DNA of 64,000 nucleotides from Adhaeribacter rhizoryzae. Its GTDB lineage: Bacteria; Bacteroidota; Bacteroidia; Cytophagales; Hymenobacteraceae. The notes below the pieces were generated by a model, which searched no databases, had not been told where the DNA came from, and saw only the letters and a list, made by a program, of their open reading frames with translations. The first letter of the stretch is position 1; each line of letters starts with the position of its first letter. Where the stretch lies: positions 1-64,000 of the forward strand of contig NZ_VWSF01000017.1 of NCBI RefSeq assembly GCF_008629685.1, given 5' to 3'. The translations under genes and the position numbers were made by a program. Below, piece after piece: positions 1 to 64,000 of this stretch.

Positions 1-82
1 TAGCCGCCAACCTTATTTATTTCCTCTTTGCTGCTTGACTACTGATTAGTAATAAGTAGTAGTTGTAAGAAGTAAGAACCTC

Positions 83-117
83 AAGCCCCGGTACAGCAAT
101 GTAACGGGGCTTTTTGC
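83..117 (+). terminator. Rho-independent terminator
   Basis: An 8-bp GC-rich stem (AAGCCCCG at 83-90, CGGGGCTT at 105-112) is followed by a T-run. It would end transcription of a gene lying left of the window. Confidence 0.75.
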
Positions 118-1445
118 TTTATAGGGAGATTGGGAAGGTTAAGAGGGGGGGGAAGTTATTAACCGCTCTTTAATATCCTGAAGAAGACTATAACGAAGTC
201 TACTACAATTATGAACTTGGGGCTCTTGTAGTTTAAAAGACCTTAAATTATGATTCATAATAGACACTGCTAACCCGTTTTTTATTGGTGGTACGTTTCT
301 GATGATACATTTTTAAGTTTTCATAGTCTTGAAAAAGCTTTCTTCCACTTGTCTTAATATAGTCTTTGTAAATCCGACTGCTCTGCTTCTCTTTTTTAAT
401 AAAACTTTAGTATATGAAAAGTGCTGTATCCTTTTTGCAGATGGAATTAAATATTTTTCACGCATACGAATAGAGCAAAATTTATTGAGTTTTGCTCTGT
501 CTACTTATAATTCTCCGCTAGTTAAGGATAGTTGAGGTAAGGGGCCTAGATAGGCTCGTAAGTAATATCACGTACCTATAGCTGATTGGTTGCACTAGAC
601 AATGAGGGTCCGAATAAGAGATTTGCATAGATGCTTATTATGCTTGCTATCTTATTGCGGAAATAAAACTGGATCTAAACATTGATTATTTCGGAATGAT
701 TGGGATAATTTTGGGCATCGTGGTTGCGCATGAATTTTCCTGGCCGGTGACCAAGGTTATAACTGCTGCCGAAAATCAGCCAACAGTTGGCTACAGCCAT
801 AATGCCGTTTGTGGTGTCAGCATATTTTCCCTAATTGCTCTTGCTTTAACGCTACAACATGGTAGCCAATTCACGTTAGTAATAATAGTAAACTTTTCGC
901 CCCGTTTCTGTTATTCTACACAAGAACACTATAGAAAACTCACTTACAACTGTCGCTTTAACATGGCAGAAGCGTTTTTGTCGGTAAAGTAAGTGTTTGA
1001 CTTAGCGTTCTTGTATGGCTATTGTTATACAGCACACTTTTAAGTGTACTGACACGATTATATCGATTCTATCAATATATCTACTACATATTTGAATATT
1101 ACGCCTTTCTACTCTGTCCTGACTTTATTTAAATTTTCATCGATAAAAGATGTAAGTATTTTTTTTTGAATACCAGTTCTGAACTGCTCGTCAGTTACAT
1201 TGATGCAGCGGTTATTCCTCTTGCTCTAGATGGCTTCAGTTTGCTATTTTAAACATCCGTGCATTCTCAACTATAACAGAGCCGCGAGAGGGTGTTTAAA
1301 GGCCAATATGCCTTTATCTACTTCATCTTCTACCAACGGCTTGATGTTTACGCTAATTCTTTTAAGCCACTTCTCTGCGCCCTAAAACTTTACATCTGCT
1401 TAACGCTATTCGTATAAGCTTTATTCAGAAAGTTTATATTGTTAA
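118..1445. other. gene-free region with decayed coding debris
   Basis: No convincing intact gene is present. Open frames are short and look like chance. Two stretches look like eroded coding DNA. At about 664-870 (+) the translation contains GMIGIILGIVVA and FSWPV, vaguely like the C-terminal membrane part of a MacB/FtsX-type permease. At about 1279-1390 (-) a frame reads EKWLKRISVNIKPLVEDEVD without a start. A third stretch near 320-390 (-) contains RQVEESFFKTMK, which could be a transposase remnant. None is assignable with confidence. Confidence 0.4.
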
Positions 1446-1488
1446 AATAAAAAAGCCTCCCAGATATTATCTAAGAGGCTTTTTTATT
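1446..1488 (-). terminator. native tRNA-Lys terminator, displaced from its gene
   Basis: A perfect 14-bp inverted repeat (1446-1459 and 1475-1488, core AAAAAAGCCTC/GAGGCTTTTTT) with a 15-nt loop is T-rich in both directions. It lies just outside the left copy of the attachment repeat. In the uninterrupted chromosome it would sit a few bases past the 3' end of the tRNA-Lys now found at 12830-12902, so it is probably the original tRNA terminator, separated from its gene by the insertion. Confidence 0.65.
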
Positions 1489-1496
1489 TTACTTTT

Positions 1497-1512
1497 GTGA
1501 TCCCGCTGGGAT
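1497..1512. repeat. attL, left attachment repeat
   Basis: The 16-bp sequence GTGATCCCGCTGGGAT is identical to 12829-12844, which is the 3' end (acceptor stem and T-arm) of tRNA-Lys. Bases on both sides differ between the copies, so the repeat is exactly 16 bp, as expected for a duplicated core site at the ends of a tRNA-targeted element. Confidence 0.85.
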
Positions 1513-1614
1513 CACATACCTTTTAACTAACATTTACTTAAAATGCCTTTAATTATCAAATAAAGCTATTTTCTATAAATATTTTACCCTTTTTTTCTTA
1601 TCTTTACTATACTT

Positions 1615-1636
1615 AATGGAACCTATAACGGAACCT
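1615..1636. repeat. left subterminal direct repeat (putative integrase arm site)
   Basis: AATGGAACCTATAACGGAACCT matches 12752-12773 at 20 of 22 positions in the same orientation. It contains GGAACCT twice at 12-bp spacing. It lies between attL and the integrase start, where arm-type sites or the integrase promoter operator would be expected. Confidence 0.55.
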
Positions 1637-1649
1637 AAATTATGAAAGT

Positions 1650-2876
1650 ATGGCCACAGTAAAGCTGATTATCCGGGAAAATAAAATAAATTCAGAAGGA
1701 TTATGTGTCATCTACGTTAAGTACACCCATAATCAAAACTATACCTTATTTAGCACCGGTGAGAAAGTTGCGCCGGAATACTGGGATGCTCGAAATCAAA
1801 AGGCAAGAAAGTCTTTACGGGGATTTAATGCCTTAAATGAAACCATCCAGGTTAAGGCTGAGGAAATTAAGGAAATTTCCCGTATTGCGAAGCAGAATAA
1901 ACTAGACCCAACTTTAGAGCACGTTAAATCAGTTTGGAATTCTAAAAAGCCAAATTTTCCGGAAGTAAACAAAGATTTCTTCTCCTTATTTGAAAAGTAT
2001 ATACTGGAAACTGCCTCTTCTAAAGCCTACGGAACGAATAAGCATTATAAGTCCTCCCTCAACCATTTAAGGGAATTCTCTATTTCCAAAAAAATTAAAA
2101 TCTCATTAGAAAAAATGAACCTGGAGTTCTACGATAAATTTATTCAGTTTCTTACAACTAATAAAAAAATGAGTGGTGGTTCAGTTAATAATCAGATAAA
2201 AAGGTTGAAGGTCTTTCTCGGTTATTTATATGAAAGAGGTATACATACCGATTTATCCTTTAAAAAATTTCAAAGAGTTAAGCAAAATGAATGTGATATT
2301 GTATACTTAACTCAATATGAATTAAATACTTTATATACTTATAATTTGGAAGGAAATAAAAGGCTTGAAAAAGTACGGGATTTATTTGTATTAGCCTGTA
2401 CCACCGGTCTCCGTCATTCTGACTTTACCGCTTTGAAGCCGGAAAACATTAAAGAAAATTATATTACCCTTTCTACTCAAAAAACAAAGGACCCGCTAAA
2501 GATACCCCTTAATTATTATTCTAAAGCTATATTAGCTAAGTATGACAATAGCCCGCCAAAATTATCACAGCAAAAGTTTAATAATTATATCAAAGAGTTA
2601 GGTCAATTATGTGGAATAGATGAACCTACTGAAGTAATAAAGTATAACGGAAGTACCAGAATTAAAAATACCTCTCCTAAGTACGAATTGCTTACCAGCC
2701 ATACTGGCCGGCGAACCTTTATCACTCTTTCATTAGAAAAAGGAATGAGAGCCGAAACTGTTATGAAAATAAGTGGTCATAAGGATACTAAAACTCTTAT
2801 GCGCTATGTAAAAATAACAGATAAAGTTAAAGAAGTAGAAATGTTAAAGGCTTGGGACAATTTCAACACTGCTTAG
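1650..2876 (+). CDS. tyrosine recombinase/integrase of the mobile element
   Basis: Site-specific integrase of 408 aa, the usual length for Bacteroidetes tyrosine recombinases. The N-terminal 90 residues form an arm-DNA-binding domain, residues about 105-215 a SAM-like core-binding domain, and the C-terminal part the catalytic domain. Catalytic residues are visible: Arg255 in TGLRHSDF, Lys278 in TQKTKDP, His351 and Arg354 in HTGRRTF, His377 in SGHKD and the nucleophile Tyr386 in LMRYVKI. It should cut and join the 16-bp core in tRNA-Lys to insert and excise the element. ATG1650 gives the complete N-terminal domain. It is the first gene inside attL and is transcribed into the element. A 22-bp repeat shared with the right end lies immediately upstream and may be an arm site or operator. 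Confidence 0.93.
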   Translation: MATVKLIIRENKINSEGLCVIYVKYTHNQNYTLFSTGEKVAPEYWDARNQKARKSLRGFNALNETIQVKAEEIKEISRIAKQNKLDPTLEHVKSVWNSKKPNFPEVNKDFFSLFEKYILETASSKAYGTNKHYKSSLNHLREFSISKKIKISLEKMNLEFYDKFIQFLTTNKKMSGGSVNNQIKRLKVFLGYLYERGIHTDLSFKKFQRVKQNECDIVYLTQYELNTLYTYNLEGNKRLEKVRDLFVLACTTGLRHSDFTALKPENIKENYITLSTQKTKDPLKIPLNYYSKAILAKYDNSPPKLSQQKFNNYIKELGQLCGIDEPTEVIKYNGSTRIKNTSPKYELLTSHTGRRTFITLSLEKGMRAETVMKISGHKDTKTLMRYVKITDKVKEVEMLKAWDNFNTA

Positions 2877-2933
2877 CCAATATTTTAACCGGGCAACAAT
2901 AATTTAAAATTATAAAAGATATAAATTACCAAT

Positions 2934-4070
2934 TTAGTCGTTCACAAAATCTAAATCACCATTATAGTCTTCCCAGGTGCCATATTGCCCATCTGTTAAC
3001 GCATCAAAAGCATCCTTTTCACTTTCTGCATAACTAAGAGAGCTATCACCATCAAAATTTTTTAAATACCTGGTTACTAATGTCAATTGTAAACTCAAAT
3101 ACTTATCGGTCAATTTAAACTTTACACACCAATCATAAACATATTTAGTTAATTCTTCTAATCCTAATTCAATTTGAAAATCCTTTTGGCAGAAAGACTC
3201 TAAAGATTTTTTATTTTCCCAATTTTGAATTATTAAATTATTTAGATTTAAAGAAGGAAATTTCTCCCTGTATTTAACATAGTCTTTCAAAGCTTGGTCC
3301 AAATTTGTTATTTCACTGAACAGAATAGATTCAACATTATCCGAACAGAATGGGGTCATAAAAGCATTAATACCATAGCCATTTTCAAAAAAGTAATCTT
3401 CATATTCAAAGTTTGAATAATCTATATCTACATAAAGAACTACGATAGCATCTCCAACCATTTTAAAAATATGGTGTTTTTTAAAAAAATAGTCCTCCTG
3501 ATATTTACTAAATACCTTAAAATCATTAAAGTCAACTAATTTTATTTTAATTTTAACTTTCTTGTCAGAGGGTTTCACTAAATAATTCTTATTCAAAAAG
3601 CTATGAACTCTCTTAGAAAAATACCTAGCATAATAAAAGCCATTGTGTTGGCCTTTAAAGGATAGATTTTCTGAATTCCTTAAATAAGAGCTCTTTATTC
3701 TCGTAAATTTATTTCTATTGTAACAAATGAAAATATTACTGTTATAAGAATAAAAGTCTTCCCCTTTTTCGGCAACATTATCTCTAACCATATAGCAACT
3801 TTTAATTTTTAAGATATTTGAGATATTAGCTAACTTGGTATAGTTCTTACCTACAGCGTTTGGGGATAAACCAGAATTAGAAAGAAACTGAACTCCATCA
3901 AAACATTTTTGAGTAAGTGTAAAATTATGAATGTTAATAATACACCAACTTAAATAATTAACATTTTCAATACATACCTCCTCAACTATTTTGCCACAAT
4001 ATTTTCCAAAAGGTAAAATTGCATCTATGGTAAACAGAAGAAAGTCAGCATTTTTTAAGTTCTTTTTCAT
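2934..4070 (-). CDS. cargo protein of unknown function with an ExoX-C-like N-terminus
   Basis: A 378-aa protein that I do not recognise as a whole. Residues about 19-50 (LPFGKYCGK, then VNYLSWCI) resemble the small domain found at the C-terminus of exonuclease X and in DUF3820 proteins, whose pattern is PFGKYKG followed by YLxW. The remainder is Lys/Asn/Phe/Tyr-rich with no motif I can name and no signal peptide or membrane helix. It is transcribed against the integrase and the restriction enzyme, is strongly AT-rich, and sits alone between a 57-bp gap and a 330-bp gap, as accessory cargo often does. It could be a defence or anti-defence gene. The family assignment rests only on the N-terminal motif. 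Confidence 0.7.
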   Translation of the reverse strand: MKKNLKNADFLLFTIDAILPFGKYCGKIVEEVCIENVNYLSWCIINIHNFTLTQKCFDGVQFLSNSGLSPNAVGKNYTKLANISNILKIKSCYMVRDNVAEKGEDFYSYNSNIFICYNRNKFTRIKSSYLRNSENLSFKGQHNGFYYARYFSKRVHSFLNKNYLVKPSDKKVKIKIKLVDFNDFKVFSKYQEDYFFKKHHIFKMVGDAIVVLYVDIDYSNFEYEDYFFENGYGINAFMTPFCSDNVESILFSEITNLDQALKDYVKYREKFPSLNLNNLIIQNWENKKSLESFCQKDFQIELGLEELTKYVYDWCVKFKLTDKYLSLQLTLVTRYLKNFDGDSSLSYAESEKDAFDALTDGQYGTWEDYNGDLDFVND

Positions 4071-4400
4071 AGATTTAAGTACTCTTTATATTAAGATGTT
4101 AAAAATATAAAGGGGCTTGGTAAGATAGTTTGCTTTTAAAAAGGCTATTTAACTAAAATTGCATCCTCAATAATTTTATCATTAGGAACCGATTCTTCAA
4201 CTGCCAATTCATTCAAAATAGAAGTTTCCTTTAGATAAGGTCTTTAAACAATAATCCCTTTATCAATAAAGCAAAATTTTATATATTTTCCGTTCTTTAT
4301 TTTACTTTCCTGTATTTTGCTTATTTTAAGCTTTCGAAGCATGCTTAGCACTTAACGCAGCAGGTATAGCAACAATCGCTTTTTATTTTAAACACCTCTT
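4071..4400. other. gene-free divergent spacer upstream of the R-M gene
   Basis: An AT-rich 330-bp gap between two divergently transcribed genes. It must hold both promoters. No plausible ORF, RNA gene or clear terminator was seen. Confidence 0.4.
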
Positions 4401-7151
4401 ATGGCAGCTTTAAGCTGGAACGAAGTAAAAGACCGCGCTGTGCGGTTTAGCAAAGAATGGGAAAACGAAACCAGCGAAGACGCGGAAGCCAAATCTTTTC
4501 TGGATGGCTTTTTTAACGTGTTTGGCATTACCCGCCGGCGCATGGCCGCCTTTGAACAGCGCGTAAAAAAAGCCGGCGACCGGGATGGGTTTATTGATTT
4601 GCTCTGGAAAGGCGTAATTCTGGTGGAAATGAAAAGCCGGGGCAAAGATTTAACCAAAGCCTATAAACAAGCCATTGATTATTTTCCGGGCCTGAAAGAT
4701 TACGATTTGCCCAAATATATTCTGGTTTCGGATTTTGAGAAGTTCCGGCTCTACGACCTGGAAGAAAACACGCAGCACGAATTTTTATTAAAAGACTTTT
4801 ACCAAAACGTAAAGCTGTTTGGGTTTATACTGGGCTACCAAACTAAGAGCTACAAGAGCGAAGACCCCGTAAATATTGAGGCCGCCGGGCGCATGGGCAA
4901 ACTGCACGACCAGCTAAAAGCCATTGGCTACGAAGGCCACGAACTGGAAGTATACCTGGTACGCATCCTGTTTTGCTTGTTTGCAGAAGACACCAGCATT
5001 TTTGAGAAGCGGTATTTCCAGGATTATATTGAGCAGAAAACCGCCGAAGACGGCCACGATTTAGCGGCGCACTTGGCTCAGTTGTTTCATATCCTGAATA
5101 CACCCCCTGAGAAGCGCCTTCGGAATATTGATGAGCACCTGAACGGGTTCCCATACGTGAACGGCAAGCTGTTTGCCGAATATTTGTCACCGGCCAGTTT
5201 TGACAGCAAAATGCGGGAGGTTCTGCTCAACTGCTGTGCCCTGGACTGGAGCAAAATATCGCCGGCTATATTTGGGTCGTTGTTCCAGAGCGTAATGAAC
5301 CCGCAGGAACGCCGCAACCTGGGCGCGCACTATACCTCCGAAAAGAATATTTTAAAACTCATAAAGCCGCTGTTTTTAGATGCGCTCTGGCAGGAGTTTG
5401 AAAGCATAAAAACGAATAAAAACAAACTGCCGGAGTTTCATAAAAAACTAAGCACCTTAAAATTCCTGGACCCGGCCTGCGGCTGCGGCAACTTTTTAAT
5501 TATTACCTACCGCGAGTTGCGCCTGCTCGAAATAGAAGTCTTGCGTGCCCTGAACAAAAGCGGCCAGGGCTGGCTAAATGTAAGCGATATTATCTGGCTC
5601 GATGTGGATATGGTGTACGGCATTGAGTACGAAGAATTTCCGGCCCGTATTGCCGAAGTAGCCATGTGGCTCATCGACCACCAGATGAACATGCGCATCA
5701 GCCAAGAGTTTGGGCAATATTTTGCGCGTTTGCCCCTGAAAAAATCCGCGAATATTACCCACGGAGATGCTTTAGCTATTGATTGGGAATCAATAATTTC
5801 TATTAACCAGCTTTCCTATATCTTAGGAAATCCGCCTTTTATAGGTTCCAAAATAATGAAGCAAAACCAGCGGGATGATGTAATAAGATTATTTGGAAAT
5901 TCAGATAATGCTGGTGTTTTGGATTATGTAACCGGTTGGTATGTAAAAGCGGCTAAATATATTCAGAATACACAAATAAAAGTCGGTTTTGTTTCGACTA
6001 ATTCCATTGTGCAAGGTGAACAAACCAGTATTTTATGGGGGCTGCTACTGAATAAATATAATATTAAAATTCATTTTGCGCACCGGACTTTTAAATGGAG
6101 CAATGAGGCAAAAGGTAATGCAGCCGTTTATTGCGTAATTATTGGCTTTGCTAATTTTGATGTAGCTAATAAATATATTTATGAGTACGAAAATATTAAA
6201 GGTGAGCCCCACGAAGTAAAAGCAAAGAATATCAATCCTTATTTGGTTGATGCCACAGATTTATTAATTAATAGTAAATCTAATCCGATAAGTAATGTGC
6301 CAAAAATGAGTTTTGGGAATATGCCTTTAGACGGTGGAAACTTATTGTTATCGGACGAGGAGAAAAATGAACTATTAATTAAAGAACCTAGCTCGGCAAA
6401 ATATATTAAGCCATTAATTTCGGCTTATGAATTTTTAAATGGAAAAAGCCGCTGGTGTATTTGGTTAGTAGATGCAAATCCAAGTGAGTTAAAACAAATG
6501 CCGGAAATTTTAAAAAGAGTTGATTTAGTAAAGAAATTCCGTTTAGCTAGTGTGGCACCATCAACTCAAAAATTTGCAGCAACTCCTACTTTATTCAGAG
6601 ATAGAAATCAACCAGATACTTATATATTAATTCCAAGCACGACTTCAGAAAATCGAAGATATATACCTCTTGGCTTCTTTACTAAAGAATATATTGCTAA
6701 TAATAGCTGTCATACAGTGCCTAATGGAACATTATATCATTTTGGTATATTAACATCTGAAATGCACATGGCTTGGGTAAAATATATTTGTGGCAGATTA
6801 AAGAGTGATTTTCGATATTCTAAAGATATTGTCTATAACAACTTTCCGTGGCCGGAGAACCCGAACGAAAAGCAAATAAAAGCCGTAGAAGTGGCCGCGC
6901 AAAAAGTGCTGGATGCCCGCGCAGGCTTCCCCACCAGCTCCCTCGCCGACCTCTACGACCCGCTCACCATGCCGCCCGCCCTCGTAAAAGCCCACCAAGA
7001 CCTCGATAAAGCCGTAGACCTTTGCTACCGTCCGCAACCCTTCGCCTCCGAAGCCAAACGCATGGAGTTTTTGTTTGAGCTGTACGAGAAATATACCGCT
7101 GGTTTATTTGTGAAGGAGAAGCCGGGAAAGACTATCAAAATTAAAGCTTAA
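4401..7151 (+). CDS. MmeI-type (type IIL) single-chain restriction enzyme/DNA adenine methyltransferase
   Basis: A 916-aa fusion enzyme, close to the size of MmeI. The N-terminal nuclease shows a PD-(D/E)XK signature: Asp66, then Glu76 and Lys78 in VEMKSR, the D-X9-EXK spacing typical of MmeI relatives. A helical connector follows (about 160-300) with GAHYTS at 309-313. The gamma-class N6-adenine methyltransferase has SAM motif I LDPACGCGNF (356-365) and catalytic NPPF (477-480). A target recognition domain (about 600-830) and a C-terminal helical domain complete it. Such enzymes cut and methylate with one polypeptide and one specificity domain, so no partner subunit is needed. The section coding for about residues 455-815 (5765-6840) is conspicuously AT-rich, while both ends of the gene are GC-rich, suggesting replacement of the recognition region by recombination. 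The frame is intact, so it may be active. Confidence 0.9.
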   Translation: MAALSWNEVKDRAVRFSKEWENETSEDAEAKSFLDGFFNVFGITRRRMAAFEQRVKKAGDRDGFIDLLWKGVILVEMKSRGKDLTKAYKQAIDYFPGLKDYDLPKYILVSDFEKFRLYDLEENTQHEFLLKDFYQNVKLFGFILGYQTKSYKSEDPVNIEAAGRMGKLHDQLKAIGYEGHELEVYLVRILFCLFAEDTSIFEKRYFQDYIEQKTAEDGHDLAAHLAQLFHILNTPPEKRLRNIDEHLNGFPYVNGKLFAEYLSPASFDSKMREVLLNCCALDWSKISPAIFGSLFQSVMNPQERRNLGAHYTSEKNILKLIKPLFLDALWQEFESIKTNKNKLPEFHKKLSTLKFLDPACGCGNFLIITYRELRLLEIEVLRALNKSGQGWLNVSDIIWLDVDMVYGIEYEEFPARIAEVAMWLIDHQMNMRISQEFGQYFARLPLKKSANITHGDALAIDWESIISINQLSYILGNPPFIGSKIMKQNQRDDVIRLFGNSDNAGVLDYVTGWYVKAAKYIQNTQIKVGFVSTNSIVQGEQTSILWGLLLNKYNIKIHFAHRTFKWSNEAKGNAAVYCVIIGFANFDVANKYIYEYENIKGEPHEVKAKNINPYLVDATDLLINSKSNPISNVPKMSFGNMPLDGGNLLLSDEEKNELLIKEPSSAKYIKPLISAYEFLNGKSRWCIWLVDANPSELKQMPEILKRVDLVKKFRLASVAPSTQKFAATPTLFRDRNQPDTYILIPSTTSENRRYIPLGFFTKEYIANNSCHTVPNGTLYHFGILTSEMHMAWVKYICGRLKSDFRYSKDIVYNNFPWPENPNEKQIKAVEVAAQKVLDARAGFPTSSLADLYDPLTMPPALVKAHQDLDKAVDLCYRPQPFASEAKRMEFLFELYEKYTAGLFVKEKPGKTIKIKA

Positions 7152-7163
7152 TCTTTCTATAAT

Positions 7164-7823
7164 ATGCAAACGCTTTATCAGGTTCAAGGTATAAGTTCTG
7201 ACCACCCATATAACCTCAGGAATTTAGGAGAAAGAACCGGGATAGGAGGAACTAGGGTTAGGAGAACGGGAGAGGCCTCTAGGGAAAATAGAACCAGACC
7301 AACAACTATTCAGGATTATGACAATGAATTTATAGGCCGCCTAGTTAATTTTTACCCAGCGTACGAAGTAGAAGAATTTTTAGAATATCATTTTAGTAAA
7401 ACTGATTTCAAACCTGAGTTATGGTTAAAACATTTAGAATATGAAATTATAACCAATAAGGTTTTTGATAAAAAGGAAACTGAGAACTTTAAGAAACTTA
7501 TCATAGGTTGGGTTTCTAAAAGGAAAGAGGATATTGGTGTTACCTTGAATAAGGAGTTTAATATAGGTAACAAATACAATATAAAATGGCAGGATGATCA
7601 GACTAATTTAATTGAATTAGTATATGCTTTAATAGAAAGTGGTGTTATCAAGTACAATAAGAAGAAAGATGTAGTTAATGCCTTTTCGGAATTTTTTAAT
7701 TTTAAAATTCCCAATCCAAACCAAACTCTTAATGCAATAAAAAGGAGAAATAGTGATAACCCAACTATTTTACTTGATAAACTCAAAGATGGCTTTATAA
7801 ACTATTTGAATAAAGATGAGTAA
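7164..7823 (+). CDS. RteC-domain protein
   Basis: A 219-aa protein whose C-terminal half (about 135-215) matches the RteC pattern: a KWQDDQTNLIELVYALIESG segment corresponding to the conserved Trp, Asp and Leu-Ile-Glu-Leu core, then the helical end NAIKRRN with LLDKLKDGF. In Bacteroides conjugative transposons RteC activates excision genes. Here no RteA/RteB two-component genes are present. The N-terminal 60 residues are Arg/Gly-rich and unlike RteC. It follows the R-M gene by 12 bp, so it may be co-transcribed with it, and precedes the HTH-ATPase-primase module by 88 bp. Proposed role: regulator of element excision or replication; this is inferred. Confidence 0.7.
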   Translation: MQTLYQVQGISSDHPYNLRNLGERTGIGGTRVRRTGEASRENRTRPTTIQDYDNEFIGRLVNFYPAYEVEEFLEYHFSKTDFKPELWLKHLEYEIITNKVFDKKETENFKKLIIGWVSKRKEDIGVTLNKEFNIGNKYNIKWQDDQTNLIELVYALIESGVIKYNKKKDVVNAFSEFFNFKIPNPNQTLNAIKRRNSDNPTILLDKLKDGFINYLNKDE

Positions 7824-7911
7824 AAAAAATTTGCTTTTAGTAAGCTTTTAGTAAAAGAACTATTTTTCTCTGCTTAACTAGACTTGCATTGTACTTTTAA
7901 CAAATAAAGCG

Positions 7912-8202
7912 ATGCAGGAACATTTAGAATTATTAATCCCTATTATTACACTACCTCAATTTCGTAAAATATTAGCGGAGGTAGTAAGCGAAGAAATTAA
8001 CAAAAATCATAACTACCACACGGAACCTGAAACTGAGAAGTTATATACCATCAGAGAAGCCTGTAAATACTTAGGCTTATCCAAACCTACTATTTATTCC
8101 CTTATGAAAGAGGGTAAGTTGAAGTCAACTTACCTGGGAATAAACCGGCTTCGGTTTCAGAAACAAGATTTACTAGCTTACATCAATTCAGGCCGGAAAT
8201 GA
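7912..8202 (+). CDS. excisionase-like helix-turn-helix protein
   Basis: A 96-aa protein with a MerR-like/HTH_17 DNA-binding domain at about residues 44-94. YTIREACKYLGLSKPTIYSL is the helix-turn-helix, followed by a wing with RLRFQKQDLLAYI. Proteins of this type in Bacteroidetes elements act as excisionase or recombination directionality factor, or as regulator of the replication module. The N-terminal 40 residues are a helical extension. Its TGA overlaps the ATG of the next gene (ATGA), so the two are translationally coupled. Confidence 0.85.
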   Translation: MQEHLELLIPIITLPQFRKILAEVVSEEINKNHNYHTEPETEKLYTIREACKYLGLSKPTIYSLMKEGKLKSTYLGINRLRFQKQDLLAYINSGRK

Positions 8203-9290
8203 GTGGGCTCTACACTTCCGCCGTAAATGGTTCGGGTAAACTTAACCTAGAGCATTTGAATGTAAATTCAGATCCCGTACTGAGTAAACTAGCTAATGAG
8301 GCAACAAATTTTAAAGTTTCAGAACCGGACTCGGGCCATCAGCAAAGTAAACACCCATTTGTTTATACTGGTAAAGAATTACTAGCCCATGCCGTCCAAG
8401 AGATTCCAACCCTTATTAAACCCATTTTTCCACAACGGGGATTAATTGCACTGGCTGGAAGTAGTGACACCGGAAAGAGTACCTTATTAAGGCAGTTAGC
8501 TATAGCAGTAAGCTGTAAGGAAACGCACTTTCTAAATTTCCCAATTCAGGCCCGTTATTCAAGTGCTATTTATGTATCTACCGAAGATGACGAACTAGCC
8601 ATTAATTTCCTGTTGCGTAAACAGAATCAAGGTAAGGGGTATAGTCCGGAGCAATACCAAGGTTTAAGGTTTATTTTCGATACGGAAGATATATTGGATA
8701 AGCTAGGAAAAGAACTAGCAGCTAATCCCGCTGATTTAGTTATTATAGATGCCTTTTCAGATTTATTTGTCGGGAGCTTAAACCAGACAAATGAAGTAAG
8801 GTCTTTTCTGAACCGGTACAAACTACTTTCGGATAAATACGACTGTTTAATAGTATTCCTGCATCATACCGGAAAACGTACAGATACCGGCACTCCTTCT
8901 AAACATAATTTATTAGGTAGTCAGGGATTTGAAGCGAAGATGCGCTTGGTTGTAGAGCTTAGAACTGACCCCGAAAGAGAAGAAATCCGGCACTTTTGCC
9001 TGGTTAAAGGAAACTACCTTCCACAGGCATATAAAAATCAATCATACGAACTCCACTTTGATGCAAACATGATTTTCACCAATACCGGCGAACGTACGGG
9101 TTTTGAAGCATTAAAAAGAGTAGAAGAAAATCCAAAAGAAAGTGCGCGAACAGATAAAATGCTTCAGGTAATAACCCTACTAAATCAAGGTAAAAAATAT
9201 GATGAAATTGCTTTGGAAGTAGGTATCGCTAAAGGAACTATATCTAAATGGCTAAAGAAGTTTCCAGTTTCCATGTTTCCAAACCCATAG
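8199..9290 (+). CDS. RepA-like AAA ATPase (hexameric helicase family)
   Basis: A 363-aa ATPase of the AAA_25/RepA family, related to plasmid replicative helicases. Walker A is GSSDTGKST (87-94), Walker B is DLVIIDAF (179-186) and LIVFLHHTGK (about 219-228) is the sensor-like strand. The C-terminal 45 residues (KMLQVITLLNQGKKYDEIA and onward) form a helix-turn-helix ending SKWLKKF. It likely drives element replication with the downstream primase-like protein. The start ATG8199 overlaps the stop of the HTH gene. The stop codon lies in the loop of a 15-bp inverted repeat spanning the next gene's start. Confidence 0.88.
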   Translation: MSGLYTSAVNGSGKLNLEHLNVNSDPVLSKLANEATNFKVSEPDSGHQQSKHPFVYTGKELLAHAVQEIPTLIKPIFPQRGLIALAGSSDTGKSTLLRQLAIAVSCKETHFLNFPIQARYSSAIYVSTEDDELAINFLLRKQNQGKGYSPEQYQGLRFIFDTEDILDKLGKELAANPADLVIIDAFSDLFVGSLNQTNEVRSFLNRYKLLSDKYDCLIVFLHHTGKRTDTGTPSKHNLLGSQGFEAKMRLVVELRTDPEREEIRHFCLVKGNYLPQAYKNQSYELHFDANMIFTNTGERTGFEALKRVEENPKESARTDKMLQVITLLNQGKKYDEIALEVGIAKGTISKWLKKFPVSMFPNP

Positions 9291-9309
9291 GAAATGGAAA
9301 CATGGAAAC
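9267..9309 (+). promoter_or_regulatory. inverted repeat over the ATPase/primase junction
   Basis: A perfect 15-bp inverted repeat, GTTTCCATGTTTCCA at 9267-9281 and its complement at 9295-9309, with a 13-nt loop. The loop contains the TAG of the ATPase gene and an AGGAAA tract. The right arm contains ATG9302. In mRNA the hairpin would hide that start unless ribosomes finishing the upstream gene open it, suggesting translational coupling. It could alternatively be a protein-binding site or replication iteron; TTTCCA occurs three times in a row at its left. Confidence 0.5.
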
Positions 9310-10315
9310 ACTAAAGTGTACAACAATGGAACCTAGAGAAACTACTAAATTCAGGTTTAGCGGAGGCGGCTATAAATGCCCTTATTGTTCTTCCGGAACA
9401 GGTTGGTCTTATTTGCGAAATCATGGCAAAGAGTTTGGCCAATGTTTCTCTTGTGGTAAAAAAAATTTCCCGGGAAAAAATTTGAATATCCCAACTCAAT
9501 CTTATGCCTTAAAAGAGAAACCACTATTACCGGATAAATATATAAGTGAAGAGATAGTTCAAAAAAGTTTGAAGTGCTATGATTTAAACCCGTTCGTTCT
9601 ATTTCTGGAAAGCCAATTCGGGAAGGATGGCACTCAAAAAGTACTGAGTCAATTTAGGATTGGAACAGCTAAAAATGGAGGAACAGTTTTTTGGTACGTT
9701 GATAAAGCCCGCAATGTCCGAAAACCAAAGGTTGTATATTATAATTTAGATGGTAAAAGAATTAAAGGTAAGAAGCCTAATTTTGGGGGTTATACCAATG
9801 ATAAAGGTTATAGGCTCTGCTTGTTTGGAGAACACCAGCTACAAAAAAATTACTTTCCGGTAGATACCCCTGTATTTATGGTTGAAAGCGAGAAAACAGC
9901 TTGTATTGGTTATTTAGCTATGCCCCAATACATCTGGGTAGCAATAGGCGGAGATAAGGTAAACCTGGAACGGGCTAATGCTTTAAAAGGCCGTCAAGTC
10001 ATAATTTTGCCAGATGCAGATGAGCCAGGACGTAAAGGTTCAGAAAGTACTTCTCAAATTTTAACCAAGCTGAGTATATCCAACAAAATTCTGGACCTAT
10101 TTCCGGAAAGAAATGATAAAACAGACTTAGCTGATTATATTATTTCGCTTCATCATACAAATAAAACAGAAGTAATAAGCCGGCAAATACCCGTGGTTAA
10201 TACCTTACCTGAGAATAAAAAAGTAATGTTAGAGGTCCTATTCCATAATAACCCAATACTGTGGAGCCTAACCGAAAAGCTTGGATTAGTAGTTAAAGAT
10301 GTGAAGCTTACTTAA
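9302..10315 (+). CDS. zinc-ribbon/Toprim primase-like protein (DUF6371-like)
   Basis: A DNA primase-like protein with an N-terminal zinc ribbon (CPYC, then CFSC about 20 residues later) and a C-terminal Toprim-like domain in which VESEKTA supplies the conserved Glu and ILPDADEPGRKG the DxD motif. This layout matches DUF6371 proteins found beside RepA-like ATPases in Bacteroidetes elements. I place the start at ATG9302, 11 bp after the ATPase stop with AGGAAA in front. ATG9248 in the same frame would add 18 residues overlapping the upstream gene. Proposed role: priming or initiating replication of the excised element; this is inferred from domains and context. Confidence 0.82.
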   Translation: METLKCTTMEPRETTKFRFSGGGYKCPYCSSGTGWSYLRNHGKEFGQCFSCGKKNFPGKNLNIPTQSYALKEKPLLPDKYISEEIVQKSLKCYDLNPFVLFLESQFGKDGTQKVLSQFRIGTAKNGGTVFWYVDKARNVRKPKVVYYNLDGKRIKGKKPNFGGYTNDKGYRLCLFGEHQLQKNYFPVDTPVFMVESEKTACIGYLAMPQYIWVAIGGDKVNLERANALKGRQVIILPDADEPGRKGSESTSQILTKLSISNKILDLFPERNDKTDLADYIISLHHTNKTEVISRQIPVVNTLPENKKVMLEVLFHNNPILWSLTEKLGLVVKDVKLT

Positions 10316-10370
10316 AATAAAAGGGTAAAGCAAAGGTAGGTAAGTGGGGCATTTAAAATACTGTAGCACA

Positions 10371-10670
10371 ATGGCATTAGAAATTAGAAATGGAAGACCA
10401 TATTACTATCGTAAGAAAAGAAAAGGCAATAAAGTAATTTCTATTTATGTTGGCAGTGGTGAATTTGCTTTGGTTTCAGCCGACCTAGATTTTTACGAAC
10501 GATATAATAATACACAAGAAAAGAATTTAGAACGGAAAGAACAGGCTTTACACCTCCAAGCGGATAACGAGTTAAAATACCTGGAAGAAAAATTAAAAGA
10601 ATTGTTTACCTGGATAGCCGTAGCAAATGGCTACCATAAACCTAAAAGGCAATGGAGAAAGAAACGCTAA
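10371..10670 (+). CDS. small basic hypothetical protein of the element
   Basis: A protein of about 99 aa, rich in Lys and Arg, not assigned to a family. The N-terminus (EIRNGRPYYYRKKRKGNKV) looks like a short beta-rich nucleic-acid-binding segment, followed by a charged helix (about 40-80) and a basic tail. ATG10371 is preferred; a GTG at 10344 would add nine residues. It overlaps the next gene by 19 bp, which indicates an operon. A DNA-binding accessory role in replication or packaging is possible but unsupported. Confidence 0.65.
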   Translation: MALEIRNGRPYYYRKKRKGNKVISIYVGSGEFALVSADLDFYERYNNTQEKNLERKEQALHLQADNELKYLEEKLKELFTWIAVANGYHKPKRQWRKKR

Positions 10671-11179
10671 AAGGAACAGAGTTAAACCGCTTTCGTGACC
10701 TCATGAAAATCTGTAACGATTCGGATAAAATTAATGCTAATGTTAGAAAAGAAATAAAACAGCTTATCCAAAACAGTCCGGAATGTAAAGAGTATGTTCA
10801 AGCACAGGAAGATATGTATCCTGTTGCACTAAGTACCCGGATTGAGAATATGAGTTGCTCAGATTCTTTTAGGGAGGTCATGTATGTTAAATGTGAGGAA
10901 CTACGCCAAGAATTGGGTTATTCAACTTCAAACCGATTAGAGAAGCTGGCAATTGAGCAAATAGTCCTTTGCTGGTTTAACCACCACCAAACCGAAATAG
11001 AACACGCCAATATCCTTTCTCAATCTCCTAGTATTGAATTAGGTATTTATTGGGAAAAGCGATTAGCCTTTGCCAGCCGGCGTTATACTAGGGCCCTGGA
11101 GTTGCTTTCTAAGATGCGGAAAATGAATTTAGTGGTGCAGGTAAATAATGCTAATAACCAGTTTATAAATAGTAAGTAG
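10652..11179 (+). CDS. conserved-looking hypothetical helical protein of the element
   Basis: A 175-aa protein, predicted mostly alpha-helical and soluble. The end (RYTRALELLSKMRKM, then VQVNNANNQF) is a pattern I associate with small uncharacterised proteins in bacterial genomic islands, but I cannot name the family. It overlaps the small basic gene upstream and is the last gene of the plus-strand block, ending 33 bp before the convergent 457-aa gene. A terminase-small-subunit-like role was considered but has no motif support. Confidence 0.65.
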   Translation: MEKETLKGTELNRFRDLMKICNDSDKINANVRKEIKQLIQNSPECKEYVQAQEDMYPVALSTRIENMSCSDSFREVMYVKCEELRQELGYSTSNRLEKLAIEQIVLCWFNHHQTEIEHANILSQSPSIELGIYWEKRLAFASRRYTRALELLSKMRKMNLVVQVNNANNQFINSK

Positions 11180-11211
11180 GGTAAAACAGCTTTTTTATTA
11201 AATTATAGAAT

Positions 11212-12585
11212 TCATTTGGTAAAAATTGTAGGAACTTGGGGTAAACCACACCATTGTGCAATATTATTGTATTTTCCTGCTAAATCCCGGGCTATGTCTA
11301 TGCCGCCTTCTAAGGCTTTTATGGCTTTTCCTAATTGCTCGTTGCCATCGGTCATTGTTTCAACTATGCGCTTAAATTTGCTCATGGCTGGCGATTTCTT
11401 AACTTCCTCCGGGTTGGTTTCTTTTTCTATTTTCTCAAGAGCAGTTTCTAACGCTTGGAACTTCTTCTGAATTTCAATGTCATCTGTTAATAATTCTTTT
11501 AACTCGCTGATGTTTCCAAAAGCAGAAGAAATACTTTGAGTAAAGGTTATATTATTATCAATAGAATTTGAGTTACTTGAGTTTACAACAATAGAAATAT
11601 TATGATTACTGGATAAAGCATCACTAAGAAGCTTCGTTAATGTTTCGTTATCTTTCCTCTGAATTCCTATAATACGATCTTGATTTTTTATTTGAACTTC
11701 AGCCAATTGTAATTGATTTTCCATTTTTAGAAGTAATATATCATTTTTGATAAATTCTTCTGGTTGGGCTTTCCTAGAAACTATAAGTTGGTATTCTTCA
11801 AGTGCTTTTTCGATTATTTCGGACTTACCATCCTTAGTTTCTACAATTAATCTAACAAGCTTGCCTTCTTGTTCAATCTTTACTTTTGCTTTCTCATTCG
11901 GATACTGCTCCCGAATATAAGTTCCAAAAAAGTTCAAAATCCCTAAGCCGGCTTCATGGTATTCCTCTGGAAACTCTATACTTTTATTTATTATTTCATT
12001 ACTTTTTTCATTTAAGTTAGTGGTTTTCAATTCCACTACATTTCTAAAATCATCTAAAGAAAACGAGTCAGAATATGATGGAAATGTAAAACCAAGGATT
12101 AGGAATGGATATGGGTGGCTAAAAGGTGTAAGCGGCAAAAGCTGTTCTTCACATCTTTCAATAGTTGCTACGCCTAATCTATTTATATTAATACTTTGCG
12201 CAAAGTTTTTAGATGGGAGCAACATTATAGGGACTTTAACATAATTGTATTTCACTGCAAAAGTAGAGGTATTAAAAATCCAACTATGTATATTATTAAT
12301 TGATCCGTGATAAGCCATAATAGAAATTCCATTTTTTAAATTCCCAACTCCTCTTAATTTCATATTATGTTCTACTCCTAACCCTCGAATATTAGTTATC
12401 CAATCCATTTGCAATAAAAGTTCACTCATTATTTCTGATTGGGAAATACTCTTTCCTTCTTTTATTCGTTTATGGAATTCTTCGATGAATTCTGGCAATA
12501 TTTCGATTATCTCGTCTAATTCTAACCTATTTTCCTCTTTAACAATATCCCATGCTCCTTTATAACTAATAACTTTATTTACCAT
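11212..12585 (-). CDS. cargo protein of unknown function, possible defence effector
   Basis: A 457-aa soluble protein that I cannot assign. Three regions are visible. Residues 1-190 form an alpha/beta domain in which the segment around FAVKYNYVKVPIMLLPSK is weakly reminiscent of BglII-like nucleases, without the catalytic acidic residues. Residues about 210-300 contain a beta-hairpin/helix unit (KVKIEQEGKLVRLIVETKDG), then a coiled-coil-like stretch. A Ser/Asn-rich linker (SSNSNSIDNNITF) leads to a helical C-terminal region ending YNNIAQWCGLPQVPTIF. It has no signal peptide or membrane helix. Its position at the far right end of the element, in antisense orientation, is typical of swappable cargo. 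Antiphage defence is a guess from context. Confidence 0.7.
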   Translation of the reverse strand: MVNKVISYKGAWDIVKEENRLELDEIIEILPEFIEEFHKRIKEGKSISQSEIMSELLLQMDWITNIRGLGVEHNMKLRGVGNLKNGISIMAYHGSINNIHSWIFNTSTFAVKYNYVKVPIMLLPSKNFAQSININRLGVATIERCEEQLLPLTPFSHPYPFLILGFTFPSYSDSFSLDDFRNVVELKTTNLNEKSNEIINKSIEFPEEYHEAGLGILNFFGTYIREQYPNEKAKVKIEQEGKLVRLIVETKDGKSEIIEKALEEYQLIVSRKAQPEEFIKNDILLLKMENQLQLAEVQIKNQDRIIGIQRKDNETLTKLLSDALSSNHNISIVVNSSNSNSIDNNITFTQSISSAFGNISELKELLTDDIEIQKKFQALETALEKIEKETNPEEVKKSPAMSKFKRIVETMTDGNEQLGKAIKALEGGIDIARDLAGKYNNIAQWCGLPQVPTIFTK

Positions 12586-12751
12586 GATTTTAATTTATAA
12601 ATCGATTCCTATATTAGCTTTTAAAGTAAAAAATAAAAACAGGCTATTAAAGTTATATAAATTATTTATTCATGCGGAAGTATGCCTTTTAAAGCATTAA
12701 ATGTTTAAGAGTTACATTAAAAAGGTACATCAAATGTTTAGGACAAAAGTA

Positions 12752-12773
12752 AATGGAACCTATAATGTAACCT
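12752..12773. repeat. right subterminal direct repeat (putative integrase arm site)
   Basis: AATGGAACCTATAATGTAACCT matches the left copy at 1615-1636 in 20 of 22 positions and the same orientation. It lies about 56 bp inside attR, placing it symmetrically with the left copy. Confidence 0.55.
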
Positions 12774-12780
12774 GCAAACA

Positions 12781-12815
12781 AAAAAGCCTTATAAGCTATT
12801 GACTTATAAGGCTTT
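12781..12815 (-). terminator. terminator at the right end of the element
   Basis: A 13-bp inverted repeat (AAAGCCTTATAAG at 12783-12795, CTTATAAGGCTTT at 12803-12815), with an A-run on the left that becomes a T-run on the minus strand. It lies 14 bp past the tRNA-Lys 3' end and so replaces the original terminator left behind at 1446-1488. Confidence 0.65.
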
Positions 12816-12828
12816 ATCTAAATGAAAA

Positions 12829-12844
12829 GTGATCCCGCTGGGAT
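12829..12844. repeat. attR, right attachment repeat
   Basis: GTGATCCCGCTGGGAT, identical to attL at 1497-1512. It covers the 3' acceptor strand and the start of the T-arm of tRNA-Lys, so the tRNA stays intact at this junction. Confidence 0.85.
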
Positions 12845-12902
12845 TCGAACCCAGGACCCATACATTAAAAGTGTATTGCTCTACCAGCTGAGCTACAGAA
12901 TC
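12830..12902 (-). tRNA. tRNA-Lys (anticodon TTT)
   Basis: A 73-nt cloverleaf on the minus strand. The acceptor stem GATTCTG pairs with CGGGATC (two G-U pairs) and the discriminator is A. The D-arm contains AGCTCAGCTGGTAGAGC. The anticodon stem ATACA/TGTAT encloses loop CTTTTAA, giving anticodon TTT. The T-arm is CTGGGTTCGAATCCCAG. CCA is not encoded. It is the integration target of the element to its left. Confidence 0.95.
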
Positions 12903-12972
12903 TTTTTATTATCTTTACAACCGCCGGGCGTTTCCCTGAATTGCGATGCAAAACTAAGACACTATTTTATAA

Positions 12973-13713
12973 ATGGCAAATAAATTGAGTAGTTTTTCTT
13001 TAATATTTTTTAATTTTTTTTTCATTTTAACCCAACCTGTTTACGCTCAGGAGAATAGCATTGAATTAAAAAGGGCCGATAGTTTGTTCCAAGAGCACCA
13101 ATACGCCCAAAGCTTTGCTACTTATAAAAAAATCCTCGATAAGGAAGAAAAATATTCAGCGCAGATGCTCCTGAAAATGGCTTATACGCAGGAAGCTCAG
13201 CAAAATTATACGGCTACTATTTATTACCTGCACCTGTATTACAACAAACGGCCCAGCCGGGCAGTCTTGAAGAAAATGGAAGATTTAGCGCAACGGCAGC
13301 AATATTTAGGGTACGAATACAGCGATTTTGAATTTTTTCAAACGCAACTTCAGAAATATTATTACCCGATTTTGCAAGGAATGCTAATGTTGGCTGTGGC
13401 AATCCTGACTATCATGATTTTTATTTACCGTCAGAAAAAAATATTACCCGGTCGCACAGAACAGGTGTTGTTCCTAGGCTATTTATTATTCATTGGTTTT
13501 TATATCAACTTTCTTAGTTTTGGCCGAAAGGGAATAATCAGGCAGAACGGTATTGCCATTATGGCCGCGCCTGCAGCAGGCGCACGTTGGCTGGCAACCA
13601 CTAACCAAGGGCACCGCATTAATTTAAAAGGTGAAAGGGATATCTGGTACGAAACCGAATGGAACGGCCAGCGGGCCTTTATCCGGAAAAAGAACGTATT
13701 GGAACTGCCGTGA
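12973..13713 (+). CDS. TPR-repeat membrane protein with SH3-like C-terminus
   Basis: A 246-aa envelope protein. Residues 1-25 are a Sec signal peptide ending VYAQEN. TPR-like helices follow (about 26-120; SLFQEHQYAQSFATYKKIL is the first repeat). Two transmembrane helices at about 132-152 and 163-180 precede a C-terminal SH3-like beta domain (NGIAIMAAPAAGARWLATTN, then the W-E-T-E-W-N-G-Q-R-A-F-I end). The architecture resembles TPR/SH3 proteins of Bacteroidota, some associated with aerotolerance (Bat) clusters, but no bat genes are nearby. Its function is unknown; it may be a scaffold that senses or binds envelope components. It is transcribed away from tRNA-Lys. Confidence 0.78.
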   Translation: MANKLSSFSLIFFNFFFILTQPVYAQENSIELKRADSLFQEHQYAQSFATYKKILDKEEKYSAQMLLKMAYTQEAQQNYTATIYYLHLYYNKRPSRAVLKKMEDLAQRQQYLGYEYSDFEFFQTQLQKYYYPILQGMLMLAVAILTIMIFIYRQKKILPGRTEQVLFLGYLLFIGFYINFLSFGRKGIIRQNGIAIMAAPAAGARWLATTNQGHRINLKGERDIWYETEWNGQRAFIRKKNVLELP

Positions 13714-13909
13714 CAGTTAGCAGTAAACAGTTATCAGTAAATAGTTAACGATGTATCAGTTAACCTAAATAGAAGTATCAAAGTAAAGCTTACTTCCTTT
13801 CTCTTTATTTTTGCTGTATTTAAAGAAATAACGCGTACTACTACTTTTTCCTGTTAAATAATTTAGATAACTGATAACTGTTTACTGATAATTGCTAACT
13901 GATAACTGT

Positions 13910-14713
13910 TTAAACCGGTGAGTCTTTTTCTTTTTTGAAATGGTTGAGCACGAGGCGGTCGGTTAGGCTAGGTAGCCATTTATTCAGGAAAACCGTTAAT
14001 TTGCCTTGTGCAGTCATTACTAAATCGCGCTTGCGCTGGTAAGTGGCTTTTAAGATGCGGGCCGCTACTTCTTCAGCAGACATCATTTTATCTTCCTCAC
14101 GCGGCGATTCGCCCTGGGCCTGACCGTTGGCAGCTAAAGCAGCATTGCGGATGTTAGAAGCCGTAAAACCGGGGCAGGCAATCATTACGTGTACACCGCG
14201 GTCCAGCAACTCGGTACGTAAGGTTTCTAAAAATCCGTGCATGGCAAATTTCGAAGCAGAATAGCCGGTGCGGCCGGGCAAACCCCGGTAACCCGCAATA
14301 GACGAAATACCAATAACAGAGCCTTTGGTATTTAATATATGAGGCAATGCATACTTGGTAGCGTAAACAGTACCATAAAAATTAATATCCATTACCTTCC
14401 GGATAACATCCAAGTCTAATTGTTCGAACATGGCCCGCATAGAAATACCCGCATTGTTAATAAGAACATCCAATTTGCCAAATTGCGCAATTGTTTCGGT
14501 TACCATGCGTTCACAATCTTGCTCCTGGCTTACATCGGCTTGCAAAGCTAAATGCCGGATATTTTGCTGGTTTAATTCCTGGGCTGTTTGTTTTAAATTC
14601 AGCTCGTTTCGTCCGGTAATTACCACAACGGCACCAGCATTGCCAAAAGCAAGCGCCAAAGCTTTCCCAATGCCGGAGGTTGCGCCGGTAATCAGCACCA
14701 CTTTATTTTTCAT
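13910..14713 (-). CDS. short-chain dehydrogenase/reductase
   Basis: A 267-aa classical SDR. The NAD(P) glycine motif TGATSGIG is at 10-17, NNAG at 87-90 and the catalytic residues are Ser138, Tyr151 and Lys155 in YSASK. Arg36 after the second beta-strand (ITGRNE) suggests NADPH preference. The substrate cannot be read from sequence. The C-terminal 40 residues extend beyond the Rossmann core and are basic and hydrophobic, as in membrane-associated SDRs of the DHRS7/sterol-reductase type. It is a monocistronic minus-strand gene convergent with the TPR gene; the intergenic space between them contains inverted GTTA-rich repeats. Confidence 0.88.
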   Translation of the reverse strand: MKNKVVLITGATSGIGKALALAFGNAGAVVVITGRNELNLKQTAQELNQQNIRHLALQADVSQEQDCERMVTETIAQFGKLDVLINNAGISMRAMFEQLDLDVIRKVMDINFYGTVYATKYALPHILNTKGSVIGISSIAGYRGLPGRTGYSASKFAMHGFLETLRTELLDRGVHVMIACPGFTASNIRNAALAANGQAQGESPREEDKMMSAEEVAARILKATYQRKRDLVMTAQGKLTVFLNKWLPSLTDRLVLNHFKKEKDSPV

Positions 14714-14936
14714 ATTTATTCTAATCTGCTGTTTAATATTTGCGGTGAATATAAGCTTACCACAAACCGCACAAAGGTAATATTTTACGTTGGTTTAATA
14801 AGAAGAGCAACTCATGGGCTATCCAAACCTAACAGCTACAGGTGTAGCTAACCGGAAATTCTAAGAAGTCAATTAGAATAAGTACTTAAAAATTCGGGTT
14901 TAAAACCAATAATATTTGGCGTAATTTTGCGGAACT

Positions 14937-16352
14937 GTGAGAAAGCAAAAAAAGAAAAAGCAATTTGAAATTATCCGGAATATTCGGATAGAAGAAATGG
15001 CCGCCGAAGGCAAGTGTCTGGCCCGGCACGAGAACCTGGTAATTTTTGTAAAAGATGTGGCCCCCGGCGATGTGGTGGACCTGCAGGTAACGAAACAGAA
15101 GAAAAATTTTCTGGAAGCTGCGCCAGTACACTTCCATGAATATTCGGAGTTGCGTATTGAACCGTTTTGCGAGCATTTTGGCGTTTGCGGCGGTTGCAAG
15201 TGGCAGCACATTGGCTACGATACCCAATTATTTTATAAGCAAAAACAAGTAAAAGACAACCTGGAGCGAATTGGCAAAATTGGGCACAAACCCGTAAACG
15301 CTATTATTGGCTCCGAAAAAACCACGTATTACCGCAATAAATTAGAATATACCTTCTCTAACAACAGTTGGCTTACCTCGGAACAAATAAAATCAGGGCA
15401 GGAATACGACCGCAACGCGTTGGGCTTTCATATTCCGGGCCGGTTCGATAAAATATTAGATATTAAGCATTGTTACCTGCAACCAGAGCCTTCTAATAAT
15501 ATTCGGTTGGCGGTGCGGCAATACGCCAAAATGCACGGGTTGGTATTTTTCGATATGGTGAAGATGCAAGGTTTCTTGCGCAACCTGATTATCCGGACAG
15601 CCAACACCGGCGATGTAATGGTAATTTTACAGGTGTATTACGAAGACAACGAAGCGGTATTCGGGCTGCTCGAACAGCTGAAAAATTCTTTTCCCGAGAT
15701 TACCTCGCTGCAATACGTCGTAAACCCCAAAGGCAACGAAACCTTTCACGATTTAGAGGTAATTTGTTACCACGGTGAACCTTATATTCATGAGCAAATG
15801 GAAGATTTGCGTTTCCGGGTGGGGCCAAAATCTTTTTACCAGACCAACTCCGACCAGGCTTACGAACTGTACCGCCTCACCCGCGAAATGGCTGGCTTAA
15901 CGGGTTCAGAATTGGTTTATGATTTATACACCGGAGCTGGCACCATTGCCAACTTTGTAGCGCGCCAATGCAAAGCAGTAATAGGGGTGGAGTATGTAGA
16001 AAGTGCTATTGTGGATGCCCGCATTAACTCCCAAATAAATAACATTACCAACACCAAGTTTTACGCCGGCGATATGAAAGATGTACTGAACGATGCTTTT
16101 ATTGCCGAACACGGACAGCCGGACGTAATTATTACCGACCCGCCCCGGGCTGGGATGCACCCCGACGTGGTAGAAAAACTAAACCAGCTAAAGGCCAAAA
16201 GAATTGTGTACGTAAGCTGTAACCCGGCTACGCAGGCCCGCGATTTAGAAGGACTTTCGGCGAATTACGAAGTTACCCAAATTCAGCCGGTAGATATGTT
16301 TCCGCAAACCCACCACGTCGAGAATATTGTAACCCTGGAATTAAAATCTTAA
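14937..16352 (+). CDS. rlmD: 23S rRNA (uracil-C5)-methyltransferase RlmD
   Basis: A 471-aa RNA m5U methyltransferase of the RumA/RlmD family, which modifies U1939 of 23S rRNA. An N-terminal TRAM domain (about 10-68) binds RNA. Four cysteines, Cys78, Cys84, Cys87 and Cys179, would hold the [4Fe-4S] cluster. The SAM motif is DLYTGAGTI and the nucleophile is Cys428 in YVSCNPAT, with Glu462 in HHVENI as the base. The start is GTG14937; the Lys-rich N-terminus is normal for this family. An alternative RlmC/TrmA-type specificity cannot be excluded, but the iron-sulfur cysteines fit RlmD. It appears to be a single gene. Confidence 0.93.
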   Translation: MRKQKKKKQFEIIRNIRIEEMAAEGKCLARHENLVIFVKDVAPGDVVDLQVTKQKKNFLEAAPVHFHEYSELRIEPFCEHFGVCGGCKWQHIGYDTQLFYKQKQVKDNLERIGKIGHKPVNAIIGSEKTTYYRNKLEYTFSNNSWLTSEQIKSGQEYDRNALGFHIPGRFDKILDIKHCYLQPEPSNNIRLAVRQYAKMHGLVFFDMVKMQGFLRNLIIRTANTGDVMVILQVYYEDNEAVFGLLEQLKNSFPEITSLQYVVNPKGNETFHDLEVICYHGEPYIHEQMEDLRFRVGPKSFYQTNSDQAYELYRLTREMAGLTGSELVYDLYTGAGTIANFVARQCKAVIGVEYVESAIVDARINSQINNITNTKFYAGDMKDVLNDAFIAEHGQPDVIITDPPRAGMHPDVVEKLNQLKAKRIVYVSCNPATQARDLEGLSANYEVTQIQPVDMFPQTHHVENIVTLELKS

Positions 16353-16433
16353 AAGTTAAGACCTAAACACCTATAGTTTTTCTGTTCTAATTTTCGTAAA
16401 AGATAATTTATTCTCTTAAACCTGCTTTGTTGT

Positions 16434-16802
16434 ATGAATAACGATCCTGAACTAAACGGTAAATATTTAGGCACCATAACCAAAGATTTTGCTTTAGTTT
16501 CCGATACCCTGAAAGAGGCCTCTTACCAGATTCGCAAAAGAGAAATATCAAAGTATCCTATTTTTATTTTTACCAAACAAGCTACGCCTTTGGGCTCCTT
16601 ACTAATTAATGCCGATGAAATGGATTTGGAGTGGCACGTATACGCCTCGTATCTCTTCGATTTTGTGCAACGCAATGTAATTAGTGTAGAAAAGGTAGAA
16701 GAGTTTGAACTGGCCTATAAAGATCCGGATGAATTCTGTTGCTTGTTTGTAATCGACGAAGGATTTACCAATTTTGTTTTTATTCCTTTTCCGGAAGATT
16801 AA
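16434..16802 (+). CDS. conserved-looking hypothetical protein, Bacteroidota type
   Basis: A 122-aa soluble protein, acidic and alpha/beta, with no catalytic motif I recognise. It contains YPIFIFTK and FCCLFVIDEGFTNFVFIPFPED, a pattern that gives the impression of a small conserved Cytophagales protein. It lies 81 bp after rlmD on the same strand, so co-transcription is possible. Its function is unknown. Confidence 0.72.
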   Translation: MNNDPELNGKYLGTITKDFALVSDTLKEASYQIRKREISKYPIFIFTKQATPLGSLLINADEMDLEWHVYASYLFDFVQRNVISVEKVEEFELAYKDPDEFCCLFVIDEGFTNFVFIPFPED

Positions 16803-17030
16803 AAATTGTTGTTTAAATACAATTTGTATTTAAGTGCCCTTATGCATGGTTGCCTTTGTTAATTAATGGTTTATAATAAATTTTAATTAAATATATTCCT
16901 GCACTTAATCCGCAATATTTTGTAAATCAATGGTTAAGGTTATTTGCTAAATATTTATTCTGTATAAAAGATTAACCCTGGTTTAATTTTTACGTGTATA
17001 GGCTTATAGAACTATACATAAAATAAAACT

Positions 17031-17867
17031 ATGGAAATTTCAATTCATAATACACGCATACCTCACCCCAGGCCACAATGGACCGAAAGTTTTGCCCGTT
17101 TTGGTATGGCCGCAAAAGGCGTTGTTTATACCCTGGTAGGAGCGCTTGCTTTTATGGCAGCCTTCGAAATAAATGGCAACTCAGAACAAGGAGCCGGTAA
17201 ACAAGGTGTTTTTCAATTTATTTTGGAGCAGCCTTTTGGTAAAATATTATTGGGTATTGTAGCATTAGGCCTTGTTTGTTACACCATCTGGCGCTTTATT
17301 CAGGCCTTTATGGATTCGGAGCGAAAAGGTGGCGATGCCAAAGGAATTGGCAAAAGGCTTGGCTACGCGTTTAGCGGTTTAATTTATGGTAGTTTAGCCT
17401 TTTATGCAGCGAAACTGGTGCTGGGTAGCGGCGGTGGCAGCGGCGGTGGCGATTCGCGGCAAACCCTGGCCGGTAAATTGCTGGAACAGCCTTTTGGGCA
17501 ATGGCTGGTAGGTATTGTAGCCGTGGGTACTATGGCCATGGGCTTATACCAGATTTATAAAGCCATTACGGGTAAATACCTGAAAAATATACAGACCGCC
17601 CAAATAAAATCCGATATTAAAGATATGCTGATGAAAGCGGGTAAAGTAGGTTACATTGCACGGGGTATTGTTTGGGGCATTATTGGCTTTTTGTTTTTGA
17701 AAGCAGCTATGAACTCAAACGCCCAGGAAGCCGGTGGAACCACCAGTGCTTTTCAGTTTCTGGAGCAATCTTATGGTTCTATTTTGCTGGGGGCTATTGC
17801 CTTAGGTTTGGTTTGCTACGGCGTTTTTATGTTTGTTAGAGCCCGCTACGAGGCAATAAATACTTAA
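17031..17867 (+). CDS. DUF1206 integral membrane protein
   Basis: A 278-aa inner-membrane protein made of three similar units of about 75-90 residues, each with two transmembrane helices. Each unit begins with an Arg/Gly turn (ARFGMAAKGVVYTLVG, KRLGYAFSGLIYGSLA, KVGYIARGIVWGIIG) and ends with LEQPFGKILLGIVALGL-like residues. This internal triplication is the hallmark of DUF1206. A Gly/Ser-rich loop (SGGGSGGGD) separates units two and three. Its function is unknown; stress-related membrane roles have been suggested. It is followed five bases later by a very long palindromic terminator. Confidence 0.9.
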   Translation: MEISIHNTRIPHPRPQWTESFARFGMAAKGVVYTLVGALAFMAAFEINGNSEQGAGKQGVFQFILEQPFGKILLGIVALGLVCYTIWRFIQAFMDSERKGGDAKGIGKRLGYAFSGLIYGSLAFYAAKLVLGSGGGSGGGDSRQTLAGKLLEQPFGQWLVGIVAVGTMAMGLYQIYKAITGKYLKNIQTAQIKSDIKDMLMKAGKVGYIARGIVWGIIGFLFLKAAMNSNAQEAGGTTSAFQFLEQSYGSILLGAIALGLVCYGVFMFVRARYEAINT

Positions 17868-17871
17868 ATAT

Positions 17872-17947
17872 TAGTAAACAATTTATAATAAACAAAAAGA
17901 GCGGTTACCAGTAACCGCTCTTTTTGTTTATTATAAATTGTTTACTA
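17872..17947. terminator. 76-bp near-perfect palindrome acting as bidirectional terminator
   Basis: Arms of 37 bp (17872-17908 and 17911-17947) are perfectly complementary around a 2-base centre. The core GAGCGGTTAC/GTAACCGCTC with flanking A/T-runs is a classic terminator, but complementarity continues another 20 bp outward. It separates the convergent DUF1206 and thiL genes. Confidence 0.85.
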
Positions 17948-18006
17948 CAAATATTAGGGTTGTTTAAAAATGCTTCTGAATACAATTACGCAGGCAGCAA
18001 TATTGC

Positions 18007-19032
18007 TTAAAAATGTGTCCAGCCTTGGGCCTGAATTGGAAAAGCATTGCCGCTGGGCGTAACTAACCGTACGCCTTCTGAGGCCTCGGTCATTTTACCA
18101 ATAATGGTAATATCCGGATGGTTCCGGATTTTATCGTAATCGGCCAAATTAACCGTAAAAAGTAGCTCGTAATCTTCGCCACCGTTCAGGATACACATTA
18201 CCGGGTCCAGTTGAAATTCTTCGGCCGTGTTTAATACCTGCTGGTCGGCGGGCAGTTTATCCTGGTAAATGGCAGCGCCGGTGTTAGATTGGGTACAAAT
18301 GTGCAGCAACTCCGAAGCCAGTCCGTCCGAAATATCGATCATAGCAGTTGGTTTTACGGCCAGTTCTTTCAGTTCATGAATAAAATCCATCCGGGCTTCG
18401 GGTTTAAGCTGGCGCTGTACCAAATATTCTTTTTCCTGCAAATCGGGCTGCATTTCAGGGTTATCCAGGTAAACCTGTTTTTCCCGTTCCAGTACCTGTA
18501 AACCTAAATAGGCCGCCCCTAAATCGCCGGTTACACAAATTAAATCGTTGGGTTTAGCCGTGCTGCGCAATACTGCTTCGCCTTTGGCCACCTCGCCAAT
18601 AGCCGTAATGCTTATAATTAAACCCGATTTAGAAGAAGTAGTATCGCCGCCCACTAAGTCTACTTTGTAATTTTCGCAGGCAAACCGGATGCCTTCGTAT
18701 AAATCATCAATAGCTTCTACGGTGTAACGGGCGCTGATGCCCAGGCTTACTGTAATTTGGGTAGGTATGGCATTCATAGCCGCAATATCCGATACATTTA
18801 CCGCCACAGCTTTGTAGCCCAGGTGCCGCAAAGGACAAAAAGTTAAATCGAAATGCACGCCTTCTACCAGCATATCCGTTGAGACCACAATATTTTTCTC
18901 GCCGGGTTCCAGCACCGCGGCATCATCGCCAATGCCCACCAGCGTAGAAGCATTTTCGAGTTTAACCGTTTCTTTTATTTTCCGGATCAGGCCAAATTCA
19001 CCTAGTTTATCTAAAGAAGTAAATTCACTCAT
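18007..19032 (-). CDS. thiL: thiamine-monophosphate kinase
   Basis: A 341-aa ThiL, which phosphorylates thiamine monophosphate to the pyrophosphate cofactor using ATP. Family marks are GIGDDAAVLE near the N-terminus, STDMLVEGVHFD, the metal-binding VNVSDIAAMNA, DLVGGDTTSS, VTGDLGAAYLG and MIDISDGLASEL. The length is normal. It is a minus-strand, apparently monocistronic gene with no thi genes nearby. Transcription would end at the 76-bp palindrome. It shares a 414-bp upstream region with the divergent TetR regulator. Confidence 0.95.
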   Translation of the reverse strand: MSEFTSLDKLGEFGLIRKIKETVKLENASTLVGIGDDAAVLEPGEKNIVVSTDMLVEGVHFDLTFCPLRHLGYKAVAVNVSDIAAMNAIPTQITVSLGISARYTVEAIDDLYEGIRFACENYKVDLVGGDTTSSKSGLIISITAIGEVAKGEAVLRSTAKPNDLICVTGDLGAAYLGLQVLEREKQVYLDNPEMQPDLQEKEYLVQRQLKPEARMDFIHELKELAVKPTAMIDISDGLASELLHICTQSNTGAAIYQDKLPADQQVLNTAEEFQLDPVMCILNGGEDYELLFTVNLADYDKIRNHPDITIIGKMTEASEGVRLVTPSGNAFPIQAQGWTHF

Positions 19033-19152
19033 AGTTATTTTATTTCAAAAATTTCAAAAGCTGCAGGCAAGTTTTAATACGGCAAAGTTATTATTAAATC
19101 TGGGCACTTTGGTAAATAGATATATTCTGTAAATTTTTATTAAACCACATAC

Positions 19153-19166
19153 CTAACGAACGTTAG
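19153..19166. promoter_or_regulatory. putative PaaR/TetR operator
   Basis: CTAACGAACGTTAG fits the pseudopalindrome CNAACGNNCGTTNG that I recall as the binding site of the TetR-family regulator PaaR in Thermus. It lies about 280 bp upstream of the TetR gene that heads the paa cluster. I found no second copy in the paaE upstream region. Confidence 0.6.
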
Positions 19167-19330
19167 TTTGCGTATAAATTTTAGAAGTTAGTTGTTAGTA
19201 ATCAGTTATCAGTTTTATATGTGTTTTTTTATTGTGTAAGGGTATAAATATTAATAAGTGCTTTCTTATAAAATTAATAGGTGGTTTTTCAAATAAGTTA
19301 AAATGAAAATAGTTTTAAGAAACCCACAGT

Positions 19331-19387
19331 TGTCATTCAGGAGGAACCTATTTAGCAGTTAGCCAAATAGGTTCCTCCTGAATGACA
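19331..19387. repeat. 57-bp palindromic repeat, copy 1
   Basis: Inverted 23-bp arms (TGTCATTCAGGAGGAACCTA and onward) around an 11-nt loop. The whole unit recurs, reverse-complemented, at 30690-30746 with 55 of 57 bases identical, so it is a dispersed REP/MITE-like element. Confidence 0.85.
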
Positions 19388-19446
19388 GAAATAGGCTCCA
19401 ACGCCTAACCTAAATATGATAATTGTAGATTTTGGTTAAAATAGGA

Positions 19447-20070
19447 ATGGCAGCAACCGAAAGCCAGAATAAGGCTAAACTTACCCGCAAAGAGCAGATA
19501 GAAAGCATTGCCACGGCTTTGTTTAAGCAGCGCGGTTTTGCGGCTACTTCTATGCGCGATTTAGCCAGTGCAGTCGGGATTGAGGCTGCCAGTATTTATG
19601 CCCACGTACGCTCCAAAGAAGAAATTCTGCAAAGTATATGTTTTAAAATGGCGAACGAGTTTTTTGCGGAACTAGCCGAAATTGAATCACAATCTATAAC
19701 CTATACCCAGAAGCTACGGCAGGTAATAACCGCTCACATAAAAATAATAACCCACAACATAGCAGCTTCAACTGTTTTTCAGCAGGAGTGGCGGCACCTG
19801 AGCGAGCCATTTTTAACAGATTTTTTAAGCCTACGCGAAAAATACGAGCACCGCATCCGCGAATTAATCCAACAGGGAATTGAAACAGGAGAATTTATTT
19901 CGTCGGATACCCGCTTTGTTACACGCACCTTGCTTTCGAGCCTCAATGGTATTACGCAATGGTACAAACTAGATGGCGAATTAAGTCCCGAAGCAATTGC
20001 TGGCAATCTGGCCGATTTATTTTTAAACGGCCTAAACACCCACAAAGATGACCGGCCAAAGTATCATTAG
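19447..20070 (+). CDS. TetR/AcrR-family regulator, probable repressor of the paa genes
   Basis: A protein of about 207 aa from ATG19447; an upstream TTG would add five residues. The N-terminal TetR helix-turn-helix spans about 15-60 (RKEQIESIATALFKQRG, then MRDLASAVGIEAASIYAHV). The C-terminal helical domain has the TetR_C form of fatty-acid/aryl-CoA regulators. It heads the paaABCD cluster, 115 bp before paaA, and a CNAACGNNCGTTNG-type site lies upstream, so it is likely a functional PaaR that releases DNA on binding phenylacetyl-CoA. That ligand is inferred from context. Confidence 0.85.
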   Translation: MAATESQNKAKLTRKEQIESIATALFKQRGFAATSMRDLASAVGIEAASIYAHVRSKEEILQSICFKMANEFFAELAEIESQSITYTQKLRQVITAHIKIITHNIAASTVFQQEWRHLSEPFLTDFLSLREKYEHRIRELIQQGIETGEFISSDTRFVTRTLLSSLNGITQWYKLDGELSPEAIAGNLADLFLNGLNTHKDDRPKYH

Positions 20071-20185
20071 CTCGTTAGTCGTTAATCGTTGTTCGTTATC
20101 CGTTGTCTGATATGCTAATAATATAGAATTTACATAAAACTGCTAATTGCAGCAATTCATTATTTCTAATTCATAACTAAAAAAG

Positions 20186-21169
20186 ATGTACGGAGGAGGA
20201 AGCATATTTGAGCCGGTTAAACTGGATGAATTGGCGCACGAAGATCCGGTAAAACTGGCCGAATTTGAAGCAAGAATTCAGCGGGGCGAAAAAATTGAAC
20301 CCGACGATTGGATGCCGGCTTTGTACCGGAAACAAGTAATCCGGATGATAGAGCAACATGCCCATTCCGAAATTATTGGCGCCTTACCCGAAGGTACCTG
20401 GATTACCCGGGCACCCGGTTTCCGGCGGAAAATGGCTTTACTGGCGAAAGTACAGGACGAGGTGGGCCACGCGCAGTTGCTTTACAGCGCCGCCGAAACC
20501 TTGGGTAAAACCCGGGAGCAAATGACGCTGGATTTAATTTCGGGCAAATCTAAATATTCCAACGTTTTTAATTACCCCACGTTTACCTGGGCCGATTCTA
20601 CGGTTATTTCGTGGCTGATTGATGCCGGTGCCATTGTAAACCAGATGGCTAATGCCCGTGGTAGTTATGGTCCGTATTGCCGGGCTTTGGAGCGGATTTG
20701 CGCCGAAGAATCTTTTCACCTGAAATACGGCCACGATGCGGTGGTTTACTTAGCTACGGGTTCATCTAAACAACGGCAAATGATTCAGGAAGCCCTAAAC
20801 CGCTGGTGGCCACCCATTATGACTTTCTTCGGCCCAGCCGACAAAATATCGGCCCACACCGAAATATTGATGCGGTGGAAAGTGAAGATGGCTACCAACG
20901 ACGAGTGCCGCCAGCAATTTCTGGATATGTACGTGCCTAAAGTATGGGAACTAACCCTGACTTTACCCGACCCGCTCCTTCGCAAAAATGAAGCCGGCAC
21001 TTGGGAATATACCGAACCAGACTGGGAAGAATTTAAACAGGTAATTAACGGTAAAGGGACTTGCAACAAAGAAAGGCTAGCCGTACGGCGCATGGCTGAG
21101 GAAAAAGGTGCCTGGGTAAGAGAAGCCCTTTTAAAACCCGAAGCAACTTACGTAAAACCACTGGCTTGA
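20186..21169 (+). CDS. paaA: phenylacetyl-CoA 1,2-epoxidase catalytic subunit PaaA
   Basis: A 327-aa catalytic subunit of the PaaABCE di-iron monooxygenase, which epoxidises the aromatic ring of phenylacetyl-CoA. The four-helix bundle carries iron ligands in HAHSE, the [10 protein letters not shown] helix and the [11 protein letters not shown] helix. [10 protein letters not shown] at the start is close to the family N-terminus (usual length about 310-330). Downstream come paaB, paaC and paaD on the same strand. A 228-bp space before paaB holds a dispersed repeat, so transcription may continue through or restart there. Confidence 0.95.
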
Positions 21170-21252
21170 TTAGTGGTTGCTGGTTGTTAGTTGTTGTTTA
21201 GAGCTAATTTATTCCGGATTGTTGATTAGTTGAAGTGGGCTTATAATTTAGA

Positions 21253-21287
21253 CTGGCGCAAGTGTTAAGCGAAGCGTCACTTGTACC
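21253..21287. repeat. dispersed repeat (GGCGCAAGT family), copy 1
   Basis: CTGGCGCAAGTGTTAAGCGA followed by AGCGTCACTTGTACC. A very similar sequence in inverted orientation is at 25361-25394. It contains an internal CAAGT/ACTTG inverted repeat. Confidence 0.6.
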
Positions 21288-21397
21288 TTTTGAAAGAGGG
21301 AAGTCTTTGATTTCCGGAAATTAAAATTTCCAAACGCATAAGATCTGACATGAAGGAATTCATAATTTCTAATTTCTATTTTCTAATTATTTAATAT

Positions 21398-22027
21398 ATG
21401 CTGCTTACCTCGCTCGATCCCCGCATAAACCGGTTGCAAGTTCCGGCAGATTGGCCTAATTCAGCAGTTAAAAAGCAACTGGACCAATGGGCCACTTACG
21501 AGGTATTTACACAGAAGCGGGAAAATACACCTTATGCTTACGTGGGGCCGGTACACGCTCCGGATTTAGAAGTGGCCTTTGTATTTGCGAAAGAACAATA
21601 CAGCCGGCGGGCTGCTTGCTTCGGACTCTGGGTGGTTAAAACCCAGGATATTCAACATACGCCTTATGTCGACGACAACGAATCTGTTTTTAACTTACTA
21701 AATATTCCCGCTCCAGCTACGGCTTCTGAGCAAAGCGAGGCATTCGAAATATTTATGCTGAAAAAAAGGGGCAAAGCGCATACGCATGCGGGCACCGTTT
21801 TAGCTTCGGGTTATCAGAATGCTTTAGCTCAGGCCAAACAGCAGTTTGGTGAACAAATACCGTGTGTAAATATTTGGGTAGCACCGGCAGCAAAAATATT
21901 AAAATCTTCGGAAGAAGATAAGGATTGGTGGTTAACGCTGAACGAGAAAAAATATCGCGAGCCAGTGGCGTATAAAGTGCTCGATAAAATTAATGCTTTC
22001 AAAAACCGAACGACTAACACCCCATGA
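21398..22027 (+). CDS. paaB: PaaB with two tandem PaaB domains
   Basis: The structural subunit PaaB of the phenylacetyl-CoA epoxidase. It is 209 aa, about twice the roughly 95 aa of proteobacterial PaaB. Two copies of the fold are visible: residues about 33-86 (YEVFTQK, then HAPDLEVAFVFAKEQYSRR and LWVVK) and about 115-167 (FEIFMLKKRGKAHTHAGTV, then NALAQAKQQF and NIWVAP). The second copy keeps the HAGTV motif; the first has a modified YVGPVHA. PaaB bridges PaaAC dimers, so a fused dimer may alter assembly. It overlaps paaC by four bases (ATGA), implying coupled translation. Confidence 0.9.
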   Translation: MLLTSLDPRINRLQVPADWPNSAVKKQLDQWATYEVFTQKRENTPYAYVGPVHAPDLEVAFVFAKEQYSRRAACFGLWVVKTQDIQHTPYVDDNESVFNLLNIPAPATASEQSEAFEIFMLKKRGKAHTHAGTVLASGYQNALAQAKQQFGEQIPCVNIWVAPAAKILKSSEEDKDWWLTLNEKKYREPVAYKVLDKINAFKNRTTNTP

Positions 22028-22779
22028 ACGAGCTTGCTATAAAAGAATTACTCTATACGTTGGCCGATAACCAATTAATTCTGGGACACCGCAATTCTGA
22101 GTGGACAGGCATTGGTCCGATTCTGGAAGAAGATATTGCTTTTTCTTCGATGGCGCAGGACAAGCTGGGGCATAGCCTGGCTTTTTATACGTTGTTGCAC
22201 GAACTCGGCGAATCGGACCCGGATACCCTAGCTTTTATGCGAAACGCTGCGCAGTTTCATTGTTGCCACTTGGTTGAGTTGCCTATTGGTGAGTACGACT
22301 TTAGCTTAATCCGGCACTTTTTATATGATCACGCCGAAGCTATCCGGTTCGAATATTTAGCTCAAAGTAGTTATGAACCCGCTGCCAAAGTAGCGGCCAA
22401 GTTAAGAGGAGAGTTAAAATACCATTTGTTGCATGCCAATACTATGGTAAAGCAATTGGGCAATGCAACCGCTGAGAGCATCAGCCGGTTGCAGCAATCT
22501 TTAAATTATGCGTTCCCCTATGCGCTGGGTATGTTCCAGCCATCGCCGTACGAGGCAGATCTGGCAAGCAGCAATATATTCCCGCGGGAAAGTAATATTC
22601 AAGCGCAATGGCTGGAAAGTATACAAAAAATATTAGCGCAAACCCAGTTGCAACAGACCGCTGTTCATACCATTTCGCCGGTTTTGGGTGGTAGGCTGGG
22701 GCAGCATTCTGAATATTTGCAACCTTTACTCGATGAAATGGCCGAAGTAATTAATATAGATCCCAGCACCGAATGGTAA
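22024..22779 (+). CDS. paaC: phenylacetyl-CoA epoxidase structural subunit PaaC
   Basis: A 251-aa ferritin-like partner of PaaA, needed for a stable epoxidase but with incomplete iron ligands. Family marks are LADNQLILGHRNSEW near the N-terminus, PILEEDIAFSSMAQDKLGHS and the helix with FLYDHAEAIRFEYL. The length matches the family. Its ATG overlaps the paaB stop and it precedes paaD by seven bases. Confidence 0.94.
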   Translation: MNELAIKELLYTLADNQLILGHRNSEWTGIGPILEEDIAFSSMAQDKLGHSLAFYTLLHELGESDPDTLAFMRNAAQFHCCHLVELPIGEYDFSLIRHFLYDHAEAIRFEYLAQSSYEPAAKVAAKLRGELKYHLLHANTMVKQLGNATAESISRLQQSLNYAFPYALGMFQPSPYEADLASSNIFPRESNIQAQWLESIQKILAQTQLQQTAVHTISPVLGGRLGQHSEYLQPLLDEMAEVINIDPSTEW

Positions 22780-22786
22780 ATACCTG

Positions 22787-23269
22787 ATGTGGACAAAGGA
22801 AGAAATATTGGCTTTGCTGGCAAAAGTAATGGACCCCGAAATACCGGTGCTTTCGCTCCTGGATTTGGGAGTTATTACTGACATTAATATTACTCAGGAA
22901 AATCAGGTTATGGTGAGAATGACGCCTACTTTTTCGGGTTGCCCGGCCATGGAATATATGCGCAGAAGCGTAGAGGAAACTTTAACCGAAGCGGGCGTTC
23001 AGGATTTTAAAGTACAAATGAGTTTTGATAAGCCCTGGAATACAAATAAAATTACCGCTAATGGTCGCAAGGCGCTGCAAGCATTTGGTTTAGCTCCGCC
23101 ACCGGTTTACCAGGTTGTACCGGATTTAGATATTTTGGAGCACATTGCCTGCCCATATTGCAACAGCACCAATACTATTTTACGAACGCCTTTCGGCCCT
23201 ACCTTATGCCGGGCCATGCATTACTGTAACAACTGCCGCCAAATGTTCGAGCAGTTTAAGCCGCTGTAG
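22787..23269 (+). CDS. paaD: PaaD, maturation protein of the phenylacetyl-CoA epoxidase
   Basis: A 160-aa MIP18/DUF59-family protein required for epoxidase maturation, probably in iron-sulfur assembly for PaaE. The N-terminal MIP18 domain has VMDPEIPVLSLLDLGVI and TFSGCPAMEYM with the conserved Cys. The C-terminus has a zinc-ribbon-like CPYC...CNNC. The length is usual for PaaD. It is the last plus-strand paa gene; a palindromic terminator lies about 150 bp downstream. Confidence 0.94.
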   Translation: MWTKEEILALLAKVMDPEIPVLSLLDLGVITDINITQENQVMVRMTPTFSGCPAMEYMRRSVEETLTEAGVQDFKVQMSFDKPWNTNKITANGRKALQAFGLAPPPVYQVVPDLDILEHIACPYCNSTNTILRTPFGPTLCRAMHYCNNCRQMFEQFKPL

Positions 23270-23417
23270 GCGTTGTTCGTTATTCGTTAATCGTTGTTCG
23301 GTTGCCAAATGAACGAAAGCAGCTACACGCAATTTGAAATTCTGGATTTATTTATTTGCATATACCGAATTGTTTGAAGTTGCTTTCATAGCTGCTCTAT
23401 GGTTTAAAGGTAAAAAT

Positions 23418-23450
23418 AAACCTCACAGGTCTTAAAGACCTGTGAGGTTT
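23418..23450. terminator. palindromic terminator/repeat after paaD
   Basis: A perfect 15-bp stem (AAACCTCACAGGTCT/AGACCTGTGAGGTTT) with a 3-nt loop between convergent paaD and the M3 peptidase gene. The sequence resembles a hairpin repeat common in Bacteroidota intergenic DNA. It is flanked by inverted tracts of CGTTGTTCGTTAATCG-like repeats (about 23271-23305 and 23476-23515). Confidence 0.6.
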
Positions 23451-23515
23451 GTTAGCAGTTAGTTAATCTCCCCACTCCGAACAACGATTAACGAACAACG
23501 ACTAACGATTAACGA

Positions 23516-25237
23516 TTAAAGCTTCTCCATTTCGGCTTGCACAAAATCGGTGAGGGTTTTAATATACTCGGCCGAAAAATCGAATTTAATATTTGCAGCC
23601 GCGTAGACTTCCGCAATAGACTTGGTATAGCCCAGGCTTAACGCATTCTTGTAGCCAGTTAATGCTGCTTGCGGGTCTTGCTTATAATTTTTCCAGACGG
23701 CCATGGCACCCAGTTGGGCCATGGCGTATTCTATGTAGTAAAAAGGCACTTCGTACAAATGAAGTTGTTTTTGCCAGATATAAGATTTATAATTTTCCAG
23801 TCCGGCCCAGTTTACTTCGTGCTGGTTAAATTGGTCGAATATTTGGAGCCAGGCTTTTTCCCGTTCCGCGAGGGTATGATCCGGGTTTTCGTAAATCCAG
23901 TGCTGAAAACGGTCGATGGTGGCCACCCACGGGAAAGTTTCCAGCACACTTTCGAGGTGTGTTTTCTTCGCCCGGCGCAATTCTGCTTCGTCTTCAAAAA
24001 ATAAATCCCAGTGGTCCATGCTAATGAGTTCCATCGACATAGAAGCAAGTTCTGCAACTTCGGAAGGCGTGTGTTTAAAAGCACCCAGCGGCAATTCGTG
24101 GGTTAAGAAATTATGCACCGCGTGGCCGCCTTCGTGCAACATGGTTACCACATCGCGCAACGAAGAAGTAGCGTTCATAAAAATAAAGGGCACGCCGGTT
24201 TCATCGAGCGGGTAATTATAGCCACCGGGTGCTTTTCCTTTCCGCGATTCCAGATCCAAACGGCCCATATTTTTCATGGTTACGAGGCAATCGCCCAACA
24301 ACGGATCTAAGCGATAGAATATTTTGGTGGTCTTTTGCAGTAACTCTTCGCCGGTTTTAAATGGTTCTAGCGGCGGCTTGCCGGTATCATCCACATCTAA
24401 ATCCCAGGGCTTTAGTTCGGGTAAACCCAGGTTTTGCTTGCGCTCGCGGTCTATAGCACTATTCAACGGTACTACGTTGGTGGCAATGGCTTCGTGGAAG
24501 TTAAAGCAATCTTGTACGGTATAATCAAAGCGGCCCAGGGCGGCAAACATATAATCGCGGAAGTTGGCAAAACCCGCATTTTGAGCAACCTGGTGGCGTA
24601 ACCGGATGAGTTCGGTAAATAAATTATTCAGCTCGTCTTTGTTCTGCATCCGCCGTTCCTGAATGGCCAGGTAAGCTTCGTGGCGTACGTCCCGGTTCAG
24701 GTTCTTCAGCCGGTCGGCGGCGCGTGGTAAGGTCATTTCTTCGCCATCTAACGTTACAGTCATGGCACCGGTAATAGCGGCATATTGCTGTTGTTTGGTA
24801 GTTATTTCGGTATTAAGCGGAATATTTTCTTCCCGGAATATTTCAATGGCTTTTTTCACTGAACGCAAATAAATCCGGTATTTTTCTTCGTCTAATTCCG
24901 GCAAATACGGCGAATCTACCAGCTTCTGGTTAAAAGCATGGTCGTAGGGCGCAATATTGGGCTCAATCTCGTTTACAAAATATTGAAAAGCTTCGGTAGC
25001 GGCTTCGTCCTGGGTATCTATGGTCATCCGGATATAACGCCAGCCCATGTCTTCGGCTATTACGCTTTCCAGTTCGCTCCGGTCCAGTAACCATTGTTCT
25101 AAATCGTCCGCCGAATTTATTTCCCGGGTTTTTAAATTTTCGAGGTAAGGTTCTAACGCTGCCCAATCGGTTACGGTGAAATTGGTGGGTAACAAGGTGC
25201 GGGTTCTGGGTGTTAAAACGGCTGTATTTTCTGCCAT
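23516..25237 (-). CDS. M3-family oligoendopeptidase (PepF-like)
   Basis: A 573-aa zinc metallopeptidase. The active site is LHEGGHAVHN (HEXXH-like, near residue 363), with the downstream EVAELASMSMELI helix supplying the third ligand. It has no signal peptide, so it is cytoplasmic and probably degrades peptides. The domain layout and length fit the M3B/oligoendopeptidase F group. It is inserted between paaD and paaE on the opposite strand and has no known part in phenylacetate breakdown. The 228 bp between it and paaE contain a dispersed repeat. Confidence 0.92.
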   Translation of the reverse strand: MAENTAVLTPRTRTLLPTNFTVTDWAALEPYLENLKTREINSADDLEQWLLDRSELESVIAEDMGWRYIRMTIDTQDEAATEAFQYFVNEIEPNIAPYDHAFNQKLVDSPYLPELDEEKYRIYLRSVKKAIEIFREENIPLNTEITTKQQQYAAITGAMTVTLDGEEMTLPRAADRLKNLNRDVRHEAYLAIQERRMQNKDELNNLFTELIRLRHQVAQNAGFANFRDYMFAALGRFDYTVQDCFNFHEAIATNVVPLNSAIDRERKQNLGLPELKPWDLDVDDTGKPPLEPFKTGEELLQKTTKIFYRLDPLLGDCLVTMKNMGRLDLESRKGKAPGGYNYPLDETGVPFIFMNATSSLRDVVTMLHEGGHAVHNFLTHELPLGAFKHTPSEVAELASMSMELISMDHWDLFFEDEAELRRAKKTHLESVLETFPWVATIDRFQHWIYENPDHTLAEREKAWLQIFDQFNQHEVNWAGLENYKSYIWQKQLHLYEVPFYYIEYAMAQLGAMAVWKNYKQDPQAALTGYKNALSLGYTKSIAEVYAAANIKFDFSAEYIKTLTDFVQAEMEKL

Positions 25238-25360
25238 ATTTTTAAGTTTTTTGATTTTATCTTTTCCTATATGGATTTTCTAAAAAATGTTAGTGGCCTG
25301 GTTAGAGAAGTTTCCAGCTTCCGGAAGCCACAGATTTCCTTTCATCATCTTTAATCATCA

Positions 25361-25394
25361 AGCACAAGTTACGCTTCGCTAAACTTGCGCCAGC
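25361..25394. repeat. dispersed repeat (GGCGCAAGT family), copy 2
   Basis: AGCACAAGTTACGCTTCGCT followed by AAACTTGCGCCAGC is the near-complement of 21253-21287. The two copies form an inverted pair around paaBCD and the M3 peptidase gene. Confidence 0.6.
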
Positions 25395-25465
25395 CTTTAA
25401 AATATTGGATGCTTTAGAAATATTTTCCAATTACCAACATCCAACTACCAACGTCCAACATCCAA

Positions 25466-26677
25466 CTAACCAATTTCAATTACCACATCATCGGTTAAGG
25501 GGTGGCCTACGCAGTTTAAAACGTAACCTTCTTCCATTTCAGCATCCGAGAGCCCTTCGCGCTCATCCAGGTGTACTTTGCCCGATAAGCATTTGCCCCG
25601 GCAAGCGGTACACAAACCGGCCTGGCACGAATAAGGCAAATCAATGTCCTGAGCCAAACCAGCTTCCAGAATAGTTTGGTCTTTCGGCACGGGTACTTTA
25701 TACTCAGTTCCTTCGTAAATTAAGGTTACCACCGGGCAGTCAGAAGTTGTTGTTGTATCGGCTGCTGTGCTCACCTTGCCGGAATCCGGAAGCGGATCGG
25801 TATGGGTAATTACAAAATTTTCTTTGTGAATTCGTTCCGGACCTACTTTTAATATTTTTAAAGCTTCGCGGGCTTCGTCCATTAAACCTTCGGGGCCGCA
25901 AAGGTAAAATTCCGTGTCCAGGTAATCGGTCAGGTTGTGGTACCGCAGAATATCCAGCAGCATTTTCCGGTTTAAGCGGCCGGTATATTTTAGATTTTCC
26001 AGCGGCGAAATATTCCGGTTTTGTTCCGGCGCAGTTGCCGGTTGCCCGAATAATGATTTCAGTCGGTCTTTGAAAGAAAGTTTAGCTGGCTGAGCGGGTG
26101 AGCTTGCAATAGCGGCGCTATCCGGAGAATATTTTGGTTGGCTCAGCACATGTTCCACCACTAGCCGCCCCGGGTATTCTGCCCCCATTTGCGTCAGCTT
26201 TTCCCGGAAAATAATGGTGCCTTCGTGGCGGTTGCCGTAAATGAGTGTTACGTGGCTTTTAGGTTCGTCGTGCAGCACCGCTTTGGCAATAGAAATAAGG
26301 GGTGTAATGCCGCTGCCGGCGCCAATCAGTACCAGATTGCGCGCTAGCGTTGGGTCGGGTACAATATTAAAATTGCCTAAAGGCTCCATCACTTCTATCA
26401 GGGTGCCTTCGGTACATTTATCTACTAAATAATTAGAAACCAAGCCATTATCAACCCGCTTTACTGTTACTGCCAGGCGCGGAGCTTCGTGCGGGGCACT
26501 GCTTAAAGAGTAAGAACGTCTTTCTTTTTTGCCTTTAAACGGCAGTATTAAGGTCAAAAACTGACCGGCTTTACTTGGAATAACTTTTCTTTCCGGGTGT
26601 TCAAAATAAATGGTAACGGCATCCGGGGTTTCGCGGATAACCTGAACTACTTTTAACTGGTGGTAAGCACTACTCAT
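25466..26677 (-). CDS. paaE: phenylacetyl-CoA epoxidase reductase PaaE
   Basis: A 403-aa NAD(P)H-dependent reductase feeding electrons to PaaABC. The FAD-binding barrel carries RRSYSLSSAP, the NAD-binding domain starts with LVLIGAGSGITPLISI, and the C-terminal plant-type [2Fe-2S] ferredoxin has PYSCQAGLCTACRGKC with the fourth Cys in VLNCVG. At 403 aa it exceeds the usual roughly 355, because of an insertion of about 45 residues (about 190-235, SPDSAAIASSPAQ... to ...PEQNRNISP) between the NAD-domain strands. It is separated from paaABCD by the M3 gene and lies on the other strand, so it has its own promoter in the 125-bp gap before the M23 gene. Confidence 0.92.
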   Translation of the reverse strand: MSSAYHQLKVVQVIRETPDAVTIYFEHPERKVIPSKAGQFLTLILPFKGKKERRSYSLSSAPHEAPRLAVTVKRVDNGLVSNYLVDKCTEGTLIEVMEPLGNFNIVPDPTLARNLVLIGAGSGITPLISIAKAVLHDEPKSHVTLIYGNRHEGTIIFREKLTQMGAEYPGRLVVEHVLSQPKYSPDSAAIASSPAQPAKLSFKDRLKSLFGQPATAPEQNRNISPLENLKYTGRLNRKMLLDILRYHNLTDYLDTEFYLCGPEGLMDEAREALKILKVGPERIHKENFVITHTDPLPDSGKVSTAADTTTTSDCPVVTLIYEGTEYKVPVPKDQTILEAGLAQDIDLPYSCQAGLCTACRGKCLSGKVHLDEREGLSDAEMEEGYVLNCVGHPLTDDVVIEIG

Positions 26678-26802
26678 TAATATTCTTTCGGCTTAAAAAC
26701 GAATATTCCTTAAACATATATATACGGGCAAAGTTACGACTTAATTTTTCTAGGCGAGGTTTTCGGAACATTCTTACTTTTACGGGCAATATTAACTTAT
26801 TT

Positions 26803-27498
26803 ATGGCAGCAGAAGTTTTACCCGATATTTTACGAAAATATTCGGCAGAAATTGGTCCGGTTTTACCTCTGGATTTAAATGGGCCAGCGGTATGCCGCCT
26901 CGACTTTTCGGCAGAAAATCCTTTTTGGCAAGATGCGTCTTTAGAAGATACTGCTGATTTTGAGGCAATGGTTCAGGCGTTGTTGCGGGCAAAAAATGCT
27001 GCAATTGGCGTAGGCGGCTATTTAGAAGATAGGGTGATTTACCGGCGTAGCGAACATTTTACTACCGCTTCCGAAAAGCGTACCATTCACCTGGGAGTAG
27101 ATGTTTGGCTGCCGGCTTTTACCCCAGTGCTGGCGCCGCTCAATGGTCGGGTACACAGCTTCCGCGATAACAGTAATTTTGGCGATTACGGCCCCTGTAT
27201 TATTCTGGAACACGAACTGGAAAACCAAATTTTTTACACCTTGTACGGCCACTTAACCCGCTTGTCGTTGCTGAATTTAGCAGTAGGGCAAAGAGTAAAT
27301 AAAGGCAATATTTTTTCCCAAGTTGGTCCTTTTCCCGAGAACGGCGATTGGCCGCCGCATTTGCATTTCCAGGTAATGACGGATATGCTGAGCTTAGCCG
27401 GCGATTTTCCGGGGGTATGCGCTCCGAGCCAACTGGCGCAATTCCGGCAAATCTGCCCCAATCCCAACCTTATGCTGCAGTGTAAGTATTTAGATTAA
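26803..27498 (+). CDS. M23/LytM-family peptidase
   Basis: A 231-aa putative peptidoglycan metallopeptidase. The LytM domain (about 85-215) has HLGVDVW (first His and Asp ligands), VLAPLNGRV, YGHL and HLHFQV (final His pair). No signal peptide is obvious, which is odd for a cell-wall hydrolase. It could act inside the cell or use non-classical export. It is divergent from paaE and followed 77 bp later by the MscS gene. Confidence 0.85.
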   Translation: MAAEVLPDILRKYSAEIGPVLPLDLNGPAVCRLDFSAENPFWQDASLEDTADFEAMVQALLRAKNAAIGVGGYLEDRVIYRRSEHFTTASEKRTIHLGVDVWLPAFTPVLAPLNGRVHSFRDNSNFGDYGPCIILEHELENQIFYTLYGHLTRLSLLNLAVGQRVNKGNIFSQVGPFPENGDWPPHLHFQVMTDMLSLAGDFPGVCAPSQLAQFRQICPNPNLMLQCKYLD

Positions 27499-27575
27499 TT
27501 TTTTTATCCGAACGCCGCTATTCTGTTTACCAAAACCAAAGCCTAAAATATTTATTTTACCCGAAGCTGTTTCCC

Positions 27576-28373
27576 ATGTTTGATTTAAGCCGCTACCCGC
27601 AACTCATAACCACTTACCTGATTACCTACGGTACCCGCCTGTTGGCAGCCCTTATTATTTTCCTGATAGGCTTGTGGGTTATTAAAAGACTGATAAGAAT
27701 TGTCAACAACATCATGACATCGTACCACGTTGACCCGACGTTGCGGCCCTTCATGAGCAATATTTTAAGTGTTACGCTCCGGGTTTTGCTCATAATTGCG
27801 GTAATCGGTCAGTTAGGAGTAGAGATGACATCAATCTTTGCGGTTTTGGCTTCGGCGGGGTTAGCCGTAGGTTTGGCCTTGCAGGGCAGCCTGTCTAATT
27901 TTGCGGGCGGGGTACTTATTCTGGCGGTTAAACCATTCCGGGTCGGCGATTACATAGAAGCGCAGGGCGTGGGCGGCCGGGTTTCTATTATTAATATTTT
28001 GAATACCGTTATTAAAACCAACGACAACAAAACCATTTATATTCCCAACGGCCCGCTGGCTAATAGTACCATTACCAATTACGATGTAGAACCCAACCGC
28101 CGCACCGAAATTCGCTTGTTGGTGCAACACGGTAATGATATAGAGCTCGCCAAAAACTTAGTTCAGGATATCATAAAAACCGACCACCGTATATTGCCGG
28201 AACCGGCGCCGCAGGTTGTAACCGAAAATACGGACTTGGGCATTGCAATTATTATCAGGGCCTGGGCTACCCGCGAAAATATTGGTGGCCTTACCAACGA
28301 TTTACACGACCGCAGCCGCGCCGCCTTCGACCGCGAAAATATTACCTTACAAGGTGTCCGGAAAGCAATATAG
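27576..28373 (+). CDS. small-conductance mechanosensitive channel (MscS family)
   Basis: A 265-aa inner-membrane channel that opens under membrane tension to relieve osmotic shock. Three transmembrane helices lie at about 15-35, 62-82 and 85-112. The third is the pore helix with the Gly/Ala pattern AGLAVGLALQGSLSNFAGG. The beta domain follows with KPFRVGDYIEAQG and NTVIKTNDNKTIYIPNG. The size matches E. coli MscS (286 aa). It appears monocistronic; the next gene is convergent. Confidence 0.94.
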   Translation: MFDLSRYPQLITTYLITYGTRLLAALIIFLIGLWVIKRLIRIVNNIMTSYHVDPTLRPFMSNILSVTLRVLLIIAVIGQLGVEMTSIFAVLASAGLAVGLALQGSLSNFAGGVLILAVKPFRVGDYIEAQGVGGRVSIINILNTVIKTNDNKTIYIPNGPLANSTITNYDVEPNRRTEIRLLVQHGNDIELAKNLVQDIIKTDHRILPEPAPQVVTENTDLGIAIIIRAWATRENIGGLTNDLHDRSRAAFDRENITLQGVRKAI

Positions 28374-28433
28374 TAATCGGTTTAAATGCTTAAAATATTT
28401 ACCTGCTTTAGCGGTTTGGTTCTAAGTAAAAGC

Positions 28434-30386
28434 TTATTCCGGAATAGTAACCGCTTCGATTTTATCACCGATTTCTAAGAGGTGCACCACGGGCATGCCC
28501 GAAATCACCCGGGCAAAAATAGTATAACGGCCATCGAGGTGCGGCGTAGGGGAGTGCGTTATAAACCATTGGCAGCTTTCGGTGTCTTTGCCGGCCGAGG
28601 CCATGCCCACAAATCCTTCGCCGTACCGCAAATTGGCCAACTCCGACCGAATCGCATAATCGGTGCTGCCCCAGCCGTCGCCACGCGGGTCGCCGGCCTG
28701 CGCCACAAAGTTAGGCACTACCCTATGAAAATTTTTGCCGTTAAAAAAACCTGCCTGGGCCAGTTGTACAAAATTAGTTACCGTGCCGGGAGCTTCTTCG
28801 GTAAATAATTGCAGGGTAATGGTGCCTTTGGCTGTAGTTAAAATTACGTTTTGCGCCGGGTGTATTTTTTTGGCGAAGTCCCAATCAATGGGGTGGGTAA
28901 ACGGATTTTTAGGTGGTGTGGCGGGCGGTAAACCTTCGAAGAACCGGATAGTTTTGGTTAGTTCCTGGTAGGTTTCCATGTCGCGGGGCAGTACCAGTTT
29001 ATCCTGGGCTATTTTCAGAAAGCTCCAATCGGGGTAAGCTTCTTTCATATTTAAAGTTGGGGCTTGTAAAACCCCGGCCGTAATGCCAATTAACGCCACA
29101 TCGCCCGATTCAATGGCTTTTTGGAATATAGCTGCGAACGGCGCTTTTAAGTTTTCCGGAAATGCTTTTTGCTGGCGCATATCGGCCAGGGCCTGAATAC
29201 CGTAAGTTGCCAGCACAGTAGAAGCGCCGCTAAATGTTTCCTGCTGAATAAAATTATAGGCATTTACATCTGCCGCTAACGCGCTCAATAAAGCGCCTTT
29301 TTCATAAATATTATTGCTTTGGGCGTAGCGCTGTTTAATCTTTCTCAGCACTAATTCTTTCTCCGGATGTTCTTTAAGGGCAGCAGCCAGCAAAGCGGCC
29401 CGTACTCGCCAATGGGTTTGTTTATCTGCTTGCTTTAATATTATAGCGGCTTCCTGCGGTGGCGCTTTGGTAGCTAAATATTCGGCTGCGGTTAAGGCCG
29501 TATGCGCGTTTTTATCCCCTAAGGCAGTGTAAACAATTTCTTTAACTTCCGAAAAATTAGCGTTGTTTAAAGCCCGAATAGCATTAAGGCGTACCCGGTA
29601 ATCCGGATCTTTTTGAATTAATTGCAATAATATTGTTGTAGCATCGGCCGGTTTTACTTTGCCTAGCGCGGTAGCAAGTGCCATGCGCACTTCGGGGCTG
29701 GGCTCCGTAGTAACGGCCTGAATTAAATATTTACTTCGCGAATTTAAGTTTAGTTTGGGCGTGCGGGCCAGGAAATGCGCAGCTCCTAACCTAACCAACT
29801 GAATATTACTTATTGCCAGGTAACTAATGGCTTTGCGGGCTACTGCATCGTAGTTTAAATTTTTAGCATTGGTCCGGTACAATCCCCAAATCTGACCAGC
29901 TTTTTCGGTATCGTTGGTGGGGGTAAAACTGGTTAAATAATTTAAACCTTTCTGGGTAGCGCATTTGCCTAAGGCTTCGGTTATTTCGGCGTGCACATAG
30001 GCGGTTTTTTCCAAAGTAGAATATTTTATTAAACCATCTTCGGCGGCAACATCGCCAATCTGGCCCAGAGCATAAGCCGCCGCCCGACGAACAGCTGGTT
30101 CTTTATCGGCCAGCAGGGGCATTAAAGCCGGTATGGTTTCTTTTGCCTGCACGGAGGCTAAGGCCAGTGCGGCATGCTGCCGGTATACCGGCAATTCGTG
30201 TTTTAGAAAAGATATTATTTCGTCGGCTTTCCGTTCATCTTGTAAGGTATAAATTTTCCGGAGGGTCGCATCCGAAAATTTATTTACCGGCAGCGACTGC
30301 TTTTCCTGCTTTACCCGACCAATTTGTACCGGCCGCTGGCAAGCCATTATAAATAGGAGCAGAATCAGGTAAAGCTTAATTTTCAT
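28434..30386 (-). CDS. HEAT-repeat lipoprotein with C-terminal cyclophilin peptidyl-prolyl isomerase
   Basis: A 650-aa envelope protein. The N-terminus is a lipoprotein signal with Cys16 after LLFIMA. Residues about 50-450 are HEAT-like helical repeats (for example AIPALMPLLADKEPAVRRAA AYALG-type units). The C-terminal cyclophilin domain (about 500-645) contains NVILTTAKGTITLQLF, FHRVVPNFVAQAGDPRGDG and GMASAGKDTESCQWFI. Cyclophilins catalyse proline cis-trans isomerisation. The fused solenoid may recruit envelope clients for folding. Substitutions within the core FHRVVPNFVAQAGD are mild, so activity is plausible. Confidence 0.88.
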   Translation of the reverse strand: MKIKLYLILLLFIMACQRPVQIGRVKQEKQSLPVNKFSDATLRKIYTLQDERKADEIISFLKHELPVYRQHAALALASVQAKETIPALMPLLADKEPAVRRAAAYALGQIGDVAAEDGLIKYSTLEKTAYVHAEITEALGKCATQKGLNYLTSFTPTNDTEKAGQIWGLYRTNAKNLNYDAVARKAISYLAISNIQLVRLGAAHFLARTPKLNLNSRSKYLIQAVTTEPSPEVRMALATALGKVKPADATTILLQLIQKDPDYRVRLNAIRALNNANFSEVKEIVYTALGDKNAHTALTAAEYLATKAPPQEAAIILKQADKQTHWRVRAALLAAALKEHPEKELVLRKIKQRYAQSNNIYEKGALLSALAADVNAYNFIQQETFSGASTVLATYGIQALADMRQQKAFPENLKAPFAAIFQKAIESGDVALIGITAGVLQAPTLNMKEAYPDWSFLKIAQDKLVLPRDMETYQELTKTIRFFEGLPPATPPKNPFTHPIDWDFAKKIHPAQNVILTTAKGTITLQLFTEEAPGTVTNFVQLAQAGFFNGKNFHRVVPNFVAQAGDPRGDGWGSTDYAIRSELANLRYGEGFVGMASAGKDTESCQWFITHSPTPHLDGRYTIFARVISGMPVVHLLEIGDKIEAVTIPE

Positions 30387-30829
30387 CTTGTTTGTTTTAC
30401 GAAATATACGCTATTCCAATGTGCCAAAACAAAACCAATAAGCAAGGCTTTAAATTAATTAAACGAATATTGTAATAATGCAGCTATAAAATTTCGCTTG
30501 TATAAACTTTGGGTGAATAGGAGCTAAATATTGCCGGGATAGTTTCTGAACAATGCCGGTACACTTTAGACTAAGGTTGTAATAAGGTAAATTGTTTATG
30601 TAGGGTATATTTTACACCCGGTAATATATTTAATTGGTTAACTGAAGTCGCGCACTATTTAAAAAATATGAGGCTTTAGATCCCAATTCTGTCATTCAGG
30701 AGGAAACTATTTGGCTACCTGCTAAATAGGTTCCTCCTGAATGACACGAGTGGGTTGCTTAGAGTAATTGATTAAAATTGTTTTTAAAGAAATATTGCGG
30801 GACATTATTTAGTTAAAAGCCCTTGCAAA
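30387..30829. other. gene-free interval containing a 57-bp repeat
   Basis: A 443-bp AT-rich gap between two minus-strand genes. The only structured feature is the palindromic repeat at 30690-30746. No ORF is credible. Confidence 0.45.
30690..30746. repeat. 57-bp palindromic repeat, copy 2
   Basis: The reverse complement of copy 1 at 19331-19387 matches this unit at 55 of 57 positions, including the 11-nt loop (GGCTACCTGCT). One arm has a single mismatch (AAACTATTT against AAATAGGTT). Confidence 0.85.
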
Positions 30830-32692
30830 TTATTGGTAACCCTTGGCTTGCAGGTTAAACAACTCGGCGTAGCGGCCATTAAGGCTTAATAATTCCTGAT
30901 GCGAACCAATTTCCAGCAGTTGCCCCCGTTCAATTACCAGAATCCTATCGGCCATTCTAACGGTTGAAAAGCGGTGCGAAATTAATACGGCGGTTTTGCC
31001 GTGGGTTAGTTCGGCGAAACGTTGGAAAACTTCGTGCTCGGCGCGGGCGTCCAGCGCCGCCGTGGGTTCGTCCAGAATTAATAACTGGGCATCGCGCATG
31101 TAAGCGCGGCCCAAGGCTATTTTCTGCCATTCGCCGCCCGATAAATCAACACCTTTAGCAAAGCGGCGGCCAATCATCTGGTTATAGCCTTCGGGCAATT
31201 TACTGATTACGGTATCAGCTAAACTCTGTGCCGCCGAAGTTTGAATGCGCGGTTGGTTATCTTTTTCTTCGATGCGGCCTACGGCAATATTATGCGAAGC
31301 CGTCATCTGGAATTTTACAAAGTCCTGAAATATTACCCCAATATTTTTGCGCAAATCTACCGGGTTATATTCTTTTAAATCGTAGCCATCGAGCAAAATG
31401 CGGCCTTCGGTAGGGTCGTAAAGCCGGGCCAATAATTTAACCAAAGTGGTTTTGCCAGCGCCGTTCTCCCCAACCAACGCCAGTTTTTCGCCGGCTTGTA
31501 AGGTAAAGTTCAGGTTGCGAATGGCCCATTTATCGGAGTTGCCATATTTAAAGCCTACGTTATTGAACCGAAAACCTTCCTGAATGGGATTAGGGAAAGC
31601 TCGGGCATTGGGTTTAGGTAAAATATTGGGTTGAATGGCAAAAAAATCAAAGAAATCCTGTAGGTACAGGGCACCTTCGGCAATACTAGAAAAACGGTTG
31701 AGAATACTTTCGAGTAAGCCGCGCATGCGCGCAAAAGAGCCAGCATAAAAAGTAAGGTCTCCGATAGAAATATGCCCGTTTACGGTACGAATAATAATAA
31801 ACAGGTAAGCGCCGTAATAACCGGCGCTGCCCAGCGCGGCAAACAAACTACCCCAACTCGCCCGCCGGATGGCCAGTTTGCGGTTATCGTTGTAAAATTG
31901 GTCCGAAAGTTCGCGAAAGCGGTCGATGAGAAAACCTGATAAACCGAATATTTTAATTTCTTTGGCGGTTTCGTCGCTGGCCCCGGTCAGGCGTAAATAA
32001 TCCAGTTCGCGGCGTTCGGGTGTCCAGCCGTGTACCAAAGAGTAGCTCCGCTCGTTAAAATGCGATTCGCCTAAAAAGGCCGGAATAACCGCAATTACCA
32101 ATAGCACAATCAGCCACGGGTTGAAAGTAAGTAAACCCACCGCCAGGAAAGCCATGGTAATGGCATCCTGCATTTGCCCCAGCACCTGCGACATTAAAAC
32201 CGTGCGGCTTAGGGTTTGGCGGCGGGCCCTTTCGAGTTTATCGTAAAAATTTGCATCTTCAAATTGGTCCAGGTCCAGGGAAGCGGCGTGTTCCATTAAT
32301 TTTACCGAGGTGCTGTTGGAAAGTAAATCACCGAGCAAACTATCGAGTAAAGCCGCGCCCCGGTTCAGCACATCCGAGAATATTGCTAAGGCAAACTCAA
32401 TCAGCACCAAATTAAATAAATGCGAATGGCTGTACTGGCCGGTATGCTGCGTCAGGAAAATAACTTCGTCAATTATTAGGCGGGCTACCTGTAACATGGC
32501 CAGCGGAATAGCCGCCCGCACTACCCGCACTAATATGCTGCCCAAAGCCATACCCCGGTGGGTTTCCCAGATTAATTTCAGAAAAGCCGGAATATTTTTT
32601 AAAGCGGTAAACCGTTCTTTTACCGATAGATGTGGTTTGCCGGCGGCAGATTTAGGTTTGGTAAGGGTAAGTAATCGTGTCCAGAAAGACAT
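30830..32692 (-). CDS. ABC exporter, fused permease and ATPase
   Basis: A 620-aa half-transporter of the MsbA/multidrug type. The N-terminal membrane domain (about 40-345) has six helices. The nucleotide-binding domain (about 370-615) has Walker A GENGAGKTTL, a Q-loop in IGVIFQDFVKF, signature LSGGEWQKIALGRA, Walker B LLILDEPTAAL and switch His in VLISHRFST. It would act as a homodimer. The substrate is unknown; lipid, peptide or drug export are all possible. The 43-residue N-terminal extension is typical of the ABC exporter subgroup found in gene-poor contexts. It stands alone. Confidence 0.92.
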   Translation of the reverse strand: MSFWTRLLTLTKPKSAAGKPHLSVKERFTALKNIPAFLKLIWETHRGMALGSILVRVVRAAIPLAMLQVARLIIDEVIFLTQHTGQYSHSHLFNLVLIEFALAIFSDVLNRGAALLDSLLGDLLSNSTSVKLMEHAASLDLDQFEDANFYDKLERARRQTLSRTVLMSQVLGQMQDAITMAFLAVGLLTFNPWLIVLLVIAVIPAFLGESHFNERSYSLVHGWTPERRELDYLRLTGASDETAKEIKIFGLSGFLIDRFRELSDQFYNDNRKLAIRRASWGSLFAALGSAGYYGAYLFIIIRTVNGHISIGDLTFYAGSFARMRGLLESILNRFSSIAEGALYLQDFFDFFAIQPNILPKPNARAFPNPIQEGFRFNNVGFKYGNSDKWAIRNLNFTLQAGEKLALVGENGAGKTTLVKLLARLYDPTEGRILLDGYDLKEYNPVDLRKNIGVIFQDFVKFQMTASHNIAVGRIEEKDNQPRIQTSAAQSLADTVISKLPEGYNQMIGRRFAKGVDLSGGEWQKIALGRAYMRDAQLLILDEPTAALDARAEHEVFQRFAELTHGKTAVLISHRFSTVRMADRILVIERGQLLEIGSHQELLSLNGRYAELFNLQAKGYQ

Positions 32693-32936
32693 GCTTGGTG
32701 TTTGTTTAGAGAATAATAGGCAATTAAAAGAGTTAAACGTTATTATTTAGCTTAGGATTGAGGTGGAACTAATAAATCAACTATTCAGCAAGTAACGGTA
32801 AAGTTATGAAGCAAATCTGTAACGAAGAATATTGGGGTTAATATTTTAATTATTATGTTAAATAATTGTTGATTAATAATTGCAGGATATTTTAGCAATG
32901 CCTTCTTAGTTGTGGTAGTACTACTGTTATTGAGAT

Positions 32937-34136
32937 TTATTCTGTGGTGTTTGCCAACCAAACCCGCATAAAATTACCACCTAGTATTTTGTTAATAGCT
33001 GCTTGGGAATAGCCGCGGGCCAATAATGCTTTGGTTACCTGCGGAAAATCGGCAACACTGTTTAGTTCGCGGGGCGTAGCAGTAATGCCATCAAAATCGG
33101 AGCCCAGCCCTACGTAATCAACGCCTACCAACTTAACAATATAATCCAGGTGGTCGAGCAATTTAGAAAGAGGAGGGCGCATTAATATTGCTTCCTGCGG
33201 GTATTTTCGGGCAAGGGTTTTCAGGATATAAGCTTTACTTTTCTTTAATTTCCGGAGCGCTGCCACCTCGGTTTGGTGTTTGTTAAAAAAACTTTTCTCG
33301 CGGGCCAAATAGGCGGGGTCGATGAATTCAGCATTAAAATTTAAGCCAATAATGCCGCCGTTTTGGGCAATGGCTTTTATTTGGGCATCTTTTAAATTCC
33401 GGAAATGGGGGGCCAGCCGGTAAACATTGCTGTGCGAAATAATTACGGGTTTAGTGGTGGTATTAAGCGCGTCCCAAAACGTTTTTTCGCCCACATGGCT
33501 TAAATCTACTAACATGCCTAACTGGTTCATTTGCCGGATAACTTGCTGGCCAAACAGCGTTAAGCCTTTGCGTTGAGCCGGAAAATTACGCCGGCTTTCG
33601 TCTTTGGCCGAGCTGGCCCAAGTAGTAGAATTATTCCAGGTTAAGGTAAGGTAACGAACGCCGCGCGCATAAAACTTATTTAGGTTAGCCAGGTTATTTT
33701 CCAGCATGTGGCCGCCTTCTACCCCCATCAGGGCCGCCAATTTATTAAGTTTTAAAGCCTGGTTTAATTGGGCGGGCGTGCGCACCAGCATTATTTTATC
33801 TGGATGCCGGTTAATAATCTTTTCCAGCGAATCTATCTGGCGGTTGGCATACCGGAAAGCTTTACCCGCACCGTATTGCTGACTACACCAAATTGAAAAA
33901 AACTGGGCATCTACGCCGCCCTGGCTAAATCTGCTTAAATCGGAGTGGGTTTTCTGACTAAGGTTTTGGCTGATAATGGCACCACGCATCACGGCAATCA
34001 GCACATCGTTGTGCAAATCTATTACCAAAGCCTCCTGGTGAATTTTTTGGTAAGCCTGGGCCTGTACTGGTAAACGCAATAGCCCGAGTAAAGCAATTAA
34101 CCAATATTTCAGATATAGATTTTCTTTACCCAGCAT
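32937..34136 (-). CDS. membrane dipeptidase (peptidase M19)
   Basis: A 399-aa renal-dipeptidase-family zinc enzyme that hydrolyses dipeptides, including D-residue types. A Sec signal lies at the N-terminus (LIALLGLLRLPVQAQA), so it is periplasmic. Metal-site motifs are VIDLHNDVL (His-x-Asp), GVEGGHML with the bridging Glu, VDLSHVGEKTF, ISHSN and YVGLGSDFDGI. The length is typical. The neighbours are an ABC exporter and glycosyltransferases, with no clear functional link. Confidence 0.92.
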   Translation of the reverse strand: MLGKENLYLKYWLIALLGLLRLPVQAQAYQKIHQEALVIDLHNDVLIAVMRGAIISQNLSQKTHSDLSRFSQGGVDAQFFSIWCSQQYGAGKAFRYANRQIDSLEKIINRHPDKIMLVRTPAQLNQALKLNKLAALMGVEGGHMLENNLANLNKFYARGVRYLTLTWNNSTTWASSAKDESRRNFPAQRKGLTLFGQQVIRQMNQLGMLVDLSHVGEKTFWDALNTTTKPVIISHSNVYRLAPHFRNLKDAQIKAIAQNGGIIGLNFNAEFIDPAYLAREKSFFNKHQTEVAALRKLKKSKAYILKTLARKYPQEAILMRPPLSKLLDHLDYIVKLVGVDYVGLGSDFDGITATPRELNSVADFPQVTKALLARGYSQAAINKILGGNFMRVWLANTTE

Positions 34137-34216
34137 AGGCTAAATATCGGGCAGGTTTAATTAAGCTAACAGCTGCTCATGCCAAATTAGGTTGAAAGTA
34201 AAGATTTTCCGGCTAT

Positions 34217-35170
34217 TTACCGGCCCACAGATTCGAGATAAGCCGGATTATGCTCCGAAATATTTATGTAGATTTCGGCATTAGAAGCTTTGTTTTTGGC
34301 CGCAATATTTAAAAGTAAAATACCAATAATAAAAAAGCCGAGACAAATAAGCGCGGTATTAAATAAATTAACCGATAAGGTACTGGCCCAACCTAATACA
34401 GCCTGGTGCGAAATAAATTTTTTATACAGTACCACCCCTAATAAACCGCCAATGGCAATAGCAATTACCATAAAAAGTTTTAAAAACAACATCAGAAAAT
34501 CTTCGGCATATTCTACAAAAGATTTAAAAGCATGGTGTACCAAACTGGTCAGGTTCATTTTAGACGAACCATCGAGCCGCTTACGCCGGTTGTATACCAG
34601 CTTTTTGGTTTCTACCCGTTGTTTCGATAAATAAGCCGCCAGATGCACAAACGAGGTATAAGAAGCACTTTGTAAAATGCTGTTATCGATCATGCAATAA
34701 TTGCCAAAGTTCATGGTGCGGCCCGTTATGGCTTTAAAAATAACTTTATAAATAACATAAGAAAGCCGGAACGACAGGCTTTCCTGGCGTTTGCCCCGCA
34801 CCACATTTACCACTCTAAAGTCATCAATTTGCACCAATTCTTTTATGGCCGCCGGGTCGTCTTCGCCGTCCGAATCCATAATAATAAATTTGCTGCAGTC
34901 GAGGTTACGGGCAAACAACAAACCCTGGTAAATAGCGCCCTGGTGACCGGAATTGTATTTAAGCGTTAATATTTGCAAATCAATATTTGCGGCTTCGGGG
35001 CGAAAAGCCCGGAGTAATTTTAAGGTATTATCGGTAGAGGCATCATCAACAACTATTACCGTAAACTGAAATGGCAGGTTTTTAATTATTTGGGTTAATT
35101 CTTTTAAGAAAGCAATTACCGTAACGTTTTCGTTAAAGCAGGGCGTTATAATGGCTATATTATTTTCCAT
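34217..35170 (-). CDS. GT2 glycosyltransferase of the polyprenyl-phosphate type (DPM1/GtrB-like)
   Basis: A 317-aa enzyme with an N-terminal GT-A domain: ITPCFNE, VVDDAST and the metal site MDSDGEDDP. Two C-terminal transmembrane helices lie at about 228-250 and 268-290. This layout fits transfer of a sugar from a nucleotide donor to undecaprenyl phosphate. The gene lies 18 bp downstream of a multi-membrane protein gene on the same strand that could use the lipid-linked sugar, so the pair likely works together in surface glycan or protein glycosylation. The sugar cannot be read. Confidence 0.88.
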   Translation of the reverse strand: MENNIAIITPCFNENVTVIAFLKELTQIIKNLPFQFTVIVVDDASTDNTLKLLRAFRPEAANIDLQILTLKYNSGHQGAIYQGLLFARNLDCSKFIIMDSDGEDDPAAIKELVQIDDFRVVNVVRGKRQESLSFRLSYVIYKVIFKAITGRTMNFGNYCMIDNSILQSASYTSFVHLAAYLSKQRVETKKLVYNRRKRLDGSSKMNLTSLVHHAFKSFVEYAEDFLMLFLKLFMVIAIAIGGLLGVVLYKKFISHQAVLGWASTLSVNLFNTALICLGFFIIGILLLNIAAKNKASNAEIYINISEHNPAYLESVGR

Positions 35171-35188
35171 TGGTACAATAAAATAAAT

Positions 35189-36832
35189 TTATATGGCGGC
35201 TCCCGTAATCTGAGTTGGCTGAAGCGAGTGGTGATCGTATTTAAAAATGCGGTAAGGACCTATAACTTTATCCAGCCGGTAATTATGTTTTTTTAATTCT
35301 TTAAAGTTTTGCAGAATAGAAAAATGATAAGGTGTGTTGGGCTCCACAATAAATTTAATGGTACCGTTGCGCAGGCATTTTTCTATGTTATCGTAACCCA
35401 GCACTTTAGACGGGCGGGTAGACGATTCAAAAATATCTAATTGCGGAATAACGCAGTTCCGGAAAAGCACATTATCAATTAAGCTGCGGTTTGCTGTTGT
35501 TTCCTGAATGGGTAAATTAGCAAACACGTATTCATCTGAATTATTCGAAAGGTTATTTTTTAAGAAAGTAGCCACCTGGGCGGCAGCTAAATCTCTTTCT
35601 TGCCGAATTTGCGCAGCATTGCCGTATCGGAAATCGGCTACATTACGGAATTGTACCAGCATATTCAGGGCCAGTAAGGCAAGAAAATACACTACATAGC
35701 CATAAGTGGCAAAGCTGGCGAAAGCGCCTTTTTTTGTAGAACTGGCCTGCGCATGAACTGAAATGGCTTGGTTTACAAAATAATAAAATAGCAGTACTAG
35801 GGCTAAATTCAGAAATAAAAAGTAGTAGTGAATGCTGGAACCTTGTTTAAGAGCCGTACCGGTAGCAAAAACAAACATGCCCACGCAGCAGCAGCAAAGA
35901 AAACGCAAAGGCAAGCGGCCCTTAAAAACCACCATTTTGCCCAAACTGATATAAACTACCAGTAAAGCCAGCGGCAATAATTCGGATTTATACAAAAATT
36001 TACCCATTACAAACTTTTTAAAATAAGGTAAACTAATGCCGTTATCTACACCGCCAATTACATTCATTAAAAAGGCTTCGTGGTAAAGGCCGGTAAAAAC
36101 CACCAATAAAGCTGCAAAGGCCAACCCCATAACTACAGCGGTAAGAAAGGCCGAACGCCAATCTTTAATAAAAAGAAAGAAACTAATAAAAAGCACCGGC
36201 AGTTGTATACCGCTTTGTTTGGTATAAATGGCCGCTACCGCGAGCAATGCTGCGCCAATTAACAACTTTGCGTTTTGTTTTGCCCCCTCGCTGGTATTAA
36301 GATAAAGCATAACCAGGTAAACCGACCATAAGGCAAAAGCATCGTGCAGCGAATCGGGCCGGGCCGCAATATCCCAGAGTAATACAAGCACAAACGAAGC
36401 AAAACTAAGAATATAGGCTACCGGTTGGGTAATACTAAATATTCGGCGGCTGATAAAATAAATAGCCGCGGCCGAAAATAAATTGAAAACAATGCTCCAC
36501 GACCGCCCAATAATATATAATTCCCGAATATGCTGCAGTGGGTCCAACCCCAATATTTTGGCCGTTAAGCCGCATACATAATAATAGAGCGGTGTATATT
36601 GGGTAATAGAAAAAGGTAAATAATGCGGATTGGTATATAAAGGCTGATTATCCAGAAACATTTGGATGCTGTAAATAACATTCTGTTCTACGCCGCCACC
36701 CAAATCGGCGGCCGGGCTAAATATTAGCAAAATGCGCATGACCAGCATGAACAAAAAGCAGCAGAAAGTAAAAAGTAAACTAAAATTTATTAGTGGTGAT
36801 TCAGAAAAAAGGGCTCGGCTATTATTACTCAT
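35189..36832 (-). CDS. multi-pass membrane glycosyltransferase (GT39/ArnT-like)
   Basis: A 547-aa protein with about 11 transmembrane helices and a soluble C-terminal part of about 130 residues. The early loop with GGGVEQNVIYS, then YTNPHYLPFSITQYTPLYYYV, matches the first periplasmic loop of lipid-linked-sugar-dependent glycosyltransferases of the GT-C/PMT class, where an acidic residue is catalytic. No single family signature is decisive. It is the first gene of a two-gene unit with the GT2 enzyme 18 bp downstream, which could provide its donor. The upstream 600 bp are gene-free. Confidence 0.75.
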   Translation of the reverse strand: MSNNSRALFSESPLINFSLLFTFCCFLFMLVMRILLIFSPAADLGGGVEQNVIYSIQMFLDNQPLYTNPHYLPFSITQYTPLYYYVCGLTAKILGLDPLQHIRELYIIGRSWSIVFNLFSAAAIYFISRRIFSITQPVAYILSFASFVLVLLWDIAARPDSLHDAFALWSVYLVMLYLNTSEGAKQNAKLLIGAALLAVAAIYTKQSGIQLPVLFISFFLFIKDWRSAFLTAVVMGLAFAALLVVFTGLYHEAFLMNVIGGVDNGISLPYFKKFVMGKFLYKSELLPLALLVVYISLGKMVVFKGRLPLRFLCCCCVGMFVFATGTALKQGSSIHYYFLFLNLALVLLFYYFVNQAISVHAQASSTKKGAFASFATYGYVVYFLALLALNMLVQFRNVADFRYGNAAQIRQERDLAAAQVATFLKNNLSNNSDEYVFANLPIQETTANRSLIDNVLFRNCVIPQLDIFESSTRPSKVLGYDNIEKCLRNGTIKFIVEPNTPYHFSILQNFKELKKHNYRLDKVIGPYRIFKYDHHSLQPTQITGAAI

Positions 36833-37432
36833 AGAAATAGAACTGAAATTGTTATAAACGCTGTAATACCTGGCTTACTCCGAATAATTTATTCGTTACT
36901 ATTTAGGTAACTAGAACTACAAATACCTGAAGGCCAGTGGGTGATTACATTGTAAATATAGAATATTTTATTATTTATATATATAATTCGTTAAAATTTT
37001 TTTATTGTTTGCGCAACTACTGTTTTATAAAATAAAGGCAATACTAGTTCCTAATAATACAAAGCCGAATTACAAATACTAATGACTTGATTAAATTCAA
37101 AATGGAAAAGAAAGTAATTTGGATTTTAAGTGCTTTTACCAAGAATCAGGACGCATTCTATCAGGATAAGTTGCGCGATTAAAACAGCTTAACCAGCAAA
37201 TATCTGTTTATCAGTAATTAGTATTATTTAAATAAGTATAAATACTTGTATACTAAAAAACGAAATTATCTAAGTAAGGGGAGTTGCTTTTGAAAAGGTT
37301 GGGCGTGCAATAATGGTTAGGAAAACCAACGGGAATATTTATTGGAGTTATATAAAATAAAAAAACCTGGTTTATAGCTTTATAAACCAGGTTTTTTTAT
37401 TGCACTTAGAAAAAGGTATTTCTATAATATTC
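36833..37432. other. gene-free interval of 600 bp
   Basis: Very AT-rich. It holds the promoter of the membrane glycosyltransferase unit and the terminator at 37359-37398. A 26-codon ORF at 37102-37182 (+), starting MEKKVIWILSAF, is probably chance or debris. Confidence 0.4.
37359..37398 (-). terminator. terminator of the 885-aa haem-protein gene
   Basis: An 18-bp stem (AAAAAAACCTGGTTTATA and its complement) with loop GCTT. It lies 34 bp past the stop of the minus-strand gene. Confidence 0.8.
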
Positions 37433-40090
37433 TTATTTTTTCTGCTGCGACAGGAATGTGATTAAAGAGGCAAATTCTTCGTAAGACAAGGAGTTTGCCA
37501 AACCGGCCGGCATCATAGATGTTTCCAATTCTTTGCGGGAAGCAATTTCGTTGGTTTTTACTGTAAATACCTGACCGGCAATATTCCGCATTACAATTTT
37601 ATCGGCGGTTTCTTCCGACACAAACCCCATAATGCTCTGGCCCTTTTTGGTGTTTACCAGTACCGAGGCAAAGCCCTGCGAAATAGAAGCATTGGGTTTC
37701 AGGATAGATTCGGCAATTTGTTCGCGGTTCATGATAGAGCCAATCTGGCCCATAAACGGACCTTTCTGGGTTTCGCTGCGGCTTAAGCTATGGCAGGCAA
37801 TACAGCCTTGCTGGGCAAAAAGGGCTTTGCCTTTTATTGGATCGCCTTTTATTTTAGCCATCGCCAGCATTACGTCTTCAATCGAAGATTTTCCAATCTG
37901 GCCTTTCTGATTCCGGATTTTTTCCAGATCCACTTTTACTTCTTCGGTGGTAGCCACGGTTTCTTCGCCGCCAAATTCAACTATGCCCATGCGATTACGG
38001 CCATTCAGTTCGGCAAAAAACTCTTTACCACTGGCATCAGCTTTCTGCCATTCGTCTTTCAGTAATTTTTGAATTTTCGGCGAAGCTTCCCAGGCAATAG
38101 GTTTGTAGTAAGGGCCGCGGGTATCGGGCCGGGTACTCCACCACCACGAACCATCGTAAGGCGCTTCTTTCTGGTACAACCGCGATAACGTAGTCAGAAT
38201 TTCTTTTTTCAGGTTTTCGTCCTGGGCTTGCTGGTACGCGGCAATTAAACCATCTACTGCTTTGGTGTCGTGCATGTAGCGCAAAGCCCACAAGGCTAAT
38301 TTAGAATTTTCGGTGCCAATGGCTTTAACGCTGGCATCTACAGCATTCAGGTCTACTAAGGCCCGTACGGCAACGTGCGCCGGAATAATAGCCGCATTGG
38401 GCGTTGCGTGCGGACCTTCGGTACCTTTTGCCGGAGCTTTATGGTTGGCGGGTACAGTTGTTTGCAGTAAAGCCGGGGCTACTTCCGGGCGACCCAAGCG
38501 GCCTAAACCAACTATGGCGGCTACCTGTACTCTGGGGGAGGCATCTTTCAAGCCCAGCATAAAGGGCTCGGTGGGTACATTCTTCAGGTTGGTTTTGCGG
38601 TCGGTGAGGGCACGTAAAGCAAATTCCCGCACATCTGCTTCGGCGGTAAGTTTGGTTAGGTTTTTAACACCACTTTCGCCGGCAGCCTGGGCGTAGGTAA
38701 ATATGCCCGCTACCCGAACTTCTAACGGTTGCTTTTTATCAGCGGCAATTTGCCAGGCGGCTTTCGCAGCTTTTTTAGAGGAGCGGGAAATAAATTCCTG
38801 CTGCGCGTGTAAACGAGCTACGGCGCTTGGCGATTTTAACAAAGAAATTAATTCTTTATCAGAAGCTTTTTTCAGGTTAGGGAAAGCTTTATACTGCCAG
38901 TTTTTAGGCACGGCCCGCACTACAAAGCCTTTGCCGGGGTTACCAGAGTAGCCCGCACCATCCCAGGCAGCCATATACATCCGGCCGGAACCATCCACGT
39001 CTAAATCGGTAATCTGGGGCAATTTAATAAATTCTTCTTCTTTTTGGGTGAAGCCGGCGCCCGTAGGCGTTACCCGGTGAATATATAGCTGGCTACGGCC
39101 CCAGTCGGCCATCATAGGCACTTTGTTGTATTTTTCGGGCCAGGTAGGCTCATCCATAAAAAGTGAGCCGGTGCCGGAACCACCACCCAAATCTATCAGG
39201 GCCGGAATAATTTCGTCGGTAAAGTTTTTAAATAATACCGGGTAGCCGTATTCGCCGGATTGCACCTGGTGGCTAAAACGAATGTTCCAGCCGCCACCGT
39301 CATTGGTATTGCCCCGGGTAAAAATATTCATGTAAGGGTCTATGGCCACATCGTAAATATTACGCATGCCATGGGTATAAACTTCCATTTCGGTGCCATC
39401 GGGCCGAACGCGTACAATGCCGCCGCCCAGCATGGTCATTTTTTTACCGCTACGATCTACCGCATCATGAAAACCAAAGTCGCCAACGGCAATGTAAATC
39501 CAGCCGTCAATTCCCATCCGGATGCCATTGGTAGCATGGTCGGTACCGCGGCTTTGCAGAAATTTAGGCGAGCTGATATTTTGAATAAGCGGTTTAGAAG
39601 GGCCATCGGCTACGCCGTCCTGGTTTTTATCTTCAAAAACTACCAAATCCATGCCCGATGCAATGCCGGTTTCTTTAGAGAAGGTAGTGTGTAATACAAA
39701 TAGCTGGTCGCCGAGCGAAATAATACCCCGCGGGTTATCTACCTGGGCAAAAGTAGTATGCGCATCTACTTTTCCATCGTTATTTTTATCAATCAGTTTT
39801 ACAATGCTGCCTTTGCCGGGTTTTTTACCTAAAGAGCCCATCATGTCAACCCCCACATAAACTTCGCCGGTAGGGGCCACGGCCAAACAGGCAGGGCTTG
39901 GCGTCAGGTCCGGACCAGCAAAATTGGTAATATCTAATTCAGTGGAACCATCGGCAGTTAAAGCCGGAGCAATAATTTTTGCGTTTTTGACTGGCGCTTT
40001 CGGGTTAGCTGCTTCCGTCAGTTCGGTTTTTTTGCCTAAGCCAAACAGAATGAAAAAAACGTAAAACAAACTCAAAGAAATCTTTAACAT
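37433..40090 (-). CDS. Pirellula/Verrucomicrobium-type cytochrome c with dehydrogenase-like propeller
   Basis: An 885-aa secreted protein with a signal or anchor helix at 1-18. Residues about 50-400 form a beta-propeller of the membrane-bound dehydrogenase (PVC N-terminal) type, with ATNGIRMGIDGWIYIAVGDFG, MRNIYDVAIDPYMN and NTNDGGG. HEAT-like repeats follow (about 430-640). The C-terminal haem domain has CIACH at 763-767 with distal Met candidates near 865. Such proteins are thought to oxidise sugars or alcohols in the periplasm and pass electrons to the respiratory chain. It is close kin to the 772-aa protein at 45726 and faces the same locus, separated by a GH18 gene. The substrate is unknown. 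Confidence 0.88.
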   Translation of the reverse strand: MLKISLSLFYVFFILFGLGKKTELTEAANPKAPVKNAKIIAPALTADGSTELDITNFAGPDLTPSPACLAVAPTGEVYVGVDMMGSLGKKPGKGSIVKLIDKNNDGKVDAHTTFAQVDNPRGIISLGDQLFVLHTTFSKETGIASGMDLVVFEDKNQDGVADGPSKPLIQNISSPKFLQSRGTDHATNGIRMGIDGWIYIAVGDFGFHDAVDRSGKKMTMLGGGIVRVRPDGTEMEVYTHGMRNIYDVAIDPYMNIFTRGNTNDGGGWNIRFSHQVQSGEYGYPVLFKNFTDEIIPALIDLGGGSGTGSLFMDEPTWPEKYNKVPMMADWGRSQLYIHRVTPTGAGFTQKEEEFIKLPQITDLDVDGSGRMYMAAWDGAGYSGNPGKGFVVRAVPKNWQYKAFPNLKKASDKELISLLKSPSAVARLHAQQEFISRSSKKAAKAAWQIAADKKQPLEVRVAGIFTYAQAAGESGVKNLTKLTAEADVREFALRALTDRKTNLKNVPTEPFMLGLKDASPRVQVAAIVGLGRLGRPEVAPALLQTTVPANHKAPAKGTEGPHATPNAAIIPAHVAVRALVDLNAVDASVKAIGTENSKLALWALRYMHDTKAVDGLIAAYQQAQDENLKKEILTTLSRLYQKEAPYDGSWWWSTRPDTRGPYYKPIAWEASPKIQKLLKDEWQKADASGKEFFAELNGRNRMGIVEFGGEETVATTEEVKVDLEKIRNQKGQIGKSSIEDVMLAMAKIKGDPIKGKALFAQQGCIACHSLSRSETQKGPFMGQIGSIMNREQIAESILKPNASISQGFASVLVNTKKGQSIMGFVSEETADKIVMRNIAGQVFTVKTNEIASRKELETSMMPAGLANSLSYEEFASLITFLSQQKK

Positions 40091-40211
40091 TATGTATTAT
40101 ATATTAAAAAGTATTATTTCTCTACTAGCTTGCAAATTAATTAAATAGCCTTAAATATTTACAGAAAGTTTTAAGTATATTAAAAATTACACTTATAATT
40201 AAAACTGCCAT

Positions 40212-41339
40212 TTATTCTGCTGACTGTAATGCCGGTGTGTAGTTCTTTTTTACCAAATCTATGGTGTTTAGCAAACCGTTGTAGTAAGGGTCGTGGGCCA
40301 GTTGCCAGAACATGATGCCGCCCAAACGATTATCCATTACGTATTTGGTTTTTAATTCCAGAGAGCGCTTATCGTCGTAAGTAAAAAATAATTTCTTTTC
40401 CGGATGGTAAAGATAAGGTGCCTGGGCGATATTATCCCAGTGGTAAACAAAACCGCTGTCGGGCGCCAATTGGGTAGGTATATTTTTAAAGTTTATGGTA
40501 GTTTTAAATTGGCCCGGTTGGTACAAGCCATTATTTACGTTGGGTACGTTTTCGAAAACCCGGCCGTAAAAAGCAGCGCCCACAATTAGTTTTTCGGCCG
40601 GAACTCCCGCTTTTAATAAATATTTAACCGCAAAATCTGTTGAGTTTTCTTGTTGTGGCGTTGAATATAAAGGTGTATGGTGACCGGTGGTTTTGGAATA
40701 GCCGCTGATTAAATCGTAGGTCATCAGGTTTACATAATCTACCTGTTGCATCACTTTCTTCCAGTCCACAGCTTCTTCTAAAAATTGCCGGAAGCCGCCC
40801 GCCGCAAAACTTAACTCGTATTGGGTGCCTATTTTCCGTAATTCCTGCACCAGGCGGGTAAAATTCTTTTTATCGTGCGGCCCATATTTATGCCCTGTAA
40901 AACCCGGTATAGTAGGATATTCCCAATCCAAATCCAGACCATCGGTGCCAAAATATTGGTGGTGGGCTTTTATAGATTGGGCAAATTCCTGCCGGCCTTT
41001 TTTGGTTGCAAAAACAATGGAGCAGGTTTCGCAGCCTCCCCAGCCACCTAACGATAATATTATTTTAAGTTGCGGATTCTTCTTTTTTAGCAAAACCATT
41101 TTCTGAATAATAGCCGTGTCGCGGGCAGTGCGTACTTTAAATTTATTGCCGTCCAGCCGGCCTAAACAGAAAATCAGATGCGTTACCTGGTTAACATCAT
41201 AAATATCTAATCCTTCAACTCCTCCTGCATAATAAGCCAAAACTTTCATTTTATTAGGAGGCTGAGAAAACCCCGGAATAATTGTTAAGCAGAGCAGGAA
41301 GGCAACTAAAAGCTTAAGTATAAGCAATTTTGCTTTCAT
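40212..41339 (-). CDS. secreted glycoside hydrolase family 18 (chitinase-like)
   Basis: A 375-aa GH18 enzyme. The signal peptide ends near FSQPP (about residue 26). The catalytic motif GLDLDWEYP gives the DxxDxDxE signature with Glu as acid. LILSLGGWGGC is the upstream SxGG motif and YVNLMTYDL a further family block. GH18 enzymes cut beta-1,4-N-acetylglucosamine chains such as chitin. It has no carbohydrate-binding module. It lies 121 bp upstream of the haem-protein gene on the same strand, so an operon is possible, and divergent from the epimerase gene. Confidence 0.93.
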   Translation of the reverse strand: MKAKLLILKLLVAFLLCLTIIPGFSQPPNKMKVLAYYAGGVEGLDIYDVNQVTHLIFCLGRLDGNKFKVRTARDTAIIQKMVLLKKKNPQLKIILSLGGWGGCETCSIVFATKKGRQEFAQSIKAHHQYFGTDGLDLDWEYPTIPGFTGHKYGPHDKKNFTRLVQELRKIGTQYELSFAAGGFRQFLEEAVDWKKVMQQVDYVNLMTYDLISGYSKTTGHHTPLYSTPQQENSTDFAVKYLLKAGVPAEKLIVGAAFYGRVFENVPNVNNGLYQPGQFKTTINFKNIPTQLAPDSGFVYHWDNIAQAPYLYHPEKKLFFTYDDKRSLELKTKYVMDNRLGGIMFWQLAHDPYYNGLLNTIDLVKKNYTPALQSAE

Positions 41340-41756
41340 ATTATTTTTGATTTTAACTTAAACTTGGGCCGGTTTATCACAAAAAGTATAGCTATTTTAT
41401 TAATAAATAATATTGTAATTACCAGCTTTAATAAGCGCTGCTACTGTCCCGGATTAATTTTTATCTGTTTAATAAAGAATATTAACCCGGAGAAAAGTAC
41501 GATTATTGGCGAAACAATGATTAATTACCGGTTTAAAAATATTGGGCTGTTGTCCTTTATATGGAAGGCAGGCAATAGTTTCTGATTCTTTTCTATATAT
41601 TTAAAATGGTTTTTACGCCCATAATTATTTTACCAGAAATCTAGTTTTGGTCTGTTAACCAAGAATAATCTTATTTCAGAAAAGTGATTTATTTAAAATT
41701 AGAAAGTAATATTTAATTAAAGCTGTTGTAAATATTAAAAACTACACAAAGTTATT
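41340..41756. other. divergent promoter region, no gene
   Basis: A 417-bp AT-rich spacer between divergent GH18 and epimerase genes. A 73-codon frame at 41364-41585 has no family resemblance and poor coding character. No operator repeat stood out. Confidence 0.4.
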
Positions 41757-42620
41757 ATGAAGAAAATTATTGCCTTGTTGTGTTTAGCCTTAATAGTAAC
41801 GTTTGGGGTAACCGCCACTTTTGCCCAAAAAGGAAAGCCGTTGTTTCCGCAAGCGCCAGGGATGCAAACTTATACCTTCCGGAACAGTATGAAGGTAGAT
41901 GTAGCGGCCACCCTCGATTCTATTAAAAGCCTGGGAATAACTGTACTCGAAAGCAGCACTAACCCTAATGGCCTTACCCCGGAAGCCTTCCGGAAGTTAC
42001 TCGATGCGCGCGGTATGACTAGTCCGTCGGTAGGAGCTGGCTACGAAGAGTTGGTAAAAGACCCGGCAGAAGTAGCGCGTAAAGCAAAAATTATTGGTGC
42101 TTCTTACGTTATGACGGCCTGGATACCGCATCAAAAAGAGTTTACGCTGGCCGATGCGCAGAAAGCCGTAGCTGATTTTAACCGGGCTGGTAAAATATTA
42201 AAGGAGAATGGTATAACCTTTTGCTACCATACCCACGGTTACGAATTTATTCCGTACCAAAACGGTACCCTCTTCGATTACATGGTTAAAAACACCAACC
42301 CGGAATACGTTTCGTTCGAGATGGATATTTTATGGGTGTTTCACGGGGGCGGCGACCCGGCTAAGTTGCTGTTAAAATATCCGAACCGTTGGAAACTGAT
42401 GCACCTGAAAGATTTGCGCAAAGGGGTTAAAGGCGACCATACCGGTGGCACTTCTACCGATAACGATGTTGCTTTGGGAACCGGCCAACTGGATTTACCG
42501 GCCATTTTAAAAGCAGCTAAAAAAGTGGGTGTAAAATATTACTTTATCGAAGACGAAAGCCCGAAGTTCCGGCAGCAGGTACCGCAAACCATGGCTTACC
42601 TCAAAAGTTTAAAAGAGTAG
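41757..42620 (+). CDS. secreted sugar isomerase/epimerase-like TIM barrel protein
   Basis: A 287-aa AP-endonuclease-2/xylose-isomerase-like barrel with a Sec signal peptide (1-23, ending ATFAQ). Metal-site residues are visible in FCYHTHGYEF, FEMDILWVFHGGGDP, LMHLKD and YFIEDES. Members of this family next to DUF1080 genes in Bacteroidota act on 3-keto sugars as lyases or isomerases. That role fits here, since DUF1080 and haem-dehydrogenase genes follow. A strong terminator about 80 bp downstream separates it from the MFS gene. Confidence 0.85.
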   Translation: MKKIIALLCLALIVTFGVTATFAQKGKPLFPQAPGMQTYTFRNSMKVDVAATLDSIKSLGITVLESSTNPNGLTPEAFRKLLDARGMTSPSVGAGYEELVKDPAEVARKAKIIGASYVMTAWIPHQKEFTLADAQKAVADFNRAGKILKENGITFCYHTHGYEFIPYQNGTLFDYMVKNTNPEYVSFEMDILWVFHGGGDPAKLLLKYPNRWKLMHLKDLRKGVKGDHTGGTSTDNDVALGTGQLDLPAILKAAKKVGVKYYFIEDESPKFRQQVPQTMAYLKSLKE

Positions 42621-42697
42621 TATGCAATAATATGGCGTAGAGCGCTCTTGTTCGTAACTTTAAGATAAAATAACAAATCTTTAATATTTAATATTTA

Positions 42698-42741
42698 AAA
42701 AAAAGCTCCTGTCAAATATATTTTTGCCAGGAGCTTTTTTT
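42698..42741 (+). terminator. terminator after the epimerase gene
   Basis: A 14-bp stem (AAAAAAAGCTCCTG/CAGGAGCTTTTTTT) followed by T-rich sequence. The rest of the 331-bp gap (42621-42951) is AT-rich and gene-free. Confidence 0.8.
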
Positions 42742-42951
42742 AACCCCCTTAAACGCCTGTAACGAAATACCGCAACAGTTTTAGGATATTAACTCATAGC
42801 TATAATTAATTTCTTTAAACATATTATTTAATTATTCCTATAATGTAACTCAATATTTAAAGAAAGGGTTGTTAAGTTGCCCATGGTTTAGTTAATTGCA
42901 ATTTAAAGTGTTTTCAGATTTAGTTTCTATTATAATTATTTACCACCACAC

Positions 42952-44295
42952 ATGCTTAAAACCGACTCCCCTAACTCCACTAAATTGCCATCAGAAACCG
43001 ATTTAACCGAAGACAAATCCAAAATAACTAATTATCGCTGGGTCATTTGCGCCCTTTTGTTTTTTGCTACCACCATCAACTACATCGACCGGCAAGTTAT
43101 TGGTTTACTGAAACCAACGCTGGAAAAGCAGTTTAACTGGACCGAAGTAGACTACGGCAATATTGTAATGATTTTTGCTGGTTGTTATGCTTTGGGCTAC
43201 GTTATTTTCGGCAACTTTATCGATAAAATTGGCACCAAAATGGGCTACGGCATTTCGGTTGTGGTTTGGAGTATTGCTGCCATGTTGCACGCCGCCGTTA
43301 AAAGCACTTTTGGTTTTGGTGTAGTACGCGGTTTATTAGGCTTGGCCGAAGCCGGTAACTTTCCGGCGGCCGTAAAAGCAGTAGCTGAGTGGTTCCCGAA
43401 AAAAGAACGGGCATTGGCCACCGGTATTTTTAACTCCGGTACCAGTATTGGGGCAGTGGCGGCGCCGCTGTTAGTGCCTTGGTTGTTAAGCGCTTACGGC
43501 TGGCAAGAAGCTTTTATTATTACGGGTGCCATAGGTTTTATCTGGTTAATTTTCTGGTGGTTATTATACGAAATTCCATCGCGCCACAAAAAAATCAGTC
43601 CGCAGGAGTATGCCCACATTCACAGCGATAACGAACCGGCCGATGCCGAAGGTGCGGCTAAAGTTAAATGGAGCCGCCTGCTGGGTATTAAACAAACCTG
43701 GGTTTTTATAGTTGGTAAATTGCTCACCGACCCTATTTGGTGGTTTTTCCTTTTCTGGCTGCCTTCTTACTTTGCCACTACCTTTAGCCTCGACCTGACA
43801 AAACCAAGCATCCATTTGGCTATTGTGTATTCGGCTACTACCCTGGGCAGCATTGGCGGCGGGTATTTATCTTCTTATTTAATTAAAAAAGGCTGGCCTA
43901 TTTTAAAAGCCCGTAAAACCACGTTACTAATTGTGGCTTTTGCGGTGTTACCCATTATGTTGGCGCAGCAAGCCCCTAATATTTGGGTAGCAGTAGGTAT
44001 TATTAGTTTAGCGGCTGCGGCGCACCAGGCCTGGAGTGCCAATATTTTTACCATTGTTTCGGATATTATTCCCAAACGCGCGGTTAGTTCGGTGGTAGGT
44101 ATTGGCGGGATGGCCGGTTCTATTGGGTCTACGTTGTTCCCGTTGCTGGTGGGCTCTTTACTCGAATATTACAAAAGCGCCGGCAATATTGGCGCTGGTT
44201 ACAATATTCTGTTTATTATTTGCGGTTGTGCGTATTTCCTAGCCTGGATTATTATTCAGCTCCTGACAGCCCGCATGAAACCGGTTGAACTCTAA
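42952..44295 (+). CDS. MFS transporter, hexuronate/ExuT-like
   Basis: A 447-aa twelve-helix sugar-acid or sugar importer. The N-terminus has [19 protein letters not shown], typical of the anion:cation symporter (ExuT/GudP) branch. [20 protein letters not shown] is the conserved helix 4 region, and loop 6-7 is basic. Proton-coupled uptake of an acidic or oxidised sugar would match the surrounding genes. It is first in a run with DUF1080 (35 bp), the haem protein (27 bp) and, after a terminator, an SDR. Confidence 0.9.
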
Positions 44296-44330
44296 ATTAT
44301 CCACCATTAATACCAAACTTAATTGTTATC

Positions 44331-45698
44331 ATGAATTTAAGATTATTACTTTTTGCCGGGTTGTTGCTTTTTAGTTTTTCGGTATCGGCTCAAAGGAAAA
44401 GTGCCGGCAAATGGCAAAGTTTATTTAACGGCAAAGATTTAAAAGGCTGGAAACAGCTCAACGGCAAAGCCCGTTACGAAGTGAAAAACGGCGAAATTAT
44501 TGGCACAACTGTTAAAGGTGAACCCAATTCTTTTTTAGTTACCGAAAAAGAATACGGCGATTTTATTCTGGAACTGGAACTGAAACTGGACCAGCCCATG
44601 AATTCGGGCATTCAGTTCCGGAGTTTAAGCAACCCGGCTTACATGAATGGCCGCGTACACGGTTACCAGATGGAAGTTGACCCCAGCGACCGCGCCTGGA
44701 GCGGCGGTATTTACGACGAAGCTCGCCGGGGCTGGTTATACACACTCGAAACCAATCCGGCGGCCAAAACAGCTTTTAACAAAACCGACTGGAACAAATA
44801 TCGCCTGGAATGTATTGGTAATACTATCCGGACCTGGGTAAATGGCCAGCCCGTAGCCCATTTACTCGATGCCGAAACCGCCAAAGGCTTTATTGCTTTA
44901 CAGGTACACTCTATTGGCAGAGAACAAAAAACCGACGGCCAATCTATCCGGTGGCGCAATATTCGTATTCAAACTACCAACCTGAAAGCCAGCCCGCCGG
45001 CAGATATTCCGGTGGTAAATAATTTGCCTAACGTATTAACCGAGCAGGAAAAGAAAGACGGCTATACTTTGTTATGGGATGGCAAAACCACTAATGGCTG
45101 GCGCGGGGCGCACAAAACCGAATTTCCGAAACAAGGCTGGGAAATTAAAGACGGCGTACTGAGTGTGCTAAAATCGGATGGCGGCGAATCGACGAACGGT
45201 GGCGATATTGTAACTGAAAAAGAATACGGCGCTTTTGAGTTAAAATTTGATTTTAAACTAACGCCCGGTGCCAACAGCGGCCTCAAATATTTTGTAACCG
45301 AATCCGAAAAAAGCAAAGGCTCGGCTATTGGTCTGGAATTCCAGCTCCTCGACGACGAAAAACACCCGGATGCCAAAATGGGTGCTGCCGGCAACCGTAC
45401 CTTGGGTTCTTTGTACGATTTAATTCCGTCGCTTAAAACCCCGCAGGCCCGCCGGCCCATTGGCCAGTGGAACACCGCTATTTTAAAAGTGTTTCCGGAC
45501 GGCAAAGTAGAGCATTGGTTAAACGGCCAGAAAGTAACTGAATATACCCGCGGTACCCCCATTTACCAAGCGCTGGTAGCCCGCAGCAAATACAAAGACT
45601 ACCCTAATTTTGGCATGGCGCCTAAAGGCAGAATTTTGCTGCAGGACCACGGCGATCTGGTTTCTTTCCGGAGCTTAAAAATAAAGGAGCTGAATTAA
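44331..45698 (+). CDS. secreted protein with two DUF1080 domains (3-keto-sugar hydrolase family)
   Basis: A 455-aa periplasmic protein with signal peptide 1-21 (ending VSAQR). Two DUF1080 jelly-roll domains are present: about 25-215 ([20 protein letters not shown], then NSGIQFRS and [10 protein letters not shown]) and about 245-453 ([15 protein letters not shown], then [10 protein letters not shown] and [11 protein letters not shown]). Characterised members hydrolyse 3-keto-glycosides or act on 2-hydroxyglycals. Most DUF1080 proteins in Bacteroidota have one domain, so the doublet could hold two activities or specificities. It is tightly linked to the MFS gene and the following haem-protein gene. 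Confidence 0.9.
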
Positions 45699-45725
45699 TT
45701 TAATATTTCTGCTGTTAAAATTTAG

Positions 45726-48044
45726 ATGAAAAAAATATATTATCCCTTTCTGTTACTGCTGCTTACAGGTATTTTATTTTATTGTAAGTCTAACAAAACG
45801 CTGAGCGGGCAAGCCGCTGATACCACGCCAACTGCGAACGATAAACTGACCAATGCGCAGGTAGATTTAAACGCCTCGCCGTTTGTGTCGGCATCCGACG
45901 CCATAAAAATGATGCAGGTAGAAGATGGGTTTGAAGTAAAATTGGTAGCTTCCGAGCCCTTAATCAGTACGCCGGTAGCCATAACCTTCGACAATAATAA
46001 CCGGATTTGGGCCGTGGAAATGATTGGCTACATGCCCGATACCGTGGGTACCGGCGAAGATATTCCCAATGGTAAAATTGTAATTCTGGAAGACAAAAAT
46101 AAAGACGGTGTAGCCGATGAACGTAAAGTTTTCCTGGATTCGCTGGTGTTGCCCCGGGCCATTTGCCTGATAGAAGATGGTATTTTAGTGGCTGAACCGC
46201 CGCGCCTGTGGTATTACAAAATTAAAAACGACAAGCCGGTACAAAAAATATTGGTAGACGAAAAATATACCGAAGGCGGTAACGTAGAGCACCAGCCCAA
46301 TGGTTTGCTGCGCGCCATGGATAACTGGATTTACAATGCCAAATCGAGTAAGCGTTACCGCAAGCGGGGTGATAAATGGGAAATTGAACGCACGCACTTC
46401 AGAGGGCAGTGGGGTATTAGCCAGGATAATTACGGCCGTTTGTTTTACAACACCAACTCCGAAAATTTATTAGGCGATTATTTCGCGCCAGGTTTAGGTG
46501 CCAATAACAAAAACCAACGCGGTGTAGCCGGCTTTAACCGGAAAATTGTAGCTGATAATAAAGTTTATCCGCTTCGCCCAACGCCGGGTGTAAACCGCGG
46601 GTATATGGCCGGTGTTTTAGACGAAAGCCTGCGCCTGACTAACTTTACCGCCGCCTGCGGACCCTTGGTTTACCGCGGCGATTTATTTGGTTCGGCCTAC
46701 GCCGGCAATATTTTTGTAGCCGAACCTTCGGCCAATTTAATTAAACGGAATATTGTTTCGGAAGCCGGTTACGTCATAAACGGTCAGCAAGCTTACCAGA
46801 ACCGCGAATTTATCTCCAGCCTGGATGAACGTTTCCGGCCGGTAAGTTTGTATAATTCGCCCGAAGGTGCGTTGTACGTGGTAGATATGTACCGGGGTAT
46901 TATTCAGCACGAAACTTACTTAACCACTTACTTGAAAAAAGAAATTGGAAAGCGCCAGTTAACCCAGCCTTTAAGCGCCGGCCGTATTTACAAAGTAGTA
47001 CCCAAAAACAAGAAAACAGCCGCTGTTACCGTGCCGCAGAACCCGGAGCAACTGGTAAAATTATTGGGTCATGCCAACGGTTGGGTACGCGATAATGCCC
47101 AGCAAACGCTTATAGATGGCAAATTTACTCAGGCTATTCCGGCCCTGCGGCAGATTGTAAAAGACAAGAAGAACCAGTTGCAGGCGATACACGCCCTCTG
47201 GACCTTAGAAGGTTTAGGTGCGCTGCAAACCGATGAAGTATTAGCTTTATTAAATAACCCGGCCTGGCCGTTGCGGATGCAGGCACTAAGCGCCTTACCA
47301 TCTGTGCTAAATAAAAGCAATTACGCGCAAGTAACTTCGGTGCTAACCCAAATGCTGGAAACCGATACGCTGGCGGCACCTTATATTGCCTTTATTACCA
47401 ATAATATTCAGCCTCTCGATAAAACGGCCGCTAATAATTTGTTACGCCAGGTGGTAAAAAAATACCCCAATAACCCGTACGTAGCCGATGCTGTAATCAG
47501 CAATTTGCAGGACCAGGAAGAAACTCTTGGCAAAGAACTGGCTTCACTGGCATCCGGACCCGACCTGGCTATTAATAAACAAATGGGCCGCATTGTTACC
47601 AGTATTCGGAATACCCGTGCTAACCGCAATCCGGATATGCTGCGGAAAGAATTTCCGAAAGGCGCAGCTATGTTTAATGCTACCTGCCAGACTTGCCACG
47701 GACCAGACGGTAATGGTGTTAATGCCTTAGGGCCGCCATTAAATGGCTCGGAATATGTAACCGGCAGAAAGGACAGGTTAATTTCGGTGGTATTATTTGG
47801 TTTAACTGGTCCGGTTACCGTAAAAGGCCACGTTTACAAAGCCCCGGAGATTAACGGCGATATGCCCGGCATTGGCTACAACAAAGATTTACCCAACGAA
47901 GATATTGCGGAGTTGCTGAGCTTTATTCGTAAATCGTGGCAAAATAATGCCGATAAGGTAAGCGCCGAGGATGTAACCAAAGTTCGCACGCAATTAAAAG
48001 GCCGCCAGAAAGCCTTTACCGAGGCCGAACTCAACAGAATGTAA
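45726..48044 (+). CDS. Pirellula/Verrucomicrobium-type cytochrome c dehydrogenase-like protein
   Basis: A 772-aa envelope protein with a possible lipoprotein Cys at about 20 (LLTGILFYCKSN). It has a PVC-type beta-propeller (about 60-430: IAVEMIGYMPDT-like blades with WAVEMIGYM, LLRAMDNWIYNAKSS and EGALYVVDMYRGIIQHE), HEAT-like repeats (about 435-620) and a cytochrome c domain with CQTCH at 654-658 and likely axial Met near 709. It should be a periplasmic redox enzyme or electron carrier acting on sugars. It is similar in layout to the 885-aa minus-strand protein at 37433. It is co-transcribed with MFS and DUF1080. Confidence 0.88.
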   Translation: MKKIYYPFLLLLLTGILFYCKSNKTLSGQAADTTPTANDKLTNAQVDLNASPFVSASDAIKMMQVEDGFEVKLVASEPLISTPVAITFDNNNRIWAVEMIGYMPDTVGTGEDIPNGKIVILEDKNKDGVADERKVFLDSLVLPRAICLIEDGILVAEPPRLWYYKIKNDKPVQKILVDEKYTEGGNVEHQPNGLLRAMDNWIYNAKSSKRYRKRGDKWEIERTHFRGQWGISQDNYGRLFYNTNSENLLGDYFAPGLGANNKNQRGVAGFNRKIVADNKVYPLRPTPGVNRGYMAGVLDESLRLTNFTAACGPLVYRGDLFGSAYAGNIFVAEPSANLIKRNIVSEAGYVINGQQAYQNREFISSLDERFRPVSLYNSPEGALYVVDMYRGIIQHETYLTTYLKKEIGKRQLTQPLSAGRIYKVVPKNKKTAAVTVPQNPEQLVKLLGHANGWVRDNAQQTLIDGKFTQAIPALRQIVKDKKNQLQAIHALWTLEGLGALQTDEVLALLNNPAWPLRMQALSALPSVLNKSNYAQVTSVLTQMLETDTLAAPYIAFITNNIQPLDKTAANNLLRQVVKKYPNNPYVADAVISNLQDQEETLGKELASLASGPDLAINKQMGRIVTSIRNTRANRNPDMLRKEFPKGAAMFNATCQTCHGPDGNGVNALGPPLNGSEYVTGRKDRLISVVLFGLTGPVTVKGHVYKAPEINGDMPGIGYNKDLPNEDIAELLSFIRKSWQNNADKVSAEDVTKVRTQLKGRQKAFTEAELNRM

Positions 48045-48064
48045 GGAATATACTTTTATAATTG

Positions 48065-48101
48065 GAAGGCTCAGATTTTTATTTAAATCTGAGCCTTCTT
48101 T
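48065..48101 (+). terminator. terminator between the haem-protein gene and the SDR
   Basis: A 14-bp stem, GAAGGCTCAGATTT (48065-48078) and AAATCTGAGCCTTC (48085-48098), followed by T-rich sequence. The SDR starts 16 bp later, so it may be transcribed at a reduced level or from its own promoter. Confidence 0.7.
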
Positions 48102-48116
48102 GTAATAACTTAATTT

Positions 48117-48899
48117 ATGGATCTGGGATTAAAAGACAAAGTAATTATTGTAACGGGTGGTGCCAAGGGTATTGGCGAAGGTATTGTAAAAGTACTGGCC
48201 GCCGAAGGCGCAATTCCGGTAATAATTGGCCGGAATGAAGAAGATAATTTAGCTACTGTAGCCGCGGTAAATGAGGCTGGCGGGCAAGCCGCCCAGGTTG
48301 TAGCCGAACTCACCGACCCAACGGCCAACCAGGCAGCCGTTGCTGTAGTTTTAAATCAATTTGGCCGGATTGACGGACTGGTAAATAATGCCGGGGTAAA
48401 CGATGGGGTGGGACTGGAAAAAGGTAGTTACGAAGGATTTATGGCTTCGCTGCACAAAAATCTGGTACATTATTACCTGATGGCGCATTACGCACTCCCA
48501 TCCTTAAAAGAAAGCAAAGGCAGCATTGTAAATATTGGCTCCAAAACCGCCGAAACCGGCCAGGGCGGCACTTCGGCCTACGCCGCCGCCAATGGTGGGC
48601 GCAATGCCCTCACGCGCGAATGGGCCGTTGAATTATTGCCTTACAACATTCGGGTAAATGCCATTATAGTAGCCGAAGCCTGGACGCCGTTGTACGCAAA
48701 CTGGATTAAAACTTTCGACGATCCAGAAACCAAGCTAAAATGCATTACCGAAAAAATTCCGCTGGAAAAACGCATGACCACTACCGAAGAAATTGCCAAT
48801 ATGGTCGCCTTTTTACTGTCACCAAAATCCAGCCATACTACCGGCCAGCTTATTCACGTAGATGGCGGTTACGTCCACCTCGATCGGGCCTTGAATTAA
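48117..48899 (+). CDS. SDR-family oxidoreductase with altered catalytic motif
   Basis: A 260-aa short-chain dehydrogenase fold close to sugar dehydrogenases of the L-fucose dehydrogenase type. The nucleotide motif is TGGAKGIG (13-20), NNAG is at 90-93 and the catalytic Ser142 and Tyr155 are present. The YxxxK lysine is Asn159 (YAAANGG), read directly from the codon AAT, while the rest of the motif (ALTREWAVELLP) is intact. Loss of that Lys normally impairs classical SDRs, so the protein may use another proton relay or no longer be a dehydrogenase. It follows the haem-protein gene across a terminator and ends the sugar locus. Confidence 0.88.
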   Translation: MDLGLKDKVIIVTGGAKGIGEGIVKVLAAEGAIPVIIGRNEEDNLATVAAVNEAGGQAAQVVAELTDPTANQAAVAVVLNQFGRIDGLVNNAGVNDGVGLEKGSYEGFMASLHKNLVHYYLMAHYALPSLKESKGSIVNIGSKTAETGQGGTSAYAAANGGRNALTREWAVELLPYNIRVNAIIVAEAWTPLYANWIKTFDDPETKLKCITEKIPLEKRMTTTEEIANMVAFLLSPKSSHTTGQLIHVDGGYVHLDRALN

Positions 48900-48941
48900 T
48901 CCTTAGAGCGCTAATCTTTTTAATAGCTACTTAATAGAAAC

Positions 48942-48978
48942 AAAAAGAGGTCTGAATTAATTATTCAGACCTCTTTTT
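48942..48978. terminator. bidirectional terminator after the sugar locus
   Basis: A 16-bp inverted repeat (AAAAAGAGGTCTGAAT/ATTCAGACCTCTTTTT) with A/T-runs on both sides. Confidence 0.8.
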
Positions 48979-49080
48979 ATTAGGAATTAGCGTGTAATAA
49001 CTCAGAAGTGATACCAACTTATACCAAATAGTAAATATGTTGTTCCATAGCTGCCTAGCAAATGGCTTTCCTCCACACCC

Positions 49081-49187
49081 AGTCATTCTGTTAAGAATCT
49101 TGTGCATGAGTTGGATAAACAGGTAATAAACCTCGTCTGGAATTTACCTGTAACGCCATCTAAGCAGAAGGTTCCTGCGGAATGACA
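49081..49187. repeat. diverged relative of the 57-bp repeat
   Basis: The unit starts AGTCATTCTG and ends AGGTTCCTGCGGAATGACA, similar to the arms of the 57-bp units (TGTCATTCAGG..., AGGTTCCTCCTGAATGACA), with a longer centre. Confidence 0.4.
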
Positions 49188-49466
49188 GGAATGGCTACAA
49201 TGAGGTAAGTTCTCGCTATGGGAGGCTTTTTATTCTATTTGGTATTGCCTATTACTTTCTTGTCCATAGAGTTAAAATATTGAAAAGAGGACAAAATTAT
49301 CCCTGGATGAAACAGGAAAACAAACCGTAAGTTGGTATGAGATTATAAAAGTACCTAAAAGGCTTGTTTGTTTTAATTTACTAGTGCCGGAGCGCCTGTA
49401 AGTAGTGGAACTGCTAGGCCTAATGGCAAACCCGGTTCAGATAAGCAAATGCCAAAATCTTCGAAC

Positions 49467-49554
49467 AGCCCTGAAAGGGCGAAATAAATCAGCGATGGGT
49501 AGAGCCCATCGGATTATATACGCATCCAGAACATAGCCCTGAATGGGCAAAATA
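49467..49554. repeat. AGCCCTGAA-GGGC composite repeat
   Basis: AGCCCTGAAAGGGCGAAATA (49467-49486) and AGCCCTGAATGGGCAAAATA (49535-49554) flank a 7-bp hairpin CGATGGG/CCCATCG (49493-49511). This resembles a short repeat common in Bacteroidota intergenic regions. Confidence 0.6.
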
Positions 49555-49597
49555 ATATTTTTTAGTCTCTATCCACTAGCGTTAGTGCATTTACGGC

Positions 49598-50320
49598 TTA
49601 CTTTAAGGCCACTGTGGTGGATAGAACCAGGCCCTGAATATTCTGGGTTAACTGCTTCATCCGGTAAATGCGTTCGGCGCGGCTGTCTTCGCGTTGATCG
49701 GGTGGGCAGGCAAGATCGGCTTCATAAGAAATAACTTCGAAGCCTAAGTGGTGTGCCAGGCCAAACACATAAGGCCGCCAGCCCCAGCCAATATCTTCCT
49801 GCACCAGGTTTAAGTAAGGAGCCAGCTCGCGGCGCATCAGGAAAGGACCGTACGTGTAATCAACGGCAGGACCAATTATTTCGGTGCAGCACGCGTTTAT
49901 GGTAGTTTCGGTGGTTCTTTGGAAAGCCGGGAAAGTGGCAAATCCGGTAGCCGAACGGGAGGCCAGTACAACGCCAGTTGATTCAGCGGTTGGGGCTTGG
50001 GAAAGAAAATCCGGTAAAAAATCCCGGAAGAAAATAAGCTTATCCGGTTCGGTGTAAAGAATAAAAGGCGCTTTGGTTTCGGTGGCGGCTAATACACTGG
50101 TACGCGCCTGCGCCCATACTCCTTTACCGGTGGGGGTTAATATTTTAAACTGAGGAAAAGTTCTCAGAAAATCCAGGAAACTGCTATTAGAACCACCATC
50201 GGTAATAAAAACCGGAATTCCAAAAGTAGCCAGTTGGGAGAAAGATGCTCGTAATAATTTTTCTTCCTGCGCATCGCGCACCCACGAAATAGTAGCAATA
50301 GCAACGTTTGTTTTATGCAT
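49598..50320 (-). CDS. putative GT-A-fold glycosyltransferase-like protein
   Basis: A 240-aa soluble protein. The N-terminal strand VAIATISWV, then ITDGGSNSSF and LTPTGKGVWAQARTSVLAA, followed by ILYTEPDKL, is the pattern of a GT-A nucleotide-sugar fold, with EPDK in the place of the usual DxD metal motif. The C-terminal part includes YGPFLMRRELAPYL and GWGWRPY, an acceptor-like helical region as in mannosylglycerate-synthase relatives. No membrane helix is present. It is monocistronic with a 297-bp gap upstream. Function is unproven. Confidence 0.65.
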   Translation of the reverse strand: MHKTNVAIATISWVRDAQEEKLLRASFSQLATFGIPVFITDGGSNSSFLDFLRTFPQFKILTPTGKGVWAQARTSVLAATETKAPFILYTEPDKLIFFRDFLPDFLSQAPTAESTGVVLASRSATGFATFPAFQRTTETTINACCTEIIGPAVDYTYGPFLMRRELAPYLNLVQEDIGWGWRPYVFGLAHHLGFEVISYEADLACPPDQREDSRAERIYRMKQLTQNIQGLVLSTTVALK

Positions 50321-50427
50321 GTTAGGGTTAAAGGTTCGGGAATATTAATTAAAGAAACTATGGTTAATTATAATTACAAGAATAAAAAATTAGGCAAAAA
50401 ATAACAGGTAAATATTTGCCACCTCTG

Positions 50428-50448
50428 CCCCTCCTAAAACAGGAGGGG
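50428..50448. repeat. short GC hairpin CCCCTCCT/AGGAGGGG
   Basis: An 8-bp perfect stem with a 5-nt loop in the AT-rich gap between the GT-like gene and aspA. It may be a repeat or a weak terminator. Confidence 0.4.
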
Positions 50449-50617
50449 AGCTTCCGGCATTATTATTTGTAGAAGTGTAAGGAAGAAATTATTTTAACTT
50501 AAAAATTTATATTAAAATATTGATAATTAATATTTTAATATAAATTATAGTTTAAACTAATTTCGTTCTTAATACTTACTTTAATTTATCTGGCTACTTA
50601 ATATTCAGCCAAGAAAA

Positions 50618-52054
50618 TTATTTCCGCTCGACACCCACGCGTTTGTCGTTGATAAATACCGGGTGAATCATGTTTTGGAAAGAATACACTTCGTCCCATT
50701 TGGCTTGCGTTAGCAGTTGTTGTTCCAGCACCACTATCTGATGAATAGATTTGCCGGTAGCTAGGGCTTCTTTGGCTATAGCAGCAGAGGTTTCGTAACC
50801 CACAATGGGGTTTAGGGCCGTAACAATACCAATACTGCGCATTACCATTTCGCGGCAGCCTTCTACGTTGGCTTTAATGCCATCTACGCAACGGGTGCGC
50901 AAGGTAGTAGCGGCATTGGTCAGGTAATTAATGGAGGTAAATAAGCTAAAAGCAATAACCGGTTCCATTACATTTAACTGCAATTGCCCGGCTTCGGCAG
51001 CCATGGTTACGGTAGCATCGGCGCCAATTACGTAAAAAGCGGTTTGGTTTACCACTTCCGGAATTACCGGGTTTACTTTGCCCGGCATAATAGAAGAGCC
51101 CGGCTGCATGGGCGGCAAAAATATTTCGTTAAATCCGGTGCGCGGGCCCGACGAGAGCAAACGCAAGTCGTTGCAAATTTTAGAAAGTTTAACCGCACTG
51201 CGTTTTAAAGCAGCCGAAACCTGAACAAATATACCGGTATCGGAAGTAGCCTCAATTAAATCGGCGGCGAGGATAAAAGGTAAGCCAGTAAGTTCGGCCA
51301 AATATTTGGTGCAAAGCTCCGGATAACCTTCGGGCGCATTAATACGGGTACCAATGGCCGTGCCGCCCATGTTGCATTCCAGCAGCATGGTTTGGGCTTG
51401 TTTTAGTTGCCTGAGTTCGTCGCCGAGCGTAGTAGCAAAACCCTGAAATTCCTGACCCAAAGTCATAGGAACGGCGTCTTGCAACTGGGTGCGGCCCATT
51501 TTTATTACTTCTTTAAATTCTACGCCTTTGTTGGCGAACGAAGCTTGCAGGGCCAGGAGCGCTTCCTGGTAAAAATCCAGTTTCCGGTACAGCGCCAGCA
51601 TCAGGGCGGTGGGGTATACGTCGTTGGTAGATTGCGAAAAGTTAACGTGGTTGTTGGGGTGCAAATATTCGTATTGCCCTTTCTGGTGGCCTAAATATTC
51701 GAGGCCAATATTGGCAATTACTTCGTTGGCATTCATGTTTACCGAAGTACCCGCGCCGCCCTGAATTAAATCGGTTAAAAACTGGTCCTGGTATTCGCCG
51801 GCAATTAATTTGTCGCAGGCATACACAATGGCTTCAACTATTTTGGGATCTATTACACCGCAATCGCGGTTGGCCAGGGCAGCGGCTTTTTTCACGTAGC
51901 CCAAGGCTTTAATAAACAAGGGTTCGGTGGCATTGGTTATGCCGGTAATATTAAAATTTTCCAGCGCCCGCATGGTTTGCACGCCATAGTAGGCATTATT
52001 CGGAATTTCTTTGGTGCCCAGAAAATCGTGTTCAATTCTAAAAGAAGGTTGCAT
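50618..52054 (-). CDS. aspA: aspartate ammonia-lyase
   Basis: A 478-aa enzyme that converts L-aspartate to fumarate and ammonia. The superfamily signature GSSIMPGKVNP is present, with the flexible catalytic SS loop. FRIEHDFLGTKEIPNNAYYGVQT is the aspartase-specific N-terminus, and THLINGIKAN-like fumarase residues are absent. TGTSVNMNANEVIAN and QSTNDVYPTAL are other conserved blocks. The length is typical (about 470). It is cytoplasmic and appears to be a single gene. Fumarase C is the main alternative, but the N-terminus favours aspartase. Confidence 0.94.
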   Translation of the reverse strand: MQPSFRIEHDFLGTKEIPNNAYYGVQTMRALENFNITGITNATEPLFIKALGYVKKAAALANRDCGVIDPKIVEAIVYACDKLIAGEYQDQFLTDLIQGGAGTSVNMNANEVIANIGLEYLGHQKGQYEYLHPNNHVNFSQSTNDVYPTALMLALYRKLDFYQEALLALQASFANKGVEFKEVIKMGRTQLQDAVPMTLGQEFQGFATTLGDELRQLKQAQTMLLECNMGGTAIGTRINAPEGYPELCTKYLAELTGLPFILAADLIEATSDTGIFVQVSAALKRSAVKLSKICNDLRLLSSGPRTGFNEIFLPPMQPGSSIMPGKVNPVIPEVVNQTAFYVIGADATVTMAAEAGQLQLNVMEPVIAFSLFTSINYLTNAATTLRTRCVDGIKANVEGCREMVMRSIGIVTALNPIVGYETSAAIAKEALATGKSIHQIVVLEQQLLTQAKWDEVYSFQNMIHPVFINDKRVGVERK

Positions 52055-52210
52055 GCGGCAGATATTTATATAGGCTAATTTTATAAACAGGACATTCAGC
52101 TAAATACCCGCTTTGCGGCAACTTTGTTTTAATTCCGGTAAAATTGTTGAAGTGCTAAACCGATAAGCACCTAAAATAAGCAGCCTTAAAAATATTCAAG
52201 AAACTGGTTT

Positions 52211-55210
52211 CTACCGGTTCATCGAAAAAACAGTATCTATCTGGTGCTGGTGCAGAAAAGTTAAAAATTGTTGTTGCAGGGCTTTGCGGGTTTGTTCTTG
52301 TTCTTTCCGGTCGCTTAGCCGCACTTTATATTTATTATTATTGCGTAAAAGCTGCAAATGTTGTTTTCGTTGGAAGCGTTGGGTGGTAGCCGAATCTGAT
52401 TTTATTCTTTCGATGCGCCGCTTATTGTTGCCGAATAAAACACTGAGCACGTTTACATCCATGTTTAATTGGGCGGGGCCGCCCATGGTATAAGAACCGC
52501 TCAGTTCAAAAGCTGTTAAGTTGCTGTTTAGTTTTAAACCGGGCGTAATAAACTCGTAATCCTGCATTACAAAATTGGTGGTGGCATCCTCGAAGTATAA
52601 ATGGTTGGTGCGTTCTTTCCGTAAAAAACGCAGGGCATTTTGAATAGGAGCCACCTGTATTAGCTCCATTTTCCGAAAAGAGGCTTTGGCGTAAGCTATT
52701 GTTCCTGCAAAGCTAGGCGAAAACGTTTTATCCAGTTGGGTATACACCATTAAGTTACAATCGGCGGTGCCTTTTATGCTTTGGCTGCTTAGTACGTCCA
52801 GCTTCATCGATTCGGCAAAAGCGAAAACCTGTTGCAGGTTAATATTATTTACCTGCGACCGTAGCCGCACCGGAAAACTGCCTCCGGCACCATCCAGGCG
52901 CATCTCGCCGCGCGCACTTATTTTTCCGTTGAAAGCTTGTAAGTTTAACCGCGTTAGCCGGGCCCGGTTCTTATTCAGGTTAGCCTCCAGCAGCAGGTTG
53001 GTGCCTTTTAAATATAAATATTCTACTTGTTTGGCGCGCACCTGCAAGTTTAACCAATAATTTTTTTCCCGCAGGGTATTCAGGTTTTCCTGGTTACGTT
53101 TGGTTTGGGCTTTGGCCGATACTGCATTTTGGGGTTGGTCTTGCTCGTTTAAAGAAGCTAAATCGAGCATAAATTCCTGTAAATTAAGCTTATTGTACTG
53201 CAATTTTACGTTTAAGTAAGGCCGGCTAATGCCGGCAGTAATTAAATTAAAACCGCCATTTGCCGAAGCTTTGCCGCCCCCGGTGGTAATAAAGTGCATC
53301 TGTGTTAATTTTACCTGGTGGTTTAGTTGGTTTACCTGAACCGTTAAATTTTTAATTTTTTCGCCACCAGGCAAATTAACATTGGCTACCCGCAAGTTTA
53401 CCTGCGTTTGGGTGTTTTCCCAGGGGTTTTTGCGGTACCGGCCCATATATTTATCTAGTTGTTTTTTTTGCACCAGATGAATTGTGGGTAATGCCGATTC
53501 ATTATTTGTTACTTCAGGAGTACTAATATTTTGGTTTAGCTGCGTTGCTGTTGCTGTACCAGTTGAAATTTGTAAGTGGGCTGGTTTAGTTAGTAAAATA
53601 TTGCCTGAATTTCCGGGTTCCTGGTAAGCCAGTAAATTATCGGGCAGCCACTCGGTATCCAGGTGCTCGGCGTAAATATCCGCACTAGCTTTAATAAAGC
53701 CTGGTTCGTTAAACAAATAAGAAAAATAATTTTGAATAGAGGCCTGCATTTTAAAGGGTCGGCCACCGAGGGTACCGCTTAAATTTTGCAGTTGCAGCAG
53801 TTTGCCCGTAAATGCTAAGCGGCTGTTTACCTGGCGGCAATTTACTTTTAAACCAAATGGCCGAAAACCGGCATTCTGTAATTGCAAAATACCGTTGCCC
53901 AGCCAGTCGGAGCTGGTATTTTGTAAAGTGTCCGGAATATTGCCGCTGAAACTTAATTTACCCGAAACAACCCCGCCCGATATATGGGTAAAAGGCAAAT
54001 TTATAAAGCCGGCCATATCGGTTAAAGCTATTTTCCCTTCACCTTCTACTTTAAAAGTGGGTTTGGTAAAATCCGATACTTGTAAGCCTAATTTAATATT
54101 TCCTTCGTCAGTATTAGCCGAAAAATGGGAGATGGTAAATTGGCTGGTTTGTAACGAATGCGCCTGGCCGTTGTTCATTTCGCCGGTTATTTGCACCGCC
54201 CGAATATTTTTTTTACTAGCCGGCAAATAAAATTCTCCGTTCTTTAACTTAAAAGCAATGCTGTTGTGGGGGCGTTGCATGGGGCCGCTGTCGCCGGTTA
54301 GTTGCAGTACAAAATGTAATTTGCTCTTAGTGCTAAAGTGGTTTAAAAACGGTTGCGCCTGCGGAGGTAATAATTGCCGGAATAAATATACCAGGGGCTG
54401 ATAACCCGCCACCTTTAAGTTTAACTTAGCCCCCGGACCGGAGGTAAGTTTGGTGTGCGTACCCGCAATAGAAATTTTATTATTGTTTACGAGGGCGTGG
54501 GTGTTGTAAAAAGTCCCGGTTTTCTGATTTAAAGCATAAACGTAATGCACGTTGGCAGTAAAAGTCTGGTTTCGGAAAAGGCTTAGTTTGTTATTTTTTA
54601 TTTCTTTTATTTTTCCGTTTAAGTTGCCTTCTAAGCTTAATTTCTGGTTTCTTAACCGGGCCGAGAGGTTGGCTTGGGCTATATCTAAGGCAAAGGAGCT
54701 GTTTTTATATTTATTCTGGGTGATGATGCGGCCCTGCCGGATAGTTACCCGCGGAATAATAAAAGGAAATTTACTGCCGGTTGTATCTGAGTTGGCCCGT
54801 GGCTTAAACCGCAAACCAACTTTTTGGCCGCTGCTATCTACCCGCTGGTAAAAAAGTACCTCATCTAACTCTACCTGGTTAATTTTTATCCGGTGCAACC
54901 GCAACTGACCCAATGGTACAGCTACCGAAGCCCGCTTTACCCAAAATACCTGTACCGGATTTGTATGGCTGGTATCGAGCAACGAAATATTCTTAAACGA
55001 GAACGTAACATTCGGGAAATGCCGCCACACCGAAATACTGGTTTCGAAAGGCTGCAAAACTAAATCGGATTGCTCTGTAAACTTCTGCCGGAAATAATCA
55101 GCGGCGTTTTGCTGGTATACCCGCGACATGACTTCCAGCCCCGCCAGGCCCAGGCCCAGCAGCAACAGAATGCCAATTAATATTCTTTTAAAAAATTTAG
55201 AAAGATGCAT
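52211..55210 (-). CDS. AsmA-family membrane-anchored protein
   Basis: A protein of about 999 aa with a single N-terminal helix (about 8-28, IGILLLLGLGLAGLE) and a large periplasmic body made of AsmA-like beta-strand repeats, including DFTKPTFKVEGEGKIALTDM and a C-terminal AsmA_2 segment with SIKGTADCNLMV and ALRFLRKERTNHLYFEDATTNF-type strands. AsmA relatives bridge the inner and outer membranes and move phospholipids. Start ATG55210 is preferred over the upstream GTG. It is monocistronic. Confidence 0.85.
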   Translation of the reverse strand: MHLSKFFKRILIGILLLLGLGLAGLEVMSRVYQQNAADYFRQKFTEQSDLVLQPFETSISVWRHFPNVTFSFKNISLLDTSHTNPVQVFWVKRASVAVPLGQLRLHRIKINQVELDEVLFYQRVDSSGQKVGLRFKPRANSDTTGSKFPFIIPRVTIRQGRIITQNKYKNSSFALDIAQANLSARLRNQKLSLEGNLNGKIKEIKNNKLSLFRNQTFTANVHYVYALNQKTGTFYNTHALVNNNKISIAGTHTKLTSGPGAKLNLKVAGYQPLVYLFRQLLPPQAQPFLNHFSTKSKLHFVLQLTGDSGPMQRPHNSIAFKLKNGEFYLPASKKNIRAVQITGEMNNGQAHSLQTSQFTISHFSANTDEGNIKLGLQVSDFTKPTFKVEGEGKIALTDMAGFINLPFTHISGGVVSGKLSFSGNIPDTLQNTSSDWLGNGILQLQNAGFRPFGLKVNCRQVNSRLAFTGKLLQLQNLSGTLGGRPFKMQASIQNYFSYLFNEPGFIKASADIYAEHLDTEWLPDNLLAYQEPGNSGNILLTKPAHLQISTGTATATQLNQNISTPEVTNNESALPTIHLVQKKQLDKYMGRYRKNPWENTQTQVNLRVANVNLPGGEKIKNLTVQVNQLNHQVKLTQMHFITTGGGKASANGGFNLITAGISRPYLNVKLQYNKLNLQEFMLDLASLNEQDQPQNAVSAKAQTKRNQENLNTLREKNYWLNLQVRAKQVEYLYLKGTNLLLEANLNKNRARLTRLNLQAFNGKISARGEMRLDGAGGSFPVRLRSQVNNINLQQVFAFAESMKLDVLSSQSIKGTADCNLMVYTQLDKTFSPSFAGTIAYAKASFRKMELIQVAPIQNALRFLRKERTNHLYFEDATTNFVMQDYEFITPGLKLNSNLTAFELSGSYTMGGPAQLNMDVNVLSVLFGNNKRRIERIKSDSATTQRFQRKQHLQLLRNNNKYKVRLSDRKEQEQTRKALQQQFLTFLHQHQIDTVFSMNR

Positions 55211-55550
55211 GGGGTAAGGAGTACCGCTGTTTAAACGCACTTACCTAAATAACTAATATAATTAAATAAAGTTAGAGGCTATGAGGTTTTCTTTTTACAA
55301 AAGTTAAGTAGCATTTATTCTGTTTGAACGAGAGATTAAACCATAATTAACAGTAGCAGTTGTAAGTAGCGCAGGAAATTAGCTAGCAAAAAATAAAAAA
55401 AGCTTAAAATACTGTAACCCTAGAACAAGTTTGCCGTTAAAGATAAATGTAAGCTGAGACATTAGTTTTAGTAAACAAAAAGAAGCCAGACTTGAAACGT
55501 CTGGCTTTTTTTATGCGCTTAAATTAAGGGTTGTCTTAATCAACTTCGGG
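55211..55550. other. intergenic interval with a terminator
   Basis: An AT-rich gene-free gap of about 340 bp between two minus-strand genes. It holds the asmA-like promoter region and the terminator at 55484-55513. Confidence 0.4.
55484..55513. terminator. terminator, probably of the upstream S9 peptidase gene
   Basis: AGCCAGAC/GTCTGGCT stem (55484-55491, 55499-55506) flanked by A- and T-runs on the two sides. It lies 38 bp past the stop of the minus-strand peptidase gene. Confidence 0.75.
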
Positions 55551-57752
55551 TTATCTGCCGCCCGGCGGGCAATATTGTTTTAAATAATTTGTAAACAAGG
55601 TGCCTAAATGCTTGGTGGTGCCTTCGCCTTCTGATATGCTGTGGGTCCGGTTGGGGTAGGGCATTACCTGAAATTGCTTGTTATATTTTATCAGCTCATC
55701 AATCAACAGTTCGGCGTTGTTATAATGCACGTTGTCGTCGCCGGTGCCATGTATGTAGAGCAAGTTGCCGCGCAGGTTTTTGGCGTAAGTGATAGGCGAA
55801 CCTTTTACAAAATCTTCTAAATTTTCCTGGGGCAAACCCATGTAGCGTTCCTGATAAATATTATCGTAGGTGAGTTGGCTGCCCACGGCGGCTATAGAAA
55901 TACCGGTTTTGTAAATTTGCGGGTACTGAAAAAGTAGGTTAAGTGTAGCTGAGCCGCCGCCGCTCCAGCCCCAAACCGCTACGCGCGACGAATCGGCGTA
56001 AGGCAGTTTTAATATTTCGCGGGCCGCCAGCGCCTGATCTTTAATATTTACAACCCCAATTTTGCGGTAAACACTTTTCCGCCAGGCGCGGCCTTTGGGT
56101 ACGGGCGTACCCCGGTTATCGACGGATACATATAGGTAACCATCCTGGGCCATATTGCCCTGGTACAAATGATTATTGCCGGTGCCGTAGCTGTCTTTCA
56201 CGGTTTGGCCCCAAGGCTCGGTATACACATAAAACACCACCGGATATTTTTTGGCCTGATCAAAGTTTTCGGGTTTTGCCATCCAGGCATCCATTTCTAC
56301 GCCTTCGCTGGTTTTAACTTTAAAAAACTCCAGGTTAGGCTTGGCTTTACTTCCTTCTGTAATTGCTTGCGCCACGGCACTGGTTTTATCCAGGGGTTTA
56401 TGGTCGGGCACCGATACCCATTCGGTAGTGGGCCGGGTGTAGTAGTTCGAGAATTTATGCCGGGCAAATTTAGCATCCGGCGAAAATTCGTATGCGTGGG
56501 TGCCGGGTTGCGAAGCTGGTGATACGCGCTCTAATTTGCCTTTGCCATCGAGGCGGGTGCGGTAGAGGTAAGCTTGCGTGGCATTTTCGGGCGAGGCCGT
56601 AAAATAAACAAAATTGCCCGGCTCGTCTATTTTTACAATTTCCATTACATCGTAGTTGCCACGGGTAATTAAGGTTTCTTTTTTGCCGTTGCGGCTTACG
56701 CGGTACAAATGACGCCAGCCATCTTTTTCACTCGCCCACAAAAAATCGCGACCGTTGTTCAGCCAGTCCCAGCCGCCATTGGTGTATTTCTGGTCCCAGG
56801 AAGGTAAAATATCTATCCAGGCTGCATCTTTTTCCTGATAAATTTGGTTAACGCGACCGCTGCCGGCCTGGCCAATAAACAACCGGCTCTCGTTTTGTTT
56901 GCGGTTTAATTGCTGCAAAATAATTTCGTCGGCGTTAGCGGCCCATTCCATCCGCGGCACATAATGTTGCCGGGGATCACCGGGAATTTGCAGCCAGGTA
57001 GTTTTGGTTGCGGCTACTTCTATTATCCCAATTTTGTAAGGCGAAGGCGCTTCGCCAGCTACCGGGTATTCTACGGGTTGCACTACGGGGTAAATAGAAT
57101 CAGTGTGGTTAATCATCAGGTAATCTTTTACCTGCGTGGCATCTAGCTGCCAGAAAGCTATTTTTTTACTATCGGGGCTCCACCGAATACCGTTGCGACA
57201 GAAAAATTCTTCTTCGTAAGCCCAGTCGAAGGTGCCGTTAATTAGTTTGCGGGTGCCATCGGTGGTAAGTTGTTTGGTAGTTTTACTGGTTAAATCATCT
57301 ACAAAAATATTGTGCTGGCTCACGTAAGCAACCTGGTTGCCATCCGGCGAAAATTGGGCAAACATCAGCGAAGCGGCCGGCTGTTTTGGGCCAATCTGTT
57401 GCAGGGTTTTCGTTGCCAGGTTATAAACCCAGTAATCGCCGCGCGTATCGAGCCGCCATACTTTTTGGGTATTGGTATAAATTAATATTTTTTGCTCATC
57501 GCCGGATAACGAAAAACTGCGGATACGCAACGGTTGCTTTTGGCCGGCGGGAACTAATTTTTCTTTGGCTACCAATAACTGTTTTTCGCGCGAGGGTAAG
57601 GTGAATTTTACAATATTGCCGGCTTCGTGCTGGGCAAAAGCATTACCGGTTTTTAGCCAGTACAAAGCGCCGCTGTTCTGAGCTTTAACCAGAAAAGCCG
57701 GTAAGCAAAGCTGAAACAAAAGCAACCCAATTAGTAAAGGTTTTAATCTCAT
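55551..57752 (-). CDS. S9 family prolyl dipeptidyl peptidase (DPP4-like)
   Basis: A 733-aa periplasmic serine peptidase with signal peptide 1-24 (ending FLVKAQN). The N-terminal beta-propeller (DPPIV_N, about 60-480) includes FDWAYEEEFFCRNGIRWSPD, the DPP4 double-Glu EE motif region that binds the substrate amino group. The C-terminal alpha/beta hydrolase has nucleophile Ser597 in GWSGGG, Asp near 672 in HGTGDDN and His704 in NRTHS. It should remove X-Pro dipeptides from peptides entering the periplasm. The length matches DPP4 (about 730-760). Confidence 0.95.
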   Translation of the reverse strand: MRLKPLLIGLLLFQLCLPAFLVKAQNSGALYWLKTGNAFAQHEAGNIVKFTLPSREKQLLVAKEKLVPAGQKQPLRIRSFSLSGDEQKILIYTNTQKVWRLDTRGDYWVYNLATKTLQQIGPKQPAASLMFAQFSPDGNQVAYVSQHNIFVDDLTSKTTKQLTTDGTRKLINGTFDWAYEEEFFCRNGIRWSPDSKKIAFWQLDATQVKDYLMINHTDSIYPVVQPVEYPVAGEAPSPYKIGIIEVAATKTTWLQIPGDPRQHYVPRMEWAANADEIILQQLNRKQNESRLFIGQAGSGRVNQIYQEKDAAWIDILPSWDQKYTNGGWDWLNNGRDFLWASEKDGWRHLYRVSRNGKKETLITRGNYDVMEIVKIDEPGNFVYFTASPENATQAYLYRTRLDGKGKLERVSPASQPGTHAYEFSPDAKFARHKFSNYYTRPTTEWVSVPDHKPLDKTSAVAQAITEGSKAKPNLEFFKVKTSEGVEMDAWMAKPENFDQAKKYPVVFYVYTEPWGQTVKDSYGTGNNHLYQGNMAQDGYLYVSVDNRGTPVPKGRAWRKSVYRKIGVVNIKDQALAAREILKLPYADSSRVAVWGWSGGGSATLNLLFQYPQIYKTGISIAAVGSQLTYDNIYQERYMGLPQENLEDFVKGSPITYAKNLRGNLLYIHGTGDDNVHYNNAELLIDELIKYNKQFQVMPYPNRTHSISEGEGTTKHLGTLFTNYLKQYCPPGGR

Positions 57753-57956
57753 AAAGTAAATTAATTTAAATATTTTATCGCCTTCGGTAGTAATCGAGAA
57801 AGGTAGTATGTTTTCCGGAAAAATAAAGAAACAGGATTGCGGTTAATATTTTAATATTTAATGGTTGGCCGCAACTAAGCCGAAGAATAATTTAAAATTC
57901 CTGAAAATTATTTAGGTAAAAAGCCGTAAACAAAGCCAGCACTAACAGCTTAACCT

Positions 57957-58235
57957 ATGCACGATATCTCGGAATATATTTATGGCGAGGATTACGCCGA
58001 AAGAAATAAAGCTTTTGAAGAAGAAATGTTTAGGATAGAAGAACGGCACGCCGATTATTTTAAAAATCGCCCACCCGCAAATGAAACCGAGGAACACGAC
58101 CGCTTACACAACCATTATGCTTTGCGCACTGCCAGCGGCCAGGTTTCCTTTACTTTTAACCAGGGCTCCGGTTTACCCGAAAATATTCGCGAGGAATGTA
58201 AACAAGCTTTCCACCGGGTTTGGAAGTACGAATAA
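57957..58235 (+). CDS. small hypothetical protein
   Basis: A 92-aa soluble protein, acidic with aromatic residues. Two helical segments (EYIYGEDYAERNKAFEEEMF and onward) precede a short beta part ending SGLPENIREECKQAFHRVWKYE. I recognise no family or catalytic motif. It lies alone between divergent peptidase and convergent kinase genes. The length, Met start and coding-like codon use support a real gene. Confidence 0.62.
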   Translation: MHDISEYIYGEDYAERNKAFEEEMFRIEERHADYFKNRPPANETEEHDRLHNHYALRTASGQVSFTFNQGSGLPENIREECKQAFHRVWKYE

Positions 58236-58244
58236 TTTAAAGAG

Positions 58245-58297
58245 TAATATTTTTCTTGCGCGGCGATAGTCGCCATGGCTGCGCAAGAAAAATATTA
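58245..58297. terminator. convergent-gene hairpin
   Basis: A 17-bp stem (TAATATTTTTCTTGCGC and its complement at 58281-58297) encloses a nested GGCGA/TCGCC hairpin. It overlaps the stop codon of the PAS kinase gene, so its minus-strand reading is part of that gene's end. Confidence 0.75.
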
Positions 58298-59383
58298 TTC
58301 CTTCGGCAGTTCTATAAAAAAAGTTGAGCCCTGGTTTTCTTCGCTGGTAACCCAGATGCGGCCCTGGTGTAGTTCTACAATATTTTTAACAATACTTAAT
58401 CCCAGGCCTACGGTTTCTTCGCCGCGCAAACCCGGCCGGCGCGCTTTGGTAAATTTATCGAAAACATAGGGCTGTAAGTCTTTGGGTATACCTATGCCAT
58501 CGTCGTGCACCGAAAGCAAAACCGTATTTTCCCGTTCGAGCAAGGTAACGGTAATATTGCCGCCCTCGTGGGTAAATTTTAACGCGTTGGCAATTAAATT
58601 ATGAATTACCTGCATCATCGTAACTTCATCGGCTACAATAAAAAGCGGGTCGTGCGACGAAATCAATTTAATATTTTTGCGGGCATTAAAATCGGCTTGC
58701 CGGAACATGGTTACGGAATTGTGGGTTTTAGCCAACAGGTTAAACCTGGTTTTTCGGACGGTAACCCCCGACGATTCTAAAAATTCATTATTTAATAATT
58801 CTTTAATCAGCGAAATACTTTTTTTACAAGTTTCCTGAATGTAACCCAAGGTTTCGTGCACCACTTCAGAATCTGCTTTTTCGCCTTCCAGCGAAGACGA
58901 TAAACTCTGAATTAAAGCTAAGGGCCCGGCTAGTTCGTGCGAAAAACTGTGCAGGATGCTGTTTTTCCGTTCGCTAAATTTTAGTAAGGTATGGTGTTTG
59001 GCTTTTTTATCGGTTACATCTTCGGCAAAACCGGCTATGCTCCAGCTTTTGTCCGGATTATAAATAGCATAGGTTCTAACCGAAATCCATTTTTCCTGCT
59101 GGGCGTTAGATACTATCCGGAATTCACTTACTTGCTGCTCCCGCTTACTTATTCGGGTTAAGCTGTTGCGCACATATTCCTGATCTTCCGGATGAACTGT
59201 TTCCAGCAAAAGTGCCGGGTTATCCATAATATGCTGGCGGCTGCGGCCCCAAATTTCGTCGAAACTCGGGTTCAGGTACCTAATATTGTTGCGCTGAATA
59301 TCATAAATAAAAAAAACCTGGTCGGTCTGTTCGGCAATTTGTTCCAGAATCTGCAGGCTTTCCTGGTTTTCGCTTAGGTTCAT
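58295..59383 (-). CDS. PAS-domain histidine kinase
   Basis: A 362-aa soluble sensor kinase. The N-terminal PAS/PAS-fold domain (about 10-125) includes YDIQRNNIRYLNPSFDEIWG and the PAC-type ISVRTYAIYNPDKSWSIAGFAEDVT. The HisKA-like dimerisation region has phospho-acceptor His149 in FSHELAGPL. HATPase_c (about 250-360) has N-box VIHNLIANALKF, G1 DDGIGIP and GLGLSIVKN. It has no membrane helix, so it senses a cytoplasmic signal. It faces away from the stressosome operon; a partner response regulator is not adjacent except possibly the one entering at the window's right end. Confidence 0.9.
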   Translation of the reverse strand: MNLSENQESLQILEQIAEQTDQVFFIYDIQRNNIRYLNPSFDEIWGRSRQHIMDNPALLLETVHPEDQEYVRNSLTRISKREQQVSEFRIVSNAQQEKWISVRTYAIYNPDKSWSIAGFAEDVTDKKAKHHTLLKFSERKNSILHSFSHELAGPLALIQSLSSSLEGEKADSEVVHETLGYIQETCKKSISLIKELLNNEFLESSGVTVRKTRFNLLAKTHNSVTMFRQADFNARKNIKLISSHDPLFIVADEVTMMQVIHNLIANALKFTHEGGNITVTLLERENTVLLSVHDDGIGIPKDLQPYVFDKFTKARRPGLRGEETVGLGLSIVKNIVELHQGRIWVTSEENQGSTFFIELPKE

Positions 59384-59763
59384 GGGCTTGGGGTTAAAAC
59401 ATAATAGTTTAAGCGTTGTTTACTTAAAGTTAGGTAATATTTAAGTAATCTAAAATAACCGATAGGCCACTCACATACGTTGCTGTGCCGGAGCAGGTTT
59501 AAGGCGGTTATCAGCCATTATTCCTCAGCTTTTAAAATATACCGGCTAAACGTTTACTTGTTTAAAACCAAAAAAATTATTATTCTGGATTTAGTAACTA
59601 TTGCTTTTTACCAAAAACATTAAGTTCAGGCAAATAGCAAAATTATCCGCTTCGGTTGTAGTAATCTTCTGAAAAGTTAAAATTATTATCTCTACTTTTG
59701 ATTTCTGTTGTTTGGGCAATTTTGCTCTATACTTTCTAAACCCGATAAATTTTGATTATTGAT
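59384..59763. other. divergent promoter region of the signalling block
   Basis: A 380-bp AT-rich gap between the divergent PAS kinase and the rsbR-like gene. It must hold both promoters. No repeat, ORF or RNA was recognised. Confidence 0.4.
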
Positions 59764-60624
59764 ATGAAATCTGAAACGGCTGCCTTCCTTAAAAAGAACA
59801 AAAAGCGACTTTTAGAAGCCTGGGTACAAAACCAGATGAGCGATAGTACCCTGCGGGATGATTTAATTTCGAATGAAGAATTAAGCAAGCAGTCGGATGA
59901 TTTGTTGGATGCCTTATTAGTAGCGTTGGGTTCCGGAAAACTGAATGTTGATTCTGATAAATTTCAGCCTGTATCAGATATTCTGAGCGAGCTTTCTGTT
60001 ACCCGCGCGCGTCAGGGCTTTTCGCCCCGCGAAACCAGTATGTTTGTAATGAGCCTGAAAAAAGCTTTTTACGCCATGCTGGAAGATCAATATAAAAATG
60101 ATCCGGCCACGTTGTACCAGGAAACGGTAGAACTGAACAACCTGCTCGATAGCATGAGCATTGTAACCATGGAAACCTTTATACAAGGGCGGGAAGAGGT
60201 TATTTTGCGTCAGACCGATGAAATAAGCGAAATCTCGACGCCGGTAATCCGGGTTTGGGAAGGTATTCTGGCCCTGCCCATTATTGGTACCCTCGATAGC
60301 GCCCGCACGCAGGTGGTAATGGAAAATTTATTGCAGCAAATTGTAGAAACCGGCAGCCGCATTGCCATTCTGGATATTTCGGGCGTGCCCACCGTAGATT
60401 CTTTGGTGGCGCAGCACTTAATTAAAACCGTAAGCGCTACCCGTTTAATGGGCGCCGAGTGTATTATTAGCGGTATTCGCGCCGAAATTGCCCAAACCAT
60501 TGTGCATTTAGGTATTGATTTATCGGGTATTAATACCAAAGCCTCTTTGGCCAGTGCGCTTAAATTGGCTTACAGCATGTTGGGCATTGAGGTTAGAAGA
60601 GCCGAGCGGAAAACAATTTTTTAG
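59764..60624 (+). CDS. RsbR-type stressosome protein (RsbRD_N + STAS)
   Basis: A protein of about 286 aa. The N-terminal helical domain (about 1-150) has the RsbRD_N pattern (FLKKNKKRLLEAW, then LSVTRARQGFSPRETS). The C-terminal STAS domain (about 165-278) has LALPIIGTLDSARTQ and DISGVPTVDSLVAQHL. These are the two regions holding the phospho-acceptor Thr of B. subtilis RsbR; both positions are Ser here (DSAR, VDSL). It should form the scaffold and sensor of a stressosome with RsbS and be phosphorylated by RsbT. ATG59764 is preferred to an upstream TTG. It is first in a five-gene operon. Confidence 0.9.
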   Translation: MKSETAAFLKKNKKRLLEAWVQNQMSDSTLRDDLISNEELSKQSDDLLDALLVALGSGKLNVDSDKFQPVSDILSELSVTRARQGFSPRETSMFVMSLKKAFYAMLEDQYKNDPATLYQETVELNNLLDSMSIVTMETFIQGREEVILRQTDEISEISTPVIRVWEGILALPIIGTLDSARTQVVMENLLQQIVETGSRIAILDISGVPTVDSLVAQHLIKTVSATRLMGAECIISGIRAEIAQTIVHLGIDLSGINTKASLASALKLAYSMLGIEVRRAERKTIF

Positions 60625-60642
60625 AAAGCAGATTTAGAGTAA

Positions 60643-61041
60643 ATGGATAAAATTCCGATCCTAAAAATGGGCGAGTTTTTACTCGTGACCATTCAGGTAG
60701 ATTTATACGACCGGCTGGCTTTGGCCCTGGAAAACGATTTAATAAACATGGTTAGCAAAACCGAGGCCCGGGGCGTGTTAATCGATATTTCGGCGGTGAG
60801 TATTGTAGATTCTTTTATGGGCCGCATCCTGGGCAATATTGCATCTATGTCTAAAATAATGGATGCCGAAACCGTGGTGGTAGGCATGCAGCCTGCCGTG
60901 GCCATAACCCTGGTAGAACTTGGTTTAACCCTAACCGGTGTACACACCGCGCTGGACGTAGAAAAAGGTATGGAGCTTCTTCGGAACAAAATTGGTTACC
61001 TGCCCAAAGAAGAGGAAGATCTGTATGATGACATTATCTAA
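60643..61041 (+). CDS. RsbS-type STAS antagonist
   Basis: A 132-aa single STAS domain protein, the stressosome core partner of RsbR and inhibitor of RsbT. DISAVSIVDSFMGRIL carries the expected phosphoserine Ser57. IPILKMGEFLLVTIQVDLYDR matches the RsbS N-terminus. It has a short acidic tail (KEEEDLYDD). It lies 18 bp after the RsbR gene and overlaps the rsbT-like gene by about 15 bp, so the three are co-translated. Confidence 0.92.
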   Translation: MDKIPILKMGEFLLVTIQVDLYDRLALALENDLINMVSKTEARGVLIDISAVSIVDSFMGRILGNIASMSKIMDAETVVVGMQPAVAITLVELGLTLTGVHTALDVEKGMELLRNKIGYLPKEEEDLYDDII

Positions 61042-61438
61042 GGAAACTTTAACCATACAGCGCGAGCCAGATGTAATTTACTTTAGAAATAAAGCCAAAG
61101 AATATGCCGTAAAAATAGGCATGAGCATGGTGGGCCAAACCAAACTGATTACCGCGGCCAGCGAGCTGGTCCGGAACATGCTACGCTACGCCAATGGCGG
61201 CGAAGCCGTACTGGAAATTGTAATCCGGAACAACATAAAAGGCGTACGCTTAACTTTCGCCGACAAAGGCCCTGGTATAAAAGACGTGAAACAAGCCATG
61301 CAAGACGGTTTCTCTACGGGCCGGAGTTTAGGCTTGGGTTTACCCGGTGCCAAACGTTTATCCAACGAGTTCGATATTAAATCGGAGGTAGGAAAAGGAA
61401 CTACCGTAACCATTATTCGCTGGAAAAATGGACTTTAA
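61025..61438 (+). CDS. RsbT-type serine kinase
   Basis: A GHKL-type serine/threonine kinase of about 137 aa that phosphorylates RsbS and RsbR. The N-box is ASELVRNMLRYANGG (about 44-58), the G1 box is DKGPGIKD and the G2 region is GLGLPGAKRL. The length fits RsbT (133 aa). The start is ATG61025 or the adjacent ATG61028; an upstream TTG frame would intrude into rsbS. It overlaps both neighbours, a tight arrangement usual for rsbRST. In B. subtilis, released RsbT activates RsbU; here the downstream PP2C-containing protein could be its partner or feedback phosphatase. Confidence 0.92.
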   Translation: MMTLSKETLTIQREPDVIYFRNKAKEYAVKIGMSMVGQTKLITAASELVRNMLRYANGGEAVLEIVIRNNIKGVRLTFADKGPGIKDVKQAMQDGFSTGRSLGLGLPGAKRLSNEFDIKSEVGKGTTVTIIRWKNGL

Positions 61439-62450
61439 AGCCCACACCCGGTTTTCGTTAACCGATCGCACTTTTCAGAATTTAATAAAACGGGATATTG
61501 CCAAAGTAGCCGAAAACGCCGGCTTTAGCGAAACCGAAGTAGGCCGGATAAATATTATAATATCCGAAATGGTCTCTAACCTATTAAAACACGGCACCAT
61601 AGCCGGCGAATTGCTGGTAAAACCTTTTGGCCGTCATAATATTGGTTTCGAAATTATTTGCTTAGACCAGGGCCCCGGCATGAGCGAGCCATTGCGGATG
61701 CAGGAAGACGGGGTTTCTACGGCCGGCACCGCCGGCGAAGGCTTGGGCGCTATTAAACGACAGTCCGATGAATTTGACCTTTACTCGGCCAAAGGCGTGG
61801 GTACCGTTATTTTATCGCGGGTTTATAAAAAAGGCCATAAACCCAAAGCCAGGGCCCCGAAGAAATTTGATGTAAGCGTAGTAATGGTACCAAAAGCCGG
61901 TGAAAAACATTGCGGCGATGGCTGGGCTATTTACGAGGCCGTTGATTATTTTTCTTTGCTGGTGGCCGATGGTTTGGGCCACGGCGAACATGCCGAAGTT
62001 GCCAGCCAGGGCGCGGTACAAACGTTTCTGCAAAATACCAACCTGCCGCCCGCCGACATGATCCGGAATGTGCATGCGGCCATAAAAAAAACGCGGGGAG
62101 CCGTAGCTAATATTACCAGCATTAACGTTAAAAATCAGGAGCTTACTTATTGCGGTGTTGGGAATATTGCGGGCCGGGTTCTTGCGGGTCCCGAAGGTCC
62201 TAAAAGTATTATTTCGTATAATGGTATTTTGGGGCACAACATACCCAATACCCTTAATAATCATGTTATTCCGTGGGTAGGCAATAATTTATTGGTTTTG
62301 CATTCCGATGGTCTGAAAAGTAAGTGGGATTTTAGCCGGTACAAAGATTTGCTGCGCCACGATACCAGTATTATTGCAGCCGTATTATACAAAGATTTTA
62401 ACCGCGGCACCGACGATACGCTGGTGCTGGTAGCCAGAACCCGAAGCTGA
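61428..62450 (+). CDS. ATP-binding SpoIIE/PP2C phosphatase fusion (RsbX-like)
   Basis: A 340-aa protein. The N-terminal HATPase_c domain (about 10-135) has N-box ISEMVSNLLKHG and DQGPGMSE. The C-terminal PP2C/SpoIIE phosphatase domain (about 150-340) has VVMVPKAGEKHCGDGW, LLVADGLGHGEHAEVAS and HSDGLKSKWDF with metal-binding Asp residues. Such ATPase-phosphatase fusions accompany rsbRST modules outside Firmicutes and probably reset RsbR/RsbS or switch an output. It overlaps rsbT by 11 bp and precedes the kinase gene by 21 bp. Confidence 0.9.
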   Translation: MDFKAHTRFSLTDRTFQNLIKRDIAKVAENAGFSETEVGRINIIISEMVSNLLKHGTIAGELLVKPFGRHNIGFEIICLDQGPGMSEPLRMQEDGVSTAGTAGEGLGAIKRQSDEFDLYSAKGVGTVILSRVYKKGHKPKARAPKKFDVSVVMVPKAGEKHCGDGWAIYEAVDYFSLLVADGLGHGEHAEVASQGAVQTFLQNTNLPPADMIRNVHAAIKKTRGAVANITSINVKNQELTYCGVGNIAGRVLAGPEGPKSIISYNGILGHNIPNTLNNHVIPWVGNNLLVLHSDGLKSKWDFSRYKDLLRHDTSIIAAVLYKDFNRGTDDTLVLVARTRS

Positions 62451-62471
62451 TAACAGAAGAACAGGAAAAAA

Positions 62472-63821
62472 ATGGACAAAGATATTATCAGAATAGAAAT
62501 ACAGAACGAACTGGATGTGGTGCTGGCGTATAAGCGGGCCATGCAGCTATCGGGTTTGTGCGGTATGGCATCGGCTAACCAAACTAAATTTGCCACGGCC
62601 GTATCCGAAATTTGCCGTAATGTGCTGGAACACGTAGGGCAGGGGCTAATAAAATTTAGTTTGGCAGAAGATAAAGGCCGCTTATTTTTAGAAGGGTTTG
62701 TATCGGACCGCGGGCGTGGCATTCCGGATTTTCCGCAGATCCTGGACCGGGCACCGCAGGAAGGCCACAAAGGTTCGGGCCTGATTAACTCTAAAAAGCT
62801 GGTAGAATCGTTTGTTATTCAGAGCGACAGCGAAAAAGGGACCCGGGTGCAACTGCGCAAACTCATACCGGCTAATCATCCGCCCATTAACAACAGTATT
62901 ATTAAAGGTTGGGTAGAATATTTTGATTCGGAAAAAGAATTATCGCCTTACGCCGAAATAAAAAACCAGAACATGCAGCTAATTGAGTTGCTGGAAGAGC
63001 TGCGCCTGAAAAATATTCAGACCGAAACCCAGCTATCCGAAATTACCCGCCTGAACGAAGAATTACAGACCTCGAACCAGGAAATAGGTAAACTGTTGCA
63101 GGAAAGAAGTGTGGCCAACCAAGACCTGCAAAAAATTAACAAAGAGCTCGACCAGTTTGCCCACGTGGTATCGCACGATTTAAAGGCACCGCTGTATAAT
63201 ATTATTGCGCTTTCGGGTATAATAGAAGAATGCCTGCAAATGCAAAACTTATCCGAAGCGGTTTCCTCAATTGGTATGTTGAACGAGCAAGCCAACCACC
63301 TGAATAAATTAATAACCGATATTTTACTTTATTCTACCGCCGGCAGGCACAACTTGCCCCGCAAAGAAATAAATTTAAATACATTAATCCGGAATATTCT
63401 GGCAGCTCACCCGGTTAAAGCCACTACAAAAGTTTATTTACAGCCAGATTTACCCACACTTTTCTCCGAAGAAATTTATTTGCAACAGGTATTTGGCAAC
63501 CTCATCAGCAATGCCTGTAAATATACCAACCAGGAAAACGGCACCATTTCGATTAATTACCGCCAGGAAAAGAAGTATCTGGAATTTGCCATTGCGGATA
63601 ATGGACCGGGTATTCCGCTGGCTGATCAGGAAAGAATATTCCGGATATTTGAAAACAGCAGTTTGCACCGCAATACCAGCAGCGGCATCGGGCTTTCAAT
63701 TGTAGATAAAATAATAAAAGTAAAAGGTACGGCGGTTTGGGTAGAATCTAAAGGCTCGGCGGGAGCCGTTTTTAAATTTACCTGGCCCGCCAACGAATTA
63801 GTAAACAGCGTAGTAGCCTGA
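62472..63821 (+). CDS. histidine kinase with N-terminal RsbW/RsbT-like ATPase domain
   Basis: A 449-aa soluble kinase. Residues 1-130 are a GHKL ATPase of anti-sigma/RsbT type (N-box AVSEICRNVLEHVG, G1 SDRGRGIPDF, GSGLINSKKL). Residues 165-228 are a coiled coil. HisKA follows with His235 in SHDLKAPLYN, then a second HATPase_c (about 330-445: QQVFGNLISNACKYTN, DNGPGIP, GIGLSIVDK). The chain therefore carries two distinct GHKL domains. It is the last gene of the stressosome operon and could be its output, passing stress to a two-component response, perhaps the response regulator encoded convergently 25 bp downstream. Confidence 0.9.
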   Translation: MDKDIIRIEIQNELDVVLAYKRAMQLSGLCGMASANQTKFATAVSEICRNVLEHVGQGLIKFSLAEDKGRLFLEGFVSDRGRGIPDFPQILDRAPQEGHKGSGLINSKKLVESFVIQSDSEKGTRVQLRKLIPANHPPINNSIIKGWVEYFDSEKELSPYAEIKNQNMQLIELLEELRLKNIQTETQLSEITRLNEELQTSNQEIGKLLQERSVANQDLQKINKELDQFAHVVSHDLKAPLYNIIALSGIIEECLQMQNLSEAVSSIGMLNEQANHLNKLITDILLYSTAGRHNLPRKEINLNTLIRNILAAHPVKATTKVYLQPDLPTLFSEEIYLQQVFGNLISNACKYTNQENGTISINYRQEKKYLEFAIADNGPGIPLADQERIFRIFENSSLHRNTSSGIGLSIVDKIIKVKGTAVWVESKGSAGAVFKFTWPANELVNSVVA

Positions 63822-63846
63822 TGGCTGCAGCTTATTAATATTAATA

Positions 63847-64000
63847 CTATCCTTGAAAATATTCCTGTAAAATTTCCCGCACATCGGCATTAGTGAGGGC
63901 TTTGGAAATGTGCTTTTTAACTTTATTGTAATTTTTAAGCCGTTCCAAATCATAGAAGCTAGCCGAGGAAGTAAGCATCATAACAATAATGGGTTTATTG
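63847..64000 (-). CDS. response regulator receiver domain, 3' part
   Basis: The last 50 codons of a minus-strand gene running off the window. The reading is VMMLTSSASFYDLERLKNYN followed by a stretch ending LQEYFQG, with the receiver signature IIVMMLTSS (conserved beta-4 Ser/Thr) and a Lys-rich beta-5 region (KKHISKAL). The phosphorylated Asp lies outside the window. It is convergent with the hybrid kinase gene, so it is a candidate partner. Confidence 0.8.
   Translation of the reverse strand, partial: NKPIIVMMLTSSASFYDLERLKNYNKVKKHISKALTNADVREILQEYFQG

Follow-up and report, generated by a model that had tools for sequence, protein, structure and literature searches.

An 11.3-kb tRNA-Lys island of Adhaeribacter rhizoryzae with defence cargo and a recurring two-gene module

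Many genomic islands carry an integrase and have no visible means of movement. The DNA studied here, a 64-kb stretch that starts at a contig end and is called the window below, holds a small and clean example with defence cargo. The question is how such an island lives, and what carries it to another cell.

Ends and target site

The island is real, and its boundaries are set by the 3’ end of a tRNA-Lys gene. It is 11.3 kb long and is bracketed by an exact 16-bp direct repeat, GTGATCCCGCTGGGAT, of which no further copy exists on either strand in the rest of the window. Base composition predicts about 8e-7 exact copies by chance in 12.8 kb. The right copy forms the 3’ terminus of tRNA-Lys(ttt), the sole tRNA that ARAGORN finds in the window. 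An earlier sequence-only reading had proposed these repeats as the borders, and they hold up. An imperfect 31-bp repeat also lies just inside each end (Table 1); as would be expected, this pair fits putative integrase arm sites.

The tRNA-Lys gene is at the syntenic position in nine out of nine relatives (seven congeners and two members of the same family). In eight of these, the part that matches the right flank starts either with the first base of the tRNA-Lys 3’ end or a single base earlier; in the ninth, G006, the BLAST segment extends about 70 bp beyond it. With up to two mismatches allowed, the stretches fetched from the relatives contain one copy of the 16-bp core for each tRNA-Lys gene. 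Such a comparison had been suggested earlier as a check on whether integration duplicates the repeats, and a lack of duplication was not found.

The left flank is limited to 1.5 kb because the window begins at the contig end. This flank plus the core matches the tRNA-Lys end and its terminator in three of the nine relatives (E 2e-4, 2e-4 and 7e-4), where the core itself makes up 16 of the 37-69 bases matched. At E 1e-3, the left flank (query 1-1512) has no similarity to the downstream region of G001.

Gene content and the replication operon

Ten open reading frames (ORFs) were taken as genes, leaving out short ORFs and antisense ORFs within genes (4843-5190, for example). All ten were profile-searched against Pfam, PHROGs, NCBIfam and PADLOC, applying the family cut-offs.

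Table 1. Features of the island and its target site, in window coordinates.
Feature	Position	Strand	Evidence or remark
attL-like 16-bp repeat copy	1497..1512	.	exact match to tRNA-Lys 3’ end
Subterminal repeat, putative integrase arm site, left	1606..1636	+	81% identity to 12743-12773; common core AATGGAACCTATAA
Tyrosine recombinase/integrase, 408 aa	1650..2876	+	Arm-DNA-bind_5, Phage_int_SAM_5, Phage_integrase over cut-off
378-aa cargo protein, ExoX-like C-terminal motif near N-terminus	2934..4070	-	PF20600 1.8e-9, residues 21-47
MmeI-family Type IIG restriction enzyme-methyltransferase (predicted), 916 aa	4401..7151	+	PADLOC PDLC03598; five MmeI Pfam domains
RteC-family regulator	7164..7823	+	PF09357 2.1e-15, residues 119-218
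Excisionase-like HTH_17 protein, operon gene 1	7912..8202	+	PF12728 2.6e-15; TIGR01764 excise 5.8e-14
RepA-like AAA_25 ATPase, weak C-terminal HTH matches	8199..9290	+	PF13481 1.9e-21
Zinc-ribbon/Toprim primase-like protein (DUF6371)	9248..10315	+	PF19898 3.5e-36; Toprim_2 below cut-off; resembles phage primase families
o108, conserved small protein	10344..10670 (start perhaps 10371)	+	no family over cut-off; homologues found
o175, conserved, overlaps o108	10652..11179	+	no family over cut-off; homologues found
457-aa cargo protein	11212..12585	-	no family
Subterminal repeat, putative integrase arm site, right	12743..12773	+	partner of 1606-1636
Hairpin and T-run inside island, would terminate tRNA-Lys transcription	12780..12815	-	read from sequence
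attR-like 16-bp repeat copy, the tRNA-Lys 3’ end	12829..12844	.	
Intact tRNA-Lys (ttt), target gene	12829..12902	-	ARAGORN

The integrase, HTH protein, RepA-like ATPase and zinc-ribbon/Toprim primase-like protein named in the earlier reading are all borne out by Pfam. The o108-o175 pair, an RteC gene and a complete MmeI-type enzyme are additions to that list. In none of the ten ORFs does a family of relaxases, coupling proteins, terminases or structural proteins score over cut-off, again as the earlier reading had it; neither the relaxase nor the structural homologue that it had said would count against it turned up. Terminase, portal, capsid and tail genes, the hallmarks of a prophage, are not recognised among the ten, so the island does not qualify as an integrated prophage. 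Nor do the ten include the relaxase gene by which an iMOB, an integrative mobilisable element with its own relaxase, is recognised.

The MmeI-family protein matches its PADLOC model at 1242 bits over residues 4-900 and has D..EXK, DPACG and NPPF motifs. Its single chain runs through MmeI_N, helical spacer, methyltransferase and target recognition domains to a C-terminal domain, five out of five over the Pfam cut-off. On these features it is predicted to be an MmeI-type (Type IIG) restriction-modification enzyme, which would make it anti-phage defence or addiction cargo.

Positions 7912-11179 form a five-gene operon of HTH, RepA, DUF6371 primase, o108 and o175; neighbouring genes overlap by 4, 43 and 19 nt at three junctions and are 28 nt apart at the fourth. 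The island therefore has HTH_17, a RepA-type ATPase and a DUF6371 primase in that order, along with a tyrosine integrase. Directly before the HTH gene lies the RteC-family gene. In CTnDOT an RteC-family gene likewise precedes an excisionase-class HTH gene, and RteC regulates the excision operon. Unlike CTnDOT, the island has no recognised tra or mob genes. RteA and RteB are not among the families found in the island ORFs with Pfam and NCBIfam.

The same gene order is found elsewhere. In a congener, locus L043 reads integrase (by eye), a 381-aa protein, HTH_17, RepA, DUF6371 primase, o108, o175 and a PifA-like KAP NTPase. Locus L045 has the same backbone without the pair. When direct repeats were sought that could mark the ends of L043, L045, L046 and L047, nothing convincing emerged.

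NBU1 and Tn4555 are Bacteroidota integrative mobilisable elements; the comparison here used three faecal scaffolds (L112, L113 and L115) instead. These have an HTH-like gene, a RepA- or DUF3987-type ATPase and a DUF6371 primase in the island’s order, with integrase genes by eye in L112 and L115 and restriction genes by eye in L112 and L113. They differ in what follows the primase. In L112 this is Mob_Pre and in L115 NikA-like plus Relaxase, both confirmed by Pfam, and in L113 a putative mobilisation gene; in the island, which has no recognised relaxase, the place is taken by o108-o175. HTH-RepA/DUF3987-DUF6371 is a backbone that mobilisable elements can have as well.

A survey covered 26 DUF6371 loci for which 3.5 kb or more of sequence lay past the match. 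A mobilisation gene follows the primase in five, one of which, L161, counts only through a seed that has no Pfam hit of its own. The other 21 have no relaxase-like gene by the seeds used, and some of them look like prophages or remnants. A missing relaxase alone therefore does not indicate hitch-hiking.

How the island may live and move

The island encodes no recognisable transfer machinery, and therefore most likely moves as a hitch-hiker. The proposed mode of life, held with moderate confidence, is as follows. Integrase and HTH excisionase would insert and excise the island at the tRNA-Lys 3’ end, and RteC probably regulates the excision-replication operon, by analogy with CTnDOT. RepA and primase would then copy the excised circle. 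The MmeI-type enzyme would protect against foreign DNA and also make loss of the island costly. A helper, somewhat more likely a conjugative one, would carry out the transfer, by way of a cis site or of o108-o175.

Three relaxase loci of family PF03432 are present in the host genome; they lie on contigs C11, C23 and C29 and not on C9. TraG P-loop proteins are present at two of the three, as are coupling proteins. No Terminase_6N gene was found in the host genome, this being the terminase family searched. These two results tip the odds slightly towards a conjugative helper over a phage. Elements called iOriT, integrative mobilisable elements with an origin of transfer and no relaxase in the usage of PMC11389934, are a further comparison: the island too is integrated and has no recognised relaxase, with conjugation genes in the same genome. 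A difference is that no oriT mimic of the resident systems was found in it, though it may carry an oriT for some other helper. The best match to the three conjugation loci (E 0.11) was rejected as evidence because unrelated host DNA, serving as control, scored better (E 0.012).

The earlier reading had offered a Bacteroidota phage satellite, or else a minimal mobilisable element without its mob gene. The element, its tRNA site and the lack of recognised mobilisation or structural genes all stood, and the choice between the two is not settled by them. As a satellite of the PICI or PICMI kind, the island would be excised when a helper phage acts through the HTH protein, RepA and primase would amplify its circular form, and either a cos/pac site or o175 would direct packaging into helper capsids. 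This is rather unlikely, even though the size, the tRNA site, the integrase, the PF12728 HTH, the primase-like gene, the defence cargo and the lack of structural genes all suit it. The island’s RepA is also closest to the RepAs of a prophage (58%) and an IMG/VR phage (57%); in a tree the two phage RepAs are nearest by path, with the island’s RepA in no well-supported group. The PICMI search model, as given in PMC10803314, asks for an integrase, AlpA (PF05930 or PF12728) and a primase, a shape that the island shares, but its primase families are other than the island’s.

A feature-by-feature check was made against PICIs. An integrase with a specific attachment site is present, as is an AlpA/Xis-class regulator with a primase-replication module, in the form of the PF12728 HTH, AAA_25 and DUF6371 with weak Toprim; the match of PF05930 itself to the HTH falls below cut-off (E 0.04). 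No structural or lytic phage gene scores over cut-off in the ten ORFs. According to PMC6092414, prophages never occupy the att sites that Gram-positive PICIs use, but in the congener G005 a prophage-like element that has an integrase of its own comes after this tRNA-Lys (ORFs judged by eye). No terS, capsid-remodelling or helper-like gene is recognised in the island by Pfam or PHROGs, nor is a helper known, and the backbone is shared with mobilisable elements, in some of which a relaxase gene comes right behind the primase gene. A tblastn search of 50,697 phage records with the island’s o175 and the o108 of locus L110 found no match. Pattern-based scans of IMG/VR, which distant members can escape, found a single contig with the pair, and no structural gene was recognised on it. 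Membership of the PICIs is not claimed.

The island might instead be a mobilisable element in decay. Without the relaxase that it once had it would simply persist, selection for defence would maintain its cargo, and o108-o175 would be a leftover replication accessory. The mobilisation genes that directly follow the primase in same-backbone elements would agree with this, as would the o175 fragments in congeners, which also have a truncated copy adjoining a transposase. Such decay is nevertheless quite unlikely. All ten ORFs are open and without internal stops, both att copies are exact, and in most surveyed DUF6371 loci no relaxase-like gene was found either. In the congener G006, pair and layout recur with other cargo and with an integrase that tblastn does not match to the island’s, which suggests a functioning lineage.

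A further reading makes the island a distinct integrative replicon, with o108-o175 itself as the module for transfer or helper recruitment. The pair occupies the slot where some same-backbone elements hold mobilisation genes, and it is kept with different primase types and in a second kind of tRNA element (see below). A replication accessory would suit this position equally well however, and no fold or sequence ties the pair to any transfer protein. This reading too is quite unlikely.

The o108-o175 pair

Neither protein has a family over cut-off in the four collections. The model of o108 (residues from 10371) has three strands and a long helix, at pLDDT 90.7; that of o175 is all-helical, at pLDDT 73.4. 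Fold searches with both against PDB returned zero matches at E <= 0.001, and o175 has none in BFVD. Weak fold hits of o108 to the integrase arm-binding domains 3jtz and 3rmp (E 5 to 6), and one of o175 to a model of a terminase small subunit (E 0.62), do not count as evidence.

The overlapping pair recurs across phyla, in a Thermomicrobiales genome and its phylum, in a Myxococcus bin and in one IMG/VR contig. The accompanying primase varies: DUF6371/Toprim in the island, Toprim in L110 and Prim-Pol in L097 and L104. One pair-bearing element is 7.1 kb long, sits at a tRNA-Ser with 73-bp end repeats and carries an integrase; no transfer gene was recognised among its scanned proteins.

Some searches returned little. 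Scans with a genus-only alignment (A1) gave nothing in the genome-contig collection or IMG/VR, and in 295 class genomes only the window; alignment A5 gave nothing in IMG/VR. Plasmids searched by tblastn with the island’s o175 and both L110 proteins gave no match, and loci L080 and L082 have no clear match to island proteins.

Placed at the 3’ end of a replication operon, the pair most likely would act on the island’s own DNA, in replication, maintenance or hand-over to a helper. It may also define a new class of small tRNA-integrating elements in Bacteroidota, the Thermomicrobiales phylum and at least one Myxococcus bin. These would replicate after excision, and the pair, rather than a relaxase or capsid protein, would supply the hand-over to helper or recipient. 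This broader proposal is quite doubtful.

The potentially important part of the island is this one undescribed module: two concrete genes that recur in similar islands across phyla and here occupy the position of the transfer genes of some relatives. Should the pair act in replication, a missing part of island replicons has been named. Should it act in transfer, it would be a new mobilisation route.

The two remaining cargo proteins have partial parallels elsewhere. The 378-aa protein has a 20-residue C-terminal piece in common with a protein at the G011 locus. The 457-aa protein has a counterpart on Polaromonas plasmid pH1NP1, with 38% identity over its full length. This homologue lies some 3.4 kb from a gene for a DNA methyltransferase and PDDEXK nuclease, and an integrase gene separates the two.

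Island ends and gene content

The 16-bp direct repeat that the sequence-only reading had placed at both ends of the island is exact. The copy on the right forms the 3' end of tRNA-Lys(ttt), the sole tRNA found in the window. This core occurs twice in the whole 64 kb; from base composition, about 8e-7 chance copies are expected in 12.8 kb. A second repeat, imperfect and 31 bp long, lies just within both island ends, and may represent integrase arm sites. The island also carries its own terminator-like hairpin.

The same reading proposed comparing tRNA-Lys sites of related genomes, which was done for nine relatives (G001-G007, G009 and G014). All nine have the tRNA gene, and the fetched stretches hold one core copy per tRNA-Lys gene. 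In eight, similarity to the right flank starts at the first base of the tRNA 3' end or one base earlier; in the exception, G006, one match piece starts about 70 bp further in. Only a short left flank exists, since the window begins at the contig end. Together with the core it matches the tRNA end and terminator in three of the nine (loci L036, L038 and L041; E 2e-4, 2e-4 and 7e-4), over 37-69 aligned bases, 16 of which are the core itself. Because of these matches, the left flank most plausibly represents what originally lay downstream of tRNA-Lys. In G005 the same tRNA is followed by another integrase and phage-like genes, a prophage-like element by eye, so more than one kind of element uses this tRNA in the genus.

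Features of the island and of related loci
Feature	Sequence	Coordinates	Remarks
Left core copy	window	1497-1512
Right core copy	window	12829-12844
tRNA-Lys(ttt)	window	12829-12902	minus strand
Terminator-like hairpin	window	12780-12815
Integrase	window
Protein with ExoX-like C-terminal motif	window	2934-4070
MmeI-type Type IIG enzyme, full	window		PADLOC 1242 bits; five MmeI Pfam domains; motifs D..EXK, DPACG, NPPF
RteC	window
457-aa protein	window
HTH_17 protein	window		excisionase-like
AAA_25 protein (RepA)	window	8199-9290	RepA-like
DUF6371 protein	window	9248-10315	primase-like; Toprim match weak
o108	window	10344-10670	plus strand; no family over cut-off
o175	window	10652-11179	plus strand; no family over cut-off
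Closely spaced genes	window	7912-11179
Tape-measure gene (PF20155)	L043 (G006)	14381-16792
Protein sharing C-terminal piece	L045 (G011)	18436-19458
Truncated o175	L048 (G002)	9512-9901
73-bp repeat copies	L104 (G750)	1386-1458, 8474-8546	perfect; tRNA-Ser 3' part
tRNA-Ser element	L104 (G750)	1386-8546	7.1 kb
Prophage-like element	L037 (G005)	1-15531	at tRNA-Lys

The scan of ten island ORFs covered Pfam, PHROGs, NCBIfam and PADLOC. Families matched for the integrase, excisionase-like HTH, RepA-like ATPase and primase-like protein named earlier from sequence. Nothing came over cut-off for a relaxase, coupling protein, terminase or structural family, in line with the earlier reading, which had recognised none. 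The closely spaced genes, which overlap or almost touch, look like one operon. The 457-aa protein has no match in PADLOC. Over its full length it is 38% identical to a plasmid protein whose gene lies about 3.4 kb from genes for a DNA methyltransferase and a PDDEXK nuclease, with an integrase gene between, and it might conceivably be defence cargo.

The ExoX-motif protein and a protein of locus L045 have in common a short C-terminal piece, DALTDGQYG.WEDY, and no other similarity at E 1e-3. This piece is possibly an exchangeable tail motif.

The o108-o175 pair across phyla

The part of the island worth following is the o108-o175 pair, which is found across phyla. Among 59 relatives, own genome counted, four have o175 matches, some of them fragments. 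The truncated copy in L048 lies beside a transposase ORF, with genes for Type III restriction and an HKD-Snf2 helicase adjoining.

A motif search gave three further loci. One of these, L081 from a Myxococcus bin, encodes both proteins in island order, adjoining an excisionase-like HTH ORF and with a serine recombinase ORF nearby (all by eye). In a blastp comparison of nine sequences at relaxed settings, the Myxococcus o108 aligns at 31% identity over 100 residues (50 bits) and o175 at 26% over 98 (35 bits); genus-level family profiles score them 42 and 20 bits. The only o175 match among 117 sampled genomes of the bin's phylum is the query genome itself.

A Thermomicrobiales genome (L084/L097) has the order Prim-Pol, AAA_25, o108, o175. 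In a sample of its phylum, which NCBI names Thermomicrobiota and which we take to be the Chloroflexota of GTDB, o175 matches occur in 9 of 301 genomes with the query counted, five at E < 1e-14. In L104, from this phylum, the 73-bp repeats bracket o175, o108, a Prim-Pol protein and an integrase; no transfer gene was found among the eight proteins scanned.

The only IMG/VR contig found with the pair is IMGVR_UViG_3300029202_000233 (L110; 15.2 kb, 13.2 kb examined), which island o108 and o175 match directly (2e-17 and 7e-15). It holds two related units, 79-88% identical, each with primase, o108, o175, recombinase and ParA. The ParA copies are about 6.5 kb apart, the others about 8.6 kb; MerR-HTH and AAA_25 are present once. 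The contig is catalogued as viral, and no structural gene was found among the ORFs scanned.

In the intact cases read, the o108 and o175 ORFs or matches overlap in the window, L043, L081, L084, L101, L103, L104 and both L110 units, going by predicted starts that may differ from the true ones. Four loci (window, L043, L048 and L103), carrying either the pair or a truncated o175, were submitted to PADLOC, and a defence protein was found at each. None of 50,697 phage and 72,556 plasmid records matched the pair queries tried.

Related islands and the slot after the primase

RepA has homologues in 7 of 59 relatives, host included. G006 keeps the island gene order and differs in cargo: int (by eye), a 381-aa protein, HTH_17, RepA, DUF6371 primase, o108, o175 and a PifA-like KAP NTPase (L043). 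The phage tape-measure gene lies directly past this island. Locus L045 runs tRNA-Ala, 309-aa protein, HTH-like ORF, RepA, DUF6371 primase, 202-aa protein and Type I restriction genes; a search for an end repeat there found none. In L047 (G013), int and an HTH-like ORF accompany RepA and a Type I methyltransferase.

The DUF6371 primase also matches short scaffolds from human faeces that were deposited as unverified phage sequences. Five of these (L112-L116: MT836828, MT836838, MT837912, MT836643 and MT839118) have a common HTH-RepA/DUF3987-DUF6371 backbone, with Pfam-confirmed mobilisation genes in two. In L112, L113 and L115 an HTH-like ORF, a RepA- or DUF3987-type ATPase and DUF6371 are followed by mobilisation genes: Mob_Pre in L112, NikA-like and Relaxase in L115, and in L113 a putative one with no Pfam match.

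In a survey of the class, PF19898, the DUF6371 family, was present in 28 of 295 genomes, own genome counted. Of 32 further loci fetched, 26 extend at least 3.5 kb past the match. Five of these yielded a relaxase-like gene in three iterated seed searches, one of the five (L161) through the L113 seed only. Loci with no recognised relaxase are thus common, and a few of them look like prophages or degraded loci. PF03432 searches of 34 genomes gave matches adjoining the primase at G163:C69 and G195:C2. The o108-o175 pair did not turn up in any of the 26 loci when a reduced ORF list was searched with profiles. In the literature searched, DUF6371 occurs in one paper, and a search on mobilisable elements gave none. 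The island seems to belong to a family of Bacteroidota elements and to carry an unusual module in the slot that mobilisation genes occupy in some of them.

Possible helpers and rival explanations

Contigs C11, C23 and C29 of the host genome (L183-L185) carry PF03432 relaxases, three in all. Both TraG P-loop proteins and coupling proteins were confirmed at C11, the former also at C29 and the latter also at C23; the remainder of these tra regions was read by eye. Hitchers and oriT-only elements are taken here as defined in PMC11389934. We give about an even chance to the island being an integrative, self-replicating hitch-hiker with defence cargo, a conjugative helper being more probable than a phage. 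No oriT-like similarity between the island and the three conjugation loci rose above control. PMC5704250 describes the replication of excised mobilisable elements as never studied, as of 2017, and counts Type II restriction-modification among possible addiction systems.

That the island is a phage satellite is a less likely alternative. In its favour, in a tree of 14 RepA sequences two phage RepAs are nearest by path, with no well-supported group, and a RepA 58% identical to that of the island (L044, G040) lies within a prophage with terminase and tail-like genes (by eye). Against it, PF03237, the one terminase family searched, was not found in the host. A literature search for phage satellites in Bacteroidota gave no paper on one; the 50-kb tRNA-linked island of Riemerella anatipestifer treated in PMC9745183 is rather a defective relative of phage RAP44 than a small satellite. 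Less likely again is that the island is a decayed element. Least probable is a transfer system based on the pair itself. Fold searches with models of the two proteins, each built from four sequences, gave no significant match. The o175 model (pLDDT 73.4) is helical throughout, and that of o108 (pLDDT 90.7) has three strands and then a long helix; from this shape and the basic C-terminus, our guess is that o108 may bind DNA.
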